Assembly: GCA_017525875.1 (NCBI GenBank)
Contig: JAFXSG010000008.1
Location: 1-64,000, forward strand
Source of the DNA: Clostridia bacterium
GTDB lineage: Bacteria > Bacillota > Clostridia > Christensenellales > CAG-138
DNA: 64,000 nt
Direction of reading: 5' to 3'
Shown: one piece after another, positions 1-64,000 of the stretch
Numbering within the stretch: the first letter of the stretch is position 1
How the letters are laid out: each line of letters begins with the position of its first letter
Made by a program: the position numbers and the translations under genes
The notes under the pieces: model-generated
Database searches by the model: none
The model's input: only the letters and a program-made list of their open reading frames with translations
What the model was told of the DNA's origin: nothing

Positions 1-2493
1 GTACTGAGGCTTGGGAGCGAAGTTGACGCGGATGGTGCAGTCGCTGGATGCGTTAACGGTGATCGTGTTGCCGTTGATGGTGTAGGTCGCGGTGCCGGCG
101 GTGACGGTGCAGCTCTCAACGTAGTAGCCCGCAGCGGGGGTGCAGGTGATGACTGTGCCGCTGACGGAGACGGTGCCGTAGGAGTTGTTGTTCGAAACCG
201 CGGTGACGGTGTAGGTGATGACCGGCTCAACGTACTTGAACAGATAGATCGCCGATCCGCCGGAAGAGCTCGTATACCTCATCGGGCGCGAAGATGCAGC
301 CTCGGCAAAGGAGAGGTAAGGATAATCGCCTGTATTGCAGTTGAAATACTTGTTGGAATCGTAGAGCCACTTCGTGGACGTTGTCGAAGGATAGACGATC
401 TCGTTGGAATCGAGGCCGATGTACTTGCTGTTGCCTACGTTCTGCCACGTATAACCCGTGGAAGCGTTGCCGGCCGGGATCCAGGTGATCGCGTCGAAAT
501 CGATGCTCGGATCATACGCGACCGCGCTGTCGTCAACGATCGTAACGGCAACCGGATTCAGGTAATAGTCATAGCCGCTGACGGTCGTGTTGCCCGCAGC
601 ATAGCCGGTCGTGCCGCTGATCGCGCCGGCGGCAATGACGAGGTATTTCTCGCCGACTTCAACGGTATCCGTCAGGACGTAGCCCTGGAAGTTTTCGACG
701 GTTACGGTGCAGCTCGCGTTGAAATCCGTATTAGCGACGTTGTCGTGGACGACCGCGGTGAGGGTGCCCGCGCCGGGAGTGATGCCGCTGATCGTGCCGT
801 TCGCGTCAACGGTGAAGATGCCGGGGGCTGCGCTCGTATAGGTCACGGTGTAATCCGCGGTGCCCTCGGGCAGAACGATCAGCTTCGCGGTGTTGACGCC
901 GCCGCACTTGACGGTGACGTCGTCAAGAGTTACGGAGGTGATCGATTCGCGGACGAATTTGACGCCGACGTACCTGAGGCTTGAGGAAGCGCCGGACGGA
1001 GGATTGTAAACGCCGTTTACGGGCTTGACAGTGATCGCGCCGCCGCCCTTGATGGAGCAGCTCGTGCCGGTGAAGATGATCGGGGCAAGGAGGCTGTAGG
1101 GATTCTCGACGTTATTGTACTGCGCAGGATCGTAATCGGCCTGAGTTTTGAAATAATACGTTCCGTTCAGAACGTTCTCGGCCGTGTTCGCGGTCAGCGC
1201 AACGCGGAAGTTTTTGACGAGATCCGCGCAGTTCATGCCCGTTCCGGAGGTTATCGCACTGGTCTCGCTGGAGGAGTACTTGCCGGAGATCGTCTTGTAG
1301 ATCGTGTTGCCGTAGCGCGAGAACAGATACTGCGCGAACAGCGAGACCTGACCGTACAGCGCAAGGACGTCGTCAAGATCGTTGCTCCAGCCGTACATTG
1401 AATAGCCCTGATGGAGGTTGGGGCATGCCGAAGGATCGTACTGGATCTCCTTGGGCGGGTTCAGCCAGTTGCTGCTGTAATAGTAGTTCTCCCAGCTCTG
1501 GATACGGCTGACGATACTGGAACCGGGATAGCAGATCTCCTCCGCCGCGGCGCTCCAGCACTCGTTCATCCAGGAGTTCATGCCGCTGGTATTGGAATAG
1601 TTGATCAGGTGCTGATACTCGTGGACCATGGTGTTGTAGGTGTTGTCCATGGACGAGAAGCCGTTATAGGTGATGCCGGGGTAGGTATCGATATTCAGGA
1701 TCGGCAGGCCGTTGTTGGTGATATCGACCTGGTAGAAGAAGCCCGCGACATAGCCGCCGGAACCGTTCCAGCCCTCGTTGATGTTGTAATACAGCATGTG
1801 GAGCTTGCCGTCGCCGCTGGTGCCGTTGGTGTGTTCACCGAAGGATGACTGCATCAGATCGAACTTGGAATCGAACTCCGCCGCTGCAAGCGCCGCGTAG
1901 GAGGTGTTGATCTGGTCGAGCGGGTAGGTGTTGTTGGAGGAGGAGACGGGGGTCCAGATATAGCAGTGCTGGCCAACGTAGAGGCACTTGAACGAAACGC
2001 TGGAGGAGCCGGTCGGCGAATACTGCGCAAGGATCTTGAACGTCTTGGTATCGCCTACGTTGTAGCTGGCCTTCGTCAGGTTCTCGTTGCCGGGAACGTC
2101 CTTGCCGTAGTCGGGATTCTCCCTGCGGGCCTGCTCATCGAGCACGCTGTCGATATCCAGCTTCCAGGAATTTGCGGGAACGCCGTTCTTCGCGGTCTCG
2201 GCAGGCGGATTGACGATGCTCGGCTCGATCGTGGTCTCGATCAGGCCGGTCATGGTGCCGGTGGAGTAAGAGGTACTCGAGGAAGTGGATGGGTTGTAGA
2301 TGACGACGTAGTCGCCTTCATAACCGCCGGTCGAGTCCTCATCGAGAACTACGTTGCCTGGATAGACGGTCCTTGTAGAGCTCTGCTGCTCGGGCGCCTT
2401 TGCGGGCTCCGTTTCCGTCTTCGCAAAAGCTCCGGCGGGAACGAGGGAGAGCACGAGGATCAGTACAAGAACAAGACTTAACAGTTTCTTCAT
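1..2493 (-). CDS. Secreted HExxH zinc metallopeptidase, M30 (hyicolysin)-like, 3' end outside window
   Basis: The frame is open from an ATG at 2493 to the window edge, giving 831 codons with no stop. It begins with a signal peptide (MKKLLSLVLVLILVLSLVPA). The catalytic region reads HEYQHLINY and, about 13 residues later, WMNECWSAAAEE. This fits the zinc-binding HExxH plus downstream NE motif of M30/M6-like secreted peptidases. The glycine or methionine often found after NE is cysteine here. Further on, the stretch TVDANGTISGITPGAGTL resembles a bacterial Ig-like group 2 domain. The last visible part (TYTVTAVSNNNSYGTVSVSG) resembles a Listeria/Bacteroides-type repeat. A ribosome binding site (ACAGGAGAAAG) precedes the ATG. 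The C-terminus is not visible; other secreted proteins in this window end in a dockerin, so this one may as well. Secretion and peptidase function are well supported; the exact family is inferred. Confidence 0.75.
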   Translation of the reverse strand, partial: MKKLLSLVLVLILVLSLVPAGAFAKTETEPAKAPEQQSSTRTVYPGNVVLDEDSTGGYEGDYVVIYNPSTSSSTSYSTGTMTGLIETTIEPSIVNPPAETAKNGVPANSWKLDIDSVLDEQARRENPDYGKDVPGNENLTKASYNVGDTKTFKILAQYSPTGSSSVSFKCLYVGQHCYIWTPVSSSNNTYPLDQINTSYAALAAAEFDSKFDLMQSSFGEHTNGTSGDGKLHMLYYNINEGWNGSGGYVAGFFYQVDITNNGLPILNIDTYPGITYNGFSSMDNTYNTMVHEYQHLINYSNTSGMNSWMNECWSAAAEEICYPGSSIVSRIQSWENYYYSSNWLNPPKEIQYDPSACPNLHQGYSMYGWSNDLDDVLALYGQVSLFAQYLFSRYGNTIYKTISGKYSSSETSAITSGTGMNCADLVKNFRVALTANTAENVLNGTYYFKTQADYDPAQYNNVENPYSLLAPIIFTGTSCSIKGGGAITVKPVNGVYNPPSGASSSLRYVGVKFVRESITSVTLDDVTVKCGGVNTAKLIVLPEGTADYTVTYTSAAPGIFTVDANGTISGITPGAGTLTAVVHDNVANTDFNASCTVTVENFQGYVLTDTVEVGEKYLVIAAGAISGTTGYAAGNTTVSGYDYYLNPVAVTIVDDSAVAYDPSIDFDAITWIPAGNASTGYTWQNVGNSKYIGLDSNEIVYPSTTSTKWLYDSNKYFNCNTGDYPYLSFAEAASSRPMRYTSSSGGSAIYLFKYVEPVITYTVTAVSNNNSYGTVSVSGTVITCTPAAGYYVESCTVTAGTATYTINGNTITVNASSDCTIRVNFAPKPQY

Positions 2494-2571
2494 TCTTTCT
2501 TTCTCCTGTCCATAATAAAATTCCGGCTGCGGACCCGGCAGCGGGACCCGCACACCGTTGAGTACTATGTA

Positions 2572-2577
2572 ATTATA
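2572..2577 (-). promoter_or_regulatory. Extended -10 promoter of the secreted metallopeptidase gene
   Basis: On the minus strand the sequence reads TGTGATATAAT, a TATAAT box with the upstream TGn extension. There is no good -35 hexamer. The resulting leader is about 75 nt. Confidence 0.55.
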
Positions 2578-2642
2578 TCACATAATGCGCGGTCTTGTCT
2601 GTCTATTATAAAATATATGATGCGTTCGGGTTCTGTTACGTG

Positions 2643-2677
2643 CAGCAAAAAAGCAGGAGGTCGGGCCTTCCTGCTTT
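2643..2677 (-). terminator. Rho-independent terminator of aspS
   Basis: Read on the minus strand, AAAGCAGGA pairs with TCCTGCTTT across a short loop and is followed by TTTTTTGC. It lies just past the aspS stop codon. Confidence 0.8.
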
Positions 2678-2701
2678 CGATTTAAGGTTTTATTATTCGG
2701 T

Positions 2702-4036
2702 TTACGGATTAAGCCTGTCCGGGCTGCGGAAGATGAACATGGCTTCCTTGATGGTGAGGCCGAGCAGCAGCATGGTGAGGCGGTCCACACCGAGGCCAAA
2801 GCCGCCGTGCGGCGGGCAGCCGTATTTGAAGAACTCGAGGTAGAACTTGACGTCCTCGCCGAGGCCCTTTTCGTCCGCCTGCTTTTTGAGGATCTCATAG
2901 CGGTGCTCACGCTGTGCGCCGGTGGTGATCTCGACGCCGCGCCAAATGAGGTCGTAACCGAGAGCTGTGCCGTCTTCCTTCCTCATGTGGTAGAAGGCGC
3001 GCTTAGTGGAAGGATAGTCCACAACGAAGAGGAACTCGTGGCCGTAATGCTTCTTGACCCACTCGAAGCTGAGCTTTTCGGCGTCGGTGGTGAGGTCGTT
3101 CCTATCGCCGTCGGCAGGAACGTAGCCGAATTCCTTTTCAAGCCCGTCGTACAGGTCGGCAAGGGTGACGACCGGGAAGGGCAGCGTGGGAACGATGACT
3201 TCGGTGCCGAACGCTTCTTTGATCTGCTCGCCGAACTTTTCCTTGACGATCCCGAGAGCGTAGGTCAGGATCTCCGCCTCGATCTGCATGACGTCCCTAT
3301 ATGACTCGATATAGCTCATCTCGAGGTCGAAGCCGGTAAATTCCGTGGTGTGCTTGCTTGTGAAGGATTTTTCCGCGCGGAAGACGGGGCCGACCTCGAA
3401 AATGCGCTCGAAACCGGACGCCATCGCCATCTGCTTATAGAACTGGGGGCTCTGCGCAAGGTACGCCTTGCGGTCGAAATACTTGACCTCGAACACGTCC
3501 GCGCCGCTCTCGCTGGCGGCGCCGATGAGCTTCGGGCTGTGGATCTCGATGAAGTTATGATCGAGCAGATACTGACGCATCGCGTTGACGAGGCAGCTCT
3601 GGACTTTGAAGAGTAGCTGGTTCTCATCGGTCCTGAGGTCCACCCAGCGATAGTTGAGGCGCTGATCGATGAAGCTGCGCTCGACAGCCTGCTTTTTCTT
3701 GGTGGCGGGGATGTCCTTGCGGACGATTGGCAGCGCGTCCGCGACCGACTCGACGGTGATCGCGGTGGGGAGCAGCTCGATGCCGCCCATCTTGACGTAT
3801 TCGTTCTCCATCACTGCGCCTTCGCAGGTGATGACGGAATCGGGCGTGATCTTCGCGATCTCATCGAGGAGCTCCGGGCACTTTTCCTTTTCGACCGTGA
3901 TCTGGAGCTTGCCGGTGATGTCCTTGAGCACGATGAACGCCATTGACTTGCCGTCGCGGAAATTCTCCACAAAACCGGCGACCTTCGCGGTGCCGCCCGC
4001 CATGGAGCGAATGTCCTTTATCATTGTTCTTTCCAT
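2702..4036 (-). CDS. aspS: Aspartate--tRNA ligase, archaeal/non-discriminating type
   Basis: This 444-residue protein attaches aspartate to tRNA-Asp. It has an N-terminal OB-fold anticodon-binding domain (about residues 5-105) and a class II catalytic core. Motif 2 reads VFRAEKSFTSKHTTEFT. Motif 3 reads GFGLGVDRLTMLLLG, and the chain ends in the SPDRLNP tail. The length of about 440 residues, without the large GAD insertion of the usual bacterial AspRS (about 590), marks the short archaeal-type enzyme. Many Clostridia carry that form, which can be non-discriminating and also charge tRNA-Asn for GatCAB. The ATG at 4036 is chosen over one five codons upstream because GGAGG lies 6 nt before it. 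The gene has its own promoter and terminator. Whether it really charges tRNA-Asn cannot be read from the sequence. Confidence 0.92.
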   Translation of the reverse strand: MERTMIKDIRSMAGGTAKVAGFVENFRDGKSMAFIVLKDITGKLQITVEKEKCPELLDEIAKITPDSVITCEGAVMENEYVKMGGIELLPTAITVESVADALPIVRKDIPATKKKQAVERSFIDQRLNYRWVDLRTDENQLLFKVQSCLVNAMRQYLLDHNFIEIHSPKLIGAASESGADVFEVKYFDRKAYLAQSPQFYKQMAMASGFERIFEVGPVFRAEKSFTSKHTTEFTGFDLEMSYIESYRDVMQIEAEILTYALGIVKEKFGEQIKEAFGTEVIVPTLPFPVVTLADLYDGLEKEFGYVPADGDRNDLTTDAEKLSFEWVKKHYGHEFLFVVDYPSTKRAFYHMRKEDGTALGYDLIWRGVEITTGAQREHRYEILKKQADEKGLGEDVKFYLEFFKYGCPPHGGFGLGVDRLTMLLLGLTIKEAMFIFRSPDRLNP

Positions 4037-4090
4037 GATTTTCCTCCGCATTATGCTTCGGGCAATACCCGATAGATTTCAAACATAATT

Positions 4091-4118
4091 ATTATACACT
4101 TTTCACGGCTGAAATCAA
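4091..4118 (-). promoter_or_regulatory. aspS promoter
   Basis: Minus strand TTGATT-N16-TATAAT (-35 at 4118-4113, -10 at 4096-4091). The short leader contains a small hairpin (TCGGG/CCCGA, 4072-4058). Confidence 0.75.
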
Positions 4119-4163
4119 GAAAAATTTGTTCGGCCGCTCCTCCCCCGCCCCGTTTTTGCGGCA

Positions 4164-4191
4164 AGAGAGCCCCGCGCTTTGCGGGGTTCTC
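4164..4191 (-). terminator. Probable terminator after the FtsX-type permease
   Basis: An 11-bp stem (GAGAGCCCCGC with GCGGGGTTCTC, one G-T pair) lies just past the permease stop codon. The U-tract is poor, so termination may be incomplete. Confidence 0.55.
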
Positions 4192-4206
4192 TTTGAGCGG
4201 CGGTTA

Positions 4207-6903
4207 TCAGATGTTCTCGTCCTTGAGCGCGTCGATCGGGTTATCATTTTTGAGCTTGCCCGTGGAGTAGAGCATGGAGACGAACACGACCGTGAAAACG
4301 CTGAGCACTGCAATGACGATCGCCGTCCACGGCAGTTCGAAGCGCATATGCGCCGCATCGTTCGCCGCGAGATGGATCAGATAGGTGACGCCGATCGCTA
4401 TTGGCAGGCCTATCAGCAGCGAACGGCTGCCGTAGATGAGGCATTCGTAATTCGTCATGCGGTTCATTCCCTTTTTCGTCATGCCCATGGAACGGAGCAT
4501 CGCATAGTCCCTGCGGCGCAGGGCGACGTTCGTCGTTACGGTATTGAACACGTTCGCGATCGAGATCAGCGATATCAGAGCGATAAAGCCATAGCTGAAG
4601 ACCTTGATCACGGTCACTATGTTGTTCATCATCCGGTCGTCCTCCGTAACGTCGTAGTAGGAACGATCGCTGACTGCGATGCCTTCGGCGGTCATGATCT
4701 TTTTCACGCCGTCAATGGCTTTTTCCGTGTTTTCACTGCAAAAATACATATTTACGAGCTTTGATTCACCGGTGTATGCGGACATGGGATAGATAATGTT
4801 TATCCATTCGCCTCTCATCATTCCGGTGGGAACGTCGTTGATCAGCGCGCCGATTTTCAGTTCCTCGAATTCGAGCGGCTGCGTTATCGCGCCGATCGGC
4901 CTGTAATGCTCGTCGTACTCGTACTCGGCATTGCTGTCGATGAAATAAACCGTCAGTTCGCCGTCGCCGTACCCATCGCCGCTCCAGTTCGCCTCGTCAT
5001 ACAAGCCCTCCGGAACGTCATAGGGCTTTGAGATCAGGATGGAGGAGACGCCCTTCTTCAAAAAATCGAATACGTAATTCTCCCTCGTGGTCTCAGTATA
5101 TACCGGGATGCTCGTGTGATTGATCACGATCGCCTTGTCCCCGCCGAAATAATCGCTTTCATCAAGTCCGTTTTCGGCGATGAGCCTGCGGAAAGCCGCG
5201 TCATCCATATAGACGACGTTCGCGTTCGCGTTGAAGTATACGGCGTTCCCGTCTTCATGGACCATGTTTATGTAATCATGGTATTCCTGCGTCTCGTTTT
5301 CGGGAGCGATATAGACGTAGCTGCCGGTATCATTGCCCGCCTTGACGATATAGGCCGTCAGGTCGTCCACGAGCGTGTCGATCTCCGTGCGCATGCGCTC
5401 ATATTTCGCGCTGTCGATATTCGGGAAGGTCACGTCGAAGTTCGAGCGGTTGTCGACCGAGTTCACGCTCCTGGTCATATACATGCAGAAGCCGCTTGCC
5501 GCCACAAACAGGACGACGCTCATTGCAAGGGAGATTATCGTTGCGACGTATTTTTTCCTGCTGCGGGAATAATACTTTCTCGCAAGTACGCCTTCCGCGC
5601 CGAACAGCCTTGTGAACAGGCGGGAGCAGCTTGCGCTCTTCCCCTTCGCCTTTACGTCGCGCGACTGGCGGATCGCTTCGATCGGGCTGATGCGCATCGC
5701 CCTGCGTGAGGGGATCCATGCCGACACGATCACGGTTACAAAAGCGGTCGCGGCGGCGATCAGGATCCCGGGGAGATTCACCGAAAGGTGCATCGGAATA
5801 TTTGCTCCCGCGATGAAGCCCATAAAGGTTTTGCGAAGGAAAAACAGCGTTACAGCGATACCGCCGATGCCTGCGGCGATGCCGAGCGGGATACCTATCG
5901 CGGAGAGCGAAAGCGCTTCGGTCATGACGGAGCTCTTGATCTGCCTGCGCGTCGCACCGGTGGAAGAGAGCAGACCGAACTGCTTTGTGCGCTCCGAAAC
6001 GGAGATCGAAAACGCGCTGTAAATAAGGGCGATGGAGCCGATGAAGATCAGTGCGAAAAGGATGGCCGCAAAATTGTTCATCACCGAGGTGATGTTGTCA
6101 TAGCGCGAATAGCCCTCGAAGGTGAGCAGTCCGGTGTGCTCCTCATAATGGTATTCCTGCAGGCGGGTCTCCTTCACGAATTGGAGCATATCCTTTTTAG
6201 CGTTATTGAAGCGGAAGTAGCAGTCGTATTTTTCATTTGCGGAAAAGCCGCTGTTGAGCTTTGTGAGCACCGTGTAGCCCGGAGCCCAATATGGCTCAAA
6301 ATCCGGCCTTTCATAGAAGCCGACCACGGCGAACTGCTTTTCGGTATCGCCTTCAAGCTGCTCGTTTTGATACTGGTAGGCGCCGTCCTGGCTGAATGAG
6401 GCGCCCTCAAGCTCGCCTACGCCGACACGCGAGCCGAGATGGTAGGTCACGATCTCCCCCATCTCCGCTCCCACGCCGCCGTTTGACTGAAGATGTACGG
6501 GGAGGATCACCTCGTTGTCGGTCAGCGGGAGGCGGCCGGCGGTCAGGCGGACGGGCATGGACTCGAAAAAGACGTCGTTTGCGGCGCAGACGCAGACGTA
6601 TGGCTTATCGGGATTCACGGACTCCACAGGTGCGTAACCGATGTTCAAAAGCACGGAGACCTTTTCAACGCGGGGATCTTCCGCCGCTTCTTCGGCAGCC
6701 CAGCCGTCCATCGCATAGGCATGGATGTGATAATCGCCGCTCTCATAGATCTCCGCCTCGCGGAAATAGCCGAGCAGGCTTGCGATTATCGTCGTTACGG
6801 CGGTGAACATGGCCGTGGAGAGGATGATGCCGATTATGGTGACGACGGTGCGGACTCGGTTCTTCTTCATCGTCTGCCACGTTACGCGGTTCATGATGTT
6901 CAT
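4207..6903 (-). CDS. ABC transporter permease with two FtsX-like domains
   Basis: This 898-residue membrane protein is the partner of the ATPase encoded just upstream. It has an N-terminal membrane segment (about 18-42, VRTVVTIIGIILSTAMFTAV) and a large extracytoplasmic domain. A block of FtsX-type segments follows at about 310-430. A further segment near 490, a second extracytoplasmic domain and three C-terminal segments from about 775 onward complete it. This is the duplicated MacB/FtsX plan of transporters that expel or sense peptides and antibiotics, or act on lipoproteins. The start ATG at 6903 sits 10 nt past the ATPase stop, with GAGGTGAC as ribosome binding site, so the two are translationally linked. 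The two-component genes upstream suggest BceAB-like, stimulus-controlled function, but the substrate is unknown. Confidence 0.85.
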   Translation of the reverse strand: MNIMNRVTWQTMKKNRVRTVVTIIGIILSTAMFTAVTTIIASLLGYFREAEIYESGDYHIHAYAMDGWAAEEAAEDPRVEKVSVLLNIGYAPVESVNPDKPYVCVCAANDVFFESMPVRLTAGRLPLTDNEVILPVHLQSNGGVGAEMGEIVTYHLGSRVGVGELEGASFSQDGAYQYQNEQLEGDTEKQFAVVGFYERPDFEPYWAPGYTVLTKLNSGFSANEKYDCYFRFNNAKKDMLQFVKETRLQEYHYEEHTGLLTFEGYSRYDNITSVMNNFAAILFALIFIGSIALIYSAFSISVSERTKQFGLLSSTGATRRQIKSSVMTEALSLSAIGIPLGIAAGIGGIAVTLFFLRKTFMGFIAGANIPMHLSVNLPGILIAAATAFVTVIVSAWIPSRRAMRISPIEAIRQSRDVKAKGKSASCSRLFTRLFGAEGVLARKYYSRSRKKYVATIISLAMSVVLFVAASGFCMYMTRSVNSVDNRSNFDVTFPNIDSAKYERMRTEIDTLVDDLTAYIVKAGNDTGSYVYIAPENETQEYHDYINMVHEDGNAVYFNANANVVYMDDAAFRRLIAENGLDESDYFGGDKAIVINHTSIPVYTETTRENYVFDFLKKGVSSILISKPYDVPEGLYDEANWSGDGYGDGELTVYFIDSNAEYEYDEHYRPIGAITQPLEFEELKIGALINDVPTGMMRGEWINIIYPMSAYTGESKLVNMYFCSENTEKAIDGVKKIMTAEGIAVSDRSYYDVTEDDRMMNNIVTVIKVFSYGFIALISLISIANVFNTVTTNVALRRRDYAMLRSMGMTKKGMNRMTNYECLIYGSRSLLIGLPIAIGVTYLIHLAANDAAHMRFELPWTAIVIAVLSVFTVVFVSMLYSTGKLKNDNPIDALKDENI

Positions 6904-6913
6904 AGTCGTCACC

Positions 6914-7594
6914 TCAGCTGAGCTTCTCGTCCCTGGTGATCCTGCCGTCCTCGATCGCGATGATGCGTTTGGCCTGGAGGGCGATGCTCTCATCGTGGGT
7001 GATGACGATCAGGGTCTGGTCGTATTCGCGGTTGAACATTTTGAGCAGGTTGACTATCTCCTGGCTGTTCTTGCTGTCCAGGTTGCCGGTCGGCTCATCC
7101 GCGAGCACGATGGAGGGCGAATTCATGAGCGCCCGGCCGATCGAGACGCGCTGCTGCTGACCGCCGGAGAGCTGGTTCGGCAGATGCTTTTCACGACCCT
7201 TGAGCTCCAGAACGGAGAGCAGTTCGTCAAGCCGCTGTTCGTTGACCTTTCGCCCGTCGAGCAGCACGGGGAGCGTCATATTCTCGCGCACGTTGAGCAC
7301 GGGGATGAGGTTGTAGAACTGATAGATGAGACCGACTTCGCGGCGGCGGAAGATGGCGAGCTGGGTATCGGAACCCGCGTACACGTCCTGCCCGTTCACG
7401 AAGACCTTGCCGGAGGTGGGACGGTCGACGCCGCCGAGCGTATGCAGAAGCGTGGATTTGCCGCTGCCGGAGGGGCCGACGATCGCCACGAAATCGCCCT
7501 TTTCGACCGAAAAGCTCACGCCGTCAAGCGCGCGGACCTCGTTTTCGCCTTTGCCGTAGACCTTGGTCAGGTTTTCAACTCGCAGTATCTCCAT
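6914..7594 (-). CDS. ABC transporter ATP-binding protein, MacB/LolD/BceA-type
   Basis: A 226-residue ATPase that powers the neighbouring FtsX-type permease. It shows the Walker A motif GPSGSGKSTLL, the Q-loop region IYQFYNLIPVLNVREN, the signature LSGGQQQRVSIGRAL, Walker B IVLADEPTGNLDS and the H-loop IVITHD. The combination ADEPTGNLDS with a permease carrying FtsX domains is typical of the MacB/LolD/BceA group. AAGGAGAAACAAAA precedes the ATG. It follows the histidine kinase gene by 127 nt on the same strand, suggesting one transcription unit or a closely co-regulated pair. Family assignment is firm; the exported or sensed compound cannot be told. Confidence 0.92.
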   Translation of the reverse strand: MEILRVENLTKVYGKGENEVRALDGVSFSVEKGDFVAIVGPSGSGKSTLLHTLGGVDRPTSGKVFVNGQDVYAGSDTQLAIFRRREVGLIYQFYNLIPVLNVRENMTLPVLLDGRKVNEQRLDELLSVLELKGREKHLPNQLSGGQQQRVSIGRALMNSPSIVLADEPTGNLDSKNSQEIVNLLKMFNREYDQTLIVITHDESIALQAKRIIAIEDGRITRDEKLS

Positions 7595-7721
7595 TTTTGT
7601 TTCTCCTTTTCTTATCGGGGCTTCATGCCTTCCCCTGCTTTACGGGCATAATTATAGCCCGTCAAGATGACGGGCGCGTGACTTTTTTATTACAGATATG
7701 TCACATTCGGTTATTTTCGGT

Positions 7722-8720
7722 TCAGACCGCGCCTTTATAGAAGCGGATCGTGAATCTTGCGCCGCCTTCATGAGCGTTCTCCGCCTTGACGGTGCCGTTC
7801 TGCCTGGTGACGATCGTGCGGCAGAGCGCAAGGCCGATGCCGACGCTCGACTCGGATGAGTTCTTGCCTTTATAAAAACGCTCGAACAGATGAGGAAGGT
7901 CCCGGGGATCGATGCCGCTGCCTGTATCGCGGATGACGATCTCCGAATAGAGCGGGTTCTCGAGCGCGGTCACGAACAGCGTGCCCTCCCCCATGTGTTC
8001 CGAACAATTCTTCATGATGTTCGTGAGCGCTTCCGCAGTCCACGAGGGATCGCAGGTGATCGAGCCGGAGATCTCCTTTACGGTGCTTTGGTTTTTGAGC
8101 TCCATCTGGATCGCGATCGGGTCGAGCGAGCACGAGATGAGTTCCGCAAGCGGGAGCGTTTCCGGCTTCATGCTGACGGCGTTTGCGTCGAAGCGGGCGA
8201 GCTTCAAGAGAGCGGAAACGAGCCAGTCGATACGGCTGAGCTGTGAGCGCAGATCGAGCAGCAATTCACTGCGGCGCGTCCCGTCATCGCCCGCGTCGCG
8301 CAGGGCGGCGCCGATCAGGTTGAGCGCGGTCAGCGGCGTGCGGATCTGGTGGGAGACGTCCGCTATCGAATCCGCGAGCATGATCTTATCGTTTTTGAGC
8401 TCCGACGCTTGTTCGCGCAGGCGGACGGTGAGCTTTGTGATCTCGTTTTCGAGGATGCTGAGCTCGCCCTCGTTGTATCGCGTGAGGTCGATGTTTTCCG
8501 CGCCCGCAAGCAGCTCGTCTATCGAGTCCGAAAGCTGCCTCATGCACCTGTACCGCCGGGCCGCGTCGATGAGCAGTATCGCCGTGAGCAACAGCGCGAG
8601 CACGGCGCAGACCAGCGATGCGCGCCAGTCGAACGCAAGGCAAGCGAGCGAAGCTGCGATACCGCACAGCAAAAATATTATCACAATATTTCGTATTTCT
8701 TTATTCTTCAGCAGTTTCAT
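7722..8720 (-). CDS. Two-component sensor histidine kinase
   Basis: A 332-residue membrane kinase with two hydrophobic segments (about 11-30 and 34-52) separated by almost no extracellular loop. It therefore probably senses through the membrane or through a partner, such as the neighbouring FtsX-type transporter. The phospho-acceptor is His124 in ADVSHQIRTPLTALNLI. The ATPase domain has the N-box TNIMKNCSEHM, G1 DTGSGID, F-box LFERFYKG and G2 VGIGLAL. The start ATG overlaps the response regulator stop codon (ATGA), so the pair is translationally coupled. A very short sensory loop next to a BceAB-like transporter fits intramembrane-sensing kinases that respond to cell-envelope stress or antimicrobial peptides. 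The stimulus itself is inferred. Confidence 0.9.
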   Translation of the reverse strand: MKLLKNKEIRNIVIIFLLCGIAASLACLAFDWRASLVCAVLALLLTAILLIDAARRYRCMRQLSDSIDELLAGAENIDLTRYNEGELSILENEITKLTVRLREQASELKNDKIMLADSIADVSHQIRTPLTALNLIGAALRDAGDDGTRRSELLLDLRSQLSRIDWLVSALLKLARFDANAVSMKPETLPLAELISCSLDPIAIQMELKNQSTVKEISGSITCDPSWTAEALTNIMKNCSEHMGEGTLFVTALENPLYSEIVIRDTGSGIDPRDLPHLFERFYKGKNSSESSVGIGLALCRTIVTRQNGTVKAENAHEGGARFTIRFYKGAV

Positions 8721-9388
8721 TCGGAGAGCTTGTAGCCTACGTTGCGAACGGTCTTGATGATCGCCGGGTTCTGTGGGTCGTCCTCGAGCTTGTCCCTGAG
8801 GCGCTTTATGTAGACGGTGAGCGTGTTGTCGTTCACGAAATCGCCGGCTGCATCCCAGATATGCTCGAGAAGCTGCGCCCTTGTGAGCGCACGGCCGCGG
8901 TTGTTGATGAAGATGAGGAGCAGGCGGTATTCGAGCGCGGAGAGGCAGAGATCGGCGCCGTTCTTTGTGACCGTGCCGCGCTCCATATCGACGCGGACGT
9001 TTCCGAGCTCGACTGTGGACTGGGTCTTTCCGGCGCGGCGAAGCACTGTCTTCATGCGTGATACGAGCTCACGCGGGCGGAACGGCTTTGCGACGTAGTC
9101 GTCCGCGCCGAGCTCGAGCCCGGTCACGACGCTGTGCTCGTCGCCGGAGGCGGTCAGGAAGATGACGGGCGTGTCCTTCATGCGCTTCATCGCGCTGCAG
9201 ACGACGAAGCCGCTGCCGTCCGCAAGCGAAACGTCGAGCAGGACGAGATCGAAATCGTTCTCCTCAAAGAGCTCGAGCGCACGCTCCTGCCCGTTCGCGG
9301 TCTCGCAGGAAAAGCCCTCCCCAGCAAGGAATTCTGAAAGCGTTTTGACGATCGCGGCGTCGTCTTCAACGATCAATACTCGGTTCAT
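8717..9388 (-). CDS. Response regulator, OmpR/PhoB family
   Basis: A 223-residue transcription factor. The receiver domain has the acidic pair ED at residues 8-9 (VLIVEDD), the phosphorylation site Asp52 in LVLLDVSLADGSG and the conserved lysine in VAKPFRP. The C-terminal winged helix carries YIKRLRDKLEDDP and IKTVRNVGYKL. It is first in the two-component/ABC set and overlaps the kinase gene by 4 nt. The likely target is the downstream transporter pair, but I see no clear direct repeat to propose as an operator. The ATG at 9388 is used because the receiver fold begins directly after it; a longer frame upstream lacks homology. Confidence 0.92.
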   Translation of the reverse strand: MNRVLIVEDDAAIVKTLSEFLAGEGFSCETANGQERALELFEENDFDLVLLDVSLADGSGFVVCSAMKRMKDTPVIFLTASGDEHSVVTGLELGADDYVAKPFRPRELVSRMKTVLRRAGKTQSTVELGNVRVDMERGTVTKNGADLCLSALEYRLLLIFINNRGRALTRAQLLEHIWDAAGDFVNDNTLTVYIKRLRDKLEDDPQNPAIIKTVRNVGYKLSE

Positions 9389-9430
9389 ATTTTTGTCATG
9401 CCTCTCTTGGCGATATTGATTCACGCCTTG

Positions 9431-9459
9431 ATTATAAGCGAAAGGTGTGAAAAAGTCCA
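9431..9459 (-). promoter_or_regulatory. Promoter of the two-component/ABC operon
   Basis: Minus strand TGGACT-N17-TATAAT, directly downstream of the hydrogenase operon terminator. Confidence 0.6.
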
Positions 9460-9462
9460 TAG

Positions 9463-9491
9463 AAAAGCGCCGCGGCTTTCAGCCGCGGCGC
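9463..9491 (-). terminator. Terminator of the hydrogenase operon
   Basis: A perfect 11-bp stem GCGCCGCGGCT / AGCCGCGGCGC with a GAA loop is followed by TTTTCT on the minus strand, 18 nt after the hydA stop. Confidence 0.9.
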
Positions 9492-9508
9492 AGTGAGCCG
9501 GAACTCGA

Positions 9509-11257
9509 TTATTTCTTGTAGAGATCCCTCTTGACGTAGTGGGTGTGGAGCAGCTCATGCGCCTTGTGAGAGCCGGGTTTCTCGAGGAACTCCTTGTAAA
9601 GCTGCTGGACCTCGGGATTCTCGTGGGACTTCCTGAGGGACATTGCCGCATCCTCGCCATAGAGGCCCGCCGCACGGTCTGCGCGCAGGTCGGTGAAGTT
9701 CCTGACGTAGCCGGGCTGATGGGGCTGACCGCCGCCGTTGACGCAGCCGCCGGGGCAAGCCATGACTTCGATGAAGTGATAGTTCTTCTCGCCGGAACGG
9801 ACCATATCAAGAAGCTTGGACGCGTTCTCAAGGCCGCTGGTAACGGCGACGTTGACGTCCATACCCGCAACGTGTACGGTGGCTTCCTTGATGGCGTCGG
9901 TGCCGCGGACCGCATGGATATCGAGGCTCTCAAGAGGCTTGCCCTCAAGGATCTCGTAAACGGTGCGGAGAGCAGCTTCCATAACGCCGCCGGTCGCGCC
10001 GAAGATGTGACCTGCGCCGGACGCCATGCCGAGGAACGGATCGCAGACTTCGTCGGGCAGCTCGGTGAACTTGATGCCGGCCTTCCTGATCATCTTCGCA
10101 AGCTCACGGGTGGTGAGGGAAACGTCGATGGTCCTCATGCCGTTGGTGGTCAGCTCATCGCGGGAAGCTTCGAACTTCTTCGCAGTGCAGGGCATGATGG
10201 AAACAACGACGATGTCCTTGGGATCGATACCGGCCTTCTCGGCGTAGTAGGTCTTTACGAGAGCGCCGAACATGCCCTGCGGGCTGCGGCAGGAGGAAAG
10301 GTTCTCGATGAAATCGGGATAGTAGGTCTCGCAGAACTTGATCCAGCCGGGAGAGCAGGAGGTGATGAGGGGCAGCTTGCCGCCGTTCTTGACGCGGTCG
10401 ATGAACTCGGTGCCTTCCTCCATGATGGTGACGTCAGCAGCGTTGTCCACGTCGAATACGCGGTCGAAGCCGAGGCGCTTAAGAGCGGCGATCATCTTGC
10501 CCTCAACGTTGGTGCCGATGGGCATGCCGAACTCCTCACCGAGCTGAACACGGACGGAGGGAGCGGGACCGACGACGACGTGCTTGGTGGGATCAGCGAG
10601 AGCTTCCCAGACCTTCTGGGTGTCGTCACGCTCCTGCAGAGCGCCGGTCGGGCAGACTGCGATGCACTGGCCGCAGTGGATGCAGCTGGTCTCCGCAAGG
10701 CCGACTTCGAATGCGCTCGAGATGTGGGTCTTGAAACCGCGCTGGTTGGGACCGATGACGGATACGTGCTGGTTGTGCTTGCAGACCGCTACGCAGCGGC
10801 GGCAGAGGATGCACTTGCTGTTGTCGCGGATGAGGTGGATCGCGGAATCATCGATATCGGGCTTCAGCTCTTCGCCGAACTGATATTTATGAGGATCGCA
10901 CTCATATTCCTGGGAGAGGGTCTGCAGTTCGCAGTTGGTGCTGCGGACGCAGCCGAGGCAGTCCATCCTGTGGTTGGAGAGGATCAGCTCGAGGGTCTTT
11001 TTGCGGGAATCGCGGATGGCGGGGGTGTTGGTCTGGACCTCCATGCCCTCTGCGACCTGCTGCAGACATGCGACGGGGTTGCTCCTCGCACCTTTGCACT
11101 CGACGACGCAGAGACGGCATGCGCCGATCGCGTTGACGTCCTTGAGGTAGCAAAGGGTGGGGATGCGGATGCCGGCCTGTTCAGCTGCCTGCAGAATGGT
11201 GTAATTCGCAGGAACCTGAATGTCCATGCCGTTAATCTTCATGTTGATCATATCCAT
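9509..11257 (-). CDS. hydA: NADH-linked [FeFe] hydrogenase catalytic subunit
   Basis: A 582-residue iron-only hydrogenase that interconverts protons and H2, with electrons passed through the NuoF/NuoE-like partners of this operon. The N-terminus has a [2Fe-2S] domain (Cys36, 47, 50, 64). A His/Cys cluster (HRMDCLGCVRSTNC) and two [4Fe-4S] ferredoxin motifs follow. The H-cluster domain has L2 MPCTAKKFE and L3 EVMACPGGCVNGGGQP. The L1 motif reads TSCSPGW, with serine where TSCCPxW is the textbook form. The protein lacks the extra C-terminal [2Fe-2S] domain of Thermotoga HydA. It is the last gene of the operon, with AAGGAG 7 nt before the ATG. The gene set matches trimeric electron-bifurcating hydrogenases, though bifurcation itself is an inference. 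Confidence 0.92.
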   Translation of the reverse strand: MDMINMKINGMDIQVPANYTILQAAEQAGIRIPTLCYLKDVNAIGACRLCVVECKGARSNPVACLQQVAEGMEVQTNTPAIRDSRKKTLELILSNHRMDCLGCVRSTNCELQTLSQEYECDPHKYQFGEELKPDIDDSAIHLIRDNSKCILCRRCVAVCKHNQHVSVIGPNQRGFKTHISSAFEVGLAETSCIHCGQCIAVCPTGALQERDDTQKVWEALADPTKHVVVGPAPSVRVQLGEEFGMPIGTNVEGKMIAALKRLGFDRVFDVDNAADVTIMEEGTEFIDRVKNGGKLPLITSCSPGWIKFCETYYPDFIENLSSCRSPQGMFGALVKTYYAEKAGIDPKDIVVVSIMPCTAKKFEASRDELTTNGMRTIDVSLTTRELAKMIRKAGIKFTELPDEVCDPFLGMASGAGHIFGATGGVMEAALRTVYEILEGKPLESLDIHAVRGTDAIKEATVHVAGMDVNVAVTSGLENASKLLDMVRSGEKNYHFIEVMACPGGCVNGGGQPHQPGYVRNFTDLRADRAAGLYGEDAAMSLRKSHENPEVQQLYKEFLEKPGSHKAHELLHTHYVKRDLYKK

Positions 11258-11268
11258 ATCGGTTCTCC

Positions 11269-13062
11269 TTATTTCTTGACGATTGCGTTGAACTTACAGG
11301 TCTCGATGCAAGCGCCGCACTTGATGCACTTGGTGGTGTCGATCACATGGGGCTCCTTGACCTTTCCGGAAATCGCGCCTACGGGGCACTTGCGTGCGCA
11401 AGCGGTGCAGCCGCGGCATACATCGGGCTGGATGTAGTAGCGCATCAGGTTCTTGCAGACGCCGGCGGGACAGCGCTTTTCAACAACGTGTGCCTCATAC
11501 TCGTCGCGGAAATACTTCAGAGTGGAGAGGACGGGGTTGGGAGCGGTCTGGCCGAGTGCGCAGAGGGAGTTCGCCTTGATGTATTTGCAGAGCTCTTCGA
11601 GCTTGTCAAGATCCTCGAGAGTGCCGTTGCCTTCGGTGATCTTGTTGAGCAGCTCGAGCAGCCTCCTGGTGCCGATACGGCAGGGGGTGCACTTACCGCA
11701 GCTCTCGTCGACGGTGAAGTCGAGGAAGAAGCGTGCGAAGTCGACCATACAGGTGCTGTCGTCGGTAACGATCATACCGCCGGAACCCATCATAGCGCCG
11801 ATCCTGGTCAGGTTGCCGTAGTCGATCGGGGTGTCGAGCAGGGATGCGGGGATGCAGCCGCCGGAAGGACCGCCGGTCTGAACAGCCTTGAACTTCCTGC
11901 CGTTGGGGATGCCGCCGCCGATGTCATAGATGATGTGGCGAAGGGTCGTGCCGAGGGGGATCTCAACAAGACCGGTGTTGTTGATAGCGCCGCCGAGTGC
12001 GAAGACCTTGGTGCCCCTGGAATCCTCGGTGCCCATGGATGCGAACCAATCAGCGCCCTTGAGGATGATCTGGGGGATGTTTGCGAGGGTCTCGACGTTG
12101 TTGATGATGGTCGGCTTAGCGAACAGGCCCTTGTTTGCGGGGAACGGGGGCTTGTTGCGGGGCTCACCGCGGTTGCCCTCGATGGAGGTCAGAAGCGCGG
12201 TCTCTTCGCCGCAGACGAATGCGCCTGCGCCGAGACGGACGTCGATATCGAAATTGAAGCCGGTGCCGAAGATGTCCTCGCCGAGGAGGCCGTATTCACG
12301 GGCCTGGCCGATGGCGACTTCGAGACGGTGGACTGCGATGGGGTACTCTGCACGGACGTAGATATAACCCTTGGAAGCGCCGATCGCGTAGCCGGCGATA
12401 GCCATTGCTTCAAGAACGGCGTGGGGGTCGCCCTCGAGGACGGACCTGTCCATGAATGCGCCGGGGTCGCCCTCGTCAGCATTACATACGACGTATTTCT
12501 GATCGGCAGTGTTTGCTGCTGCGAACTGCCACTTGGTGCCGGTCGGGAAGCCTGCGCCGCCGCGGCCGCGGAGGCCGGACTTCTTCATGACGTCGATGAC
12601 TTCCTGAGGAGTCATCTCGGTGAGGACCTTACCGAGCGCCTGATAGCCGTCCATCGCGATGTACTCTTCGATGTTCTCGGGGTCGATAACGCCGCAGTTG
12701 CGGAGCGCGACGCGGAGCTGGGTCTTGTAGAAGTTGGTCTCGCCAAGGGCGGGAACGTCCTCCAGCTTGAGGCCTTCAGCCTCTTTGTAAACAAGGCGCT
12801 CGACGACGCGGCCCTTGAGCAGATGCTCTTCCGCGATGTCGGTGACGTCTTCTACCTTTACGTGGCTGTAGAAGGTACCTTCGGGGTAGACGATCATTAC
12901 GGGGCCGTTGGCGCAGAGACCGAAGCAGCCGGTGCGGACGATCTTGATCTCATCGGTCAGACCGAGCCTGTCGATTTCCCTCTGCAGCTTTTCGCCGATG
13001 GCCTGGCTGCCGCCGCTGGTACAACCGGTACCGCCGCAAATCAAAACATGTGAACGGATCAT
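11269..13062 (-). CDS. hydB: NuoF-like NADH-binding subunit of the hydrogenase
   Basis: A 597-residue flavoprotein that binds FMN and NAD(H) and passes electrons to or from HydA. It has an N-terminal thioredoxin-like [2Fe-2S] domain (residues 1-95, with GGTGCTSGG and RTGCFGLCANGP). The NuoF core carries SGLRGRGGAGFPTGTKW (FMN/NADH loop) and the [4Fe-4S] motif ESCGKCTPCRIGTRR. A C-terminal pair of ferredoxin [4Fe-4S] sites follows (CRGCTACARKCP and CIKCGACIETC). This domain order is that of HydB in Thermotoga-type bifurcating hydrogenases. It lies between the small [2Fe-2S] protein (18 nt upstream) and hydA (11 nt downstream). No maturation genes (hydE, hydF, hydG) occur in the window, so they must be elsewhere. 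Confidence 0.93.
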   Translation of the reverse strand: MIRSHVLICGGTGCTSGGSQAIGEKLQREIDRLGLTDEIKIVRTGCFGLCANGPVMIVYPEGTFYSHVKVEDVTDIAEEHLLKGRVVERLVYKEAEGLKLEDVPALGETNFYKTQLRVALRNCGVIDPENIEEYIAMDGYQALGKVLTEMTPQEVIDVMKKSGLRGRGGAGFPTGTKWQFAAANTADQKYVVCNADEGDPGAFMDRSVLEGDPHAVLEAMAIAGYAIGASKGYIYVRAEYPIAVHRLEVAIGQAREYGLLGEDIFGTGFNFDIDVRLGAGAFVCGEETALLTSIEGNRGEPRNKPPFPANKGLFAKPTIINNVETLANIPQIILKGADWFASMGTEDSRGTKVFALGGAINNTGLVEIPLGTTLRHIIYDIGGGIPNGRKFKAVQTGGPSGGCIPASLLDTPIDYGNLTRIGAMMGSGGMIVTDDSTCMVDFARFFLDFTVDESCGKCTPCRIGTRRLLELLNKITEGNGTLEDLDKLEELCKYIKANSLCALGQTAPNPVLSTLKYFRDEYEAHVVEKRCPAGVCKNLMRYYIQPDVCRGCTACARKCPVGAISGKVKEPHVIDTTKCIKCGACIETCKFNAIVKK

Positions 13063-13080
13063 ATTGCTAATTCTCCTCCA

Positions 13081-13452
13081 TTAATTTTCCGCAGCGCCGA
13101 TGGTGTACTCAGCGATGGGGTTGCCGCCTACGAGGTGCTTTTCGACGATCTCTTTCGCCTTCTCGGGAGTTACCTTGATGTAGGTCACGCGCTCTTTGTC
13201 GCCCTCGAAAACTTCGACGATGGGCTCAAAGCGGCACATACCGATGCAGCCGGTCTGGGTGACGGTGACCTTGTCGTTCAGGTTGCGCTTTGCAACTTCC
13301 TCAACGAGCGTGTTGAGGACCGGCCTTGCGCCTGCGGCAATACCGCAGGTAGCCATACCGACAGCAACGCGGATGTTTGCCTGACCCTCGCGGAGAACGA
13401 CCTTGTTCTGCATTCTCTCACGGATCTTTGCGAGTTCTTCCAATGATTTCAT
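13081..13452 (-). CDS. Thioredoxin-like [2Fe-2S] protein of the hydrogenase operon
   Basis: A 123-residue protein with the thioredoxin-fold [2Fe-2S] ferredoxin pattern: MATCGIAAG near residue 33, then TQTGCIGMCRFEP about 50 residues later. It resembles the free N-terminal domain of HydB and the C-terminal half of NuoE. It is probably an extra electron carrier or adaptor between the hydrogenase core and the signalling proteins. The stop lies 18 nt before hydB. Similar small proteins precede nuoF-like genes in many clostridial hydrogenase operons. Fold assignment is firm; its place in the electron path is inferred. Confidence 0.85.
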   Translation of the reverse strand: MKSLEELAKIRERMQNKVVLREGQANIRVAVGMATCGIAAGARPVLNTLVEEVAKRNLNDKVTVTQTGCIGMCRFEPIVEVFEGDKERVTYIKVTPEKAKEIVEKHLVGGNPIAEYTIGAAEN

Positions 13453-13502
13453 ACGGCTTGTTTCCTTTCGGTTTGATTATTTTGATTAAAAAAGTTTTGA
13501 TC

Positions 13503-14102
13503 TTATTGAGCGGTGTGGGCGCCTGCCGCCGCGTACTGCTCTTCGAGCGTATCGCGGACCCAAAGCAGCACCATCGGATCGCTCAGCGGCACGTCGTCGC
13601 CGAGGATGACGCGCATGTCCCTCGTGTCCAACGAGATGACAGTGCTTTCGGCTGCGCCGTCCTCCCCCGCTGCGCGGCTTATCGTGTGCGTGAACACGTA
13701 GTCAACGTCCGGAAAGCCCTGAAGCAGCGTGCAGACCGTGGAGACGATGTCCCCAAGCGGGGTGAAATCAAGGTGGTCCTTATGGAAGAACGCCGTGATC
13801 TCCGTGCCGCAGTTTTCGGGATCGACGCTGCGCTGAACTGACGAAAGCGTGATCCCGCCGCCGGTCTGCTCGGCAGCGAGCTTCAGAAGGGGGATGCCAA
13901 GGCCGACCTTTCGGGTGGTCCTGGTGGTGGAAAACGGATCGTGCACCGAAGCCAGGAATTCCGGGCTCATGCCGTAACCGTTGTCCTTGATGGACAGTTT
14001 GAGGGTGGTGTCGGTCTCGTCCAGAGTGATCTCCACAAGATCCGCCTCGGCGGTGATGGAGTTCTGAGCGATATCGAGAATATTTAAGGAAAGTTCCTTC
14101 AT
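13503..14102 (-). CDS. GHKL ATPase domain protein (histidine-kinase-like) of the hydrogenase operon
   Basis: A 199-residue soluble protein starting MKELSLNILDIAQNSITA, where the AQNS resembles an N-box. It continues with KDNGYGMSPEF (G1), KVGLGIPLLK (G2) and GTEITAFF. It has no phospho-acceptor histidine domain and no membrane segment, so it is an isolated ATP-binding domain like anti-sigma or stand-alone kinases. The C-terminal 80 residues show no motif I recognise. AAAGGAG lies 6 nt before the ATG at 14102. The gene follows the PHP gene by 25 nt. Similar ATPase genes are found beside sensory [FeFe] hydrogenases, suggesting a role in relaying redox or H2 status; the target is unknown. Confidence 0.8.
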   Translation of the reverse strand: MKELSLNILDIAQNSITAEADLVEITLDETDTTLKLSIKDNGYGMSPEFLASVHDPFSTTRTTRKVGLGIPLLKLAAEQTGGGITLSSVQRSVDPENCGTEITAFFHKDHLDFTPLGDIVSTVCTLLQGFPDVDYVFTHTISRAAGEDGAAESTVISLDTRDMRVILGDDVPLSDPMVLLWVRDTLEEQYAAAGAHTAQ

Positions 14103-14127
14103 GGCCCGCTCCTTTTCCTGGGATGCC

Positions 14128-14862
14128 TTACATTCTCCACTCGTCCTGCGCGGCTCGGAGGGCTTTGAAAAGCGCTGTACGGATCGTGTCCGCATCGTCA
14201 TCCCTGCAAGCGTCGAGATGGAGAAAGTTCTCTGCCTGATTGAGTTCCCACAGCCTGTGCGCATCGGACGAGACAACGAGCTTTCGCCCTTCTGCGAGGG
14301 CGTTGTTCTTTCTCTCGCGAAGCTCGGCAAGGCCGAAAACCGGTTTTTCCGGGAACGCGCCGAGGATCGCCAGCAGCCCGTTCGACTCTCGGTCGATGTG
14401 GGCCGGGTAGCAGATCCCGCCGAAACCGCGAACGAGCTGTGCGGCGTCTTCAATGGGAAGCGTCGTTGCCGCGGGCAGGAACCACGGGTCCTCGCCCACG
14501 ACTTCATCGCCCGGGCCCATGATGGGCTGGCTGCCGAAGATATCCACGCGGTTCTTGAGCGGCATTCTGTATTGCTGCAGCGCTTCATCGAACCTGAGCG
14601 CCGTGTCGAGATCCTCGAACAGGCACACCATGTGGACTTCCTCAGCGGTGGTCAGCTCCGTCCCCGCGACGGGAACGATGCCGTACTCGCTGCAGGCTTC
14701 AAAGAATGCAGGGCAGTTCTTGGTAGAGTTATGGTCGGTCAGCGCAACGATCTTGAGGCCGTTCAGGAATGCCATCCCGGCAATATTGCAGGGCGTCATG
14801 TCGTCGTCCCCGCAGGGAGACAGACAGGAGTGAACGTGAAGATCGTAGCTGAATGCTTCCAT
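14128..14862 (-). CDS. PHP-domain phosphoesterase
   Basis: A 244-residue metal-dependent phosphoesterase of the PHP superfamily. The metal-binding motifs are DLHVHSCLSPCGD (residues 7-19), ALTDHNSTKNCPAFF, PAHIDRESNG and SSDAHRLWE. These fit the first, second, third and fourth PHP motifs. The protein is the compact single-domain form (about 240 residues) seen in signalling operons rather than in DNA polymerases. It lies between a DRTGG-type gene (4-nt gap) and the GHKL ATPase gene. In Clostridia and Thermotogae such PHP genes accompany [FeFe] hydrogenase clusters. The substrate is unknown, possibly a phosphoprotein or nucleotide. Confidence 0.85.
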   Translation of the reverse strand: MEAFSYDLHVHSCLSPCGDDDMTPCNIAGMAFLNGLKIVALTDHNSTKNCPAFFEACSEYGIVPVAGTELTTAEEVHMVCLFEDLDTALRFDEALQQYRMPLKNRVDIFGSQPIMGPGDEVVGEDPWFLPAATTLPIEDAAQLVRGFGGICYPAHIDRESNGLLAILGAFPEKPVFGLAELRERKNNALAEGRKLVVSSDAHRLWELNQAENFLHLDACRDDDADTIRTALFKALRAAQDEWRM

Positions 14863-14866
14863 AGGC

Positions 14867-15199
14867 TCAGAGCTCTCCGAAGATCTTCCCGGAAAGGGCG
14901 AACGAAGGCTCCGGCGAGGAGAACAGGTTGATGCCGCGCATCTCCGCTGCTTTTATAAGGTCCTCACCCGGAACGACGCCCTCTGCGAGGATGACGCAAG
15001 CCACGTCCGTGAGCTGAGCGACGGCGATCACGTTTATGTTGCTCATGATCGTTACCCATGCGTCTCCGCTCGTTGCGCGGCCCATGACCCAGCTGAGCAG
15101 ATCGCCCGTGTAGCCGCCGGTCACTTCGCGCGAACCGTCCTCCACATAGTATGGAGTCAGTTCAAGTTTTTCTTTGAGCTGGTCAACTGTTATAGCCAC
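14867..15199 (-). CDS. DRTGG-type domain protein A of the hydrogenase operon
   Basis: A 110-residue protein resembling the DRTGG domain: ITVDQLKEKLELTPYY, then REVTGGYTGDLLSWVMG, then VAVILAEG-like beta strands (ACVILAEGVVPGEDLI). DRTGG domains are small regulatory folds linked to CBS and phosphotransacetylase proteins. I place the start at a GTG (15199) because a perfect AGGAGG lies 5 nt upstream (15210-15205). An upstream GTG at 15250 would overlap the preceding gene and has no ribosome binding site. A second DRTGG-type gene lies 1.8 kb upstream in the same operon. Function is probably ligand sensing, not shown by sequence. Confidence 0.75.
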   Translation of the reverse strand: MAITVDQLKEKLELTPYYVEDGSREVTGGYTGDLLSWVMGRATSGDAWVTIMSNINVIAVAQLTDVACVILAEGVVPGEDLIKAAEMRGINLFSSPEPSFALSGKIFGEL

Positions 15200-15239
15200 A
15201 GAAACCTCCTGATTTTCCGCAACAGCGGGAAATGAATCG

Positions 15240-16532
15240 TCAGTTTTCACCGTTTTGCTTTTCGAGCAGGCTCTTCAGGTGCTCTCTCATCATAACGACG
15301 CAGTCGTCGATATGTGCCTCGCCGCGAACGACGTCCTCCGCAAAGCAGCGGCAGGTCGGCGCGCCGCAGGAGCCGCAGTCGATCTGGGGCAGGGTCTCGT
15401 AGATATTCTCTATCTCCATCATCCTGCGGATCGATTCCATCCGGCTGATCGTGACGGCGGGCGGGGTGTATGCGAACGGGCGTGCATCGATGAGCTCGTC
15501 CGGAACGAAAGTGTCCGGCTCTTCGCCGCTGTGGGGCAGCCTGTTCATCGAAACGGGGAGATACCTCCTGAGGGACTGGAGACGGACCCTGGCGATGTAC
15601 GGGTTTTCGACCGTCATCGCGCCGCCTACGCAGCCGCCCGGGCAGGCGTTTAGCTCGATAAAGGTGACGTCGCCGAGCTGGCCGGTCTCGATCTTGTCGA
15701 GCACCTGGATCACGTTTTCGATGCCGTCGGCCGCGAGATAACCCTCGTTGAAAAGGGCTGAGGCTTCGCCGCCGGAGGACGCCCAGCTGAGGCCGATCAT
15801 GCCGGTCTCGGAAGAGGCCTTGGGCTGGTTGCCGCGCTTCATCGCGCCGATGAGGCGGAAATAGACCTCGCTTGCGGAAACGACGTGGTCAACGTAGACC
15901 TCCTGATCCTCCATCGTGCTCTTGACCCAGCTCACCTTTGCGGGGCAGGGCGAGATGAACACGGTGCGGATATCGTCGCTCTTGAGCTCCGGATGCTTGC
16001 GCATCGCCTCGCGGCGGGCGTATTTGCCGGCGATCTCCATGGGAGCGATGATGGGCAGAAGGTGCTTTATCAGCGTCGGGAAACGGAGCTTGATGAGGCG
16101 GACGACCGCGGGACAGGCGGAGCTGATGACCGGCAGGGGGATATCCTTGCGGTTCATGTAGCGGCGCGTGTACTCGGTCACGATCTCGGCGCCTTTGGCG
16201 ACCTCGAAAACGTCGTTAAAGCCGATATCGAGCAGGCCCTGAACGACGTAGTCCGCATCAGTCAGCTTGGTGAACTGACCGAAAAGCGACGGAGCGGGAA
16301 GCGCGATCAGGTACTTGCTTTGATCGAGATCGTCGAGCTTGTCGTAAACGGCACGCTTGGCTTTCTGCTCGCAGACCCGGATGCATTCACCGCAGTCGAT
16401 GCAGTCGAGAGGGTTGATGACCGCATGGCCGTCGCGTATCCGGATCGCTTCAGTCGGGCAGCGCTTAAGGCATGCGGTGCAGCCTTTGCACTTTTCCCTC
16501 TCGAGAAAAACCGAATGTTTGTATTCTTCCAT
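15240..16532 (-). CDS. Sensor-like [FeFe] hydrogenase (HydS type, without PAS domain)
   Basis: A 430-residue H-cluster protein distinct from HydA. The N-terminus has two [4Fe-4S] ferredoxin motifs (CKGCTACLKRCP, residues 15-26, and CIDCGECIRVC). The H-domain motifs are altered: L1 SSACPAVV (alanine where catalytic enzymes have the proton-relay cysteine), L2 SPCPAKVSW and L3 NACPGGCVGGAM. The C-terminus has a four-cysteine cluster (CGSCGAPTCRCFAE and a later Cys). This layout fits the putative sensory groups C/D of [FeFe] hydrogenases. The PAS domain of Thermotoga HydS is absent, which recalls group D. It lies among GHKL, DRTGG and PHP genes, suggesting an H2- or redox-sensing input rather than bulk H2 production. 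Confidence 0.82.
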   Translation of the reverse strand: MEEYKHSVFLEREKCKGCTACLKRCPTEAIRIRDGHAVINPLDCIDCGECIRVCEQKAKRAVYDKLDDLDQSKYLIALPAPSLFGQFTKLTDADYVVQGLLDIGFNDVFEVAKGAEIVTEYTRRYMNRKDIPLPVISSACPAVVRLIKLRFPTLIKHLLPIIAPMEIAGKYARREAMRKHPELKSDDIRTVFISPCPAKVSWVKSTMEDQEVYVDHVVSASEVYFRLIGAMKRGNQPKASSETGMIGLSWASSGGEASALFNEGYLAADGIENVIQVLDKIETGQLGDVTFIELNACPGGCVGGAMTVENPYIARVRLQSLRRYLPVSMNRLPHSGEEPDTFVPDELIDARPFAYTPPAVTISRMESIRRMMEIENIYETLPQIDCGSCGAPTCRCFAEDVVRGEAHIDDCVVMMREHLKSLLEKQNGEN

Positions 16533-16558
16533 GCAGCCTCCTTGGGGCGGCCGGCTTA

Positions 16559-16990
16559 TCAGCCGACCTTGAATTTGAGTTCGATCGTGGTGCCGACGCC
16601 GACGGTCGAATCGATGTTCATTTCATCGGAGTAGTTCTTCATGTTGGGAAGGCCCATGCCTGCGCCGAATCCGAGCGCACGGATGTTGTCCGGCGCGGTG
16701 GAGAAGCCCTCCTGCATTGCAGCGGCGATGTCCTTGATGCCGGGGCCGTGATCCGCGAGCACGATGCGGACCATGTCCTCATCCACGTACATATCGGCGG
16801 TGCCGCCGTTTGCGTGGATGACCATGTTGATCTCGCCCTCGTACATGGCGATCGCGACGCGCCTTGTGAGCTCCGGCGAAAAGCCAAGCTGCCTCATCAG
16901 CTTTTTGACTTTTACCGACGCTTCACCGGCAGAGGTGAAATCGTTGCCGTCAACATCGAAATGGAAACTCAGTTCTTCGTTTGCTGCCAT
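16559..16990 (-). CDS. RsbW/RsbT-like serine kinase or anti-sigma ATPase
   Basis: A 143-residue GHKL ATPase. The N-box is RRVAIAMYEGEINMVIHANG, the G1 box LADHGPGI, and the G2 box GFGAGMGLPNMKNY. The N-box carries MYEGEINMV instead of the common E-xxx-N spacing of histidine kinases, as in switch-protein kinases of the RsbT/RsbW family. These phosphorylate serine on antagonist proteins or bind sigma factors. No STAS-domain partner or sigma gene is visible in the window. It is 26 nt upstream of the sensor-like hydrogenase gene and 3 nt downstream of DRTGG protein B. A role in passing the hydrogenase sensor signal is an inference from context. Confidence 0.82.
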   Translation of the reverse strand: MAANEELSFHFDVDGNDFTSAGEASVKVKKLMRQLGFSPELTRRVAIAMYEGEINMVIHANGGTADMYVDEDMVRIVLADHGPGIKDIAAAMQEGFSTAPDNIRALGFGAGMGLPNMKNYSDEMNIDSTVGVGTTIELKFKVG

Positions 16991-16993
16991 TTT

Positions 16994-17332
16994 TCACCTT
17001 CCAAGCCCGGCTTCATACAGCCTGCCGCAGGCTTCGAACATCGAGTATTTGGTCGTCATCATGACGATACCGCTGTTCTCCGCGAAAAGCTGCATTTCCT
17101 CCGACGGGACCTTGCCGCGGACGAAAACGATGCATTCCATATCCATCATCATTGCGGTGCGGATGACCTGGGGGTTCATAAGCCCGGTCAGCAGCAGGCC
17201 CTGATGCTTTACGAATGCGAGCACGTCGCTCATCATATCGCTTCCGCAGGCGGAACAGACCTCTCCGTCGAGAAAATCGCTGCAGGTCAAAACCTGTGCC
17301 TCGAGTATTTCGGCAACACGGCTGACTTCCAT
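16994..17332 (-). CDS. DRTGG-type domain protein B of the hydrogenase operon
   Basis: A 112-residue protein (MEVSRVAEILEAQVLTC...). The strand-turn pattern SDMMSDVLAFVKHQGLLLTGL followed by CIVFVRGKVPSEEM matches the same fold as DRTGG protein A. It carries a short Cys pair (SACGSD). The two DRTGG-type proteins are diverged, not a recent duplication. It follows the NuoE-like gene by 24 nt and precedes the RsbW-like kinase by 3 nt. Probably a small regulatory ligand-binding protein; no ligand can be named. Confidence 0.7.
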   Translation of the reverse strand: MEVSRVAEILEAQVLTCSDFLDGEVCSACGSDMMSDVLAFVKHQGLLLTGLMNPQVIRTAMMMDMECIVFVRGKVPSEEMQLFAENSGIVMMTTKYSMFEACGRLYEAGLGR

Positions 17333-17356
17333 TTTATACCTCCGAATGAGCGGTTA

Positions 17357-17848
17357 TCAGTATTTTGCGATGATGTCGCGAACGATGTTGGGGGTCATTC
17401 TGCCGTGGACATCGTCGTCGATCATGATGACGGGGGCAAGACCGCAGCAGCCGAGGCAGCGGGTGGGTTCGAGAGTGAACTTGCCGTCCGGAGTGGTGTG
17501 GCCGGGCTCGACGTCGAGAACCCTGGCGAGTTCATCGAGAACCTTCTGAGCACCCTTGACGTAGCAGGCGGTGCCGAGGCAGACACGAACGAGGTGTTCG
17601 CCGACGGGTTCAAGGTTGAACATTGAGTAGAAGGTCGAAACACCGTAGATTTCCTCGAGCGAACGGCCGAGGCCCTCTGCTACCATGGTCTGAACCTCGA
17701 TGGGCAGATAGCCGTAGATGTTCTGCGCGGCCTGAAGCACGGGCATCGTGGCGCCTTCCTTGCCCTTCCACTGGGCAATTATCGCCTGAAGCTGAGCTTC
17801 CTGCTCAGGGGTGCCCTTGAAGGGGATGGTCGTTGTTTGTTTAGCCAT
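17357..17848 (-). CDS. hydC: NuoE-like [2Fe-2S] subunit of the hydrogenase
   Basis: A 163-residue subunit of the NADH-linked hydrogenase. It has the NuoE plan: an N-terminal helical part (VLQAAQNIYGYLPIEVQ, YGVSTFYSMF) and a thioredoxin-like [2Fe-2S] domain. The four cysteines lie in VCLGTACYVKGA and TRCLGCCGLAP. It passes electrons between HydB and the rest of the complex. The ATG at 17848 is chosen because AGGAGG lies 6 nt upstream; an in-frame upstream extension to 17938 has no homology. It is the first gene of the ten-gene operon and directly follows its promoter. Confidence 0.92.
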   Translation of the reverse strand: MAKQTTTIPFKGTPEQEAQLQAIIAQWKGKEGATMPVLQAAQNIYGYLPIEVQTMVAEGLGRSLEEIYGVSTFYSMFNLEPVGEHLVRVCLGTACYVKGAQKVLDELARVLDVEPGHTTPDGKFTLEPTRCLGCCGLAPVIMIDDDVHGRMTPNIVRDIIAKY

Positions 17849-17944
17849 GCTGATCCTCCTTGTTCCGCATAAGCGGGATTGTAGAAAAATTGACTTCTCG
17901 GCAGGGCATACGCCAAAAGGGCCTACTTGCCCCACCATAAATGG

Positions 17945-17950
17945 ATTATA
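17945..17950 (-). promoter_or_regulatory. Extended -10 promoter of the hydrogenase operon
   Basis: Minus strand TGTTATAAT (TGn plus consensus TATAAT). No good -35 at 16-18 nt. The start of transcription would be near 17938, leaving a leader of about 90 nt before hydC. No clear Rex-like operator was found. Confidence 0.6.
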
Positions 17951-18095
17951 ACATAGTTTTCGTTCAATATCTACCTTTCGGGACTCTCAATCATTGTATA
18001 TTTATCGTTTTTACGATATATTCGCAGAGCAAAAAAGCATGTGATATCATACTGTTTTGCTATGAAATGAGCGTCCGGCCGGTCGGTCGTCCGCG

Positions 18096-19331
18096 TCAGC
18101 GCGCAAGCTCACGGAACATCAGGCAGGCGGTCTCTATGAGCTCATCCGGAAAATCATACCCCGCCGTGTGAAGCGGCGCGTGAGACTCTCCGCTTCCTAT
18201 ATAGAACAGCGCTCCGCGAGTGAGCTTGGTATAGCGGCCGAAATCCTCCGAGCTTCTGAACGGCTCGTCCCACTTTGCGGCCTCAAGGCCGAGCCTTGCC
18301 GCCGCATCACGCACCTTCCCGGCGCAGCCGTCGTCGTTGCGGGTCTCCGGGAACGGATCGCGCTCCTCACGGGCAAACGCGAGCCCGTGTTCCTCGGCGA
18401 GCAGTTTGGCCCTGTCCGAAAGCAGCGCGGTGAGCAGATCGAGCCTGCGCTCATCCTGCGCGCGGACGGTCAGCATCAGCCTGCCGAAGCCCGCCGAAGT
18501 GCCGAAGGCTTCCGTGCCGCCTTTTTCGCTGCTGCCGATCTCGCAGCCGATCACCGTGCACATAACTATTCCGTTCGGGCTCATCGCAAAACCGGGCGTT
18601 CCGGTCTCCGACTCCCGGCCGCAATGTTCCGCGCCGTCCTTCGCGGCGATCCTGACGAGGAGTGGGATCTCGCCGATGAGCGAAGCGAGGGCAAACGCCG
18701 GGTTCCTGCCGTTTTCCGGCTGGGAAGCATGGGAGTTCACACCCGTCAGCTTGAGCACGAGCCCCGTCGACGCGCACGCGGCAGTGCCGTTATGCACCGC
18801 TACGGAGCGGAGCGGGAAGCCGGGCATATTGTGATAGGCGTAGATCTCGTCGATCTTCTCGATCTCGATCAGCTTTTCGCATTCCGCCGCGCCGACGCCG
18901 TTCTCCTCCGCGTGCTGAAACAGGAAGAAAACGTCGTTTTCGCAGCCATGGCAATCGATGAAAAGCGCGAACGCGGCAAGGCCGGCGCTGTGTCCGTCGT
19001 GACCGCATTTATGGGAAACGCCCCGGCGGAGAGATGAGTACGCAAGCGAATAGCCTTCGTCTATGGGAAGCGCGTCCATATCCGCGCGGAAAGCGATGCG
19101 CCTCTTCCCCGCCCCGGTCCCGTTCCTGTATGCGGCGTAGAACCACGCGCCCATCTCGCAGATCTCGAGCGAGGTATTCCCGCGCAGGAACTCGATCAAC
19201 ATGCGCCTCGTATTGCTCTCTTTGCAGGAAAGCTCCGCGTTTTCATGCAGTTTGTGACGGAGCTCGACGGTTTTTTCGATGATATCCGGATCGATCCTTT
19301 GGGGATCCCGTGAAAATGTGCTGGCGTCCAC
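18096..19331 (-). CDS. M20 family amidohydrolase
   Basis: A 411-residue zinc-dependent amidohydrolase/peptidase (AbgB/HipO-like) that removes acyl groups from amino acids or small peptides. Metal-binding and catalytic motifs are RADMDALPIDEG, SHKCGHDGHSAGLAAFA, QHAEENGVGAAE and AYHNMPGFPLRS, with the last metal site near ESHAPLHTAGYDFPD. The start is a GTG, supported by AAGGAGATATCA directly upstream; no better ATG is present. It is a single gene, upstream of and on the same strand as the hydrogenase operon, separated from it by an independent promoter. There is no signal peptide, so it acts in the cytoplasm. Substrate is unknown. Confidence 0.88.
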   Translation of the reverse strand: MDASTFSRDPQRIDPDIIEKTVELRHKLHENAELSCKESNTRRMLIEFLRGNTSLEICEMGAWFYAAYRNGTGAGKRRIAFRADMDALPIDEGYSLAYSSLRRGVSHKCGHDGHSAGLAAFALFIDCHGCENDVFFLFQHAEENGVGAAECEKLIEIEKIDEIYAYHNMPGFPLRSVAVHNGTAACASTGLVLKLTGVNSHASQPENGRNPAFALASLIGEIPLLVRIAAKDGAEHCGRESETGTPGFAMSPNGIVMCTVIGCEIGSSEKGGTEAFGTSAGFGRLMLTVRAQDERRLDLLTALLSDRAKLLAEEHGLAFAREERDPFPETRNDDGCAGKVRDAAARLGLEAAKWDEPFRSSEDFGRYTKLTRGALFYIGSGESHAPLHTAGYDFPDELIETACLMFRELAR

Positions 19332-19504
19332 TGATATCTCCTTTCAGGCGCTGCCGCCCGTTTTCTGTTTCAATTATACTCTTGCTTTGATACGGTGTAA
19401 AGTGAAAGAGCGCGATCCGGAGCTTCCTTTTCCCGGCTGTGCAGGCTGATTTTTCCGTTTTCTGTACGCATTTCCGATTTCACCGGTAAAGTATCGTCAC
19501 CGGA

Positions 19505-19533
19505 TTGAAACCGGGCTATGATTGTGATATAAT
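19505..19533 (+). promoter_or_regulatory. Promoter of the cohesin-redoxin-pth operon
   Basis: TTGAAA-N17-TATAAT with a TGn extension (TGATATAAT). The leader is about 70 nt. Confidence 0.85.
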
Positions 19534-19612
19534 GTATTTTAGGTATATGCGGGCGTACGGCGTCCCGCTGCCGATCAATGAACGTACACACTATCCATAA
19601 GGAGTATTTCAG

Positions 19613-20581
19613 ATGAAACGACTGTTTTCCCTTTTCGCCGCGCTCGTTGTCGCGGCAGCGCTCGTCCTTTCCCCGGCCGTGCACGCAGAACAGGGCGGTA
19701 TCTTCACACTGTCCGACGCGAGCAATATCTCCCCCGGCCAGACCTTTGACGTCACGCTTTCCATTTCCGGCGACTATGCAGTTCACGGAATGAACCTTTC
19801 CATTGAATACGACCCCACCGCGCTCGTGCTCGAAAGCTGCACTAACGGCGATTTTCTGGCGAGCCTTTCGAGCCAGGGTCAGTTCTACGTGCTCGACGCG
19901 ACCACCCTGGCGAATGCCGGCATGGTCAAACTGGCCGTCATCTGCCCGGTGAACCCGGTCTCCGGTTCGGGCGAGCTGTTCACCATGCATTTCCGCCTCA
20001 AGGACGGAGTGACCGTAAATCAGCAGGTCATCATGGTCGTTCACGAGTTCATCCTGCTTCCCGTAGGCAGCACCGAAAAGACCAACGTCCCGTTCACGAC
20101 CGATAACTCCATCATCACCGTCACCGGCGGCAGCACTCCGGAAGGCGGCTACAACGAGGGCGGTTCCGGCATCGGCGACAATATCTCCGACTCTCCCGAG
20201 TACCCGACCCGCGAGCCCGACGATCCCGATGCGAACGTGACTCCCGCTGTCGACATCACTCCGGAGCCTGACTACCACGCTACCGCCGCTCCCCAGTCCG
20301 CCGCTCCGTTCGACACCGTCGAACCCGCGCAGACCGGCGAGCCCGAGCCCGGTGAGACCGACGCTGCCGACACCGAAGCCCCGGACGGCACCGCCGAAGT
20401 GTCCGAGACCGACGACGCAAAGCCCACCGCAGAACCCGACAAAGCAGAGAACGTCACCGAAGAGCCGGACGATCCCGGTCGGAACGGCAAAAAGAACCTT
20501 GTCCTTCCCATCGTGATCGGCGCAGTTGTCTTGCTCGGCGCGGCGGCAGCTGTTCTCTTCGCCCGCGGCAGGAAGAAATAA
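19613..20581 (+). CDS. Membrane-anchored single-cohesin surface protein
   Basis: A 322-residue surface protein. It begins with a signal peptide (LFAALVVAAALVLSPAVHA). A cohesin-type domain follows at about 28-175, showing ISPGQTFDVTLSISG, MNLSIEYDPTALVLESC, GMVKLAVICP and GELFTMHFRLKDG; these match the beta strands of type I cohesins. Next is a long linker rich in Pro, Glu, Asp and Thr (about 180-295). A C-terminal membrane helix (LVLPIVIGAVVLLGAAAAVLF) ends in a basic tail RGRKK, with no LPXTG sortase motif. Cohesins bind dockerins, and five dockerin proteins occur in this window, one of them in the next gene. It is therefore probably the surface anchor for those proteins. AAGGAG precedes the ATG by 8 nt. 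The fold call is from pattern, not a search. Confidence 0.8.
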   Translation: MKRLFSLFAALVVAAALVLSPAVHAEQGGIFTLSDASNISPGQTFDVTLSISGDYAVHGMNLSIEYDPTALVLESCTNGDFLASLSSQGQFYVLDATTLANAGMVKLAVICPVNPVSGSGELFTMHFRLKDGVTVNQQVIMVVHEFILLPVGSTEKTNVPFTTDNSIITVTGGSTPEGGYNEGGSGIGDNISDSPEYPTREPDDPDANVTPAVDITPEPDYHATAAPQSAAPFDTVEPAQTGEPEPGETDAADTEAPDGTAEVSETDDAKPTAEPDKAENVTEEPDDPGRNGKKNLVLPIVIGAVVLLGAAAAVLFARGRKK

Positions 20582-20672
20582 GCCCTGCCGATCCGTCGTT
20601 TTGCTGCAGTTTACGTCTGCCGCTCGAACGGTGCAATACTTCACGCGAGCTGCACCCAAAGGAGGGAGCCTA

Positions 20673-21638
20673 ATGAAAATGCAGAATACCCGACCCGTCC
20701 GGAGCAGGTTCCGGGCAGGGTTCACAGCGATCATATTAGCCGCGGCAATGCTGCTCACGGTCTTTTCGCCGATCACAGCCTCCGTTTTCGATGAGGCCGG
20801 CGCGAAGAACGCCGTCGGGCAGGATATCTCCGCCTTCAGCACCACCGATATTCACGGCAATGCCGTGAACGGCAGCGTGCTTTCGGATGCGAATCTTATC
20901 GTTATCCATTATTTTGCGCTCTGGAGCCCCGACTGCGTCCGCGAGATGGACTATATGCAGGATGCAATGGAGGAGTTTGAAAGCAGCGGACTGCTCGTTC
21001 TCGGACTTCTTCACGAGGACTCCGCGAGCACGCCCGAAGCCTGCGCCGCCTTTATGGAGGAGAACGATTACACCTATACCGTGCTCCGCCAGGACAGCGT
21101 GCTTTCCGCAATGGTTTCGGAATACCCGATGATACCGCAGACCTTCATCGTGTATCCCAACGGCATCGTTGCCGATCATTTTCCCGGCAGCTTTGAGAGC
21201 TATTCCCAGCTTGAGGAGCTCATCTCTTCGCTGATCGGCAGCTTTATCCCCAACCACACCGTGCGCTTTTACGACGGGCTGACCTACCGCCTGATACTGC
21301 GCGTTTCCGTCCCTCACGGGCATGACGCCGAGCCGCCCGAGCCGCCCTATCATCCCGGCTACGTTTTTGCAGGCTGGGTCGGAGATTATCATAACGTTAC
21401 CGAAAACAGGGACATTAAAGGCGTTTACACCATCGACCCGGATTACTACCAGCCCGGCGACGTCGATATGGACGGCAGGCTCACGATATCCGACGCGGTC
21501 ATGGTGATGCGCTATACGATGGGCATCTATTACTCAGACGGCGTTCTGATGTTCGGCGACGCTGACGGCAACGGAACGATAGACGTCGCGGATGCGCTTT
21601 TGATCATGCGCGCAGCGCTTGGTCTTTCCGGCGTCTGA
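20673..21638 (+). CDS. Secreted redoxin (TlpA/AhpC-like) with bacterial repeat and dockerin
   Basis: A 321-residue secreted protein. It has a signal peptide (AGFTAIILAAAMLLTVFSPI) and a thioredoxin-like redoxin domain at about 45-190, including IPQTFIVYPNGIVADHFPG. A Listeria/Bacteroides-type repeat follows (HTVRFYDG...YVFAGWVGDY, about 195-255). A C-terminal dockerin has two calcium loops (GDVDMDGRLTISDAVMVMR and GDADGNGTIDVADALLIMR). The active-site motif is W84-S-P-D-C88: the first cysteine of WCxxC is serine, so ordinary disulfide chemistry is unlikely. The ATG at 20673 is chosen because AGGAGG lies 8 nt before it; a longer upstream frame has no signal. It lies directly after the cohesin gene and is probably its partner. 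Confidence 0.85.
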   Translation: MKMQNTRPVRSRFRAGFTAIILAAAMLLTVFSPITASVFDEAGAKNAVGQDISAFSTTDIHGNAVNGSVLSDANLIVIHYFALWSPDCVREMDYMQDAMEEFESSGLLVLGLLHEDSASTPEACAAFMEENDYTYTVLRQDSVLSAMVSEYPMIPQTFIVYPNGIVADHFPGSFESYSQLEELISSLIGSFIPNHTVRFYDGLTYRLILRVSVPHGHDAEPPEPPYHPGYVFAGWVGDYHNVTENRDIKGVYTIDPDYYQPGDVDMDGRLTISDAVMVMRYTMGIYYSDGVLMFGDADGNGTIDVADALLIMRAALGLSGV

Positions 21639-21666
21639 CCGGCATTATTGAGATCCGGAGCTTAGA

Positions 21667-23532
21667 ATGTTTGTTATCGTCGGGCTCGGCAATCCGGGCC
21701 GAGAATATGAAAAAACGAGGCATAATGCGGGTTTCATGACGCTTGACGCGATCGCCGATAAGCTCGGCGTTTCCGTCACGCGCAAGGGCTTTCGCTCCGT
21801 TTACGGCGAATGCCGTGTCGGTTCGGAGCGCGTAGTGCTCGCAAAGCCCGAGACCTTTATGAACAATTCCGGCTTTGCCGTATCCGACCTTTTGAACTGG
21901 TACAAGCCGGATCACGATCATCTGCTCGTTATCTATGACGACATCGACCTGCCCTGCGGCGGCATCCGCATCCGCTCAAACGGCTCCGCGGGCACCCATA
22001 ACGGGATGCGCTCCATAGACGAACAGCTTGGGTTTGAGGACTTCCCGCGAATCCGCATCGGCATCGGGAAGCCCGAACACGGGCTTATCGACCACGTGCT
22101 CGGCGTTCCCTGCGAAGAGGACGCGAAGAAGCTGCGTGAAGCGTTCTCCGCCGCGGCGGAAGCGGCGCTGATGATCGTTCGCGGCAGGATCGACGAGGCG
22201 CAGACCAAATTCAACTATAAGCCTCCGAAGAAGGAAAAGCCCCGGAAGAACGGTCATGAAAAGCACGATCCGCTGTGCTGCCGCCCGTCCGAAGACGTTT
22301 CCCTTCTCGGCAGCGGCGCGGAGCTGTTTTATAAGAACAAAGAACTTCTGCCCACAAAAGAAGCGCTTGGCGCACTGCCCTATTCCATGGCGGACGTACT
22401 GGGCGCGGAGGCAAGGCTCGCGCGGTTCGCTCCGCTTATCGCGCGGCTTTTCCCGGAGACGGCTGAAAACGGGGGCGTTATCGAATCGCCCCTCGTCGAA
22501 ACGCCGACGCTTTTAAAAGCGCTCGTTTCCCATTCCGGGGCCGGCAAAAACGCGCAGCCCGGCAGGCTTTTCATCAAGCTCGATTCGCTGCTCGCGGTCG
22601 CAGGCTCCGTCAAGGCGCGCGGCGGTATCTACGAGGTGCTCAAGCACACCGAAACGCTCGCCATTGAAAACGGGCTCCTTAAGCCCGGCGACGATTATTC
22701 AAAGCTTGCGGACTGCCGCGATTTTTTCTCGGACTACACCATACAGGTCGGCTCCACGGGCAATCTCGGACTCAGCATCGGCATCTCCGGCGCGGCGATC
22801 GGCTATAAAACGATCGTGCACATGAGCGCGGACGCGAAGCAATGGAAGAAGGACCTGCTGCGCAGCAAGGGTGTGACCGTGATCGAATATGCCTCCGATT
22901 ATTCCGAGGCGGTGAAGCAGGGCCGCGCGCTTTCGGGCGCCGATCCGAAGAGCTATTTTGTGGACGACGAGAACTCGCTCGACCTGTTCATGGGTTACGC
23001 GGTCGCCGCGCTGAGGCTTGACCGCACGCTGCGCGAGCGCGGCATCGTTATCGATGAGCGGCACCCGCTCTGCTGCTATCTCCCCTGCGGGGTCGGCGGC
23101 GCGCCGGGCGGCATCACTTTCGGGCTCAAGCTGCTGTACGGCGACAACGCGCACTGCTATTTTGTTGAACCCGTCAACGCGCCGTGCATGCTTGCGGCGC
23201 TTACCAAGGGCGAATGCGTGCATATTTCAGAGCTCGGTCTCTCCGGCAAGACGGACGCGGACGGGCTCGCGGTCGGCGCGGCGTCCAAGCTCGTTTACAG
23301 CACCTGCCGCCATCTTATAAGCGGCGAGTTCACAGTGGACGACAGCAGGCTGACGCCGTTCGTTCGGATCGTTCACAGCACGGAGCACTTGTTTATCGAA
23401 CCATCCGCGGCAGCATCGCTTGCGGGCTATATCGGCCTTATAGCGAACGGTGCGCCGAAGGACGCCGTGCATATCCTATGGGCTACGGGCGGCGGGCTCG
23501 TCCCGGAGGAAGAGCGCAGGCGCTATATCTGA
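21667..23532 (+). CDS. Fusion of peptidyl-tRNA hydrolase and D-serine ammonia-lyase
   Basis: A 621-residue two-enzyme protein. Residues 1-187 are a complete Pth: GLGNPGREYEKTRHNAGF (catalytic His and Asn), KPETFMNNSG, IYDDIDLPCG (catalytic Asp) and GTHNGMRSI. Pth cleaves peptidyl-tRNA. After a basic linker (PPKKEKPRKNG, about 190-202) comes a nearly complete D-serine dehydratase (DsdA). Its motifs are the PLP lysine Lys316 in AGSVKARGGIYEVL, VGSTGNLGLSIGISG, VHMSADAKQWKK, LPCGVGGAPGG and LWATGGGLVPEEE. DsdA deaminates D-serine to pyruvate and ammonia. There is no stop or frameshift between the parts, and I found no internal start with a ribosome binding site in the DsdA frame. About 20 N-terminal residues of DsdA are missing compared with the E. 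coli enzyme. Pth normally occurs alone; this pairing is unusual. Confidence 0.88.
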   Translation: MFVIVGLGNPGREYEKTRHNAGFMTLDAIADKLGVSVTRKGFRSVYGECRVGSERVVLAKPETFMNNSGFAVSDLLNWYKPDHDHLLVIYDDIDLPCGGIRIRSNGSAGTHNGMRSIDEQLGFEDFPRIRIGIGKPEHGLIDHVLGVPCEEDAKKLREAFSAAAEAALMIVRGRIDEAQTKFNYKPPKKEKPRKNGHEKHDPLCCRPSEDVSLLGSGAELFYKNKELLPTKEALGALPYSMADVLGAEARLARFAPLIARLFPETAENGGVIESPLVETPTLLKALVSHSGAGKNAQPGRLFIKLDSLLAVAGSVKARGGIYEVLKHTETLAIENGLLKPGDDYSKLADCRDFFSDYTIQVGSTGNLGLSIGISGAAIGYKTIVHMSADAKQWKKDLLRSKGVTVIEYASDYSEAVKQGRALSGADPKSYFVDDENSLDLFMGYAVAALRLDRTLRERGIVIDERHPLCCYLPCGVGGAPGGITFGLKLLYGDNAHCYFVEPVNAPCMLAALTKGECVHISELGLSGKTDADGLAVGAASKLVYSTCRHLISGEFTVDDSRLTPFVRIVHSTEHLFIEPSAAASLAGYIGLIANGAPKDAVHILWATGGGLVPEEERRRYI

Positions 23533-23589
23533 ACCGGATCCCGGCAATATCTCATATTACATAACAGGACCATAACAGGGGGAATAATC

Positions 23590-24933
23590 ATGTCAAAGTA
23601 TTTCGGCACCGACGGTTTTCGCGGCGACGCGAACGTCAATCTGAACGTTGAGCATGCGTATAAGATCGGCCGTTTCCTCGGCTATTACTACGGGCGTGAA
23701 CACCGCGCGAGCATCGTTATCGGCAAGGACACGCGGCGCAGCGGCTATATGTTCGAATGCGCGCTGACGGCGGGCCTTACCGCGAGCGGCGCGGACGTGT
23801 ACCTTATGCACGTCACCACCACTCCGAGCGTGAGCTACATCACCAGGATGGACGATTTCGACTGCGGCATCATGATCAGCGCGAGCCACAATCCTTACCA
23901 CGACAACGGCATCAAGCTGCTGAACACGAACGGCGAGAAGATGGAGCAGTACGTTATCGACGAAGTTGAGAAATACCTTGACGACAACGGTCCGGATATC
24001 CCCTTCGCTACGGGCGATATGATCGGCAAAGCCATCGACTATTCCGCCGGGCGCAACCGCTATATCGGCTACCTGATCAGCCTTGCGACCCACTCCTACA
24101 AGGGCGTGCGCGTCGGCCTCGACTGCGCTAACGGCAGCACCTGGATGATGGCGAAGAACATCTTCGAAACGCTCGGCGCCGAGGTCAGCGTGACCGGCAA
24201 TACCCCGAACGGCCTCAACATCAACGACGGCGTTGGCTCCACCCATATAGAGAACCTGCGCCGCCTCGTCATCGGCAGCAAGCTGGATATCGGCTTTGCC
24301 TTCGACGGCGACGCGGACCGCTGCATCGCGGTGGACGAGGAGGGCCGCATAATCGACGGCGACCTCATCCTGTATATTTACGGAAAATACATGAAGGACC
24401 GCGACAAGCTGGCGAACAATACGGTCGTGACGACGGTCATGTCCAACTTCGGCCTGTATAAGGCGTTCGACCGGGTCGGCATCAACTACGAGCAGACCGA
24501 CGTGGGCGACAAATACGTTTACGAATGCATGCGCAAAAACGGGCATCTGATCGGCGGTGAGCAGAGCGGACACATCATCTTCAGCAAATACGCGGCGACC
24601 GGCGACGGGCTCCTGACCGCGATCAAGCTGATGCAGGCGATGCTGGCGCAGAAGCAGCCCCTTTCCGTGCTTGCCGCTCCGGTCAGGATCTACCCGCAGA
24701 TCCTCAGGAATATCCGCGTTGCCGACAAGGACGCGGTGCTCAAAAACGAGGCCGTCCTGCGCGCTGACAAGGAGGCGAAGGAGGAGCTCGGCGCGAACGG
24801 CAGGACGCTGCTGCGCAAGAGCGGCACCGAGCCGGTCATCCGCGTTATGGCGGAGGCGCCGACCAACGAAGAAGCGTCAAGAGCCGTGGAACACATTATC
24901 GAAGCGATACGCCGCGAAGGACTTGCGCTTTGA
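23590..24933 (+). CDS. glmM: Phosphoglucosamine mutase
   Basis: A 447-residue mutase that converts glucosamine-6-phosphate to glucosamine-1-phosphate for peptidoglycan precursors. The phosphoserine loop is MISASHNPYHDNGIKL (Ser99). The magnesium loop is FDGDADRCIAVDE, the sugar-binding loop GGEQSGHII, and the phosphate-binding loop LRKSGTEPVIRVMAE. The length is that of standard GlmM. It lies 57 nt after the Pth-DsdA fusion and 18 nt before the GlmU-like acyltransferase, so two consecutive steps of UDP-GlcNAc synthesis are adjacent. AGGGGGAATAATC precedes the ATG. Confidence 0.95.
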   Translation: MSKYFGTDGFRGDANVNLNVEHAYKIGRFLGYYYGREHRASIVIGKDTRRSGYMFECALTAGLTASGADVYLMHVTTTPSVSYITRMDDFDCGIMISASHNPYHDNGIKLLNTNGEKMEQYVIDEVEKYLDDNGPDIPFATGDMIGKAIDYSAGRNRYIGYLISLATHSYKGVRVGLDCANGSTWMMAKNIFETLGAEVSVTGNTPNGLNINDGVGSTHIENLRRLVIGSKLDIGFAFDGDADRCIAVDEEGRIIDGDLILYIYGKYMKDRDKLANNTVVTTVMSNFGLYKAFDRVGINYEQTDVGDKYVYECMRKNGHLIGGEQSGHIIFSKYAATGDGLLTAIKLMQAMLAQKQPLSVLAAPVRIYPQILRNIRVADKDAVLKNEAVLRADKEAKEELGANGRTLLRKSGTEPVIRVMAEAPTNEEASRAVEHIIEAIRREGLAL

Positions 24934-24951
24934 TCTGAAAGGAGAATGAGT

Positions 24952-25644
24952 ATGTACACAAAACAGCAGCTTCTTGAAATGGATATCGAGATCAAAAACC
25001 TTTTCTCGCTCACCCACACCCGCGCGGCGGCGCTGTTCGAGGGGATCAAGTACCCCTGGGAGGCGCTGGCGGGCATCAAAGAGATGATCCTGAAGATCGG
25101 GCCGACGCTGCCCGAGGATGAGTTCGACCACCCGAAGGAGGACGTTTGGATCGCTAAGGACGCTGTCGTTTACCCCACCGCATGGATCAACGGGCCATGC
25201 ATCATCGATCACGGCGCCGAGGTGCGCCACTGCGCATTCATCCGCGGCAGCGCTCTTATCGGGCGGGACTGCGTCGTGGGCAACTCCGTTGAGCTCAAGA
25301 ACGTGATCCTTTTCGACAACGTGCAGACCCCGCATTACAATTACGTGGGCGATTCGATCCTCGGCTACCGTGCGCACATGGGCGCGGGCAGCATCACCTC
25401 GAACGTCAAGAGCGACCGCAGCGACACGGTCGTGCGCGTGGGCGAGACGACGATCGAGACCGGGCTGCGTAAGTTCGGCGCGATGATCGGCGACCAGGCG
25501 GAGATCGGCTGCAACACGGTGCTGAACCCCGGGACGATCGTTGGCCGTGCGAGCACTGTCTACCCCGTTTCCTCCGTCCGCGGGACGGTGCCTGCGTACG
25601 CGATCTATAAGGATGAGGACAATATCGTTTTTAAGATGAAGTAA
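24952..25644 (+). CDS. Left-handed beta-helix acyltransferase, GlmU C-terminal-like
   Basis: A 230-residue protein with hexapeptide repeats of a left-handed beta helix, such as VWIAKDAVVYPTAWI, GRDCVVGNSVELKNVI and IGDQAEIGCNTVLNPG. These resemble the acetyltransferase half of GlmU (GAGSITSNVK, NPGTIVGRASTVYPVSSVRG). The N-terminal pyrophosphorylase half of GlmU is absent; only about 60 helical residues precede the helix. Its neighbour is glmM, so it may acetylate glucosamine-1-phosphate or a related sugar nucleotide. The ATG at 24952 gives 7-nt spacing from AAGGAG; the ATG at 24946 is too close. It is the last gene of the plus-strand run, followed by a terminator. Confidence 0.82.
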   Translation: MYTKQQLLEMDIEIKNLFSLTHTRAAALFEGIKYPWEALAGIKEMILKIGPTLPEDEFDHPKEDVWIAKDAVVYPTAWINGPCIIDHGAEVRHCAFIRGSALIGRDCVVGNSVELKNVILFDNVQTPHYNYVGDSILGYRAHMGAGSITSNVKSDRSDTVVRVGETTIETGLRKFGAMIGDQAEIGCNTVLNPGTIVGRASTVYPVSSVRGTVPAYAIYKDEDNIVFKMK

Positions 25645-25670
25645 CTTCACTGTAAACCATCAGAGCGCAA

Positions 25671-25704
25671 AAAAGCCGCTTCCCTTGCGGAAAGCGGCTT
25701 TTGT
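25671..25704. terminator. Bidirectional terminator between the GlmU-like gene and rplT
   Basis: Stem AAGCCGCTT / AAGCGGCTT with T-rich flank TTGTTTTG on the plus side and TTTTTTGCG on the minus side. It serves converging transcripts. Confidence 0.85.
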
Positions 25705-25712
25705 TTTGCTTT

Positions 25713-26072
25713 TTACGCGTTCATGGCGTTGTTCGCAACGATAACGAGCTCGTTGAATGCGTTCATGTCGGTGACAGCGAGATCCGCGAGGACCTTGCGG
25801 TTCACGTCGACGCCCGCGAGCTTCAGGCCGTGAATGAGGTTAGAATAGTTGGTGCCGCAGATCCTGGCGCCGGCGTTGATGCGGGCGATCCAAAGGCTGC
25901 GATACTGCCTCTTCTTGAGCTTGCGGCCGACGTACGCGTAGGCCATCGACTTCATGACCTGCTGGCTTGCTGCGCGGTAGAGCTTGCTCTTTGCTCCATA
26001 ATAGCCCTTTGCGAGCTTAAAAACTTTGCGACGCTTCTTAACTGCGTTGACTGCTCTCTTGATCCTTGCCAT
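25713..26072 (-). CDS. rplT: 50S ribosomal protein L20
   Basis: A 119-residue ribosomal protein, the usual length. Recognisable are ARIKRAVNAVKKRRKVFKLA, AKGYYGAKSKLYRAA and RLWIARINAGAR-like (SLWIARINAGARICGT). It is essential for early assembly of the large subunit and in many bacteria represses its own operon by binding the leader mRNA. It is the last gene of infC-rpmI-rplT. Confidence 0.97.
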   Translation of the reverse strand: MARIKRAVNAVKKRRKVFKLAKGYYGAKSKLYRAASQQVMKSMAYAYVGRKLKKRQYRSLWIARINAGARICGTNYSNLIHGLKLAGVDVNRKVLADLAVTDMNAFNELVIVANNAMNA

Positions 26073-26087
26073 AGTTCCTCGTCCTCC

Positions 26088-26288
26088 TTATCTCTTGTAG
26101 GGGATCAGCTTGCTGATCTTGGACTGTTCTTCCTCAGCGATGTAAGCCGTCTTGCGAAGGTTACGGGTACGCTTCGTGGTTTTCTTGGTAAGGATGTGGC
26201 TCTTGTAAGCCCTGGCCCTTTTGATCTTGCCGCTCTTGGTGAAGCTGAAACGCTTTGCGGCGCCCCTATGGGTCTTAAGTTTCGGCAT
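26088..26288 (-). CDS. rpmI: 50S ribosomal protein L35
   Basis: A 66-residue basic protein, [20 protein letters not shown], the conserved L35 start, and further [18 protein letters not shown]. It has the usual length and the usual place between infC and rplT. AGGAGG lies before the ATG. Confidence 0.97.
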
Positions 26289-26303
26289 GGGAATTCCTCC
26301 TGT

Positions 26304-26831
26304 TTATTGTTTCTTTGCCTCGGGTTTGGGACTGAGGATCATGGTCATGTTGCGGCCTTCCTGCTTTGCAGTGCGCTCCATGACTGCGTGATCCTGCACC
26401 ATTTCGTAAAATGCGTTCATAACGTCCAGACCGACGTCGCCGTGGCTGATCTGCCTGCCGCGGAAACGGATGGATGCCTTGACCTTATTGCCCGCCTTCA
26501 GGAACTTGATGCAGGCCTTGGCTTTGACTTCCATATCGTGCGTGTCGATCGTAGAAGAAAGACGGATTTCTTTGATCTCGATCGTGGTCTGGTTCTTGCG
26601 CTGTTCTTTTTCTCTCTTGAGCTGCTCAAAACGCGCTTTGCCGTAGTCCATGATCTTGCACACGGGCGGGTTGGCATTCGGAGCGATCCTCACGAGATCG
26701 AGATCCTTCTCTTCTGCGATTCGAAGCGCGTGATCGATCTTGACAATGCCAAGCTGCTCTCCGTCGCTTCCAATGAGCCGGACTTCCTTATCCGGAATCT
26801 CCTCATTGATCAACAATTCCTGAACTGCTAT
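26304..26831 (-). CDS. infC: Translation initiation factor IF-3, probable ATA start
   Basis: A 175-residue IF-3, which binds the 30S subunit and checks start codons. The N-terminal domain begins LLINEEIPDKEVRLIGSDGEQLG; the linker and C-terminal domain follow, with HDMEVKAKACIKFL and GRQISHGDVGLDVM. No ATG, GTG or TTG with a ribosome binding site lies at the position expected from other IF-3 proteins (a few residues before LINEE). An ATA codon at 26831-26829, preceded by AAGGTGG at about 8 nt spacing, fits best. Rare start codons (AUU, AUC, AUA) are known for infC and allow self-repression. The alternatives are ATGs at 26882 or farther upstream, which would add an unconserved extension. Product assignment is certain; the start is inferred. 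Confidence 0.93.
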   Translation of the reverse strand: MAVQELLINEEIPDKEVRLIGSDGEQLGIVKIDHALRIAEEKDLDLVRIAPNANPPVCKIMDYGKARFEQLKREKEQRKNQTTIEIKEIRLSSTIDTHDMEVKAKACIKFLKAGNKVKASIRFRGRQISHGDVGLDVMNAFYEMVQDHAVMERTAKQEGRNMTMILSPKPEAKKQ

Positions 26832-26981
26832 GGTTTCCACCACCTTGAAGTTTATTTTGTTCAAAACAAAAATGCGCTGCATTCCGCACCGCATCACAAT
26901 AAAGCTGTTGCTTTTGTTGCCTTCGACTGCGCCTGCATAAATACCTGCGGCGAGTGAGAAGCGGGCGGCTTCTGCTTGAAC
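26832..26981 (-). promoter_or_regulatory. infC operon leader, about 150 nt
   Basis: The stretch between the transcription start and infC is unusually long and contains short inverted segments. IF3-L35-L20 operons of Firmicutes often carry an L20-binding leader here. I cannot confirm that structure by eye. Confidence 0.35.
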
Positions 26982-26987
26982 ATTGTT

Positions 26988-27016
26988 ATTATAATGACCG
27001 TGAAAGGCTTTGTCAA
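26988..27016 (-). promoter_or_regulatory. Consensus promoter of infC-rpmI-rplT
   Basis: Minus strand TTGACA-N17-TATAAT, a perfect match to the housekeeping consensus, as expected for a ribosomal operon. Confidence 0.92.
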
Positions 27017-27058
27017 CAGTTTTTTTGCAAAAGCCGCAATATATTCGGCGTTTTTGCT

Positions 27059-27622
27059 TCAGATCTCAGTGAAAACGTAGGTCTCGGCTTCGTGCCCGAG
27101 CAGCCGCATGATCGAAAGCTCGTCCTCGGCGTCCGTGAGTGCGTTATGCTGCTCACAGTAGCAGCGGTCCCCGCTCAGCATGCGCAGGATGGGTTCAACG
27201 CCGAAGCCGCGCTTCATGCGGCCGGTGGAATAGCATTCCGCGGTCTCGGGGATCGCGGGGTTGAACTGCCTGTATCGGGCAAGGCCCATGATATCGAACC
27301 AGCGAAAGCCACGGAGCGCGGAGAGGACAGCCCGATCGAAGCGGGCGTTGTAGGCAAAGAGCTTTGTTATTCCCTGCTGCTTGAAAAACGCCGTCAGAGC
27401 GGCGACGGCTTCTTCCTTGGACAGCATTACCGGGTCGAGCCCGGGCAGGAAAAGGCTGTCCTCATAGATGCCGCCTCGCTCGTACTCAGGCTCTATCACG
27501 AAATACAGCCTGTTAAGCGGCAGGAACTCGCCGTCCCGCGCGGTGACGACGCCCACGCTCATCAGACGGTCATCCCAGTTGGTCTCGGTATCGAGTACGG
27601 CGATCAGTTCTTTTTCAGCCAT
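27059..27622 (-). CDS. DEDDh 3'-5' exonuclease, DnaQ/RNase T superfamily
   Basis: A 187-residue exonuclease domain protein. The catalytic motifs are VLDTETNWDDR (first acidic pair), YNARFDRAVL (second) and HNALTDAEDEL (His and last Asp). It is a stand-alone domain of the DNA polymerase III epsilon type, so it may trim DNA or RNA ends. The ATG at 27622 follows GGAGG by 6 nt and overlaps the end of the preceding gene by 8 nt. It is the last gene of the ECF run; the physical link to vitamin uptake is probably not functional. Confidence 0.85.
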   Translation of the reverse strand: MAEKELIAVLDTETNWDDRLMSVGVVTARDGEFLPLNRLYFVIEPEYERGGIYEDSLFLPGLDPVMLSKEEAVAALTAFFKQQGITKLFAYNARFDRAVLSALRGFRWFDIMGLARYRQFNPAIPETAECYSTGRMKRGFGVEPILRMLSGDRCYCEQHNALTDAEDELSIMRLLGHEAETYVFTEI

Positions 27623-28067
27623 TGTCAGCCTCCGCGCCTGCGTTAACAGGCAGTACGTTCTCCTCTCCGGGGAGCTGCAGAAACGCGAGCTCGATCTCTT
27701 CGTCCACAACGAACACGGTCAGCACCTTCCCGTCGCCGAGACCGGCGAGCAGGCAATAGACCTCCCCCGCCCTCGATACGTCGGACGGGAAGCCGGCGGC
27801 GCGCGACGCTTCGATCGCGGGCGTGAGGTCGGTATCCGCCATCATTTCGGCAACGGTCGTGCCCTGCCGGTGCTCGTGCTGATAGAGATCGGCCGCTTCG
27901 ACGGTCAGCCCGTGAGCGGCAAGCTCGCGAACGATCCGCGACGAAAGGCTGTTTTTTTCAAGCACGATGCGCCACACGAGCGCACCGATGAGAAGCGCCC
28001 CCGCAACGGCCAGCAGCAGGAGCGTTTGTTTCTGCCCGATTTTCGGTTTTGAGTTTACGGGCTCCAT
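27615..28067 (-). CDS. Single-span membrane protein of unknown function
   Basis: A 150-residue protein with a short cytoplasmic N-terminus, one membrane helix (TLLLLAVAGALLIGALVWRI, about 15-34) and an extracytoplasmic domain of about 115 residues (TVEAADLYQHEHRQGTTVAEM, VYCLLAGLGDGKVLTVFVVD). I recognise no family. It starts 1 nt after the EcfT stop codon and overlaps the exonuclease by 8 nt, so it is co-translated with both. It may be a small accessory protein, but nothing in the sequence indicates a task. Confidence 0.75.
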   Translation of the reverse strand: MEPVNSKPKIGQKQTLLLLAVAGALLIGALVWRIVLEKNSLSSRIVRELAAHGLTVEAADLYQHEHRQGTTVAEMMADTDLTPAIEASRAAGFPSDVSRAGEVYCLLAGLGDGKVLTVFVVDEEIELAFLQLPGEENVLPVNAGAEADNG

Positions 28068-28068
28068 A

Positions 28069-28884
28069 TCAGAACAGCGGGGGCAGCAGCTTCTGCGCGA
28101 TCACGATCGCGGCGATCAGCGCGGCCACGACGAAGATCGCGACGAGATCGCGCCAGGTGAAGCGGAGCACGCGCATGCGCGTTCTGCCCTCGCCGCCGTG
28201 GTAGCAGCGGCTCTCCATGGCCATTGCGAGCTCGTCCGCACGGCGGAAGGAGTTCACGAACAGCGGGATGAGGATGGGCAGCATCGCCTTCGCGCGTTTG
28301 AAGATATTGCCGCTTTCGAAATCCGCGCCGCGGGCGAGCTGGGCTTTCATGATCTTGTCCGCCTCCTCAACGAGGGTCGGGATGAATCTGAGCGCGATCG
28401 TCATCATCATTGCGAGCTCATGCGCGGGGAATTTGATTATTTTGAGGGGCGAAAGCAGTTTTTCGAGACCGTCCGTCAGCGCGATAGGCGTCGTGGTGAG
28501 CGTCAGAAGGCTGGTGCCGGCAATGAGGGTCGCGAGGCGCAGCACGATGAATATCGCGTTTTTAAGGCCGTCGCTGTAGATCTTGAAGATCCACCACTCG
28601 ACGAGCAGATCGCCCGTTTTGATGAGGAACAGGTTCATCAGGAACATCAGCGGCAGCAGCAAGCGCATCGGCTTGAGCGCTTTGAAGAGGTAGCTGATGC
28701 TCATGTGCGAGAGCAGCGTTACGACGATCGTGAACAGGATGACGATCGCGAAGACCTCTATCCTTTTGACGAGGAAGACGGCGACCACGAACGCGATCAT
28801 CAAGATAATCTTGGTCCTGGGGTCGAGCTTGTGCAGCGCGGAATCGCCGGGAACGTATTGGCCGAGGGTGATATCCTTAAGCAT
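28069..28884 (-). CDS. ecfT: Energy-coupling factor transporter transmembrane protein EcfT
   Basis: A 271-residue membrane protein that couples the two EcfA ATPases to vitamin-binding S components. It starts MLKDITLGQYVPGDSALHKLDPRTKI, the usual EcfT opening with the HxLDPRxK motif. It has several membrane segments and the cytoplasmic coupling motifs ARGADFES (Ala-Arg-Gly) and SRCYHGGEGRTRM near the C-terminus. The start overlaps EcfA2 by 8 nt. No S component is visible in the window, as expected for a shared group II module. Confidence 0.95.
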   Translation of the reverse strand: MLKDITLGQYVPGDSALHKLDPRTKIILMIAFVVAVFLVKRIEVFAIVILFTIVVTLLSHMSISYLFKALKPMRLLLPLMFLMNLFLIKTGDLLVEWWIFKIYSDGLKNAIFIVLRLATLIAGTSLLTLTTTPIALTDGLEKLLSPLKIIKFPAHELAMMMTIALRFIPTLVEEADKIMKAQLARGADFESGNIFKRAKAMLPILIPLFVNSFRRADELAMAMESRCYHGGEGRTRMRVLRFTWRDLVAIFVVAALIAAIVIAQKLLPPLF

Positions 28885-29725
28885 TGCGCACCCTCCCGAA
28901 CCATTCGATGAACTGCTCGTTCGTATAGATATTGTCGGGGACCGCTATGCCCTTTTCGCGGAGGGCTTTGGCAAGGCGCGCGGTCTGCGGCGCGTCGAGC
29001 CCCATGGCGATAAGGTCGTCCGTACGGGAAAAGATCTCGTCAGGCGTGCCCAGCGCAAAGAGCTTGCTCTCGTTCATGACGGCGATGCGCTCCGCGCTGC
29101 GGGCTACGTCCTCCATGGAATGGCTGACCATGATAACGGTGCAGCCGAGCTCCGTGCGCAGGTCGGATATGGTCTTCAGCACTTCGCGCCTGCCGCTCGG
29201 GTCGAGGCCCGCCATCGGTTCGTCGAGCACGAGGTACTTGGGTTTCATTGCGATGATGCCCGCGAGCGCCGCCCTGCGTTTTTCACCGCCGGAAAGCTCG
29301 AACGGGGACTTCTCGCCGAACTTCTCCGGGTCGAGGCCGACGGTGCGCATCGCCGCTTCGGCGCTCGCTTTGGCCTCCTCGGGGCTTTGGCCGATGTTTT
29401 TCGGCCCGAACATGACGTCGTCGAGCACGGTGCTGTCAAAGAGCTGGTAATCCGGGTATTGAAATACCATACCGACGAGCGCGCGGCCCTGACGGCGCTG
29501 CTTTTTATCGTTCATGTCGAACCCGTCCACGAGGACCCGGCCGCTCGTGGGCTGGATGAGCCCGTTGAGATGCTGAATGAAGGTGGATTTGCCGCTGCCG
29601 GTATGGCCGATGATGCCGAAAAACTCACCCTCGTTGATCGTGAGGCTGACGTTATCGACGGCAACGTGTGCGTTCGGCGTGCCGGGCATATACGTATGGG
29701 TCAGATTTTCAACAACAATGGGCAT
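28877..29725 (-). CDS. ecfA2: Energy-coupling factor ATP-binding protein EcfA2
   Basis: A 282-residue ABC ATPase of the ECF transporter. Walker A is GHTGSGKSTFIQHLNGL, the Q-loop VGMVFQYPDYQLFDSTV, the signature FELSGGEKRRAALAGI, Walker B YLVLDEPMAGLDPSG and the switch His VSHSMEDVAR. The Q-loop YPDYQLF and FELSGG forms are typical of EcfA2. It overlaps EcfA1 by 25 nt and EcfT by 8 nt. It forms a heterodimer with EcfA1. Confidence 0.95.
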   Translation of the reverse strand: MPIVVENLTHTYMPGTPNAHVAVDNVSLTINEGEFFGIIGHTGSGKSTFIQHLNGLIQPTSGRVLVDGFDMNDKKQRRQGRALVGMVFQYPDYQLFDSTVLDDVMFGPKNIGQSPEEAKASAEAAMRTVGLDPEKFGEKSPFELSGGEKRRAALAGIIAMKPKYLVLDEPMAGLDPSGRREVLKTISDLRTELGCTVIMVSHSMEDVARSAERIAVMNESKLFALGTPDEIFSRTDDLIAMGLDAPQTARLAKALREKGIAVPDNIYTNEQFIEWFGRVRNA

Positions 29726-30531
29726 AATTCCTCCGCCATCCCGTCAACGGTAAGCGCGTTCGATTCGGGCATGAGCCCGGCAGCGGTCAGTTTATCGCGA
29801 AGCTCGACCATCACAGGCACGTCCAGCCGCATCTCGCGGAGCTCCTCGCCCCTGCGGAAGATCTCCTGCGGAGTTCCCTCCATTGCGATCCTGCCGCCGT
29901 TCATCACGACGACGCGGTCCGCAAGCACGGCCTCGTCCATATACTGGGTGATCATGACGACCGTGATGCCGAGCTGCTTGTTCATGCTCTGCGCGATGTC
30001 GAGCACGGCTTTGCGGCCGATCGGGTCGAGCATTGCCGTGGCTTCGTCGAGAACGAGCACGTCCGGCCTGATGGCGAGCACGCCCGCTATCGCGATGCGC
30101 TGCTTCTGCCCGCCGGAGAGCATATGCGGCGCGGACTTGGCATAGTCCGTCATGCCCACCGCTTCAAGTGCGTTGTGCACGCGCTCGATGATCTCTGCCG
30201 TCGGAACGCCGAGGTTCTCCGGCCCGAAGCCGACGTCCTCCTCGACGACCGTGGTCACGATCTGGTTGTCCGGGTTCTGGAACACGATGCCGACCCTTTT
30301 GCGGATCTCCAGCGTCAGTTCCTCATCCGCTGTGTCCATACCGAAAACGGTCACAGTGCCGCTGTCCGGCAGGAGGAGCGCGTTCAGCATTTTGGCGAGC
30401 GTGGATTTGCCGCTGCCGTTGTGCCCTACGATCGCAAGGAACTCGCCATCGCGGATCTCGAGGCTGACGCCGCTCAGCGCTTTTTGCTCGGACCCGTCGT
30501 AGCTGTATTCAACTTCGTTAATACTGATCAT
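29701..30531 (-). CDS. ecfA1: Energy-coupling factor ATP-binding protein EcfA1
   Basis: A 276-residue ABC ATPase, first gene of the ECF operon. Walker A is GHNGSGKSTLAKMLNAL, the Q-loop GIVFQNPDNQIVTTVVEEDV, the signature MLSGGQKQRIAIAGVL and Walker B VLVLDEATAMLDPIGR. These are diagnostic of EcfA1 (EATAMLDP). It is preceded by its own promoter. It pairs with EcfA2 and EcfT to import vitamins such as riboflavin, folate or biotin, depending on S components encoded elsewhere. Confidence 0.95.
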   Translation of the reverse strand: MISINEVEYSYDGSEQKALSGVSLEIRDGEFLAIVGHNGSGKSTLAKMLNALLLPDSGTVTVFGMDTADEELTLEIRKRVGIVFQNPDNQIVTTVVEEDVGFGPENLGVPTAEIIERVHNALEAVGMTDYAKSAPHMLSGGQKQRIAIAGVLAIRPDVLVLDEATAMLDPIGRKAVLDIAQSMNKQLGITVVMITQYMDEAVLADRVVVMNGGRIAMEGTPQEIFRRGEELREMRLDVPVMVELRDKLTAAGLMPESNALTVDGMAEELCPLLLKI

Positions 30532-30584
30532 ATAATCCCGTCTCCGGAAAAAACCTTTCCCGGCAGTTTATACTCCAATTTTTT

Positions 30585-30613
30585 ATTATACAGCAAGGAA
30601 TTCCCCGTGGCAA
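30585..30613 (-). promoter_or_regulatory. Promoter of the ecf operon
   Basis: Minus strand TTGCCA-N17-TATAAT, close to consensus, with a leader of about 45 nt before ecfA1. Confidence 0.75.
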
Positions 30614-30618
30614 GTATA

Positions 30619-31497
30619 TTACACGCAAATACCCGGCAGCTTTTCGCGCGCGAAGGCGATAAAAGCGCGGCAGGCCGGCGAAACGGAATCGAGGTGCTTC
30701 GCCGCGATGCAGATGGTACGCGTGCAGTTCGGTTCGAGTTCCATTGCGGTAAGGTCCTCCCCCATCCCGCGGAGGATGAGCTCCGGTACGATGGTCATCC
30801 CAAGGCCGCGGCGTACCATCGCGATGGCGGCGTAGTCGTCGCTGACGGCGAAGCTGACCTTTGCGCGAACGCCGGCGCCGCGCAGGATCCTGCCGATATC
30901 GTAGTTCGTGCCCTCGCCGGGGATGATGAAATCGAGCTCCGCGATCCGTTCGAGCGGGAGCGCCTTGAGCTTTGCAAGCGGGTGGTCCTGCGGAAGGAGC
31001 GCAAGCAGCCTGTCCTCTGCGAGCGGGATGAACTCCAGCTCCTTGTTTGCGCTCTTGCTCGTGAAGCCGCAGTCGATCTCCTCGCCCGCGATCCAGTCCT
31101 CTATGGTCTTATAGGTATCCACGCGCAGGTCGAGCTTTATATTCGGATAGACCTCGTTGAATTCGCGGATCAGATCGGGCAGCCAGCATATCGCCGCGCT
31201 CGAAAACGCGCCGATGCGCACGCGCCCGGCTTTCAAGCCCTTTATCTCCGCGGCGACCTGATGGACTATATCGTCCCTGTTCACGACCTCGCGGATATGC
31301 GAGAGCATGCGCTCGCCGTCCTGCGTCAGGATCACACCGCTCTTGCTGCGCGCGAAGAGCGGAAAGCCGAACTCTTTTTCAAGCGAGGCGATGATGTGGC
31401 TGACTGCGCCCTGCGTGTAGCCGCTCTGTTCCGCCGCCGCGCTGAGGCTGCCGAGACGCGCAGTGCGCAAAAACATTCGGTAACTGTCGATATTCAT
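30619..31497 (-). CDS. LysR family transcriptional regulator
   Basis: A 292-residue LysR-type regulator. The winged helix-turn-helix is at the N-terminus (MFLRTARLGSLSAAAEQSG, YTQGAVSHIIASLEKEFG). The effector-binding domain follows (RVRIGAFSSAAICWLPDLI, ALPLERIAELDFIIPGEG, RRGLGMTIVPELILRG). It is transcribed away from the nucleoside-gate membrane protein gene at 31655, with a 157-nt region between them that holds a strong palindrome. Such divergent layouts usually mean that the regulator controls its neighbour. The ligand is unknown. Confidence 0.92.
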   Translation of the reverse strand: MNIDSYRMFLRTARLGSLSAAAEQSGYTQGAVSHIIASLEKEFGFPLFARSKSGVILTQDGERMLSHIREVVNRDDIVHQVAAEIKGLKAGRVRIGAFSSAAICWLPDLIREFNEVYPNIKLDLRVDTYKTIEDWIAGEEIDCGFTSKSANKELEFIPLAEDRLLALLPQDHPLAKLKALPLERIAELDFIIPGEGTNYDIGRILRGAGVRAKVSFAVSDDYAAIAMVRRGLGMTIVPELILRGMGEDLTAMELEPNCTRTICIAAKHLDSVSPACRAFIAFAREKLPGICV

Positions 31498-31512
31498 GCT
31501 TATCGCTCCGTT

Positions 31513-31531
31513 ATCAATAAATTTTATTAAT
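31513..31531. promoter_or_regulatory. Candidate LysR operator palindrome
   Basis: ATCAATAAA-T-TTTATTAAT, two 9-bp arms matching at 8 of 9 positions. It is AT-rich, has the T-N11-A form of LysR boxes, and lies 16 nt upstream of the regulator start. Confidence 0.5.
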
Positions 31532-31591
31532 ACTTACTATAACAAATATTCGCTTTTTTTGCAACATGATTTGATGTATAGTTGCGTTTGG

Positions 31592-31620
31592 ACTGCGGCC
31601 GGCCCACGGAAGACCGCAGT
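31592..31620 (+). other. Leader hairpin upstream of the nucleoside-gate protein gene
   Basis: ACTGCGG and CCGCAGT form a 7-bp stem around a 15-nt loop. It has no U-tract and its role is unknown. Confidence 0.3.
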
Positions 31621-31654
31621 GCGTATCACTATTTAAGAAAGGCAGTATATCCCG

Positions 31655-32854
31655 ATGAAAGCGAAGCTCAAGAGGAACCGCGAGGCCGAGAGCGGGAACT
31701 CCGTCTCCAGGCTGAAATTCTGGGTTTCTCCGCTGATTTTTCTTGTGGTATTCGTGGGGCTGATGCTGCTGTTCGCGATCCCGATGGGGCTGCCGAACGT
31801 GCTCAGCACCGTTATGAACACGGCGTTTGCGCTGCTTATCGACACCTGCTTCTACATCATGGCGATCGCCGTCATCATGGGCGCAGTCGCGGCGCTGCTC
31901 ACGGAGTTCGGCGTTGTGGCGCTGCTCAACCAGATGCTCAACCCGCTTATGAAGCCGCTGTACGGTCTTCCCGGTGCGGCCGCGCTCGGCATCGTGACGA
32001 CCTATCTTTCGGACAACCCCGCGATCCTCTCCCTCGCCGAAGACGCGGGCTTCCGCAAGTACTTCAAGAAATACCAGTTCTACGCGCTGACGAACCTCGG
32101 CACGGCGTTCGGCATGGGCGTTATCGTCTCCACCTTTATGCTCGGCCTGAACGTGACGGGCGGCAACGTTGTGATCGCGGTGCTGGTCGGCAACCTCGGC
32201 GCCATCATCGGCTCCATCGTGAGCACGCGGCTCATGCTGCTGCAGACGAAAAAGATCTTCGGCATCGAGGAATACGAGGACGAGGCGCCCGCCATTGCCG
32301 AGAATCGCAGCAGCTCGAGCGCGAAGAAGCCCGGCATCGGCATGCGCGTTCTGAACGCCGCGCTTACGGGCGGCAAGAGCGGCGTTGAGATCGGCCTTGC
32401 GATCATCCCCGGCGTCATCGTCGTCTGCACGCTGGTCATGCTGCTCACGAAGGGTCCTTCCGCAGACGGCACTTATACCGGGGCTGCTTTCGAGGGCATC
32501 GCTCTGCTCCCCCGTGCTGCGGAGAAGATCAAGTTCATCCTTCAGCCTCTGTTCGGGTTTGCTTCTTCCGACGCGATCGCCGTCCCGATCACCGCGCTCG
32601 GTTCCGCCGGCGCAGCGACGGGCATCGTAAAGGAGCTTGCGACCGCCGGCCTTGTGAACGCGCACGACATCGCCGTTTTCACCGCGATGTGCATGTGCTG
32701 GAGCGGGTATCTTTCCACCCATGCTTCCATGATGCAGGCGCTGCACCGCCCTGAGCTGACCGGAAAAGCGATCGTTTCCCACACGGTCGGCGGCCTTGCC
32801 GCGGGCTTTGCCGCGAACTGGCTGTTCAAGCTGATATCGCTCATCGCGCACTGA
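31655..32854 (+). CDS. Nucleoside-recognition (Gate) domain membrane protein
   Basis: A 399-residue polytopic membrane protein. It has a basic N-terminus and a membrane helix at about 24-46. Two Gate-type halves follow, the first around CFYIMAIAVIMGAVAALLTEFGVVALLNQ and the second around GVEIGLAIIPGVIVVCTLVMLL. It resembles membrane proteins named after the nucleoside recognition domain, a group also found in clostridia without a known substrate. The conserved stretch TTYLSDNPAILSLAEDAG is visible near residue 112. The divergent LysR gene and the palindrome between them suggest control by that regulator. Transport of a small organic compound is possible, but no substrate can be named. Confidence 0.75.
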   Translation: MKAKLKRNREAESGNSVSRLKFWVSPLIFLVVFVGLMLLFAIPMGLPNVLSTVMNTAFALLIDTCFYIMAIAVIMGAVAALLTEFGVVALLNQMLNPLMKPLYGLPGAAALGIVTTYLSDNPAILSLAEDAGFRKYFKKYQFYALTNLGTAFGMGVIVSTFMLGLNVTGGNVVIAVLVGNLGAIIGSIVSTRLMLLQTKKIFGIEEYEDEAPAIAENRSSSSAKKPGIGMRVLNAALTGGKSGVEIGLAIIPGVIVVCTLVMLLTKGPSADGTYTGAAFEGIALLPRAAEKIKFILQPLFGFASSDAIAVPITALGSAGAATGIVKELATAGLVNAHDIAVFTAMCMCWSGYLSTHASMMQALHRPELTGKAIVSHTVGGLAAGFAANWLFKLISLIAH

Positions 32855-32909
32855 TCGGCTTTTGCGGACTGCCTTCGATTTGATGTTTTGCAATATACTA
32901 AAAAACCGC

Positions 32910-32938
32910 TTGACATTTCAAATCGATGGTGTTAAAAT
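32910..32938 (+). promoter_or_regulatory. Promoter of tRNA-Pro
   Basis: TTGACA-N17-TAAAAT, 21 nt before the tRNA. Confidence 0.85.
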
Positions 32939-32959
32939 ACACAATGTTCGCAAGAGCGA

Positions 32960-33036
32960 CTGGGTGTAGCGCAGTTTGGTAGCGTGCTTGAATGGGGTTC
33001 AAGAGGCCGGAAGTTCGAATCTTCTCACCCAGACCA
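32960..33036 (+). tRNA. tRNA-Pro (anticodon GGG), CCA encoded
   Basis: A full cloverleaf: acceptor stem CTGGGTG / CACCCAG, anticodon stem CTTGA / TCAAG with loop ATGGGGT (anticodon GGG), and T arm GGAAG-TTCGAAT-CTTCT. The encoded CCA follows the discriminator A. The 3' third is copied 212 nt downstream. Confidence 0.97.
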
Positions 33037-33072
33037 AAAAAGACGGATAGGTTTTCCTATCCGTCTTTCTTT
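33037..33072 (+). terminator. Terminator of tRNA-Pro
   Basis: A 13-bp stem AAAGACGGATAGG / CCTATCCGTCTTT with a TTTT loop, followed by CTTTGG. It begins directly after the CCA. Confidence 0.9.
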
Positions 33073-33082
33073 GGTTCAGATA

Positions 33083-33220
33083 GAACGAACTCCGGGCTCT
33101 TGAACCCTAAGAGAGGGCGAATGCCGGTTGCCGAAGGCAATTCAGGCCATCCGGTGAATGGCCTGAAAGGCATGAGCCGGGCGGTCTTCCGAGCGAAGCG
33201 AGGTAATCCGCCCCGAGGCC
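33083..33220 (+). repeat. Structured direct repeat, copy A (138 bp)
   Basis: Nearly identical to copy B at 33486-33622; the only difference seen is one extra base within the GAGAGG/GAGGG run. Internal hairpins are TTGCC-GAA-GGCAA, TTCAGGCCAT/ATGGCCTGAA (10-bp stem) and GGGCGG/CCGCCC. No reading frame explains it. Its last six bases (GAGGCC) are also the first six of the tRNA 3' end copy that follows. Confidence 0.85.
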
Positions 33221-33248
33221 GGAAGTTCGAATCTTCTCACCCAGACCA
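33215..33248 (+). repeat. 34-bp copy of the tRNA-Pro 3' end
   Basis: Identical to 33003-33036: the end of the anticodon-side stretch, the T arm, the acceptor 3' strand and the CCA. It resembles an attachment-site duplication such as integrases leave at tRNA genes, but no integrase is present. Confidence 0.85.
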
Positions 33249-33250
33249 CG

Positions 33251-33294
33251 TCGTCGCAAGCTTTATATCGCTTGCGGCGACTTTTTTGTTTCAA
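33251..33294 (+). terminator. Second terminator after the tRNA-end copy
   Basis: Stem GTCGTCGCAAGC / GCTTGCGGCGAC (one mismatch) followed by TTTTTTG. It sits 2 nt past the copied tRNA end, at the same relative place as the genuine terminator of the tRNA. Confidence 0.85.
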
Positions 33295-33485
33295 AAAAGC
33301 CCCCTCGCGCTCATTCCGCTGCTCCTCCTCTCCGCAAAAGGTCACGCTCGGTTTTTCTGTTCGGTTGTAGACGCCCTCACGACGAAAATCTTTCGCTACC
33401 AACCTTTTGCGGTTTCTCACTTAGCATGACTCAATCGGCTTGTTGTAATCATATATAGTTTGCATTATTGTATTTGGTTTTGAAC
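33295..33485. other. Non-coding stretch with an 11-bp inverted repeat
   Basis: No convincing gene on either strand. CCGCAAAAGGT (33332-33342) and ACCTTTTGCGG (33402-33412) are exact inverted repeats around about 60 nt. The block then becomes AT-rich up to copy B of the repeat. Confidence 0.5.
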
Positions 33486-33622
33486 GAACGAACTCCGGGC
33501 TCTTGAACCCTAAGAGGGGCGAATGCCGGTTGCCGAAGGCAATTCAGGCCATCCGGTGAATGGCCTGAAAGGCATGAGCCGGGCGGTCTTCCGAGCGAAG
33601 CGAGGTAATCCGCCCCGAGGCC
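33486..33622 (+). repeat. Structured direct repeat, copy B (137 bp)
   Basis: Second copy of the repeat at 33083-33220, same orientation and same hairpins, but followed by TGAATACCGG instead of the tRNA end. It lies just upstream of the promoter of the TIGR00266 gene. Confidence 0.85.
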
Positions 33623-33632
33623 TGAATACCGG

Positions 33633-33661
33633 TTGCGCGAAACGGCATGATGTGTTAGAAT
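33633..33661 (+). promoter_or_regulatory. Promoter of the TIGR00266 gene
   Basis: TTGCGC-N17-TAGAAT with a TGn extension (TGTTAGAAT). Confidence 0.6.
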
Positions 33662-33700
33662 AACCGAAAAGGCGGAAGCCAAAAAAGAAAGGAAAACGAT

Positions 33701-34378
33701 ATGCGTTATGAAGTCAGGGGCGAACCGATGCCCGTTGTTATCTGCAATCTTGAAAACGGTGAGACCATGATCTCCGAGGCCGGCGCTATGAGCTGGATGA
33801 GCCCGAATATGGAAATGAAGACCACGGGCGGCGGAGTCGGCAAGGTCTTCGGCAGGATGTTCTCCGGAGAGTCCCTTTTCCAGAACCGCTACACCGCGAC
33901 CGGCGGGAACGGCATGATAGCGTTCGCGTCGAGCTTCCCGGGATCCATCCGCGCGATCGAGATCACGCCCGAACACCCCGTGATCGTTCAGAAATCCGGG
34001 TTCCTCGCTTCCGAGGAGGGCGTTGAGCTTTCCGTTTTCTTCCAGAGGAAACTGGCGACAGGCTTTTTCGGCGGCGAAGGCTTTATCATGCAGAAACTGT
34101 CCGGCCGCGGCATGGCGTTTATCGAGATCGACGGTTCCACCGTTGAGTACGAGCTCAAACCCGGTCAGCAGATCCTGGTCGACACCGGCTATCTTGCCAT
34201 GATGGACGCGACCTGCACGATGGACGTCAAGACCGTTTCCGGCGTAAAGAACGTGCTGTTCGGCGGCGAGAGCCTCTTCAACACCGTCGTAACCGGCCCC
34301 GGCAGGGTCGTTCTGCAGACGATGCCCATGAACAATTTCGCAGGCGCTATCGCCAAAGTGCTCCCGAGCAATAAATAA
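33701..34378 (+). CDS. TIGR00266 / AIM24 family protein
   Basis: A 225-residue protein of the beta-rich AIM24 type. Typical is the opening MRYEVRGEPMPVVICNLENG, then EAGAMSWMSPNMEM, GGVGKVFGRMFSGESLF and NVLFGGESLFNTVVTGPG. The family is widespread and its biochemical role is not established. It lies 11 nt before the MATE transporter gene on the same strand, so the two are probably one transcript. AAAGGAAAACGAT precedes the ATG. Confidence 0.88.
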   Translation: MRYEVRGEPMPVVICNLENGETMISEAGAMSWMSPNMEMKTTGGGVGKVFGRMFSGESLFQNRYTATGGNGMIAFASSFPGSIRAIEITPEHPVIVQKSGFLASEEGVELSVFFQRKLATGFFGGEGFIMQKLSGRGMAFIEIDGSTVEYELKPGQQILVDTGYLAMMDATCTMDVKTVSGVKNVLFGGESLFNTVVTGPGRVVLQTMPMNNFAGAIAKVLPSNK

Positions 34379-34389
34379 GCTTTTTCCTG

Positions 34390-35796
34390 ATGGAAGGAGC
34401 GCAGGCAAAACCTGATATCGGACAGAAGCCCGCTGTGACGCAGTACGACATGATGACCAAAACGCCCGTTCCGAGGCTGATCATCAAGCTTTCGATACCC
34501 GCGATCATCTCCATGCTCGTGACCAACGTCTACAACCTTGTGGACACGGCGTTCGTGGGGCGTTTCGGGAACAGCGCAAGCGGCGCCGTCGGCATCGTTT
34601 TCGGGTTCATGGCGATCATCCAGGCGGTCGGGTTCATGTTCGGTCAGGGCTCGGGGAGCATACTTTCCCGCGCGCTCGGCGCTAAGGATCACGAAAAGGC
34701 CTCCGTGTTCGCCTCGCTCGGGTTCTTCGCGTCGTTCTGCGCAGGCCTCATCATCACGGTCGTCGGATTTCTTTGGCTGGACGATATCATCATGCTGCTG
34801 GGCAGCACGGAGACCATCGCGCCGTACGCGAAGACCTACATCACCTATATCCTGATCGCCGCGCCCTTCATGAGCTCCAGCCTCACGCTGAACAACATCC
34901 TGCGTTACGAGGGCAAGGCTGCGCTCGGTATGGTCGGCCTGATGACCGGCGCCGTGCTGAACATGATAGGCGACCCGATACTGATGTTCGCGCTCGACCT
35001 CAAGATCGCCGGCGCGGGGCTGTCCACAGCAATCAGCCAGATCGTGAGCTGGCTCATCCTGCTTTCGATGTTCCTGACCGGGAAGACCGAATCGAAGCTG
35101 AGCCTGAAAAACGCGCTGCGCGGACGTATAGTGAACGTTCTCAACATCATGGCGACGGGCTTCCCGAGCCTGCTCAGGCAGGCGCTGAACAGCCTTTCGA
35201 CGATCGTGCTGAACGCGCAGTGCGCGGTGTACGGCGACGCCGCCATTGCCGCTATGAGCATCGTTTCGCGCATCGTGTTCTTTGCGTTCTCTATTGCGAT
35301 AGGCGTGGGCCAGGGCTTTCAGCCAGTTTCGGCTTTCAATTACGGTGCGAGGAAATTCCGGCGACTGCGCAAGGGCTATCTGTTCACCGCGCTTGCCTCG
35401 GAGTGCATAATCGCCGTCGGCTGCACGCTGCTAATGCTCTTTGCCGGAAGGCTCGTCGGCATTTTTCGCGACGATGCAGCCGTCATAGAGATCGGTACGC
35501 GCGCGCTCCGGCTTCAGGCCGCGGCTCAGCTGCTGCTCCCGCTCTGTATGTCGACCGAAATGCTGTTCCAAAGCACCGGCAAACGGCTCGGGGCGTCGTT
35601 CCTGTCCTCACTGCGAAGCGGCCTGCTGTTCATACCCATCCTGCTGATCCTCGCAAAGCTGCGCGGACTTGCCGGCATTCAGGAGTCCCAGCCGCTCGCA
35701 CAGCTGCTTGCCGTGCCTATCGCCCTCCCCTTCGCCGTATGGTTTTTCAAAAAGCACCCGAAGGAGGATGCACCGGACCCGACGCCGGAGAAATAA
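34390..35796 (+). CDS. MATE family efflux transporter
   Basis: A 468-residue membrane protein with about 12 helices in two similar halves. The first begins PRLIIKLSIPAIISMLVTNVYNLVDTAFVG, the classic MATE opening. Others are GQGSGSILSRALGAKD in the first half and GVGQGFQPVSAFNYGARKF in the second. MATE proteins export drugs or metabolites using Na+ or H+ gradients. The first ATG (34390) has no clear ribosome binding site; a downstream start remains possible because the first 20 residues are not conserved. A bidirectional terminator follows. Confidence 0.93.
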   Translation: MEGAQAKPDIGQKPAVTQYDMMTKTPVPRLIIKLSIPAIISMLVTNVYNLVDTAFVGRFGNSASGAVGIVFGFMAIIQAVGFMFGQGSGSILSRALGAKDHEKASVFASLGFFASFCAGLIITVVGFLWLDDIIMLLGSTETIAPYAKTYITYILIAAPFMSSSLTLNNILRYEGKAALGMVGLMTGAVLNMIGDPILMFALDLKIAGAGLSTAISQIVSWLILLSMFLTGKTESKLSLKNALRGRIVNVLNIMATGFPSLLRQALNSLSTIVLNAQCAVYGDAAIAAMSIVSRIVFFAFSIAIGVGQGFQPVSAFNYGARKFRRLRKGYLFTALASECIIAVGCTLLMLFAGRLVGIFRDDAAVIEIGTRALRLQAAAQLLLPLCMSTEMLFQSTGKRLGASFLSSLRSGLLFIPILLILAKLRGLAGIQESQPLAQLLAVPIALPFAVWFFKKHPKEDAPDPTPEK

Positions 35797-35814
35797 CAAA
35801 AGCCCATACAAAGC

Positions 35815-35843
35815 AAAGGACCGCACTTCGGCGCGGTCCTTTT
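35815..35843. terminator. Bidirectional terminator between the MATE and LRR-dockerin genes
   Basis: Stem AAAGGACCGC / GCGGTCCTTT with T-rich flanks on both sides. Confidence 0.85.
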
Positions 35844-35859
35844 GATGTGATCCTATCGT

Positions 35860-37455
35860 TTACAGCAGGCCCATGGATACCCGCATGACGAGCAGAGCGT
35901 CCGCGATCGTGATCTCGCCGTCGCCGTCTAAATTGCCCGCCGCAAGCTGTTCGTCGGTCAGTGCGAGAAGTCCCATCGAAGCGCGCATGATGAGCAGAGC
36001 GTCTGCAATGGTGACGTCCCCGCTTGCGTCGACGTCGCCGCTGCCCGGCGCGCAGGGCTGAGGTGTGAAGCGGGCGATCAGCTCCGCTTCGCCGACGGCC
36101 GTGACCTCGAAGCTTGCAGTCTCAGCGAGCAATTCTCCCGCGGCGCTGTACCAGCCGAGGAATTCGGCTCCGCTTTGCGGCACCGCGTAGACGAAGCCTC
36201 TTGAATAATACTGACCGTAGTTCAGATAGCAGCCGATATTTCCCCTGCCCTCTGCACGGATCAGATCCGGATGCAGCAGCGGATTTGCGGAGAGATCGAG
36301 CGCAGTCAGCGCTGTGTCCTGGCAGCTAAGTGAATACAACAGCGGATTTGCGGAGAGATCGAGCGCGGAAAGAGGATTGGAGGAGTAATCCAGCGTTTGG
36401 AGTTCACTGCAGCATGAAACAACCAGCTCCCGGAGCATGTTGCGGGCACAAACAAGCGTTCTGAGCGCAGAGCAGCCGGAAAGGTCGAGCTGCGAAAGCA
36501 GGTTGCCGCCGCAGTACAGCAATTCAAGCGAGGTATGCCCGGCGACACGCAGTTCATCAAGCCCGATGCTTTCACAATCGAGGATGACAAGCGAGGTATT
36601 ATTCGCAATATCGAGCCGATCGAGGAAATTGCTGCCGCAGCACAGCTCTGTGAGGGACGTGTTGTTTGAAACGTCCAGCTCCGAAAGCCCGCAGTAGCTG
36701 CAGATGAGGCTCGTCAGCGCGGTGTTGTTTGAAACGTCAAGCTCCGAAAGCCCGTTATAGCCGCAGCACAGGACTTCGAGCGAAGTGCAGTCCGAAACGT
36801 CAAGCGTGTCGAGAATGTTTTCATGGCAGCGCAGTACCCTGAGCGAGGTGCAGCCGGATACGTCAAGCTGCCTGACGCTGCCGCCCCAGCAATACAGTTC
36901 TTCAAGAGAGGCAAGGCCGGAAACGTTCAGAGACGTTATGTTGTTCACCTTGCAATCCAGACGGGCGAGCGAGCTGCAGCCCGTAACGTCGAGCGCGGTC
37001 AGCCGGTTTCCTCCGCATAAGAGCTTCGTGAGCGCAGTGCAGCCGGACATATCGAGCGGGCTTGCAAGGACGCGCTCATACGACCAGTCATGATCGCAAA
37101 CGTCGACCGAAACGATCCTGAGCTCGCCGCCGACAGGCGCCCATTCAAACCGAGGCTGTCCTTCTTCGACCGGCTCCCCGGTCTCTTCGTAATAAAAGCC
37201 GCCCAGCGTTCCCCACGTTTCCGGATCGTCCGGGTCGTAGTCACTGCTCAGCTTTTCACCGTTTTTTTCGCCGGATGGATCCGTCTGCTCGAGAAAGGTC
37301 ACACATTTATCGTAATCATGCTCGTTGTAGCCTGCGGGCACTGTCCGATCGGCGGGAGCCGCGGCTTCCGAGCTTATGAAGGAGATCGGCAGCACAGTGT
37401 ATGCCAAAAACAGCGCGGTGATCAACGCGGCTGTTTTAATGAGTCCGTGTTTCAT
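35860..37455 (-). CDS. Secreted leucine-rich repeat protein with dockerin
   Basis: A 531-residue secreted protein. The signal peptide is at 1-32. The central part (about 140-390) is twelve consecutive 21-residue repeats of the form SLxxLxCxxNxLxxLDVSxNT, each with a cysteine at the same place in the first ten. Next comes a bacterial repeat-like domain (AEFLGWYSAAGELL, near 425). A dockerin ends the chain with two calcium loops, GDVDASGDVTIADALLIMR and GNLDGDGEITIADALLVMR. LRRs usually bind proteins or glycans; the dockerin should attach this protein to the cohesin at 19613. It has its own promoter and is not in an operon. Repeats and dockerin are clear; the ligand is unknown. Confidence 0.88.
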   Translation of the reverse strand: MKHGLIKTAALITALFLAYTVLPISFISSEAAAPADRTVPAGYNEHDYDKCVTFLEQTDPSGEKNGEKLSSDYDPDDPETWGTLGGFYYEETGEPVEEGQPRFEWAPVGGELRIVSVDVCDHDWSYERVLASPLDMSGCTALTKLLCGGNRLTALDVTGCSSLARLDCKVNNITSLNVSGLASLEELYCWGGSVRQLDVSGCTSLRVLRCHENILDTLDVSDCTSLEVLCCGYNGLSELDVSNNTALTSLICSYCGLSELDVSNNTSLTELCCGSNFLDRLDIANNTSLVILDCESIGLDELRVAGHTSLELLYCGGNLLSQLDLSGCSALRTLVCARNMLRELVVSCCSELQTLDYSSNPLSALDLSANPLLYSLSCQDTALTALDLSANPLLHPDLIRAEGRGNIGCYLNYGQYYSRGFVYAVPQSGAEFLGWYSAAGELLAETASFEVTAVGEAELIARFTPQPCAPGSGDVDASGDVTIADALLIMRASMGLLALTDEQLAAGNLDGDGEITIADALLVMRVSMGLL

Positions 37456-37500
37456 CGGGGTTACTTCCTTTCTTCCCGGTAAGTGTATTCCTTTTTATAT

Positions 37501-37529
37501 ATTGTAATCAAATCTTTGGTTTAAGTCAA
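37501..37529 (-). promoter_or_regulatory. Promoter of the LRR-dockerin gene
   Basis: Minus strand TTGACT-N17-TACAAT. Confidence 0.8.
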
Positions 37530-37615
37530 CGGTGAACATGCCCGCATCACAGCGCATTCAGCTGTAAGCGCTTGCGGTTGCCATCACGTTTTCCGCCCGG
37601 AGTTCGATTATCCTG

Positions 37616-37644
37616 TTGAAATGAGCGGCATGATGTTGTATAAT
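37616..37644 (+). promoter_or_regulatory. Promoter of the plsC-symporter pair
   Basis: TTGAAA-N17-TATAAT, 30 nt before the first start codon. Confidence 0.88.
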
Positions 37645-37673
37645 AACTATATATTTCCGATGCAAGGTGCACT

Positions 37674-38855
37674 ATGGAAGTCAAAAAGACCGATCCCCAA
37701 AAGGATGCAAAGAAGAGGGCCGTCCGGCAGCGGGCATGGAGGCTCGCGCATAGGCTCGTTCGCCCGGTGTTCGAGCGCAAATACGCTTTTACGATCGACG
37801 CGCTCGAGCTTGAGCCGCCGTTTCTCATGATCGCCAACCACGCGATGAATATCGACCCGATCCTCGTCAGCATCGCATATAAAAAGCAGCCGCTCAGCTT
37901 CGTTGCGAGCGAGCATCTCGGCCGCCTCGGCCTCACCAGCAAACTGCTCAACCGCTATTTTTCGATCATATCGCGCAGCAAGGCGTCAAACGCTATGGGC
38001 ACGGTCAAATCCATCATGCGCGCGCTGAGAAAGGGCGACCCCGTGCTGCTTTTTGCCGAGGGCGACTGCACCTGGGACGGCGTTTCGGGCAAGGTCTTCC
38101 CCGCTACCGGCAAGCTTGCCAAAGCGGTCGGCGTCCCGCTCGTGACCTACCTGATGAGCGGCACCTACCTCACCCGCCCGCGCTGGGCGGAGGAGGCAAG
38201 AAAGGGCTTTATCCGCGGGAGGCTCGTTCACGTTTACAGCAAGGACGAGCTTTCCGAAATGACGCCGGAGGAGGTCACCGCCGCTATAAATGCCGATATC
38301 TACGAGGATGCCTGGCAGGGTCAGCTCAGCAAGCCCACCGTGTACGCCGCGACAGCCCCGGCGAAAGGGATCGAGAAGGCGCTGTTCATCTGCCCGGAAT
38401 GCGGCGGCATCGACTGCATTTTTACCAACGGAATTGAGGTTTTCTGCGAGCACTGCGGCAGGATCGCTAAGATGAACGAATACGAGCTGTTGGACGAGTG
38501 CAAATTCCGGACGGTCCGCGAGTGGGAGCTTTTTCAGAGGGAAAAACTGCGCGAATACGTGCAAAACGGCGTCGGCAGCGATCTCTTCAAGGGAACGGGC
38601 AAGCTCTCGGATCTTGCGGAGGGCAAGCCCAAAAGCCGCAAAGCGGAGTTCTCGCTCGATATCGCATCGAAGTGCATGACGGTGAACGGCGAGCGCATCC
38701 CGCTTTCGGAGATCTCCGACATGGCAATGGTTAAAACGAACAGGCTTCTGATCTCTTACGGCAGGAGCTATTACGAAATATTCAGCAAGCGGGGCATACT
38801 GCGGCCGTATCTTATGACCTGGCAGGCGCTCCGCGAAAACACGGAGGGAGAATAA
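37674..38855 (+). CDS. PlsC-type acyltransferase with C-terminal zinc ribbon
   Basis: A 393-residue protein. The N-terminal 220 residues are a 1-acyl-glycerol-3-phosphate acyltransferase domain with the catalytic motif NHAMNIDP, then LLFAEGDCTWDG and VPLVTYLM. It would acylate lysophosphatidic acid or a related acceptor. The C-terminal part is unusual: a zinc ribbon (CPECGGIDCIF...FCEHCG, about 240-265) and a beta-rich end of about 110 residues. Members in Clostridia sometimes carry such tails; their use is unknown. It has no signal peptide and overlaps the symporter gene by 1 nt (TAATG). Confidence 0.85.
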   Translation: MEVKKTDPQKDAKKRAVRQRAWRLAHRLVRPVFERKYAFTIDALELEPPFLMIANHAMNIDPILVSIAYKKQPLSFVASEHLGRLGLTSKLLNRYFSIISRSKASNAMGTVKSIMRALRKGDPVLLFAEGDCTWDGVSGKVFPATGKLAKAVGVPLVTYLMSGTYLTRPRWAEEARKGFIRGRLVHVYSKDELSEMTPEEVTAAINADIYEDAWQGQLSKPTVYAATAPAKGIEKALFICPECGGIDCIFTNGIEVFCEHCGRIAKMNEYELLDECKFRTVREWELFQREKLREYVQNGVGSDLFKGTGKLSDLAEGKPKSRKAEFSLDIASKCMTVNGERIPLSEISDMAMVKTNRLLISYGRSYYEIFSKRGILRPYLMTWQALRENTEGE

Positions 38856-40291
38856 TGGGTCCTTTCACAATGCTTTTTGAGGTCAAGCCCGTGTTCTACG
38901 CAACGCACGGCGTTTGGAACATGATCGTCCAGCTCGGCATCATCGCCGTGCTGCTGCTCCTTGCAAACCTTTTGAGGCGGCGAGTGCCGTTCATTCGCAA
39001 AAGCCTGATGCCGGTCTCGGTGCTTGCCGGCTTTGCGATGCTCGCCATCAAGCTGATCCTGCAAAAAGGCTTTAAGATCGACGATTTCTTTGACATCGAG
39101 CTGCTCGACACGCTCGTTTATCACTGTATCGCGCTCGGTTTCATCGCCATGAGCCTGCGCACTGCCGATAAGGTCAAGGAGTCCGGCGCGGGGCTGACAG
39201 GCGCAAAATCCGGCGCGGCGATCGTCGGCGCGTACCTCGTTCAGGCGTTCGTCGGCCTCACGATCTCCGTCCTGCTGGCGCTCACGATCAAGCCCGGTCT
39301 GTTCAAGGCGGCAGGCCTGCTGCTCCCGATGGGCTACGGGCAGGGCCCCGGCCAGGCGAACAACATCGGCATGACCTACGAGGATCTCGGTTTCGCGGGC
39401 GGGCAGAGCTTCGGCCTTGCGATCGCGGCGGCGGGTTATATCGTCGCGTGCACGGTCGGCGTTGCGGTGCTGAACTTCTGGAAAAAGCATCATAAGCTGG
39501 ATGACAAGCAGCTCGGCGGTAACGGTGAGGAGACCGTGACGGTCGAATTCTTCCAGGCGAAGAACGAGATCCCGATCTCCGACTCCATCGACAAGCTCTC
39601 CGTGCAGATCGGCCTCGTGCTGGTGGTCTACGTGGTGACCTACCTCGTGACCCTCGGCGTTACGTCCGCGCTTGCCGCGTGGGCACCGGGGCTTGCGAAC
39701 CTGCTCAACTCCATGCTCTGGGGCTTCAACTTCATCATCGGCGCCGCGGTCGCGATGCTCACAAAGACGCTGCTCGGCTCCCTTGAAAGGCGCGGCGTTA
39801 TGAAGCGCAGGTACCAGAACAACTACCTGCTCAACCGCCTTTCCGGCTTTTTCTTCGACATCATGATCGTTGCCGGCATCGCCTGCATCGATCCTGAGGA
39901 CCTGTCCGGCCTGTGGCTCCCGTTCGCGCTGATGGCGGCCGCGGGCGGCGTTGCCACCTGGTTCTACCTTAAATATATCAGCAAAAAGATCTACAGCGGC
40001 TATTATCACGAGGGCCTTATCTCGATGTACGGCATGATGACCGGCACTATCGGCTCCGGCATCCTGCTGCTCCGTGAGATCGATCCGGATTTTAAGACTC
40101 CCGCCGCGAACAACCTCGTGCTCGGTTCGAGCTACGGCATACTGTTCGGCGCGCCGCTGCTGGTGCTCGTTACGATGGCGGCAAAGTCCGACGTGATGTG
40201 CTATATAGTGGCCGGCGTCATCATCGTTTACTTCGCGCTGCTGATGCTGTTCATCAACCTGTTCAAGGGCAAAAAGAAAAAGGATAAATGA
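38855..40291 (+). CDS. GltS-like sodium:solute (glutamate-type) symporter
   Basis: A 478-residue membrane protein with about 11 helices in two halves, separated by a hydrophilic loop near 230-260. It resembles the sodium/glutamate symporter family by the pattern GIIAVLLLLANLLRRRVPF and the conserved glycine-rich stretch LPMGYGQGPGQANNIGMTYE. The second half has MYGMMTGTIGSGILLLREID, which fits the matching re-entrant loop. The substrate may be glutamate or another acid. The ATG overlaps the plsC stop by 1 nt and GGAGGGAG lies just upstream. Confidence 0.8.
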   Translation: MGPFTMLFEVKPVFYATHGVWNMIVQLGIIAVLLLLANLLRRRVPFIRKSLMPVSVLAGFAMLAIKLILQKGFKIDDFFDIELLDTLVYHCIALGFIAMSLRTADKVKESGAGLTGAKSGAAIVGAYLVQAFVGLTISVLLALTIKPGLFKAAGLLLPMGYGQGPGQANNIGMTYEDLGFAGGQSFGLAIAAAGYIVACTVGVAVLNFWKKHHKLDDKQLGGNGEETVTVEFFQAKNEIPISDSIDKLSVQIGLVLVVYVVTYLVTLGVTSALAAWAPGLANLLNSMLWGFNFIIGAAVAMLTKTLLGSLERRGVMKRRYQNNYLLNRLSGFFFDIMIVAGIACIDPEDLSGLWLPFALMAAAGGVATWFYLKYISKKIYSGYYHEGLISMYGMMTGTIGSGILLLREIDPDFKTPAANNLVLGSSYGILFGAPLLVLVTMAAKSDVMCYIVAGVIIVYFALLMLFINLFKGKKKKDK

Positions 40292-40306
40292 ACATATAAA
40301 AAGACA

Positions 40307-40337
40307 AACGCCGCAGGATGACGACTTGCGGCGTTTT
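40307..40337. terminator. Terminator between the symporter and NUDIX genes
   Basis: Stem AACGCCGCA / TTGCGGCGTT with TTTTCGTTTG on the plus side. It can also end the glycerol operon from the other side, where the flank is T-rich (TTTGTC). Confidence 0.8.
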
Positions 40338-40349
40338 CGTTTGCGTTGA

Positions 40350-40910
40350 TCATTCCGCCTTCGGGACGAAACCGATATGCCTCATATAGAAGGCCATCGC
40401 TGTGCCGGTGAAAGCATGGCTGTATTCATCACTGCCGAAAGCGGCGATGACCTCCGCCATCGGGATGAGGCTGTAATTCAAAAGCTCGTCGCTGTCCAGC
40501 TCCTGTTTCCCGGTGGGAACGAGGTCCTCCGCGAGGAAGCAATGGAAATGATTCTTAAAAAGAGCCGGATTGGGGCTGCAGCTTCCGAGCAGGGTCAGCT
40601 TCCCCGCCCTGCAGCCGGTCTCCTCGAGCAGCTCGCGCGCGGCGGACTCCGCGGGCGTCTCCCCCGCGTTCATAACGCCGCCGGGGAATTCCACGGTCAG
40701 CCTGTCCTCGCCGTGCCGCCACTGGCGGACCATCACGAAGCAGCCCTTATACACGGGCACTATGACGACCCAGTCCGGCGCGGTCATGGCGACGTAATCC
40801 GCCGTGAGCCCCGTCGACGCGGTCTCGGTCTGCCGCCAAACGTCGAAGACCGGGGTATGCAGGAGCAAACTGCTTTGCTCCGTTTTCCATTTCAGTTCTT
40901 CGTCGTTCAT
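40350..40910 (-). CDS. NUDIX hydrolase (ADP-sugar/ADP-ribose pyrophosphatase-like)
   Basis: A 186-residue enzyme. The NUDIX box GGVMNAGETPAESAARELLE (about 84-103, continuing ETG) fits the catalytic GX5EX7REUXEEXGU signature. The rest resembles ADP-ribose pyrophosphatases (TAPDWVVIVPVYKGCFVMVRQWR). It cleaves nucleoside diphosphate derivatives. It starts one nucleotide after the DUF1667 stop codon and so is the last member of the glycerol operon. A link to glycerol use, for example clearing CDP-glycerol or NAD breakdown products, is only a guess. Confidence 0.9.
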   Translation of the reverse strand: MNDEELKWKTEQSSLLLHTPVFDVWRQTETASTGLTADYVAMTAPDWVVIVPVYKGCFVMVRQWRHGEDRLTVEFPGGVMNAGETPAESAARELLEETGCRAGKLTLLGSCSPNPALFKNHFHCFLAEDLVPTGKQELDSDELLNYSLIPMAEVIAAFGSDEYSHAFTGTAMAFYMRHIGFVPKAE

Positions 40911-40911
40911 T

Positions 40912-41280
40912 TCAGTTCTCAGCCCGGAGCACGGTCTTGGTGGCGATAACGTCCGAGCCTGAGCCTGCGGCGTTTGCGACTATAACGTCCCCGGTATGGA
41001 CCGGTGCGGCGACGCGTGCAGCGCGGATCGTTTCCATAACGGCGAAGATCATGCCCTTGGGGATGTCCGTCGCGGTCTTGACGGAGACGCGCGGCAGTTC
41101 GCCGCCTTCAACGATGACAGTGCTTGTGACGGTCCTCGTCGGAGCGGTGACTTCCTTCTTGCCGTAAACGGCGCCGCGCGGGCACGAATTGCCCTCGACC
41201 GTGACGTTTTCGCCGTCGACGGTGACGGTGAGCTGGCAGCCCATCGGGCACTGGATACATGTCAATTCTTTGATTTCCAT
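40912..41280 (-). CDS. DUF1667 cysteine-rich protein of the glycerol operon
   Basis: A 122-residue protein of the DUF1667 family: CIQCPMGC near the N-terminus (residues 8-15), then GNSCPRGAVYG. The cysteines probably hold a metal or Fe-S site. The fold resembles small redox modules. In Clostridia this gene nearly always follows two FAD oxidoreductase genes after glpK, which suggests it is the third part of an anaerobic glycerol-3-phosphate dehydrogenase complex, roughly in the place of GlpC. Sequence alone does not prove that. Confidence 0.9.
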   Translation of the reverse strand: MEIKELTCIQCPMGCQLTVTVDGENVTVEGNSCPRGAVYGKKEVTAPTRTVTSTVIVEGGELPRVSVKTATDIPKGMIFAVMETIRAARVAAPVHTGDVIVANAAGSGSDVIATKTVLRAEN

Positions 41281-41292
41281 ATTCTTTACCTA

Positions 41293-42549
41293 TCAGTCCT
41301 CAAGAGCGACGGTGATCTTGCTGACAGCCGGACGGCCGGCAAAGCTCTGCTTCAGCAGCACGAGCTCCTCCATCTCGCCGGGGGCCATGACGCGCTTTTT
41401 CGTTCGCCTTATCTCCTCGCCGTCGTAGTAAACGACGATATTCTTGTTTTTGTAGACGTCCGCTACGCGGAAACGGACGGTGACTTTGTCGTCCATTTCG
41501 GCGACGTTCAGCCGCTGCGGGACGGTGTATCTGACGCCGCCCTTGCCGATGAGACGAGCGGTTTCGCCGTGCCTTGCGCCTTTTACCGCAAACGCCGCGG
41601 CGTTCCTGCCCGCGCGGGAAGCTTCCTCGGAAACGTAGTCCACAAGGTCGTGAACGTGGAGCACGTTGCCGCAGGCGAACACTCCTTCAGCGGAGGTCTC
41701 GAGGCTGTCGTCCACCTCCGGGCCGCCGGTGACGGGGCTGAGGCTGACGCCCGCCTGCTTGGAGAGCTCGTTTTCGGGCAGCAGGCCGCATGAGAGCAGC
41801 AGTGTGTCGCAGGAATAATACTCCTCCGTGCCGGGAATGGGCTTGCGGTCCGGCCCGACCTCGGAGATCGTGATGCCGGTGACGCGCTCCTTGCCGTGGA
41901 TATAGGTGACGGTATGGCTGAGGCGGAGCGGGATGCCGTAGTCATCCAGGCACTGGACGATGTTGCGCTTGAGACCGCCCGAATAGGGCATGAGCTCCGC
42001 AACGACCTTGACTTTCGCGCCTTCGAGCGTCATTCGCCTTGCCATGATGAGGCCGATATCGCCGGAGCCGAGGATGACGACCTCGCGGCCGACCATGTAG
42101 CCTTCGATGTTCATGAGGCGCTGGGCGGTGCCGGCGGTGAAAATGCCGGCGGGGCGGTAGCCGGGAAGGCCGAGCGCGCCGCGGGGACGCTCGCGGCAGC
42201 CCATCGCAAGCACTACCGCACCGGCTTTTACGGTGACGGCGCCTTCTTCGCTGTTGACGTACAGCACTTCGCGCTCCGGCGTGATATCCGCAACGATGGT
42301 GCGCAGTTTATATGGGATCTGCCGTTCCTCCGCCTGCTTGATGAAGCGCTCCGCGTATTCCGGACCAGTCAGCTCCTCCTTGAAGGTGTGCAGACCGAAG
42401 CCGTTGTGGATGCACTGGTTGAGGATGCCGCCGAGGCGCTCGTCGCGCTCTATGATCAGGATGTCCCTTGCTCCGGCATCGTAGGCCGCGACCGCAGCAG
42501 CGAGACCGGCGGGGCCGCCGCCGATGATAACTATATCGTGATAAATCAT
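41293..42549 (-). CDS. FAD/NAD(P)-binding oxidoreductase of the glycerol operon
   Basis: A 418-residue flavoprotein of the pyridine-nucleotide disulfide oxidoreductase fold. The N-terminal Rossmann motif is DIVIIGGGPAGLAAAVAAYDAG, the second nucleotide motif REVVILGSGDIGLIMARR, and the third FAD motif GVFACGNVLHVHDL. It lacks the CxxC redox disulfide of classical members. It lies between the GlpA-like and DUF1667 genes and probably passes electrons from glycerol-3-phosphate oxidation to NAD or ferredoxin. The ATG at 42549 is preferred over a GTG overlapping the upstream stop (42558); spacing to GGGGTG is 6 nt. Confidence 0.88.
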   Translation of the reverse strand: MIYHDIVIIGGGPAGLAAAVAAYDAGARDILIIERDERLGGILNQCIHNGFGLHTFKEELTGPEYAERFIKQAEERQIPYKLRTIVADITPEREVLYVNSEEGAVTVKAGAVVLAMGCRERPRGALGLPGYRPAGIFTAGTAQRLMNIEGYMVGREVVILGSGDIGLIMARRMTLEGAKVKVVAELMPYSGGLKRNIVQCLDDYGIPLRLSHTVTYIHGKERVTGITISEVGPDRKPIPGTEEYYSCDTLLLSCGLLPENELSKQAGVSLSPVTGGPEVDDSLETSAEGVFACGNVLHVHDLVDYVSEEASRAGRNAAAFAVKGARHGETARLIGKGGVRYTVPQRLNVAEMDDKVTVRFRVADVYKNKNIVVYYDGEEIRRTKKRVMAPGEMEELVLLKQSFAGRPAVSKITVALED

Positions 42550-42554
42550 AACTT

Positions 42555-43979
42555 TCACCCCACTATGAATTCGGAACCGGGGCGGTTTTTGGCCACCTTT
42601 TCGGTCGGGACGCCGAGATGCTTCGCGATCAGCTCGACCGTGCCCGGAGTGCAGAAACCCGCCTGACAGCGGCCCATGCCCTGCCGCACGCGCCGCTTGA
42701 CGCCGTCCATGCTCCTGGCGCCGAGGGTGCGCTCGATCGAGTCGATGATCTCGCCCTCGGAGACGTTCTCACAGCGGCAGACGATCCTGCCGTATTCGGG
42801 GCGCTTTGCGATCAGCTCCGCGCGCTCTCTGGGAGGCAGTTTCGCGACCTCCGGGATACCCTTTCTTTCTGCGATGAAATCGGTCTTTTTCTCCGCCCCC
42901 GCCTTTTCAGTGATGAGCGAAGCCAAGTATTCGCCGATCGCGGGCGCCGCAGTGAGACCCGGGGACTCGATCGCGGCGGCGTCGAAAAAGCCGGGCGCAT
43001 CGGGCGCTTCGCCGATGATGAAATCGCCGGCGTCGCCATGCGCGCGCAGGCCCGCGAAGCTGGTGATCATCTTGTTGAACGGAGCTTTAGGTATGCTGAG
43101 CAGCGCCTTCTGCCGTACTTCGTCCATGCCGGCCTGAGTCGTGTCGACGCCCTCTTTATCTTCGATGTCGTTCGCGTTCGGGCCAATGAGCAGATTGCCG
43201 TGGACGGTGCGCGTGACGAGCACGCCCTTGCCGGCCTTGCCGGGGAGCTGGAAGATGGTGGAATCTACAAGGCCGCCCACTTCCTTATCCATGAGCAGGT
43301 ATTCGCCGCGGCGCGGGGTGATACTGATCTTCTCGCCCGAAACGCAGTTGTGCATTTTATCGGCATAGACGCCCGCGGCGTTAACGACGTATTTTGCGGT
43401 GAGGCGGCCGCAATTCGTGTTCACGGCGTAGCCTTCGGCACATTTTTCAATGCCGGTGACCTCCGTGAGGAAACGGAACTCCGCGCCGTTATCGGCGGCG
43501 TTTTCCGCAAAGGCAATGGTCATCCCGAAGGGGCATACGACGCCGGCGGTAGGCGCGTAGAGCGCCGCGACGACGTTTTCCGCTATCGCGGGTTCAAGTT
43601 TGCGCGCTTCGTCGCCGGTCAGTATGCGGAGATCCTGCACGCCGTTTTCGGCACCGCGCTCATAGAGCGCGCGGAGCTTGCCCATATCCGCCTCGTCGAA
43701 GAGAAGCACTAAGGAGCCGTTCTCGCGATAGGCAAAGTCAAGCTCGCTGTGCAGCCTGCGGATGAGCTCCGCGCCGCGGATGTTCATTTTCGCCATCATG
43801 GAGCCCGGCTCCGGATCGAAGCCGGCGTGGACGATGCCGGAGTTGGCCTTGGAGGTGCCGGAGCAGACGTCCTCCTCCTTTTCGATAACGCAGATGCGCA
43901 GACGGTATTTTGAGAGCTCGCGCGCTATCGCGCAGCCTGTGACGCCGGCGCCGATAACAAGAACGTCATAATCAGTCAT
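42555..43979 (-). CDS. glpA: FAD-dependent glycerol-3-phosphate dehydrogenase, GlpA-type with BFD [2Fe-2S]
   Basis: A 474-residue flavoenzyme that oxidises glycerol-3-phosphate to dihydroxyacetone phosphate. The FAD motif is [20 protein letters not shown] near the start; [17 protein letters not shown] and [16 protein letters not shown] are typical of the family. The C-terminal BFD-type [2Fe-2S] domain has [12 protein letters not shown] and [13 protein letters not shown]. This marks the anaerobic GlpA kind rather than the oxygen-using GlpO. The ATG at 43979 is chosen for its 8-nt distance from GAGGAG. It overlaps glpK by 8 nt and the next oxidoreductase gene closely follows. Confidence 0.9.
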
Positions 43980-45483
43980 CGTCATTCTCCTCTTCCTTTG
44001 CCCAGAATATTGCGCACTGAACGGCGCGTTTCCAGCCGCGCAGCAGTTTTTTCCGGCGCTCCGGCTCGATGCCCGGGGTGAACTCCCTGCCGCACTGCCA
44101 GTTTTCGCGGATCTCGTCGAGGTCCTTCCAGTAGCCGACCGCGAGACCGGCGAGGTATGCCGCGCCGAGAGCGGTGGTCTCTATGCACTTGGGGCGCATG
44201 ATCGTGATATTCGAAATATCGGATTGGAACTGCATCAAAAAGTCGTTCGCGCTCGCGCCGCCGTCCACCTTAAGGCTTTGAAGCTCAAGTTCTGCCTCAT
44301 CCGTCATTGCGGCGAGCAGGTCGTTGGTCTGGTAAGCGAGGGATTCGACCGTCGCACGGATGAAATTGTCCTTTGAAACGCCCCTCGTTATGCCGACGAT
44401 AGTGCCCCTTGCGTACTGCTGCCAGTACGGAGCGCCCATGCCGGAGAACGCGGGAACGATGTATATGCCGTTGGAATCGGGCACCGCGCGGCAGTATTCT
44501 TCGCTCTGCGGGCTGGTCTTGAGCATGCGCATCTCGTCGCGCAGCCACTGGATCGCCGCGCCGGCGATGAACACGCTGCCCTCGAAGGCGTACTGCACTT
44601 CCTCCCCCGCGCTTGCGGCGATGGTGGTGAGCAGGCCCTGCTTTGAGAGGATGGCGTCCGCGCCGGTGTTCATCAGCATGAAGCCGCCCGTGCCGTAGGT
44701 GCTCTTGACGCTGCCTGCTTCAAAGCCGCACTGGCCGAACAGCGCCGCCTGCTGGTCGCCCGCCGCGCCGGCGATCGGGATATTGCCGCCGAATTTGCTC
44801 GTGGAACCGAAAAGCTTGCTCGAGGGAAGCACTTTGGGGAGCATGGAGCGCGGAATATTGAAATATGAAAGTATCTCCTCATCCCAATCGAGGGTGTGGA
44901 TGTTGAAAAGCATAGTGCGGGAGGCGTTCGTGCGATCCGTCGCGTGGACTTTGCCGTCCGTCAGGTTCCAGATGATCCAGCTGTCGACCGTGCCGAAGCG
45001 GAGCTCGCCGCGTTCCGCGCGTTCGCGCACGCCGGGCACGTTTTCGAGGATCCAGGCGATCTTGCTGGCGGAAAAATACGCGTCCGGAATGAGGCCGGTC
45101 TTCTTCTGAACGGTCTGCGCAAGCCCGTCGGCCTTCAGTTTATCGATCATGCCGGAGGTCCTTCTGCACTGCCATACGATGGCGTTGTAGACGGGGCGGC
45201 CCGTTTTGGCGTCCCAAACGACGGTGGTCTCACGCTGGTTCGTGATACCAATCGCGGCGATATCCTCCGGGTCGGCGTCGATGCGCTGCATGGCTTCCAT
45301 CGTGACGCCCATCTGGGAGGACCAGATATCCATCGGGTCATGCTCCACCCAGCCCGGTTTCGGGAATATCTGAGGGAATTCTCTCTGCACGACGCTCATT
45401 ATCTCGCCCTTTTTGTTGAAAAGGATCGCCCTTGAGCTGGTCGTGCCCTGGTCCATCGCGATCACGTATTTCTTTTCGCTCAT
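43972..45483 (-). CDS. glpK: Glycerol kinase
   Basis: A 503-residue kinase that makes glycerol-3-phosphate from glycerol and ATP, in the cytoplasm. The opening [19 protein letters not shown], the substrate loop [10 protein letters not shown], and [19 protein letters not shown] and [16 protein letters not shown] are all conserved. Length is standard. The ATG at 45483 follows AAGGAGG by 7 nt. It is the first gene of the operon glpK - glpA-like - oxidoreductase - DUF1667 - NUDIX. Confidence 0.96.
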
Positions 45484-45514
45484 CACAAAGCCTCCTTGAA
45501 TACGATTACACTCC

Positions 45515-45542
45515 ATTTTACCATGATATTCGATTTTTTCAA
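45515..45542 (-). promoter_or_regulatory. Promoter of the glycerol operon
   Basis: Minus strand TTGAAA-N16-TAAAAT. It lies back to back with the lipase promoter. Confidence 0.75.
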
Positions 45543-45561
45543 CCTTCCATTTGCCAAACTA

Positions 45562-45590
45562 TTGACTATCGGGCAAAAAAATTTTACAAT
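45562..45590 (+). promoter_or_regulatory. Promoter of the lipase-lipoprotein operon
   Basis: TTGACT-N17-TACAAT, its -35 only 19 nt from that of the glpK promoter, so both could share one regulator. Confidence 0.8.
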
Positions 45591-45625
45591 AATACTGAAA
45601 TCTGAAAGAAACGGGGGTAGAACTC

Positions 45626-46558
45626 ATGCCAAATTTCACCGAATTCACTTTCCCCTCTTCAAACGGCAGGACCGATATCCGCGTCCGCAAATGGGAGCCC
45701 GATTCCGCGCCCCGCGGCATCGTCCAGATCGCGCACGGCGTTGCCGAGTATTCCGATCGCTATGACGGGTTCATGCAGTTCCTCGCGGAGAAAGGCTTCA
45801 TCGCCGCCGCGAACGATCACCTTGGCCACGGCAGGAGCATTGCGGACGAGAGCGATCTGGGCTTCTTTGCGGATAAGGACGGCTGGGACCTCGTGGTTTC
45901 CGACATGCACAAGCTGCACGAGCTGCTCACAGCGGAGCACCCGGAGCTTCCGTTCTTCCTGTTCGGGCACAGCATGGGTTCCTTCCTCACCAGGACTTAT
46001 CTCATCAAATACCCGGATGAACTGACCGGCGCAATTATCTGCGGCACGGGTCAGCAGTCCCCCGCCCTGGTCGGCGCGGGCAGTGCGATGGCAAAGCTCG
46101 TGTGTGCGCTGCGCGGCGCGAAGCATAAGTCGAACATGCTCAACAACACCGCGTTCGGCAGCTACAATAAGGGCTTTGAACCCATCCGCACGAGCTGCGA
46201 CTGGCTGAGCCGCGATACGGCCAATGTGGACAAATACGTTGCCGATCCGCTCTGCGGGTTCGTTCCGACCGCCGGCCTGTTCCGCGACATGATGGGCGGG
46301 ATTGCGTTCATCGGCAAGCAGGAAAGCATCGGGAAAATGCGCAAGGATCTGCCCGTGTTCTTCATCGCAGGCGCGAAGGACCCCGTCGGCGAGAGCGGCG
46401 AGGGCGTCAAGCGTGCATATAACGCGTTCCTCGAGGCAGGCATGAAGGACGTCCGGCTCAAGCTGTACGACGACTGCCGCCACGAGCTGCTGAACGAGCT
46501 GAACCGCGACGAAGTCATGGCGGACGTGCTTGCGTGGATCGAAAGCAAGCTTGCGTGA
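45626..46558 (+). CDS. Alpha/beta hydrolase, monoacylglycerol lipase-like
   Basis: A 310-residue hydrolase of the S33/monoglyceride lipase type. The nucleophile is Ser116 in FLFGHSMGSFL. The acid is in FFIAGAKDPVGESG and the base histidine in DCRHELLNE. The oxyanion region is QIAHGVAEYSDRYDGF. Such enzymes release fatty acids and glycerol from monoacylglycerols or lysophospholipids. It has no signal peptide. It is transcribed divergently from glpK, so its product glycerol could be fed to the kinase. The link is inferred from gene order. AACGGGGGTAG precedes the ATG. Confidence 0.87.
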   Translation: MPNFTEFTFPSSNGRTDIRVRKWEPDSAPRGIVQIAHGVAEYSDRYDGFMQFLAEKGFIAAANDHLGHGRSIADESDLGFFADKDGWDLVVSDMHKLHELLTAEHPELPFFLFGHSMGSFLTRTYLIKYPDELTGAIICGTGQQSPALVGAGSAMAKLVCALRGAKHKSNMLNNTAFGSYNKGFEPIRTSCDWLSRDTANVDKYVADPLCGFVPTAGLFRDMMGGIAFIGKQESIGKMRKDLPVFFIAGAKDPVGESGEGVKRAYNAFLEAGMKDVRLKLYDDCRHELLNELNRDEVMADVLAWIESKLA

Positions 46559-47796
46559 TGAGAAACCGCACGATCAAAACCGCATCGGCCATACTGCTTG
46601 CCGCTGTCATGCTTTTCATGACCGCCTGCTATGGCGCGGGCAGGAAGCCCGATAATACGGCGGATCCGCACGTTACCGAAGTGCCGGACGTTGAGTACAC
46701 CATGAAGCGGATCATTCGCTACTGGCCGGAGGACGCGAGCTATGAGGACTGCGACTATGCCTGCATTGCGGACGTGCCGGAGTTTTCGAAGACGTTTACT
46801 TACGGCTATGCGATGAACTCGGCTGTTGACGGTTATCTTGATAAGCTGGCTGAACGGATCGAGAAGAGCTATATGCCCTCTTCGATCTCAAAGCCGCCGT
46901 ACACGGAAGTGATCGCGCACGTCGAGCACGTGGGCGGCGTTACGAACATCGTTTTCAACGAGCGGCATTGCTATGAGGCGCAGCCGTATTCCGAGACCTA
47001 CGTGATCATGCTGGACGAAAGAGGGAACGAACTGACCCTTTGCGACGTGCTTCTCAGCTATCATGCGGAGGAGCTCGCTGCGCGTCGTATCTCCGAGATG
47101 CTTGCCGAGGACGAACGCTATGAAAACGCGGACGAAAACAAGGTGCGCTCCGTGATAGATATCCGTCACGGCGCGAGAGCGACCGAGGCCGGCTGCACGG
47201 TGTTCGTGCATGAAGGCCTGCTTGCCCCGTATGAAGAGGGCGAGCTGGCGTTTGAGATGCGCTTCCGTGACCTGCTCCCCGATTTTGCCGGAGAAGGCAA
47301 GGCTGTTTCCGAAGAGGAATACAGAAAGCTGACCGAGTTCTTCTCGTATTTTTCGAACGCGGTCATAGTGCGCGGAGGCGGCGTTGAAAACGGCGTGCTT
47401 TCCGCGTACACCGCGACCGGGTTCATGGCGGAGGCGTCCGACTCCTTCGGTCTGGTCCCGAAGGCCGGGCGCGTCAGCATTCCCGAAGCGGAGTTTGAGA
47501 GCTATTACAGACGCTGCTTCGGCACCGAGTTCCCCGGGATCGACGCGGAAGCCTGCGATATCCGTCACGAGAACGGCTTCTACACCGTCCCGATCGCGAA
47601 GAGGGATCTTGAATATCACGTGGATATGCTTTCCGCAGAGCGCTCCGGCGAAGAGCTCGTTATAACCGGGGATATGGTTTACGGGAGCTTCGGCTTTGCC
47701 TATTCCGAGACCGTGCGCCACGTGACCGTGAGGCTCACCGAAAGCGCTGACAGCCCGTTCGGATTCATCCTGACGGGATTTGAAATGAAGCTGTAA
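46558..47796 (+). CDS. Lipoprotein with RsiV/DUF3298-like domain
   Basis: A 412-residue exported protein. The signal peptide (ASAILLAAVMLFMTAC) ends in a lipobox-like MTAC, so it is probably lipid-anchored. The middle part has features of the DUF3298/RsiV fold: HVEHVGGVTNIVFNERHCYE, YVIMLDERGNELTLCDVLL and FVHEGLLAPYEEGELAFEMR. RsiV proteins bind lysozyme in other Firmicutes, but no sigma factor gene is nearby, so that role is not implied. The ATG overlaps the lipase stop (TGATG). The C-terminal part (about 310-410) shows no motif I know. Confidence 0.7.
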   Translation: MRNRTIKTASAILLAAVMLFMTACYGAGRKPDNTADPHVTEVPDVEYTMKRIIRYWPEDASYEDCDYACIADVPEFSKTFTYGYAMNSAVDGYLDKLAERIEKSYMPSSISKPPYTEVIAHVEHVGGVTNIVFNERHCYEAQPYSETYVIMLDERGNELTLCDVLLSYHAEELAARRISEMLAEDERYENADENKVRSVIDIRHGARATEAGCTVFVHEGLLAPYEEGELAFEMRFRDLLPDFAGEGKAVSEEEYRKLTEFFSYFSNAVIVRGGGVENGVLSAYTATGFMAEASDSFGLVPKAGRVSIPEAEFESYYRRCFGTEFPGIDAEACDIRHENGFYTVPIAKRDLEYHVDMLSAERSGEELVITGDMVYGSFGFAYSETVRHVTVRLTESADSPFGFILTGFEMKL

Positions 47797-47805
47797 ACAG
47801 ATACG

Positions 47806-47842
47806 AAAAGACCGGCGCCCGAGCGGACGCCGGTCTTTTTTT
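47806..47842. terminator. Bidirectional terminator between the lipoprotein and yibE/F-like genes
   Basis: Stem AAAGACCGGCG / CGCCGGTCTTT, T-rich on both sides. Confidence 0.9.
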
Positions 47843-47850
47843 ATGTTTAC

Positions 47851-49002
47851 TCAGGCTTTTGTCTTTTTGAAGCGTGCGGAAGCGACCGCCGCTGTGAGCG
47901 GCACGGCGAGCACGAGGCCGATTGAGCCCGCGATCGCGCGGATGACCTCCATGATGGTGTCGTTGTTGTTCAGGAGCTGATAGGGCTGCATGCCGGCGGC
48001 GAACATGATTATCATCAGGTTCAGCGACGTGCCGGCAAAGGCGAGGATCAGCGTGTTCGTCATCGTGCCGATCATGTCGCGGCCGATATTCATGCCGGAT
48101 CTGAACAGGCTCCGTGAGCTCATGCCCGGGTTGACCTCCGAAAGCTCCGTCACAGAGGAGGCGATGCTCATCGACACGTCCATCACGGCGCCGAGCGAGG
48201 AGATCAGGATACCGGAAACGAACAGTCCGCGCACTCTCAGCATGATCCCGGCGGCCCTGCCCTCGTCGAGCAGCCACTCCGCTTCCTCCATGGTCATGCC
48301 CGAAACGCCCGCGATACGCCCGCAGACGGCGGCAAACGCGCCGGAGACGAGCACGCAGAGCGTTGTGCCGAGCATGGCCGAGACGGTCTTCCTTGTGACG
48401 CCTCCGAGCAGGATGAAGCAGAACACGGTCACGAACACGCAGACGCCGAGCGTGAGCGGGATCGCGGGATAGCCCTTAAGCCACATCGGAACGAGGAAGA
48501 AGACGAGCGCGATAAGCGTGACCGCAAGGCCGATGAGGCTCATCAGGCCTTTTCGCCTGCCCACGATGAGCACGGCGGCGATGAACAGCACGAGCATGCC
48601 TGTGAGGAGCCAGGTGTAGTCATAGTTCACGACGCTGATCTGGTAGCCGGTCTCCCTGATATCCTCGGTGAGGGTGACGGTGAGCACCGTCCCCTTCTTC
48701 GCGAGCTTTTCGTGCATGGGGCCGAGGTAGTTATTGATAAGCGTGACGTCGCCTTTATGCCGGCCTGTGAGCACAAGGACCCTGAGCGACTGGGAGCCGC
48801 GCAGCGCGTTTTCGGTGCTTTCATCGACGGTGTAGTTTTCATACATCACTTCTTCGACGCGCACGAGCACGTAGGAAATGATGTAATAGGGGTTGTTCTG
48901 CTTGGGTTGCGCGCGGTTTGCGAGCACAACGCCCAGCACGAGCAGTGTGAGCATCAGCACCGCCGCGATGACGCTAATGAGTTTTTGACTCGTTTTTTTC
49001 AT
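47851..49002 (-). CDS. YibE/F family membrane protein
   Basis: A 383-residue polytopic protein. It has an N-terminal helix (LISVIAAVLMLTLLVLGVVL), an extracytoplasmic domain (about 30-125, including VLVLTGRHKGDVTLINNYLG), and seven or eight membrane segments. The conserved family stretch is GAVMDVSMSIASSVTEL near 275, followed by NIGRDMIGTMTNTLILAFAG. The family is common in Firmicutes; its function is unknown. It has no close operon partner. The ribosome binding site is weak (GGGAAACGGGA). Confidence 0.85.
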   Translation of the reverse strand: MKKTSQKLISVIAAVLMLTLLVLGVVLANRAQPKQNNPYYIISYVLVRVEEVMYENYTVDESTENALRGSQSLRVLVLTGRHKGDVTLINNYLGPMHEKLAKKGTVLTVTLTEDIRETGYQISVVNYDYTWLLTGMLVLFIAAVLIVGRRKGLMSLIGLAVTLIALVFFLVPMWLKGYPAIPLTLGVCVFVTVFCFILLGGVTRKTVSAMLGTTLCVLVSGAFAAVCGRIAGVSGMTMEEAEWLLDEGRAAGIMLRVRGLFVSGILISSLGAVMDVSMSIASSVTELSEVNPGMSSRSLFRSGMNIGRDMIGTMTNTLILAFAGTSLNLMIIMFAAGMQPYQLLNNNDTIMEVIRAIAGSIGLVLAVPLTAAVASARFKKTKA

Positions 49003-49028
49003 TCCCGTTTCCCGTAAAATTCAGGGGA

Positions 49029-49060
49029 CCGCCCGAAGGCAGTCCCCTTTTTTGTGTGAG
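49029..49060. terminator. Terminator between the yibE/F-like and giant dockerin genes
   Basis: Stem AGGGGACCGCC / GGCAGTCCCCT, one mismatch, with TTTTTTG on the plus side and a weaker T-run (GAATTTTAC) on the minus side, where it would end the giant gene. Confidence 0.6.
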
Positions 49061-49064
49061 AGTG

Positions 49065-52000
49065 TCAGTTGATGTTCATTACGGCGCGCATGTAGAGCAG
49101 CGCGTCGACAGTGGTGACTTCGCCGTCGCCGTCAACGTCCATAAGGGCGATCTGCTCATCGGTGTAGTTGCCGATGTCCATAGCATAGCGCATGATGAGC
49201 AGAGCATCCGCAGTGGATACCTGGCCGTCGCCGTCGATATCCGGGAGGGTGGGGCCCGGGGTGACGACGATCTCTGCGCGATTCCTGACGCGGATACGCG
49301 GGATGAAGCCGCCGTTCACGTCCTCGGTATCGACAGTGATGGAAGCAAGACCGATCGCGGAGACGTGGTCGCCGACGCTGATCTCGATGACGTAATCGCT
49401 CATGATGTAGCCGTCGATGAACACGCGGGCGGTGCCGGTGCCGTCGTTGACCATGATGGTCTCGAGCGCGCCGTCGGAGGAGTAGCCGAGGCTCTCCACG
49501 GTGCCCTCGACCTTGATCAGGGTGCCGGTGTAATCGGTGCTCATCGCCTGCTCCGCAGTCAGCTCGAGAGGCTCGATGACCATTTCATCGTGGCCCTCGA
49601 CGGCCTCGATCTTGGTCACAACGAGCTCGCGCTCGCCGTTGTAGGAGCCGGTGACGCCGGTCACACGGACGTACTGGCCGATGTGGAAATCACCCGCGAC
49701 CGGGAAGAGGTTGATGCCCGCGGTCTCATCCTGGATATAGATGCAGTCGAAGAACGCGGTGGTCTGATCGTAGCCGGAAGCGTTGCTGGTGACGTAGCCT
49801 TCTACCGTGAACTTCAGGCCCTCATCCGCTGCGTTGACATCTGCGATCGGAGTGATCTCCGGCTCGGGGATGAGCTTGTGGATGATGTTCATGACGATCT
49901 GGTAGTTGCTGTTCTGGAGGGTGGTCGCGTTCTCGATCTCGACCTTGACTTCGAAGGTGGAGAAGAAGGTGACGCCGGAGGTGATGAGCCAGCCGCCGCC
50001 CTCAAGGTCCTCGAGGGTCATTTCAACGACCTCGCCCATCGGGACGACGACGGTGTCGTTCTCGTAATCCGGGACGTAGCTCGACGAGCCGCCGAAGTCA
50101 GCGGTGTAGTTCGCGCCCCAGGTGGTGGAGTAACCCTTGATGATCGGGATAGCGTTCTCGCCGGCGATAACAGGCGCGCTGTTGTAGCCGGAGAAGCTGT
50201 TGTTGGTGGTCTCAAGGACGTCCGTAAGCAGCCAGACGGGCTCGCCGTTCCAGGTGTAGCTGTAGTTATCCTCGGAGGTGAAGTAGATGCGGTACGCCTC
50301 GTTTGCCTTCTCAACGTTATCGACTACGATACCGTTTGCAATGGTGGTATCGGTGCCGATCGCCTCGAGGATGCCGTTGGTGATGGTGTGCGCCTGCTCC
50401 GCGATGTTCGCCGGATTGCCGCGGTCGGACTTACTGCAGACGATCAGGTTGCCGCCGTTTGCCGCGTACTCGGCGATGGCTTCAAGCTCCGCCTCGGTGT
50501 AGAGGTTCGCCTCGCCGACGTTCTCCCAGCCCATGTACGGGACGGTGAGGACGACGAGAGCGTAATCCTTGATGTTTTCATAGGTCAGCTCGCCCGCGTA
50601 GATGTAGTTGGTGCGGATAGCGTTCTGAGCGCAGAGCTCGATGAACGCCGCATCGCTGCCGGCGTAGTTGCCGCTGACGTAGAAGTTGATGTGGCCGTAG
50701 TCGATACCGATATCGAGCAGCTCGCTGGGATCGAGGACCTCCATCTCGTAGGTGTAGGTGAACTGCATGTAGGTCTCGCCGAGGTAGCCGCCTGCGGTGA
50801 CGATGAACTTCTGCGCGCCGAGGGTGGTGGGCGTGAAGTTGTAGGTCAGCTCAAGCTCGCTGTCCGAAGCGATGGTGCCGGGGTTCTCGACGACGCCGAG
50901 GACGACCGCATCGTTCTGACCGACTGCAAGGGAGTAGGTGATGTTTTCGATCACGAAATCATCCGCCTCATAGTCGTAGAGGGTGGTGGTGAAGGTCATC
51001 TCCTCGCCCTTGACGGGGATGATGGTCGGGGTGGTGACGTCGGAAATGCCGACCTTGGACACGTCGCCGACCCAAACGGGCGCGGTAACGGCGATGTCGC
51101 CGTCAGCCTGCTCGACGCGGATGAAGTAGTAGGAGTAGTCGTTCGGGAGGGCGACGTTCACGATCGCGGTGCTCGAGGAGAACTCCTCAGTGTATGCGGT
51201 GAGACCGCCGTTGACGATGACGGAGATCCTGCCGATCGCTTCGCCGTCGGGATCGTTCGCGGAGGCGTAAATGTTGACAGCCTCGATCGGGTCTTCTTCA
51301 TCCTCGGGAATGATGGTGCCCATGATGGAGTCGTTCAGAGAATAGTAGATCTCAAGGTTCTTATCCTCTGTTGCATACATGGTCATGCTCCTCATTGCGG
51401 CATACAGGCCTTCCTCGCTGAAATCATCGGTGATGATGACGTCGCGGGCGGTGTTTGCATTGCCCCAACGGCCCTTGTGGTTATCCTGGTTGTTGGTGGG
51501 AGCGACGTGCCAGCCCATATCGAGCGCGAGGGTGTACTGCTCGTAGCTGGGCCAGTATGCGCTGCCGCCGATGGCGCCTTCACCGTTGCCGACCTCGACC
51601 ATGGTGATGACGCGGTCAGCCGCAACGTCGTAGTAACCGAAGTTATCGAAGTTGCCGAAGGTGGTGCCGGGGTGGTTGAACTGGTGGATGGTATCGGGGT
51701 ACTGCTTGATCAGGTCGTAGTAAGCGACGAGGCCCGCGCCGCCCTGAACGGTGTAAGTGCTGTTCTGGCGGGAAACGATACCGGTGGAGTTGAAGGTGTT
51801 TATATGGCCGTACTGGCCGGACCAGGTCATCTCATAGCCGCCGATGAAGATAACGTCGTTCTGGCGGGTGTTGAAATCATCGATCGTGGTGGTGTAGTTA
51901 TACCACTTGGAATGGCCGTTCGCCGCGGTGATACCGGACTCAACGTCCTCGAAGTCGCCCAGATGGGTCTTATCGTCGAAGTAGTTGGAGTGGTCGGTGA

Positions 52001-55000
52001 GGGCTACGAAATCGACGTTCTCGCTCTCCGCGAGGCCGGTGACGTAGCTGAACGCATCCTCGATGGTGCCTGCGCCGTCCGAATACTCGGCGGTATGGGA
52101 GTGGAGCTGACCGAAGTAGAAGCTGTAACGAGGCTCGCCGACGGTGAAGTTCCAGCTGTAGGTGACGGAAACGCCGTCCGCACGGGTGATGGTCACGCTT
52201 GCGGTGTACTTGTTGTCCTCAAGCTCGCCTTCATAGGTGAAGACTGCGGTCTCGCCGTCAATGACGGTCTCGCCGTCAACGCCGTCGACGGTGATCGCAA
52301 CGGTGGGCTCTTCGCCCGCGTTTGCGAAGGTCACGCTGATGACGGGGGTCTTATCGTCATAAGTGGCGGAGTTCGGGGCGGGCTGCACGGAGACGATCTG
52401 AGGCTCGTCCACGATCGCGATCTCGGCAGTCTCGGTGGTCACAAGACCGCTGGTGTCGGTCGCGACGAAGGTGAGGCTGATGACCGCGTTGCCCGCGGTG
52501 ATCGCGGCGCCGGGCACGGTGCCCTTGTACTTTGCGCTCGCGGTGTTGTAGGTCATTTCGACCTCGCCGGAGGTTTCGCCGCAGACGTACTGCATGACGA
52601 CGGAAGCGATGCCGTAATCATCGGTCACGGCGACGGCCACGTCGTAATCAACGCCGACCTGCGCGTCGAGGAAGCTGCCGACGGTGATAACGGGCGCTTT
52701 GTTCTCGCCGTAGTATTCGCCGCCGCGGAACTGCCAGGTCGAGGAATACCTGCTGAGAGCTGCGCAAAGGTCGACGACCTCGCCCTCGGAAACGCAGAAG
52801 CTCGTGTAGGAAGCTGCGCGGTAGATGGGCATCGATGCGCCGGTGCTGTCGGTCACGTAGGTGTTGCCATTGTCGTTATAAGCACCGAGGGTGACTCCCC
52901 TGACCATGACGTATTCGCTGAGCAGGTTCTCCCTGTTTGCATTGAGCTCTGCGAAGGTATTGAAGGGCTGAGCGGGGATGCGGTCAGCATGACCGAGCTT
53001 TACGACCGCGGTCGCGCTCTGGATCTGCGGGACGCCGCCGTAGGTGGTCTTGGTCGCGCTGATCCTGAGGATGTCGCCGATCTCGTAGTCGTCGAGGGAG
53101 TTATACATCTGCAGGCCGTAGATCTCGCCGTCGATGATGTCCTCGAGGATAGCGGAGTTGACGGAATCGTAGTTGCCGAAGCGGTAGACGAGCTGCGCGA
53201 TAACGACGACTTCGGCAGAATCTGCCGCGGCGATGACCTGCGGGATGGTCATATCGGTCTCGGTGAAGAGATCGTCCGGGATCGGGTCATTGAACACGAT
53301 GTGCCCGGTGACATCCGAAGCCTGCGCAACGCGGAGCTGCGGGTCGTTGTAGGCGGAGACGATCGCGATCATGTCCACGCAGTCGCCCTCGACGAACTCG
53401 GTCTCGGGGATCTTATAGACGTTGATCTCGGATTCTTCCTGGGTGATCGGGGTGTTGCCGCTCGTGTTGATCGCGCCGAGGGTGACGCCCTCGAGCTTGA
53501 CGCGCTCGCACATATATGCGTCGGGAGCTGCGAGGATCTCTGCGAGGGTGACGGTCTCAAGGGGCAGAGCGTTGCCGTTCGATACGATCTTGAACTGCTG
53601 CTCATTGGTCGCGTCGATGCCGGAGAGCTCGGGAAGGCCCTTGAAGGTCGCCCTTGAACCGGTGGCCTCGACCATGTCGCCGACGGCGACGGTCTCGCTT
53701 GTCGCATTGAGGTACAGCACGATCGCGCCGGTGGCATCCTGAACGTAGACGTTCCTGTTGTCGATGAAGGTGACGACGCCGCGCACGGTGGCGGAAGCGC
53801 CGGTCTCGAGCGCGAGCGCTTCGGCGATGTCGATATAGGAGACGTTGGTGACGACGTAGTCCGTGGAAGCGCCGTTGCGGAGCTGGACAGTTGCGTTATA
53901 GCGGGATGCGACCGCGTAAACGTCCACTGTGTCGCCCTCGGAAACTCCCTCGGGGTAGGCTGCCGCGCGGTAGATGGGCATCGTTGCGCCTTCCGCGTCG
54001 GTAATGTAGGTGGAACCGCTGGAAGCATACGCGCCGAGGACAGCGTCCTTGATGACGACGAACTCGGAGAGATAATCCGCGATGTTCGCGTTGAGCTCCG
54101 AAAGAGTGACTTCCTGCGCAGCCATGGGCTCCGCTTCCGCGTCGAGCACGGTAACGGCGGTCACGTTTGAGAGCTGGCGGACTTGGCCGTAATCGCCGAC
54201 GGTGCCGGTCACGGCAACGATGTTGCCGACGACGTAGCTTGCGGTATTGGTGTAGTCATAGATCTGCAGGCCGATGATCTCGTTGTCCTCGACGTCGCCA
54301 AGCGCGATCGAGTTGAGGCTGCCGAAGTTGCCGAACTTCATCGTGACCTGGCCGACGACGGTGACGGTACCGCCGGTCTGGGTCATTGCGAGCACGTCCG
54401 CAATGGTGGAATAATCCGGATAATCTGCGGGATCGATCGGATCGACGAGAGGAAGGACGACCTCAACGTCCTCCGCGGCGGCAACTCTGAGCTGCACGCT
54501 GTTGTAGCAGGAGACGACAGAGGTGACGTTCACGTTGTCGCCTTCGACTGCGGTGACAGTGGGGATCCTGTAGATGTTGACACTGCTTTCGCCCTGGGTG
54601 ATCGGGGTGTTGCCGGAGGTATTGACAGCGCCGAGCACAGCGTTCTTGACGATGATGCGCTCGCACATATAGTCGGCGGTGTTCGCAAGCAGAGCCTCGA
54701 TCGTGACTTCCTCAAGGGGAAGCTCGTTGCCGTTTGAAAGCACGGCAAACTGCTCCGCATTCGTGCCGTCGATGCCGGAAAGCTCGGGCAGACCCTTATA
54801 GGTGGCGCGCTTGCCGACGGCCATGACGGAATCGCCGATCGCGACGCCGGAAGCGTTTGCGTTAAGATAAAGGTCGATGCCTGCGGTCTCATCCTGGACG
54901 TAGACGTTCCTGCCGTCGATGAAGGTGACGGTGCCGATGACACAGATGCCCTCGATGTTGTCTGCCGCGGCAATGGCTTCCTGTATGGTGACGTTGTTAT

Positions 55001-55706
55001 ACGGATCCTCGGTGGGTTCCGCAGTGGGGCCCGCGGTGGGGTCGGGTTCATCGGTGGGGTCGGGTTCATCGGTGGGGTCGGGTTCATCGCCGATCGGGTC
55101 GCCGGTGACGGTGAGGTCGTCCACGCGGCAGGTACCGCCGGACGCGATCGTGCCGTTGCCTGCGCTCACGGTGTCGTTAACGACGAATCGGAGCACGACG
55201 GCTTCCGCACCGTTCGCATCCTCGGGCAGCGTGCCGGTCAAGGTGCCGAAGGTCCCGGAAGCAAGCGCGACCGTCGCACCGCTGACAGCGATGAAGTTCT
55301 CGCCGTCAACACTGTAATACAGCTTGATGTTCTTCGGGCCTGTGCCGGATGAACGGAACGAAGCGGAGACGGCCAGGTTCTCATAGCCGGACGCGTTCAC
55401 CGTCGCGGTGTAGTACTTGGGAGCTGTTGCGGATGCGCCGTCCCAGTACGAGGAGCTGAGTGCTTGTCCGCTGACGCCTGCGGGATAGGTGAACGCGATA
55501 TCGGTGCTCTCCCTTGTTACCACAGCGCCTGCGTTATTGGCGTTTGCGGTCGTGGCGGTGTTGACTTCTGCATCGAAGTTCCAGCCAACAACGGTCTCGC
55601 CGCGCATAGGAACTGATATCTCCTTTGCGAGGGACGAGACGGGGAGCAGCGAAACGGTCATCAGCACCGCAAGCAGCAGAGCATAAAATCGTTTAGCTGT
55701 TTTCAT
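49065..55706 (-). CDS. Giant secreted PHP metallohydrolase (CehA/McbA-like) with OB-type repeats and dockerin
   Basis: A 2213-residue secreted protein. The signal peptide is at 1-27. A beta-sandwich follows to about 200, then a linker built on three DEPDPT repeats (206-224). Next are four OB-type modules of about 190 residues in an A-B-A-B order (about 239-1004); A copies share TFIDGRNVYVQD and KGLPELSGID. An Ig-like part precedes the PHP-type metallohydrolase (about 1190-1460) with GQLHSHTAEYSDG, ALTDHSNYFDDK and NNQDNHKGRWG. A GATase-like segment (about 1667-1790), another OB domain (from about 1949) and a dockerin (from about 2154: DIDGDGQVSTADALLIMR, DVDGDGEVTTVDALLYMR) end it. It may hydrolyse a phospho- or carbonate-type substrate outside the cell; none can be named. 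It stands alone with its own promoter. Confidence 0.85.
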   Translation of the reverse strand: MKTAKRFYALLLAVLMTVSLLPVSSLAKEISVPMRGETVVGWNFDAEVNTATTANANNAGAVVTRESTDIAFTYPAGVSGQALSSSYWDGASATAPKYYTATVNASGYENLAVSASFRSSGTGPKNIKLYYSVDGENFIAVSGATVALASGTFGTLTGTLPEDANGAEAVVLRFVVNDTVSAGNGTIASGGTCRVDDLTVTGDPIGDEPDPTDEPDPTDEPDPTAGPTAEPTEDPYNNVTIQEAIAAADNIEGICVIGTVTFIDGRNVYVQDETAGIDLYLNANASGVAIGDSVMAVGKRATYKGLPELSGIDGTNAEQFAVLSNGNELPLEEVTIEALLANTADYMCERIIVKNAVLGAVNTSGNTPITQGESSVNIYRIPTVTAVEGDNVNVTSVVSCYNSVQLRVAAAEDVEVVLPLVDPIDPADYPDYSTIADVLAMTQTGGTVTVVGQVTMKFGNFGSLNSIALGDVEDNEIIGLQIYDYTNTASYVVGNIVAVTGTVGDYGQVRQLSNVTAVTVLDAEAEPMAAQEVTLSELNANIADYLSEFVVIKDAVLGAYASSGSTYITDAEGATMPIYRAAAYPEGVSEGDTVDVYAVASRYNATVQLRNGASTDYVVTNVSYIDIAEALALETGASATVRGVVTFIDNRNVYVQDATGAIVLYLNATSETVAVGDMVEATGSRATFKGLPELSGIDATNEQQFKIVSNGNALPLETVTLAEILAAPDAYMCERVKLEGVTLGAINTSGNTPITQEESEINVYKIPETEFVEGDCVDMIAIVSAYNDPQLRVAQASDVTGHIVFNDPIPDDLFTETDMTIPQVIAAADSAEVVVIAQLVYRFGNYDSVNSAILEDIIDGEIYGLQMYNSLDDYEIGDILRISATKTTYGGVPQIQSATAVVKLGHADRIPAQPFNTFAELNANRENLLSEYVMVRGVTLGAYNDNGNTYVTDSTGASMPIYRAASYTSFCVSEGEVVDLCAALSRYSSTWQFRGGEYYGENKAPVITVGSFLDAQVGVDYDVAVAVTDDYGIASVVMQYVCGETSGEVEMTYNTASAKYKGTVPGAAITAGNAVISLTFVATDTSGLVTTETAEIAIVDEPQIVSVQPAPNSATYDDKTPVISVTFANAGEEPTVAITVDGVDGETVIDGETAVFTYEGELEDNKYTASVTITRADGVSVTYSWNFTVGEPRYSFYFGQLHSHTAEYSDGAGTIEDAFSYVTGLAESENVDFVALTDHSNYFDDKTHLGDFEDVESGITAANGHSKWYNYTTTIDDFNTRQNDVIFIGGYEMTWSGQYGHINTFNSTGIVSRQNSTYTVQGGAGLVAYYDLIKQYPDTIHQFNHPGTTFGNFDNFGYYDVAADRVITMVEVGNGEGAIGGSAYWPSYEQYTLALDMGWHVAPTNNQDNHKGRWGNANTARDVIITDDFSEEGLYAAMRSMTMYATEDKNLEIYYSLNDSIMGTIIPEDEEDPIEAVNIYASANDPDGEAIGRISVIVNGGLTAYTEEFSSSTAIVNVALPNDYSYYFIRVEQADGDIAVTAPVWVGDVSKVGISDVTTPTIIPVKGEEMTFTTTLYDYEADDFVIENITYSLAVGQNDAVVLGVVENPGTIASDSELELTYNFTPTTLGAQKFIVTAGGYLGETYMQFTYTYEMEVLDPSELLDIGIDYGHINFYVSGNYAGSDAAFIELCAQNAIRTNYIYAGELTYENIKDYALVVLTVPYMGWENVGEANLYTEAELEAIAEYAANGGNLIVCSKSDRGNPANIAEQAHTITNGILEAIGTDTTIANGIVVDNVEKANEAYRIYFTSEDNYSYTWNGEPVWLLTDVLETTNNSFSGYNSAPVIAGENAIPIIKGYSTTWGANYTADFGGSSSYVPDYENDTVVVPMGEVVEMTLEDLEGGGWLITSGVTFFSTFEVKVEIENATTLQNSNYQIVMNIIHKLIPEPEITPIADVNAADEGLKFTVEGYVTSNASGYDQTTAFFDCIYIQDETAGINLFPVAGDFHIGQYVRVTGVTGSYNGERELVVTKIEAVEGHDEMVIEPLELTAEQAMSTDYTGTLIKVEGTVESLGYSSDGALETIMVNDGTGTARVFIDGYIMSDYVIEISVGDHVSAIGLASITVDTEDVNGGFIPRIRVRNRAEIVVTPGPTLPDIDGDGQVSTADALLIMRYAMDIGNYTDEQIALMDVDGDGEVTTVDALLYMRAVMNIN
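55035..55088 (-). repeat. Three perfect 18-bp tandem repeats in the giant gene
   Basis: GGTGGGGTCGGGTTCATC on the plus strand, three exact copies, encoding the DEPDPT linker. Exact DNA identity suggests recent slippage, and copy number may vary between strains. Confidence 0.92.
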
Positions 55707-55757
55707 TGGTTCCTCCCGTTATATTTGCGCAGAAAAAGCGCATATTAAGCCTTTTTA

Positions 55758-55763
55758 ATCATA
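55758..55763 (-). promoter_or_regulatory. Extended -10 promoter of the giant gene
   Basis: Minus strand TGGTATGAT; no good -35. The leader contains a small TGCGC/GCGCA hairpin. Confidence 0.5.
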
Positions 55764-55866
55764 CCACAATTCAGTTCTTTTCGCCATAGCAGATTTGCCA
55801 ATATAAGACATTTTTTCAAAATATTTATTTTGGCCGCTCCCCCCGCTTTTCCGTTTTCGGGCAACA

Positions 55867-55895
55867 GAAAACCGCCGGGCAGGCTGCCCGGCGGT
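55867..55895 (-). terminator. Terminator of dockerin paralog 1
   Basis: A perfect 10-bp stem ACCGCCGGGC / GCCCGGCGGT followed by TTTTCTGTT on the minus strand. Confidence 0.9.
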
Positions 55896-55912
55896 CCGAC
55901 TGTGTTCTTTTA

Positions 55913-57400
55913 TTACGCAAGAGAATCGATGATATCCATAGCGTAGCGCATGATGTAGAGCGCATCGGTGGAATCAAGCGCGCCGCTTGAGTTCACATCG
56001 CCTGCGAGGATCTGCTTTGCGCTGAACGTACCGATGCCCATTGCGCCGCGCATAGCAAGAAGAGCATCCTGTATGTTGACTTCGCCGTTCAGGTCGGTGT
56101 CGCCGAGAAGTACGTATTCGGCGTGGACTTCCATATCGGTGTTGACGTGGCTGAAGTCCTGATCCCAGCCGTAGAACAGCCAGGTGCCGTTTTCGTTGTT
56201 CACGACAGAAGGCGCTTGCGGGGCTGTCGCTGCCTGGCCGTGGCCGACCGTCACTTCCTCGATCAGCTCACCGTCAATACCGTAGAAGGAAACGGTGTGC
56301 TCGGCGGAGGGATCGCCGCCCTGGATCTTGAGAGCCGGGAGATTGTTATTGTCGGGGTTGGGAGCGGTGGCAAAGTTGCCGTCCGCGAAGGTGCCGATCA
56401 CGAGCTCGGGGCCTTCCGCAAGTTCGCTCTGCCCGGAGTTGCGAAGCTGAAGGACCTTGGAAGCCGGGAACTTCGTGGTGGTCAGATAGACCGACTCGAC
56501 GCCCGCACCGATCTTCAGCGAGCCGACGTAGCAAAGCGCCTGCGCGGTGCTGATCGGGGTGGAGACGACCTCTAAGGTGCCGCTCTCGATGACGCAGCTC
56601 AGATATGAATAGATGCTGTTCGTGCCTGCGTTGATCGTGACGTGGCTGCTGCCGGTGATGCGGATCCTGCCGAAAACGACGTGGATGCCTTCCGCATTGT
56701 TCCAGAGGTTGTTCGCGCTGTTCAGGTTGATGCTGATATTCGTGTTGTCGATGAGGCACTCGTTGCAGTTCTCCTCATTGACGCCGCCGATCGGAGTGAC
56801 GCCCTGCATCCAGATCGCTTTGGTGCCGTCGTAGATGTTGATCGTGGCGTTGTGGAACTCGATCGCGTGGTTGGCAAAGATTCCTTCTTTGATCGCGGAG
56901 GCGGTGTTGTTCGTGCGCTCTTTGGAATGGATATTGACGGTGATATCGTTGATATAAAGGAATTCGGAATTGTCGTTTTCGCCGCCGGTCGGAACGCTGA
57001 TCCCGCGGCCATGGTTCTCGATGGCGTAGATGTTGAGCGTGCCGCTGCCCTCGATCTTGAGGTAGCCGTCGTAGCTGCCGCTGAGCACGTCGCAGGCCTC
57101 ACCCATGCAGGCGTTATCGAGGTAGCAATCGCCGTTCACGATGATCTTCGTGTTTGCGGGAACGAGCACGGGAGCGCTGTGCGCGGCCTCGGTGCCGTAG
57201 TTCGTGAGCGTGAGGAGCGGATTGCCGCTGTCGCCGGTCGGGTTATACGCCCAGCCTTCGGCTGAGTTCGAAACTGCCGAGGTGACCGTGGTCAGATCGA
57301 GCTTTTCGGTGCGCTGGGACGCTGCCTTGGTCTCAGCGCCTGCCGGGATCGCGGCAAGGACGAGCATCGCCGCGAGCAGAACTGCAAAGAATTTTTTCAT
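55913..57400 (-). CDS. Secreted beta-helix-like protein with dockerin, paralog 1
   Basis: A 495-residue secreted protein with a signal peptide (FAVLLAAMLVLAAIPAGAE). A long beta-rich part (about 30-340) has repeated short strands such as GYLKIEGSGTLNIYAIENHG, FLYINDITVNIHSKE and ATINIYDGTKAIWMQG, as in carbohydrate-binding beta helices. Next is a Listeria/Bacteroides-type repeat (HTVSFYGIDGELIEEVTVGH...LFYGWDQDF, about 370-425). A dockerin ends the chain: DTDLNGEVNIQDALLAMR and GDVNSSGALDSTDALYIMR. It is about 50% identical by eye to the next gene. I recognise no catalytic residues. It has its own promoter and terminator. Confidence 0.85.
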   Translation of the reverse strand: MKKFFAVLLAAMLVLAAIPAGAETKAASQRTEKLDLTTVTSAVSNSAEGWAYNPTGDSGNPLLTLTNYGTEAAHSAPVLVPANTKIIVNGDCYLDNACMGEACDVLSGSYDGYLKIEGSGTLNIYAIENHGRGISVPTGGENDNSEFLYINDITVNIHSKERTNNTASAIKEGIFANHAIEFHNATINIYDGTKAIWMQGVTPIGGVNEENCNECLIDNTNISINLNSANNLWNNAEGIHVVFGRIRITGSSHVTINAGTNSIYSYLSCVIESGTLEVVSTPISTAQALCYVGSLKIGAGVESVYLTTTKFPASKVLQLRNSGQSELAEGPELVIGTFADGNFATAPNPDNNNLPALKIQGGDPSAEHTVSFYGIDGELIEEVTVGHGQAATAPQAPSVVNNENGTWLFYGWDQDFSHVNTDMEVHAEYVLLGDTDLNGEVNIQDALLAMRGAMGIGTFSAKQILAGDVNSSGALDSTDALYIMRYAMDIIDSLA

Positions 57401-57427
57401 TTTGTTACCTCCTTAGGTGGTGATTCT

Positions 57428-57455
57428 ATTATATAACAATCCGGTAGGCTGTCAA
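57428..57455 (-). promoter_or_regulatory. Consensus promoter of dockerin paralog 1
   Basis: Minus strand TTGACA-N16-TATAAT. AAGGAGG follows close to the ATG. Confidence 0.9.
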
Positions 57456-57465
57456 GAACGCAAAA

Positions 57466-57500
57466 TGAAAAGAGGAGACCGCCTATGCGCTCCCCTTTCG
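57466..57500 (-). terminator. Probable terminator of dockerin paralog 2
   Basis: An imperfect stem GAAAGGGGAG / CTCCTCTTTTC with a T-rich end (TTTTCATTTTG) on the minus strand. Confidence 0.5.
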
Positions 57501-57506
57501 CTTTGA

Positions 57507-59003
57507 TCAATCTGTACTTATTACGTAACGCATTATCAGGATCGCGTCCGAGGCCTCGACCGCGTCGTTCGAGTCCATATCGCCGGCGGCGATCTGGCGG
57601 GGCTCGAGCGTTATGATGCTCATGGCATACCTCATCGCGAGCAGCGCGTCCGACGCGGTCACTTCGCCGTCAAAATCTATGTCGCCGCGGAGGGTGTAGA
57701 GCGCGTGAACGTCCATATCCTCCGTGACGTTCGAGAAGTCCGCATCCCAGCCGTAGAAGACCATCGGACCGTGCTCGCCCGTGACGTATTTAGGAACGTC
57801 GGGAGCAGCAGCCGCCTGCTCATCCTCGACCTGAACGGCTTCGATGAGAGCACCGTCATAGCCGTAGAAGGAGACGGTGTGTGTGTTTGCCGCGGCAGCT
57901 TTAACGATCTTCAGTCCGGGAAGATCGCCGTTGTCGGGGTCTGAAGCCTGCGAAAAAACGCCGTTTTCAAAGGTTCCGACCTGCATGGTAAGACCGTCGC
58001 CGAGAGATGAGATCCCGCTGGTCTTGCAGTACAGGATCCTGGTCAATGGCCACTTTTGGGTCTTGATCGATACGCTCTCCGCACCGCTTTCGACGACGAG
58101 ATTATTGACGCGCACGAGCGCATACGCATCCATATTGGTTCCTGCAGGCATTGAATAAATGTTCAGATCGCCGCTTTCGATCGTGAGGCTGAAGCTCGCA
58201 TAGATGCTGTCGGACCCGGCGTTGATGTTCACGTTGCTGCCGCCCGTGATGACGACCCTGCCGCAAACGACGTACAGGCCCTTTGCATAGTTCCAGTACG
58301 AATTGCCGTCGGCCTGGGTGATATTGATATTGATATCGGTGTTGTCGATCAGGAGCTCCGGGCAGGTCTCCTCCGTGAGGTTGATGGTCGGGATCGGCGA
58401 TGAGCCCTGCAGCCAGATCGCCTTGGTGCCGTTCACGATATTTATCGTGGCGTTATGGCATTCCAAACCCTGGTTGGCATAGATCCCCTCTTTGATATAA
58501 TAAGCGGTATTGCTCTTCGGCTGCTGAGAATAGATGTTGACCGTGATATCGTTGATGTATAGGAACTCGAGCATATCGGTCACGCCGCCGGTCGGGACGC
58601 TGATGCCGCGGCCCTGATATTCGAGCGCGTAGAGGTTCAGCGTTCCGGTACCCTCGAGCTTTAGGTAGCCGTCACAGCAGCCGCTGAGCAGGTCGCAGTC
58701 CGCGCCTATACAGGCGTTGTCGATATAGCAGTCGCCGTTCACGATGACCTTGGTGTTCGCGGGAACGAGCACGGGCGCGCTGTGGGCGTCAGCCGTGCCG
58801 TAATTCGTAAGGGTGAGGATCGGGTTGCCGCCGTCGCCTGTCGGGTCGTACGCCCAGCCTTCGGCTGCGTTGGAAGCTGCCGAGGTGACTGCGGTCAGGT
58901 CGAGCTTTTCGGTGCGCTGGGACGCCGATCTTGCGGCGGCCTGCACCGGGCTCATCGTGCAGAGCATCAGCACTGCAAGGAAAACGGAAACAAGTTTTTT
59001 CAT
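57507..59003 (-). CDS. Secreted beta-helix-like protein with dockerin, paralog 2
   Basis: A 498-residue secreted protein, same domain order as the previous gene. It has a signal peptide (SVFLAVLMLCTMSPVQAAA), then the beta-helix-like part with GYLKLEGTGTLNLYALEYQG and ATINIVNGTKAIWLQG. The Listeria/Bacteroides-type repeat (HTVSFYGYDGALIEAVQV) and a dockerin follow (DIDFDGEVTASDALLAMR and GDMDSNDAVEASDAILIMR). The second dockerin loop is degenerate: asparagine and aspartate replace the usual glycine positions, so calcium binding may be weaker. The pair arose by tandem duplication, since order, length and promoter agree. Confidence 0.85.
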   Translation of the reverse strand: MKKLVSVFLAVLMLCTMSPVQAAARSASQRTEKLDLTAVTSAASNAAEGWAYDPTGDGGNPILTLTNYGTADAHSAPVLVPANTKVIVNGDCYIDNACIGADCDLLSGCCDGYLKLEGTGTLNLYALEYQGRGISVPTGGVTDMLEFLYINDITVNIYSQQPKSNTAYYIKEGIYANQGLECHNATINIVNGTKAIWLQGSSPIPTINLTEETCPELLIDNTDININITQADGNSYWNYAKGLYVVCGRVVITGGSNVNINAGSDSIYASFSLTIESGDLNIYSMPAGTNMDAYALVRVNNLVVESGAESVSIKTQKWPLTRILYCKTSGISSLGDGLTMQVGTFENGVFSQASDPDNGDLPGLKIVKAAAANTHTVSFYGYDGALIEAVQVEDEQAAAAPDVPKYVTGEHGPMVFYGWDADFSNVTEDMDVHALYTLRGDIDFDGEVTASDALLAMRYAMSIITLEPRQIAAGDMDSNDAVEASDAILIMRYVISTD

Positions 59004-59030
59004 TGCAAATCCTCCTTTGGGGCAGCTTCA

Positions 59031-59058
59031 ATTATAGCTTTATTCGGGAAACTGTCAA
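59031..59058 (-). promoter_or_regulatory. Consensus promoter of dockerin paralog 2
   Basis: Minus strand TTGACA-N16-TATAAT, same spacing as in paralog 1. The leader is only about 20 nt, with AAAGGAGG inside it. Confidence 0.9.
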
Positions 59059-59159
59059 GCATTTGTTTATACCCTGTGGGTGAAGACGCCCGCACGGAGC
59101 TTTGCCCGGAGACCGGTCAGACGCCGTCTTTTTAAGCTGAAAAAGGCATTTTTCGCATA

Positions 59160-59194
59160 GGAAAAGGAGCCGTGCCTGAGCACGGCCCCTTTTG
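59160..59194 (-). terminator. Terminator of the opp operon
   Basis: Stem AAAAGG-GCCGTGC / GCACGGC-CCTTTT with one bulge, 3 nt after the last gene of the operon. Confidence 0.75.
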
Positions 59195-59196
59195 GC

Positions 59197-59511
59197 TTAC
59201 TTTCCGATATGGACGTGACCGATGAGTATTATCGCGATGGCGAAGACAATTCCGAAAACCGCTGCTATCGCAAGCCCGGCGCCGACCGCTGCGAGGATAT
59301 AGGCGCGGCGGTCCTGCTTTGAGAGCTGGTCCTGCGGGCGCTGCTGAGAGGAAGCGGTTTTCTCCTCTTCCACCTGCTTTTGCCTCTCCCGCTCATGCCA
59401 GGGGGCGGTCGCGGGGGAACGGAAGCTCCAAAGGTTCGGCCGGGTGACGCCGCTCATGTCGGCTATGCGGCGGCCGTCGTCATCATCGTGTTTTCTCGGT
59501 TTATTGTCCAT
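59197..59511 (-). CDS. Small single-span membrane protein, unknown
   Basis: A 104-residue protein. The N-terminal 65 residues are hydrophilic and charged (DNKPRKHDDDDGRRIADMSG, then a Glu/Gln/Lys-rich part). A single long membrane helix (AYILAAVGAGLAIAAVFGIV) ends 6 residues before the C-terminus. I recognise no family. It lies 13 nt after oppF on the same strand, at the end of the peptide transporter operon. It may be a transporter accessory or unrelated. Confidence 0.7.
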   Translation of the reverse strand: MDNKPRKHDDDDGRRIADMSGVTRPNLWSFRSPATAPWHERERQKQVEEEKTASSQQRPQDQLSKQDRRAYILAAVGAGLAIAAVFGIVFAIAIILIGHVHIGK

Positions 59512-59524
59512 TTTTCTCCATTGA

Positions 59525-60586
59525 TCACTCTGCAGCGGTCTCTGCTGGCTTCACGTCGTCGTAAAGATGGCATGCGCAGAAGTGACCGGGACGGATTTCC
59601 TTCCACTCGGGGGTGACTTCGGAGCAGATCTTCATGCAGTTCGCGCAGCGGGTGTGGAACTTGCAGCCGGAAGGCGGATTTGCGGGCGAAGGGATGGAGC
59701 CCTCGAGAACGATACGCTTCATCTTCGCATCGGGATCCGGGACGGGGATCGCGGAGAACAGCGCCTTGGTGTACGGATGGAGAGGCTCGCCGAAGATATC
59801 CTTCGTGGTGCCGTACTCAACAAGGTTGCCAAGGTACATAACGCCGACCGTATCGGAGATATGCTCAACGACGGAGAGGTCGTGAGAGATGAACAGATAG
59901 GTCAGCTTATATTTCTCCTGCAGGTCCTCGAGCAGGTTGATGATCTGCGCCTGGATCGAAACGTCGAGCGCGGATACGGGCTCGTCGCAGACGACGAACT
60001 CGGGGTTCACGGCAAGCGCGCGGGCGATGCAGATACGCTGACGCTGACCGCCGGAGAACTCGTGCGGATAACGATCCTTATGGAAGGGCTGCAGACCGCA
60101 GTTGTCCATAACGCCGTCGATATAGTCATCGAACTCTGCTCTTGAAACGACGTTGTGCTCGCGAACGGCTTCGCCGATGATCTCACCGACGGGGAGACGC
60201 GGAGAGAGGCTGGAGAACGGGTCCTGGAAGATGATCTGCATCTTGGTACGCATGGACCGCATTTCCCTGTCGGAAAGGTCGTAAACTTCCTTGCCGTTGA
60301 ACAGGACCTGGCCGCCGGTCTTATCGCCCGAGAGGCGGAGGATGGTACGACCGCAGGTGGTCTTACCGCAGCCGGACTCGCCGACGAGGCCCATGGTGGT
60401 GCCGCGCTTGAGGTTGAAGGTAACACCGTCGACAGCCTTGACGTAACCGACAGTCCTCGAGATCATACCGCCCTTGATGGGGAAGTATTTTTTGAGGTTG
60501 TTGACCATCAGGATGTACTGAGGATCATAGGTCACGGGATCGAAAGTGTTGTCGATACGAAGGTTCTGAGCTTTTTCCTTACTCAT
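59525..60586 (-). CDS. oppF: Oligopeptide/dipeptide ABC transporter ATP-binding protein (OppF-like)
   Basis: A 353-residue ATPase of the peptide importer. Walker A is [18 protein letters not shown], the signature [17 protein letters not shown], Walker [18 protein letters not shown]. The C-terminal oligopeptide-specific domain contains a cysteine cluster ([14 protein letters not shown] and later CACH), which in related transporters may hold an Fe-S cluster. The leading part has a 20-residue extension ([20 protein letters not shown]). It follows oppD by 3 nt. Confidence 0.94.
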
Positions 60587-60589
60587 GGC

Positions 60590-61735
60590 TTAGTCCTCCT
60601 TCTGACCGTAATAGCGGTAGCAGCTCACGCTGTGGGTCTCCGACAGCTTGATCTCCTTGGGATACGCACCTTCGCAGCCCTTGACGCACATTTCGCAGCG
60701 ATCTTTGAAATAGCAGTAGTTGGGCATGTTGATCGGGTTCGGGACCTTGCCGGGGATCGAATAGAGCTTTTCAACGTCCTTACCGACGACGGGCTTGGAC
60801 GCCATCAGACCGATGGTATAGGGATGCGCGGGATGATGGAAGATCTCCTGCGCGGTGCCCCGCTCGATGATCCTGCCTGCGTACATGACGACGACGAAAT
60901 CCGCCATTTCGGCGATAACGCCGAGGTCATGGGTGATGAACATGATGGACGAATTGATCTTGTCCTTCAGGTTGCGGAGCAGGTCGAGGATCTGAGCCTG
61001 AATGGTAACGTCGAGCGCGGTGGTGGGCTCGTCTGCGATAATGACCCTGGGGTTGCAGGCAAGCGCCATTGCGATAACGACACGCTGACGCATACCGCCG
61101 GAGAGCTCGTGCGGGAACATCTTGTAGACGCCCTCGCTGTTTGCGATGCCGACCATTTCGAGGAGCTCGATCGTGCGCTCCTTCATCTGGTGCTCGGTCA
61201 TGTGGTCCACATTGTGCAGCTCAAGGACCTCTTCGATCTGTTCGCCGATACGGAAAACAGGGTTCAGAGCGGTCATGGGCTCCTGGAAGATCATGGACAC
61301 GACGTTGCCGCGGATCTTCTGCATCGCGGAGTTCGGCGCCTTGGTGACGTCGTACGCCTTGTCGCCGAGGTTCAGGCGGATCTCACCGGATGCGACCTGG
61401 CCCTGAGGGCGCTGCAGAAGCTGCATCAGCGAGAGGCTGGTTACGGATTTGCCGCAGCCGGACTCGCCTACGACGCCGACGGTCTTGCCGATCGGGACGT
61501 TGAAGCTCACGCCGTCAACGGCCTTTACGGTGCCGGCATCGGTATAGAAATAGGTATGAAGATCGTCGAATTCGACCGCATTCTTCGGGTCGTGCATAGT
61601 GGTAAGATATTCGCTTTCGGGAACGTTCTTACGCTTACGCTTTTTTTCGAATTCGTTCGTGATCTTACGGTTCTCCTTGGAGATCCTTCTGGCCTCCTTG
61701 GCGGAGAGATAACCGACTTGTTTTTTCTTTGCCAT
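60590..61735 (-). CDS. oppD: Oligopeptide/dipeptide ABC transporter ATP-binding protein (OppD-like)
   Basis: A 381-residue ATPase of the peptide importer. Walker A is [18 protein letters not shown], the signature ELSGGMRQRVVIAMAL, Walker B RVIIADEPTTALDVTIQ, and the C-terminal domain is marked by CYFKDRCEMCVKGCEG. A basic leader of about 50 residues (KKKQVGYLSAKEARRISKEN) is longer than usual. It starts 13 nt after oppC and ends 3 nt before oppF. Confidence 0.94.
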   Translation of the reverse strand: MAKKKQVGYLSAKEARRISKENRKITNEFEKKRKRKNVPESEYLTTMHDPKNAVEFDDLHTYFYTDAGTVKAVDGVSFNVPIGKTVGVVGESGCGKSVTSLSLMQLLQRPQGQVASGEIRLNLGDKAYDVTKAPNSAMQKIRGNVVSMIFQEPMTALNPVFRIGEQIEEVLELHNVDHMTEHQMKERTIELLEMVGIANSEGVYKMFPHELSGGMRQRVVIAMALACNPRVIIADEPTTALDVTIQAQILDLLRNLKDKINSSIMFITHDLGVIAEMADFVVVMYAGRIIERGTAQEIFHHPAHPYTIGLMASKPVVGKDVEKLYSIPGKVPNPINMPNYCYFKDRCEMCVKGCEGAYPKEIKLSETHSVSCYRYYGQKED

Positions 61736-61748
61736 GACTTATCCCTCC

Positions 61749-63317
61749 TTATCTCTTCATCTTCGGGTCGAACGCGTCCCTGAGACCGTCGCCGACGAGG
61801 TTGAAGGCAAGAACGGTCAGCAGCAGCAGCGCGCCGGCGGGGATCCAGATGAACCAGTAGTTGGTGAGAACGTAGGTGTTGTTGACGTCATTGATGATGT
61901 TGCCCCAGGATGCGTACGGGAACTTGACGCCCAGGCCGAGGAACGAAAGCGAAGCCTCGGTGATGATGACGCCGCCCATACCCATGGTAACGGAAACGAT
62001 GATCTGGGGGATGACGTTCGGGATCAGGTGCTTGAAGATCCTGCGGGAGACCCTGATACCGCCGGCTTCGGTCGCAGTCATGAACTCCTGCTCACGCAGC
62101 GAGAGGATCTGACCGCGGATAAGCCTTGCCATGCCGGGCCAGTTGAGGAAGCCGAGGATGAGCATCAGGTACAGCATGCGGAGCGACGGATCGACGTTCA
62201 GAGCATCCATTGCCGCACCGAGGATGATCAGGATAGGCGTGGAGGGGATGCAGTAGAAGATATCGACGATACGCATGATGAGCTGGTCGACCCACTTGCC
62301 GAAGTAGCCGGCGAGACCGCCCATGATCATGCCGAGGAAGGTGCCGATGAACTCAACGATGATACCGATGACGAGCGAGATACGGCCGCCGTACATAAGA
62401 CGGGTGAGCATATCCATGCCGTGACGGTCGGTTCCGAGGGGATGTTCCAATGACGGAGAAGCGTACTTATCGTATACGCGGGTGGGCTCCGCCTGCTTGA
62501 TCTGCCACTGCTTGACGTCGGGACGATACTCGATCAGATACGTGCGTGCTTCGCCGTCCTCACCGGTGAAGGTAAAGGTCTCTGCGCCGGCTTCCAGCTC
62601 TTCGACCAGCTCCTCCTGGAACTGACGGGAGAGGAAGATGTCGGGTGAGATGGCGTTGACGATATAGCGGCTGATGAAAGCGACGTCCTTGTCGCCTTCA
62701 ACGACTCCGCCGCCTTCATCGACGGTGTAGGTCTTGCCGTCCACCGTGAAGGAACCGGTGTTGTTCGCGTATGCGCGAAGCGCCTCAAGCGTGAACTCAT
62801 AGCTGAGCGTCTGGCCTGCGATGCTGGACTTGACGGTGTCGGTAAACGCGATACCGAGGTCGCTTCCGTCGGCGTTCGTGACGCGGTAGAAGCCTTCACC
62901 CTCCTGGATGATGCCGTAGGTGACGTTGAGCCAGGTGAATTCGGTCTCACCCTTATTGTTGGCGCGAATGAGCTGTGCCTGGATGTCCGCACGGAAATCC
63001 TGACCGGGGGCGGACATATAGCGGAACTCCTCGTTCATAACAGCGCCGGCGTAGGGCTTGTTGAGGTATTCGGTGGTGTAGAACTGCTGGTTCTCGCCGT
63101 AGGGGGTAAGAATACCGCCGATGAACGAGAAGACAAACATGAAAGCGAGGATACAGAGGCCGACAACGGCGATCCTGTTCCTGAAGAAACGCTTTGCGAC
63201 CATCGCGCCTGGTGAAAGGACCTTGACGCGGCGATCGTCGTTCAGCGAAAACTGCTCTTTCTTTTCGGAAGCGGCTTCATTGACGGAGTTGTTTTTCATT
63301 TCATTCTCTTTACTCAA
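61749..63317 (-). CDS. oppC: Oligopeptide/dipeptide ABC transporter permease (OppC-like), enlarged, TTG start
   Basis: A 522-residue permease; the family norm is about 300. The first membrane helix (IAVVGLCILAFMFVFSFIGG) is at about 48-67. An insertion of about 200 residues follows before the core (about 70-275), rich in beta segments such as TYLIEYRPDVKQW, and placed on the outer face. The core has LGTDRHGMDMLTRLMYGG and the EAA loop EAGGIRVSRRIFKHLIPNV. The start is a TTG (63317), supported by GGGGAGGAG 6 nt upstream; the next ATG (MKNNS) has no such site. The insertion may contact the substrate-binding protein. Confidence 0.9.
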   Translation of the reverse strand: MSKENEMKNNSVNEAASEKKEQFSLNDDRRVKVLSPGAMVAKRFFRNRIAVVGLCILAFMFVFSFIGGILTPYGENQQFYTTEYLNKPYAGAVMNEEFRYMSAPGQDFRADIQAQLIRANNKGETEFTWLNVTYGIIQEGEGFYRVTNADGSDLGIAFTDTVKSSIAGQTLSYEFTLEALRAYANNTGSFTVDGKTYTVDEGGGVVEGDKDVAFISRYIVNAISPDIFLSRQFQEELVEELEAGAETFTFTGEDGEARTYLIEYRPDVKQWQIKQAEPTRVYDKYASPSLEHPLGTDRHGMDMLTRLMYGGRISLVIGIIVEFIGTFLGMIMGGLAGYFGKWVDQLIMRIVDIFYCIPSTPILIILGAAMDALNVDPSLRMLYLMLILGFLNWPGMARLIRGQILSLREQEFMTATEAGGIRVSRRIFKHLIPNVIPQIIVSVTMGMGGVIITEASLSFLGLGVKFPYASWGNIINDVNNTYVLTNYWFIWIPAGALLLLTVLAFNLVGDGLRDAFDPKMKR

Positions 63318-63334
63318 TTCAGTCTCCTCCCCTC

Positions 63335-64000
63335 TTAAGCAAGTCTTACGCGCGGGTCAACGACCGCGTACAGGATATCCGCGATCAGGTTGCCAAGCAG
63401 CGTCAGGATCGCGAGGAATGCCAGATAGAACATGGAGAACGGTATGTCACCGCTGATCATGGCATTGTAAGAAATGTAGCCGATACCGGGGAGCGAGAAC
63501 ATCGTTTCGGTAAACAGAGCACCGGAGAAAAGACCCGGCAGCGAGCCGCCGACGATGGTTACAAGGGGGATCAGGGTGTTGCGGAAAGCGTGGTGATAAA
63601 TGACCTTCTTTTCGGAAAGACCCTTCGCTCTTGCGGTACGGATATAATCCGCATTCAGGACCTCCAGCATATTGGTGCGGGTGTAACGCATCAGACCGCC
63701 GATGCTGATGATAACGAGCGTCGTGATCGGCAGGACAAGGTGCCAGGCGCGGTCAAAGAACTGCTGGACAGGCGTCATCTGGTTGTAGGTCCTGCTGAAA
63801 AGGCCCGTGAGGGGGAACAGACCCATCATGCTTCCCGTTGCGGGATCGGGGATCTGTATCTTTATGCAGAACACAAGCTTCAGAAGAGCAATAAAGAAGA
63901 ACGTTGGCAAAGAAATGAATGCCAATGCCAAAATGGATATCGTGTAGTCCGTTTTGGAATACTGCTTCGTTGCTGCGATAATGCCGAGGGGTATAGCGAT
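63335..64000 (-). CDS. oppB: Oligopeptide/dipeptide ABC transporter permease (OppB-like), 5' end outside window
   Basis: The last 221 residues of a permease. The frame is open to the window edge without a start. The membrane segments FISLPTFFFIALLKLVF and VLPITTLVIISIGGLM are visible, followed by the EAA-type loop YIRTARAKGLSEKKVIYHHAFRN and the end VVDPRVRLA. It lies 17 nt before oppC. The gene for the substrate-binding protein is not in view and could lie beyond the window. Confidence 0.92.
   Translation of the reverse strand: MAIPLGIIAATKQYSKTDYTISILALAFISLPTFFFIALLKLVFCIKIQIPDPATGSMMGLFPLTGLFSRTYNQMTPVQQFFDRAWHLVLPITTLVIISIGGLMRYTRTNMLEVLNADYIRTARAKGLSEKKVIYHHAFRNTLIPLVTIVGGSLPGLFSGALFTETMFSLPGIGYISYNAMISGDIPFSMFYLAFLAILTLLGNLIADILYAVVDPRVRLA

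Follow-up and report, generated by a model that had tools for sequence, protein, structure and literature searches.

Peptidyl-tRNA hydrolase (Pth) is essential in known bacteria and is normally a free protein of ~190 aa. In a 64,000-nucleotide stretch of DNA from a Clostridia bacterium, hereafter called the window, one open reading frame joins it to D-serine ammonia-lyase (DsdA), which raises the question of whether this fusion is real, how it arose, and whether the two enzymes have anything to do with each other. Both enzymes are already known; their combination in one protein is the variant.

Domains of the fusion protein

21667..23532, + strand: pth-dsdA fusion gene, 621 aa (frame, Pfam and NCBIfam profiles, relatives)
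21673..22215, + strand: Pth domain (PF01195), residues 3-183, with N9, H19, D92, and N112 present
22228..22395, + strand: linker, residues 188-243, read as a lysine-rich former Pth tail and then the DsdA leader; overlaps the start of the DsdA match
22306..23526, + strand: D-serine ammonia-lyase domain, residues 214-620, with the PLP lysine 316 at 22612-22614

The frame comprises 621 codons, from an ATG at 21667 to a TGA at 23530-23532, with zero internal stops. Pfam analysis of its N-terminal part reports a match with Pept_tRNA_hydro that covers the entire profile (E 2.6e-64, 216.9 bits against a cut-off of 27; residues 3-183), and the NCBIfam pth model (TIGR00447) returns 184 bits against a cut-off of 100. 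The C-terminal part is assigned to D-serine ammonia-lyase by NCBIfam (TIGR02035/NF002823, residues 214-620; 524.7 bits with a cut-off of 246 and 504.3 bits with a cut-off of 368.25), and a Pfam PALP match covers residues 294-594 (E 1.7e-37). An earlier note on this DNA had described an in-frame fusion of Pth and D-serine ammonia-lyase, a description borne out by the single 621-aa frame in which both profiles score above their curated cut-offs; it had placed the junction at ~188-203, which agrees with the present analysis, and the DsdA profile match starts at residue 214. Residues N9, H19, D92, and N112, the catalytic Asn, His, Asp, and Asn of Pth, are identical in every aligned row covering those positions. 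In the DsdA half, K316 lies in a GS[VI]KARGG motif and GSTGNLG spans residues 362-368; the former is the PLP lysine, found here at the position that the earlier note had given, and the latter the DsdA loop. The key residues checked are invariant in all rows covering them, except glycine 481, which is an alanine in one relative (genome G001). The best solved relatives of the Pth half are peptidyl-tRNA hydrolases (4qt4, 4yly, and others), the listed Pth chains measuring 186-222 aa with one of 171, and those of the DsdA half are the D-serine dehydratases 3r0x, 6aa9, and 3ss7 (residues 239-621 or 234-621). Both halves look active, and both activities are probably kept because each enzyme is intact and shows purifying selection.

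The window's own genome (G000) is an assembly of 2.49 Mb in 53 contigs that is 92% complete. A search of this assembly for a second pth, a check proposed in the earlier note, found none: it holds one PF01195 place and one match to the protein. Nor was a second DsdA found there (one TIGR02035 place, E up to 1e-60).

Occurrence, surroundings and origin

The carriers of the fusion are one group of uncultured gut-type bacteria, and the fusion is common to most of this group. It is present in 10 of the 11 genomes of the genus (g1), in nine of them whole and in G001 as a pair of pieces at contig ends, both spanning the junction, and the other whole copies are 62-70% identical to that of the window. 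Each genus genome with the fusion has one Pth place, except G001 with its two pieces. A stop lost or a frame shifted by faulty sequencing or assembly might be suspected in a draft genome of many contigs; however, the fusion is no such artefact, because ten of eleven genomes carry it in frame at this identity and with junctions of different lengths, and we treat an error as ruled out for all practical purposes. The eleventh genome, G005, has separate adjacent pth and dsdA genes with a spacer of 61 bases (31% G+C). The neighbours of the fusion in the window are as follows.

19613..20581, + strand: gene of a cohesin-domain protein, conserved upstream neighbour (Pfam)
20670..21638, + strand: gene of an AhpC/TSA-dockerin protein, ending 28 nt before the fusion starts (Pfam)
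23590..24933, + strand: glmM, 57 nt downstream of the fusion, conserved neighbour (NCBIfam)
24946..25644, + strand: gene of a hexapeptide-repeat acyltransferase-like protein, conserved neighbour (Pfam, NCBIfam)

At the genus loci examined, the cohesin, AhpC-dockerin, glmM, and hexapeptide genes flank both the fusion and the unfused pair of G005; G001 has them distributed over a pair of contigs, and the contig of G007 ends before any cohesin gene is reached. In the four other genomes of the family that were checked (G020, G034, G048, and G056), pth is on one contig and glmM on another. The explanation that we consider probable is that neighbouring genes were fused to give a tethered bifunctional protein, composed of two independent enzymes whose co-production is fixed. 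In an ancestor of the genus, dsdA would have followed pth immediately, as it still does in the unfused order pth-dsdA-glmM of G005; once the pth stop was lost, the frame would have continued through the lysine-rich tail of Pth, across the spacer, and on into dsdA.

The GlmM tree places the fused G004 outside G005 (91/92), and the Pth tree alone leaves the order of these two genomes undecided. A combined tree of RpoB, GlmM, and Pth again puts G004 outside G005 (80/78), with a support of 76/76 when DsdA is added. The AU test weakly rejects the ten fused rows as a monophyletic group (p-AU 0.019), and G004 is a long branch. Given this placement of G004 and the weak rejection, either G005 split a fused gene secondarily or fusion took place in parallel in G004; a single fusion dating from after the divergence of G005 is less likely.

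A strong promoter-like site at 19505-19533, 5' of the cohesin gene, is the nearest such site on the strand of the fusion. The scan returned 8 promoter-like sites versus 2.8 in shuffles and nothing decisive for the fusion. Because the strong site lies before the cohesin gene, expression of the fusion from a pth promoter of its own is only conjectural, a point against the explanation given above. Two side observations concern the neighbouring genes. Besides the cohesin protein, the window encodes several proteins with dockerins, one of them of 2213 aa (19613-21638, 35860-37455, and 49065-59003), and together these suggest a cellulosome-like system. In G010, the glmM gene beside the fusion matches as three pieces in different frames (G010:C50:22552-23901), possibly owing to a sequencing frameshift.

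Among 391 genomes sampled from the class and 398 from the phylum, no Pth-DsdA fusion was found beyond that of the window's own genome (matches at E up to 1e-70 in 50 of the 391 and 29 of the 398). The search for other chains with both domains, another proposal of the earlier note, therefore succeeded within genus g1 and came to nothing in the class and phylum samples. Among the best 80 of 528 named relatives, the junction is crossed in one frame by L041, L042, and L043 only, and the match of L044 spans two separate genes; these four are probably the same records as G010, G001, G003, and G005, and not extra cases. Two candidates for other Pth fusions were rejected, the long frame of G082 being a G+C-rich upstream extension without another domain and the Pth of G093 (193 aa) being separate from the next ORF of 1141 aa. 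No plasmid record covers 80% of the fusion, and four cover 80% of Pth plus linker. Near dsdA, no Pth-like frame was found in 76 loci of other organisms, up to 3 kb on each side, and an ancient pth-dsdA operon is rejected on this ground. Pfam analysis of the ORFs nearest to dsdA covered 50 of the 74 upstream ORFs and 43 of the 74 downstream ones (left out were 21 upstream and 26 downstream on the opposite strand, and 3 and 5 short ones); Pth is absent from the 25 commonest of the 54 upstream and 48 downstream families beside dsdA.

The linker and possible internal starts

Counted from the motif NYK in Pth to RFAPLI (or a variant) in DsdA, the junction measures 62-78 aa and is always in frame (11 sequences, 10 genomes). 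Over six pairs, which are not independent of one another, the pN/pS of the linker is 0.08-0.66, and its third codon position is the most changed in each pair, narrowly so in three. In five of the six pairs the constraint on the linker is weaker than that on the domains, yet it is coding-like, and these patterns indicate that the linker evolves in the manner of a coding region. In 17 of the 17 free Pth proteins of the family examined, that of G005 included, the Pth fold is followed by a low-complexity tail that is rich in lysine and often becomes acidic farther along; for this reason the linker is most naturally interpreted as a tail inherited from Pth, after which come the former spacer and the DsdA leader. 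Its poor conservation suggests that the domains work independently.

21657..21660, + strand: GGAG, a Shine-Dalgarno (SD)-like word six bases 5' of the pth start

Alternatively, the frame could yield two proteins, with DsdA arising from an internal start or by cleavage and the fused frame being incidental. In the window, the sole in-frame start codon between the end of Pth and the PLP lysine is the ATG of residue 241 (22387), which has no SD-like word and lies 27 residues within the DsdA profile match. The G001a piece has no in-frame start up to its end, and the codon constraint on the linker also argues against two proteins. On the other side, an SD-like word precedes an in-frame TTG in 2 of the 11 junction sequences (G004 and G001b). 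The earlier note had reported a basic linker without stop or frameshift, as we find, and no internal start with a ribosome-binding site; the latter statement holds as well, but it makes a weak argument. Among the nine whole fusions of the genus, the pth start passes the SD word test in two (G000 and G010) and fails it in seven, and by the same test no SD-like word precedes the separate dsdA of G005 (L033). The absence of an internal ribosome-binding site therefore says little, and the two-protein explanation gains from the fact that starts of this kind are evidently used here. Of the starts of window neighbours, two of the four tested pass; starts in the genus may often go without an SD-like word. 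Taken together, we consider two proteins improbable. The tethered protein would instead exist as a single polypeptide in the cell, with both activities and steady expression.

Function, other DsdA fusions and comparison with known systems

In the tethered protein, the Pth half, which is the only Pth found, would recycle peptidyl-tRNA, and the DsdA half would break D-serine down into pyruvate and ammonia, serving either detoxification or nutrition. As its most likely effect, the fusion would fix co-production, with DsdA made whenever Pth is and not separately controlled. The earlier note had seen a possible link between D-amino acids and translation. Such a coupling, in which Pth would carry DsdA to the place where D-serine enters translation as a form of D-amino-acid quality control, would fit a fusion to the only Pth found that is kept over most of the genus. 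However, all 11 genus genomes retain the D-aminoacyl-tRNA deacylase (DTD), the known safeguard against D-aminoacyl-tRNA, and on the same count the idea that a loss of DTD prompted the fusion is rejected. The poorly conserved linker also speaks against coupling, as do other DsdA fusions that have no evident link with translation. In the accessible text of two reports, D-serine is described as toxic because it interferes with the synthesis of pantothenate and L-serine (PMC6522883, PMC6393727), and the second of these, in that text, sees the breakdown of D-serine in its organism as more likely nutritional than detoxifying (PMC6393727). As far as the accessible part of a third report goes, PTH acts on N-acetyl/peptidyl-L-aminoacyl-tRNA and is inactive on aldehyde-modified D- and L-aminoacyl-tRNA (PMC10942605). 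From the toxicity route described in these texts, the substrate range of PTH, and the presence of DTD throughout the genus, tethered independent enzymes are therefore favoured. The link seen in the earlier note found no support in these data, nor in the joining of DsdA to unrelated enzymes elsewhere or the lack of Pth-like frames at the 76 dsdA loci, and we regard coupling at the tRNA as very improbable; joint working of the two halves is unproven. Retention over most of the genus is longer than might be expected for a purely neutral fusion, which counts against the reading that we prefer.

Within the family, DsdA is fused in 22 of the 34 DsdA-bearing genomes, all from two lineages; the remaining 12 are G005 and 11 genomes with frames of 415-536 aa, which were left out of the domain scan. 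In a second genus of the family, g25 (L125-L129, L275-L281), all 12 DsdA proteins found carry a C-terminal Nudix domain, and in seven of them a DNA_alkylation (AlkD-like) domain comes next in the same frame. Of the five without it, three (G048, G382, and G1213) have the AlkD-like frame separate and directly downstream, and in G034 and G1210 no AlkD-like sequence was found in the stretch examined. An adjacent-to-fused series for DsdA-Nudix and AlkD is thus seen in g25, which speaks for the fusion of neighbouring genes as the origin of the Pth-DsdA protein too. Nudix is N-terminal to DsdA in L046:2437-4278 and L099:2419-4278, both from metagenome-assembled genomes titled uncultured Clostridiales (RUG isolates). 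A ThiD-type (Phos_pyr_kin, phosphomethylpyrimidine) kinase is N-terminal to DsdA in one genome, that of Candidatus Bariatricus faecipullorum (L048:2134-4260), and a GNAT acetyltransferase domain in another, in a single frame (L231:1498-3246, - strand). As a rough control, the 52 DTD matches in 61 relatives lie in frames of at most 235 aa, save one of 330 aa (G001). A quick tree of 80 selected DsdA rows unites g1, g25, and g11 in one clade (SH-aLRT 100). Since this clade includes g11 (G020), whose frame measures 415 aa, the best reading is that fusion to Pth and fusion to Nudix happened separately on a single DsdA lineage. The recurrent role of DsdA as a partner in fusions is more surprising than the join to Pth itself. 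In a literature search made mostly without subscription papers, we found neither a description of such a role in Bacillota nor a report of a Pth-DsdA or DsdA-Nudix fusion.

These partners could reflect an adaptive house-cleaning module, in which selection joins DsdA to clean-up enzymes for the co-expression or co-localisation of damage control: Pth would deal with trapped tRNA, Nudix with damaged nucleotides, and the AlkD-like domain with DNA alkylation, and the ThiD-type kinase may serve PLP supply. The recurrence of partners speaks for it, with Pth in 10 of 11 genomes of g1, Nudix in 12 of 12 of g25 (seven with AlkD) as well as in L046 and L099, and Phos_pyr_kin and GNAT in addition, and so does the proportion of fused DsdA genomes in the family when set against the short DTD frames. 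However, the 22 fused cases represent two lineages only, the theme is loose, GNAT having no clear fit and the kinase and GNAT fusions coming from one genome each, and the neighbours of dsdA vary in other organisms. We hold this module to be possible but unlikely; if true, D-serine, nucleotide, and tRNA damage would share stress conditions. A related proposal, that DsdA is a house-cleaning fusion hub with several independent joins in Bacillota and that genus g1 recruited to it its only, presumably essential Pth, seems to us distinctly doubtful. It would make the protein a steady clean-up device for D-serine and peptidyl-tRNA, both activities of which matter under the same stress. The fusion offers a test case for whether joining two unlinked pathways is adaptive or simply does no harm. 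Pth evidently tolerates an extra C-terminal load, because the lyase fusion is kept across most of the genus.

Compared with bacterial Pth (PF01195/TIGR00447), the fusion has the entire profile, the catalytic residues, and the status of the only copy found in the genome in common; bacterial Pth is a free chain, whereas that of the fusion bears a 400-aa enzyme at its C-terminus. The fusion likewise resembles DsdA (TIGR02035/NF002823; 3ss7) in passing both cut-offs, in its match to 3ss7 (E 5.6e-114), and in its PLP lysine and glycine-rich loops, but DsdA has a free N-terminus where the fusion has Pth. With the other DsdA fusions (g25, L046, L099, L048, and L231), it shares the in-frame join to an unrelated enzyme. 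The partners are different, however, and in g25 the partner sits C-terminally.
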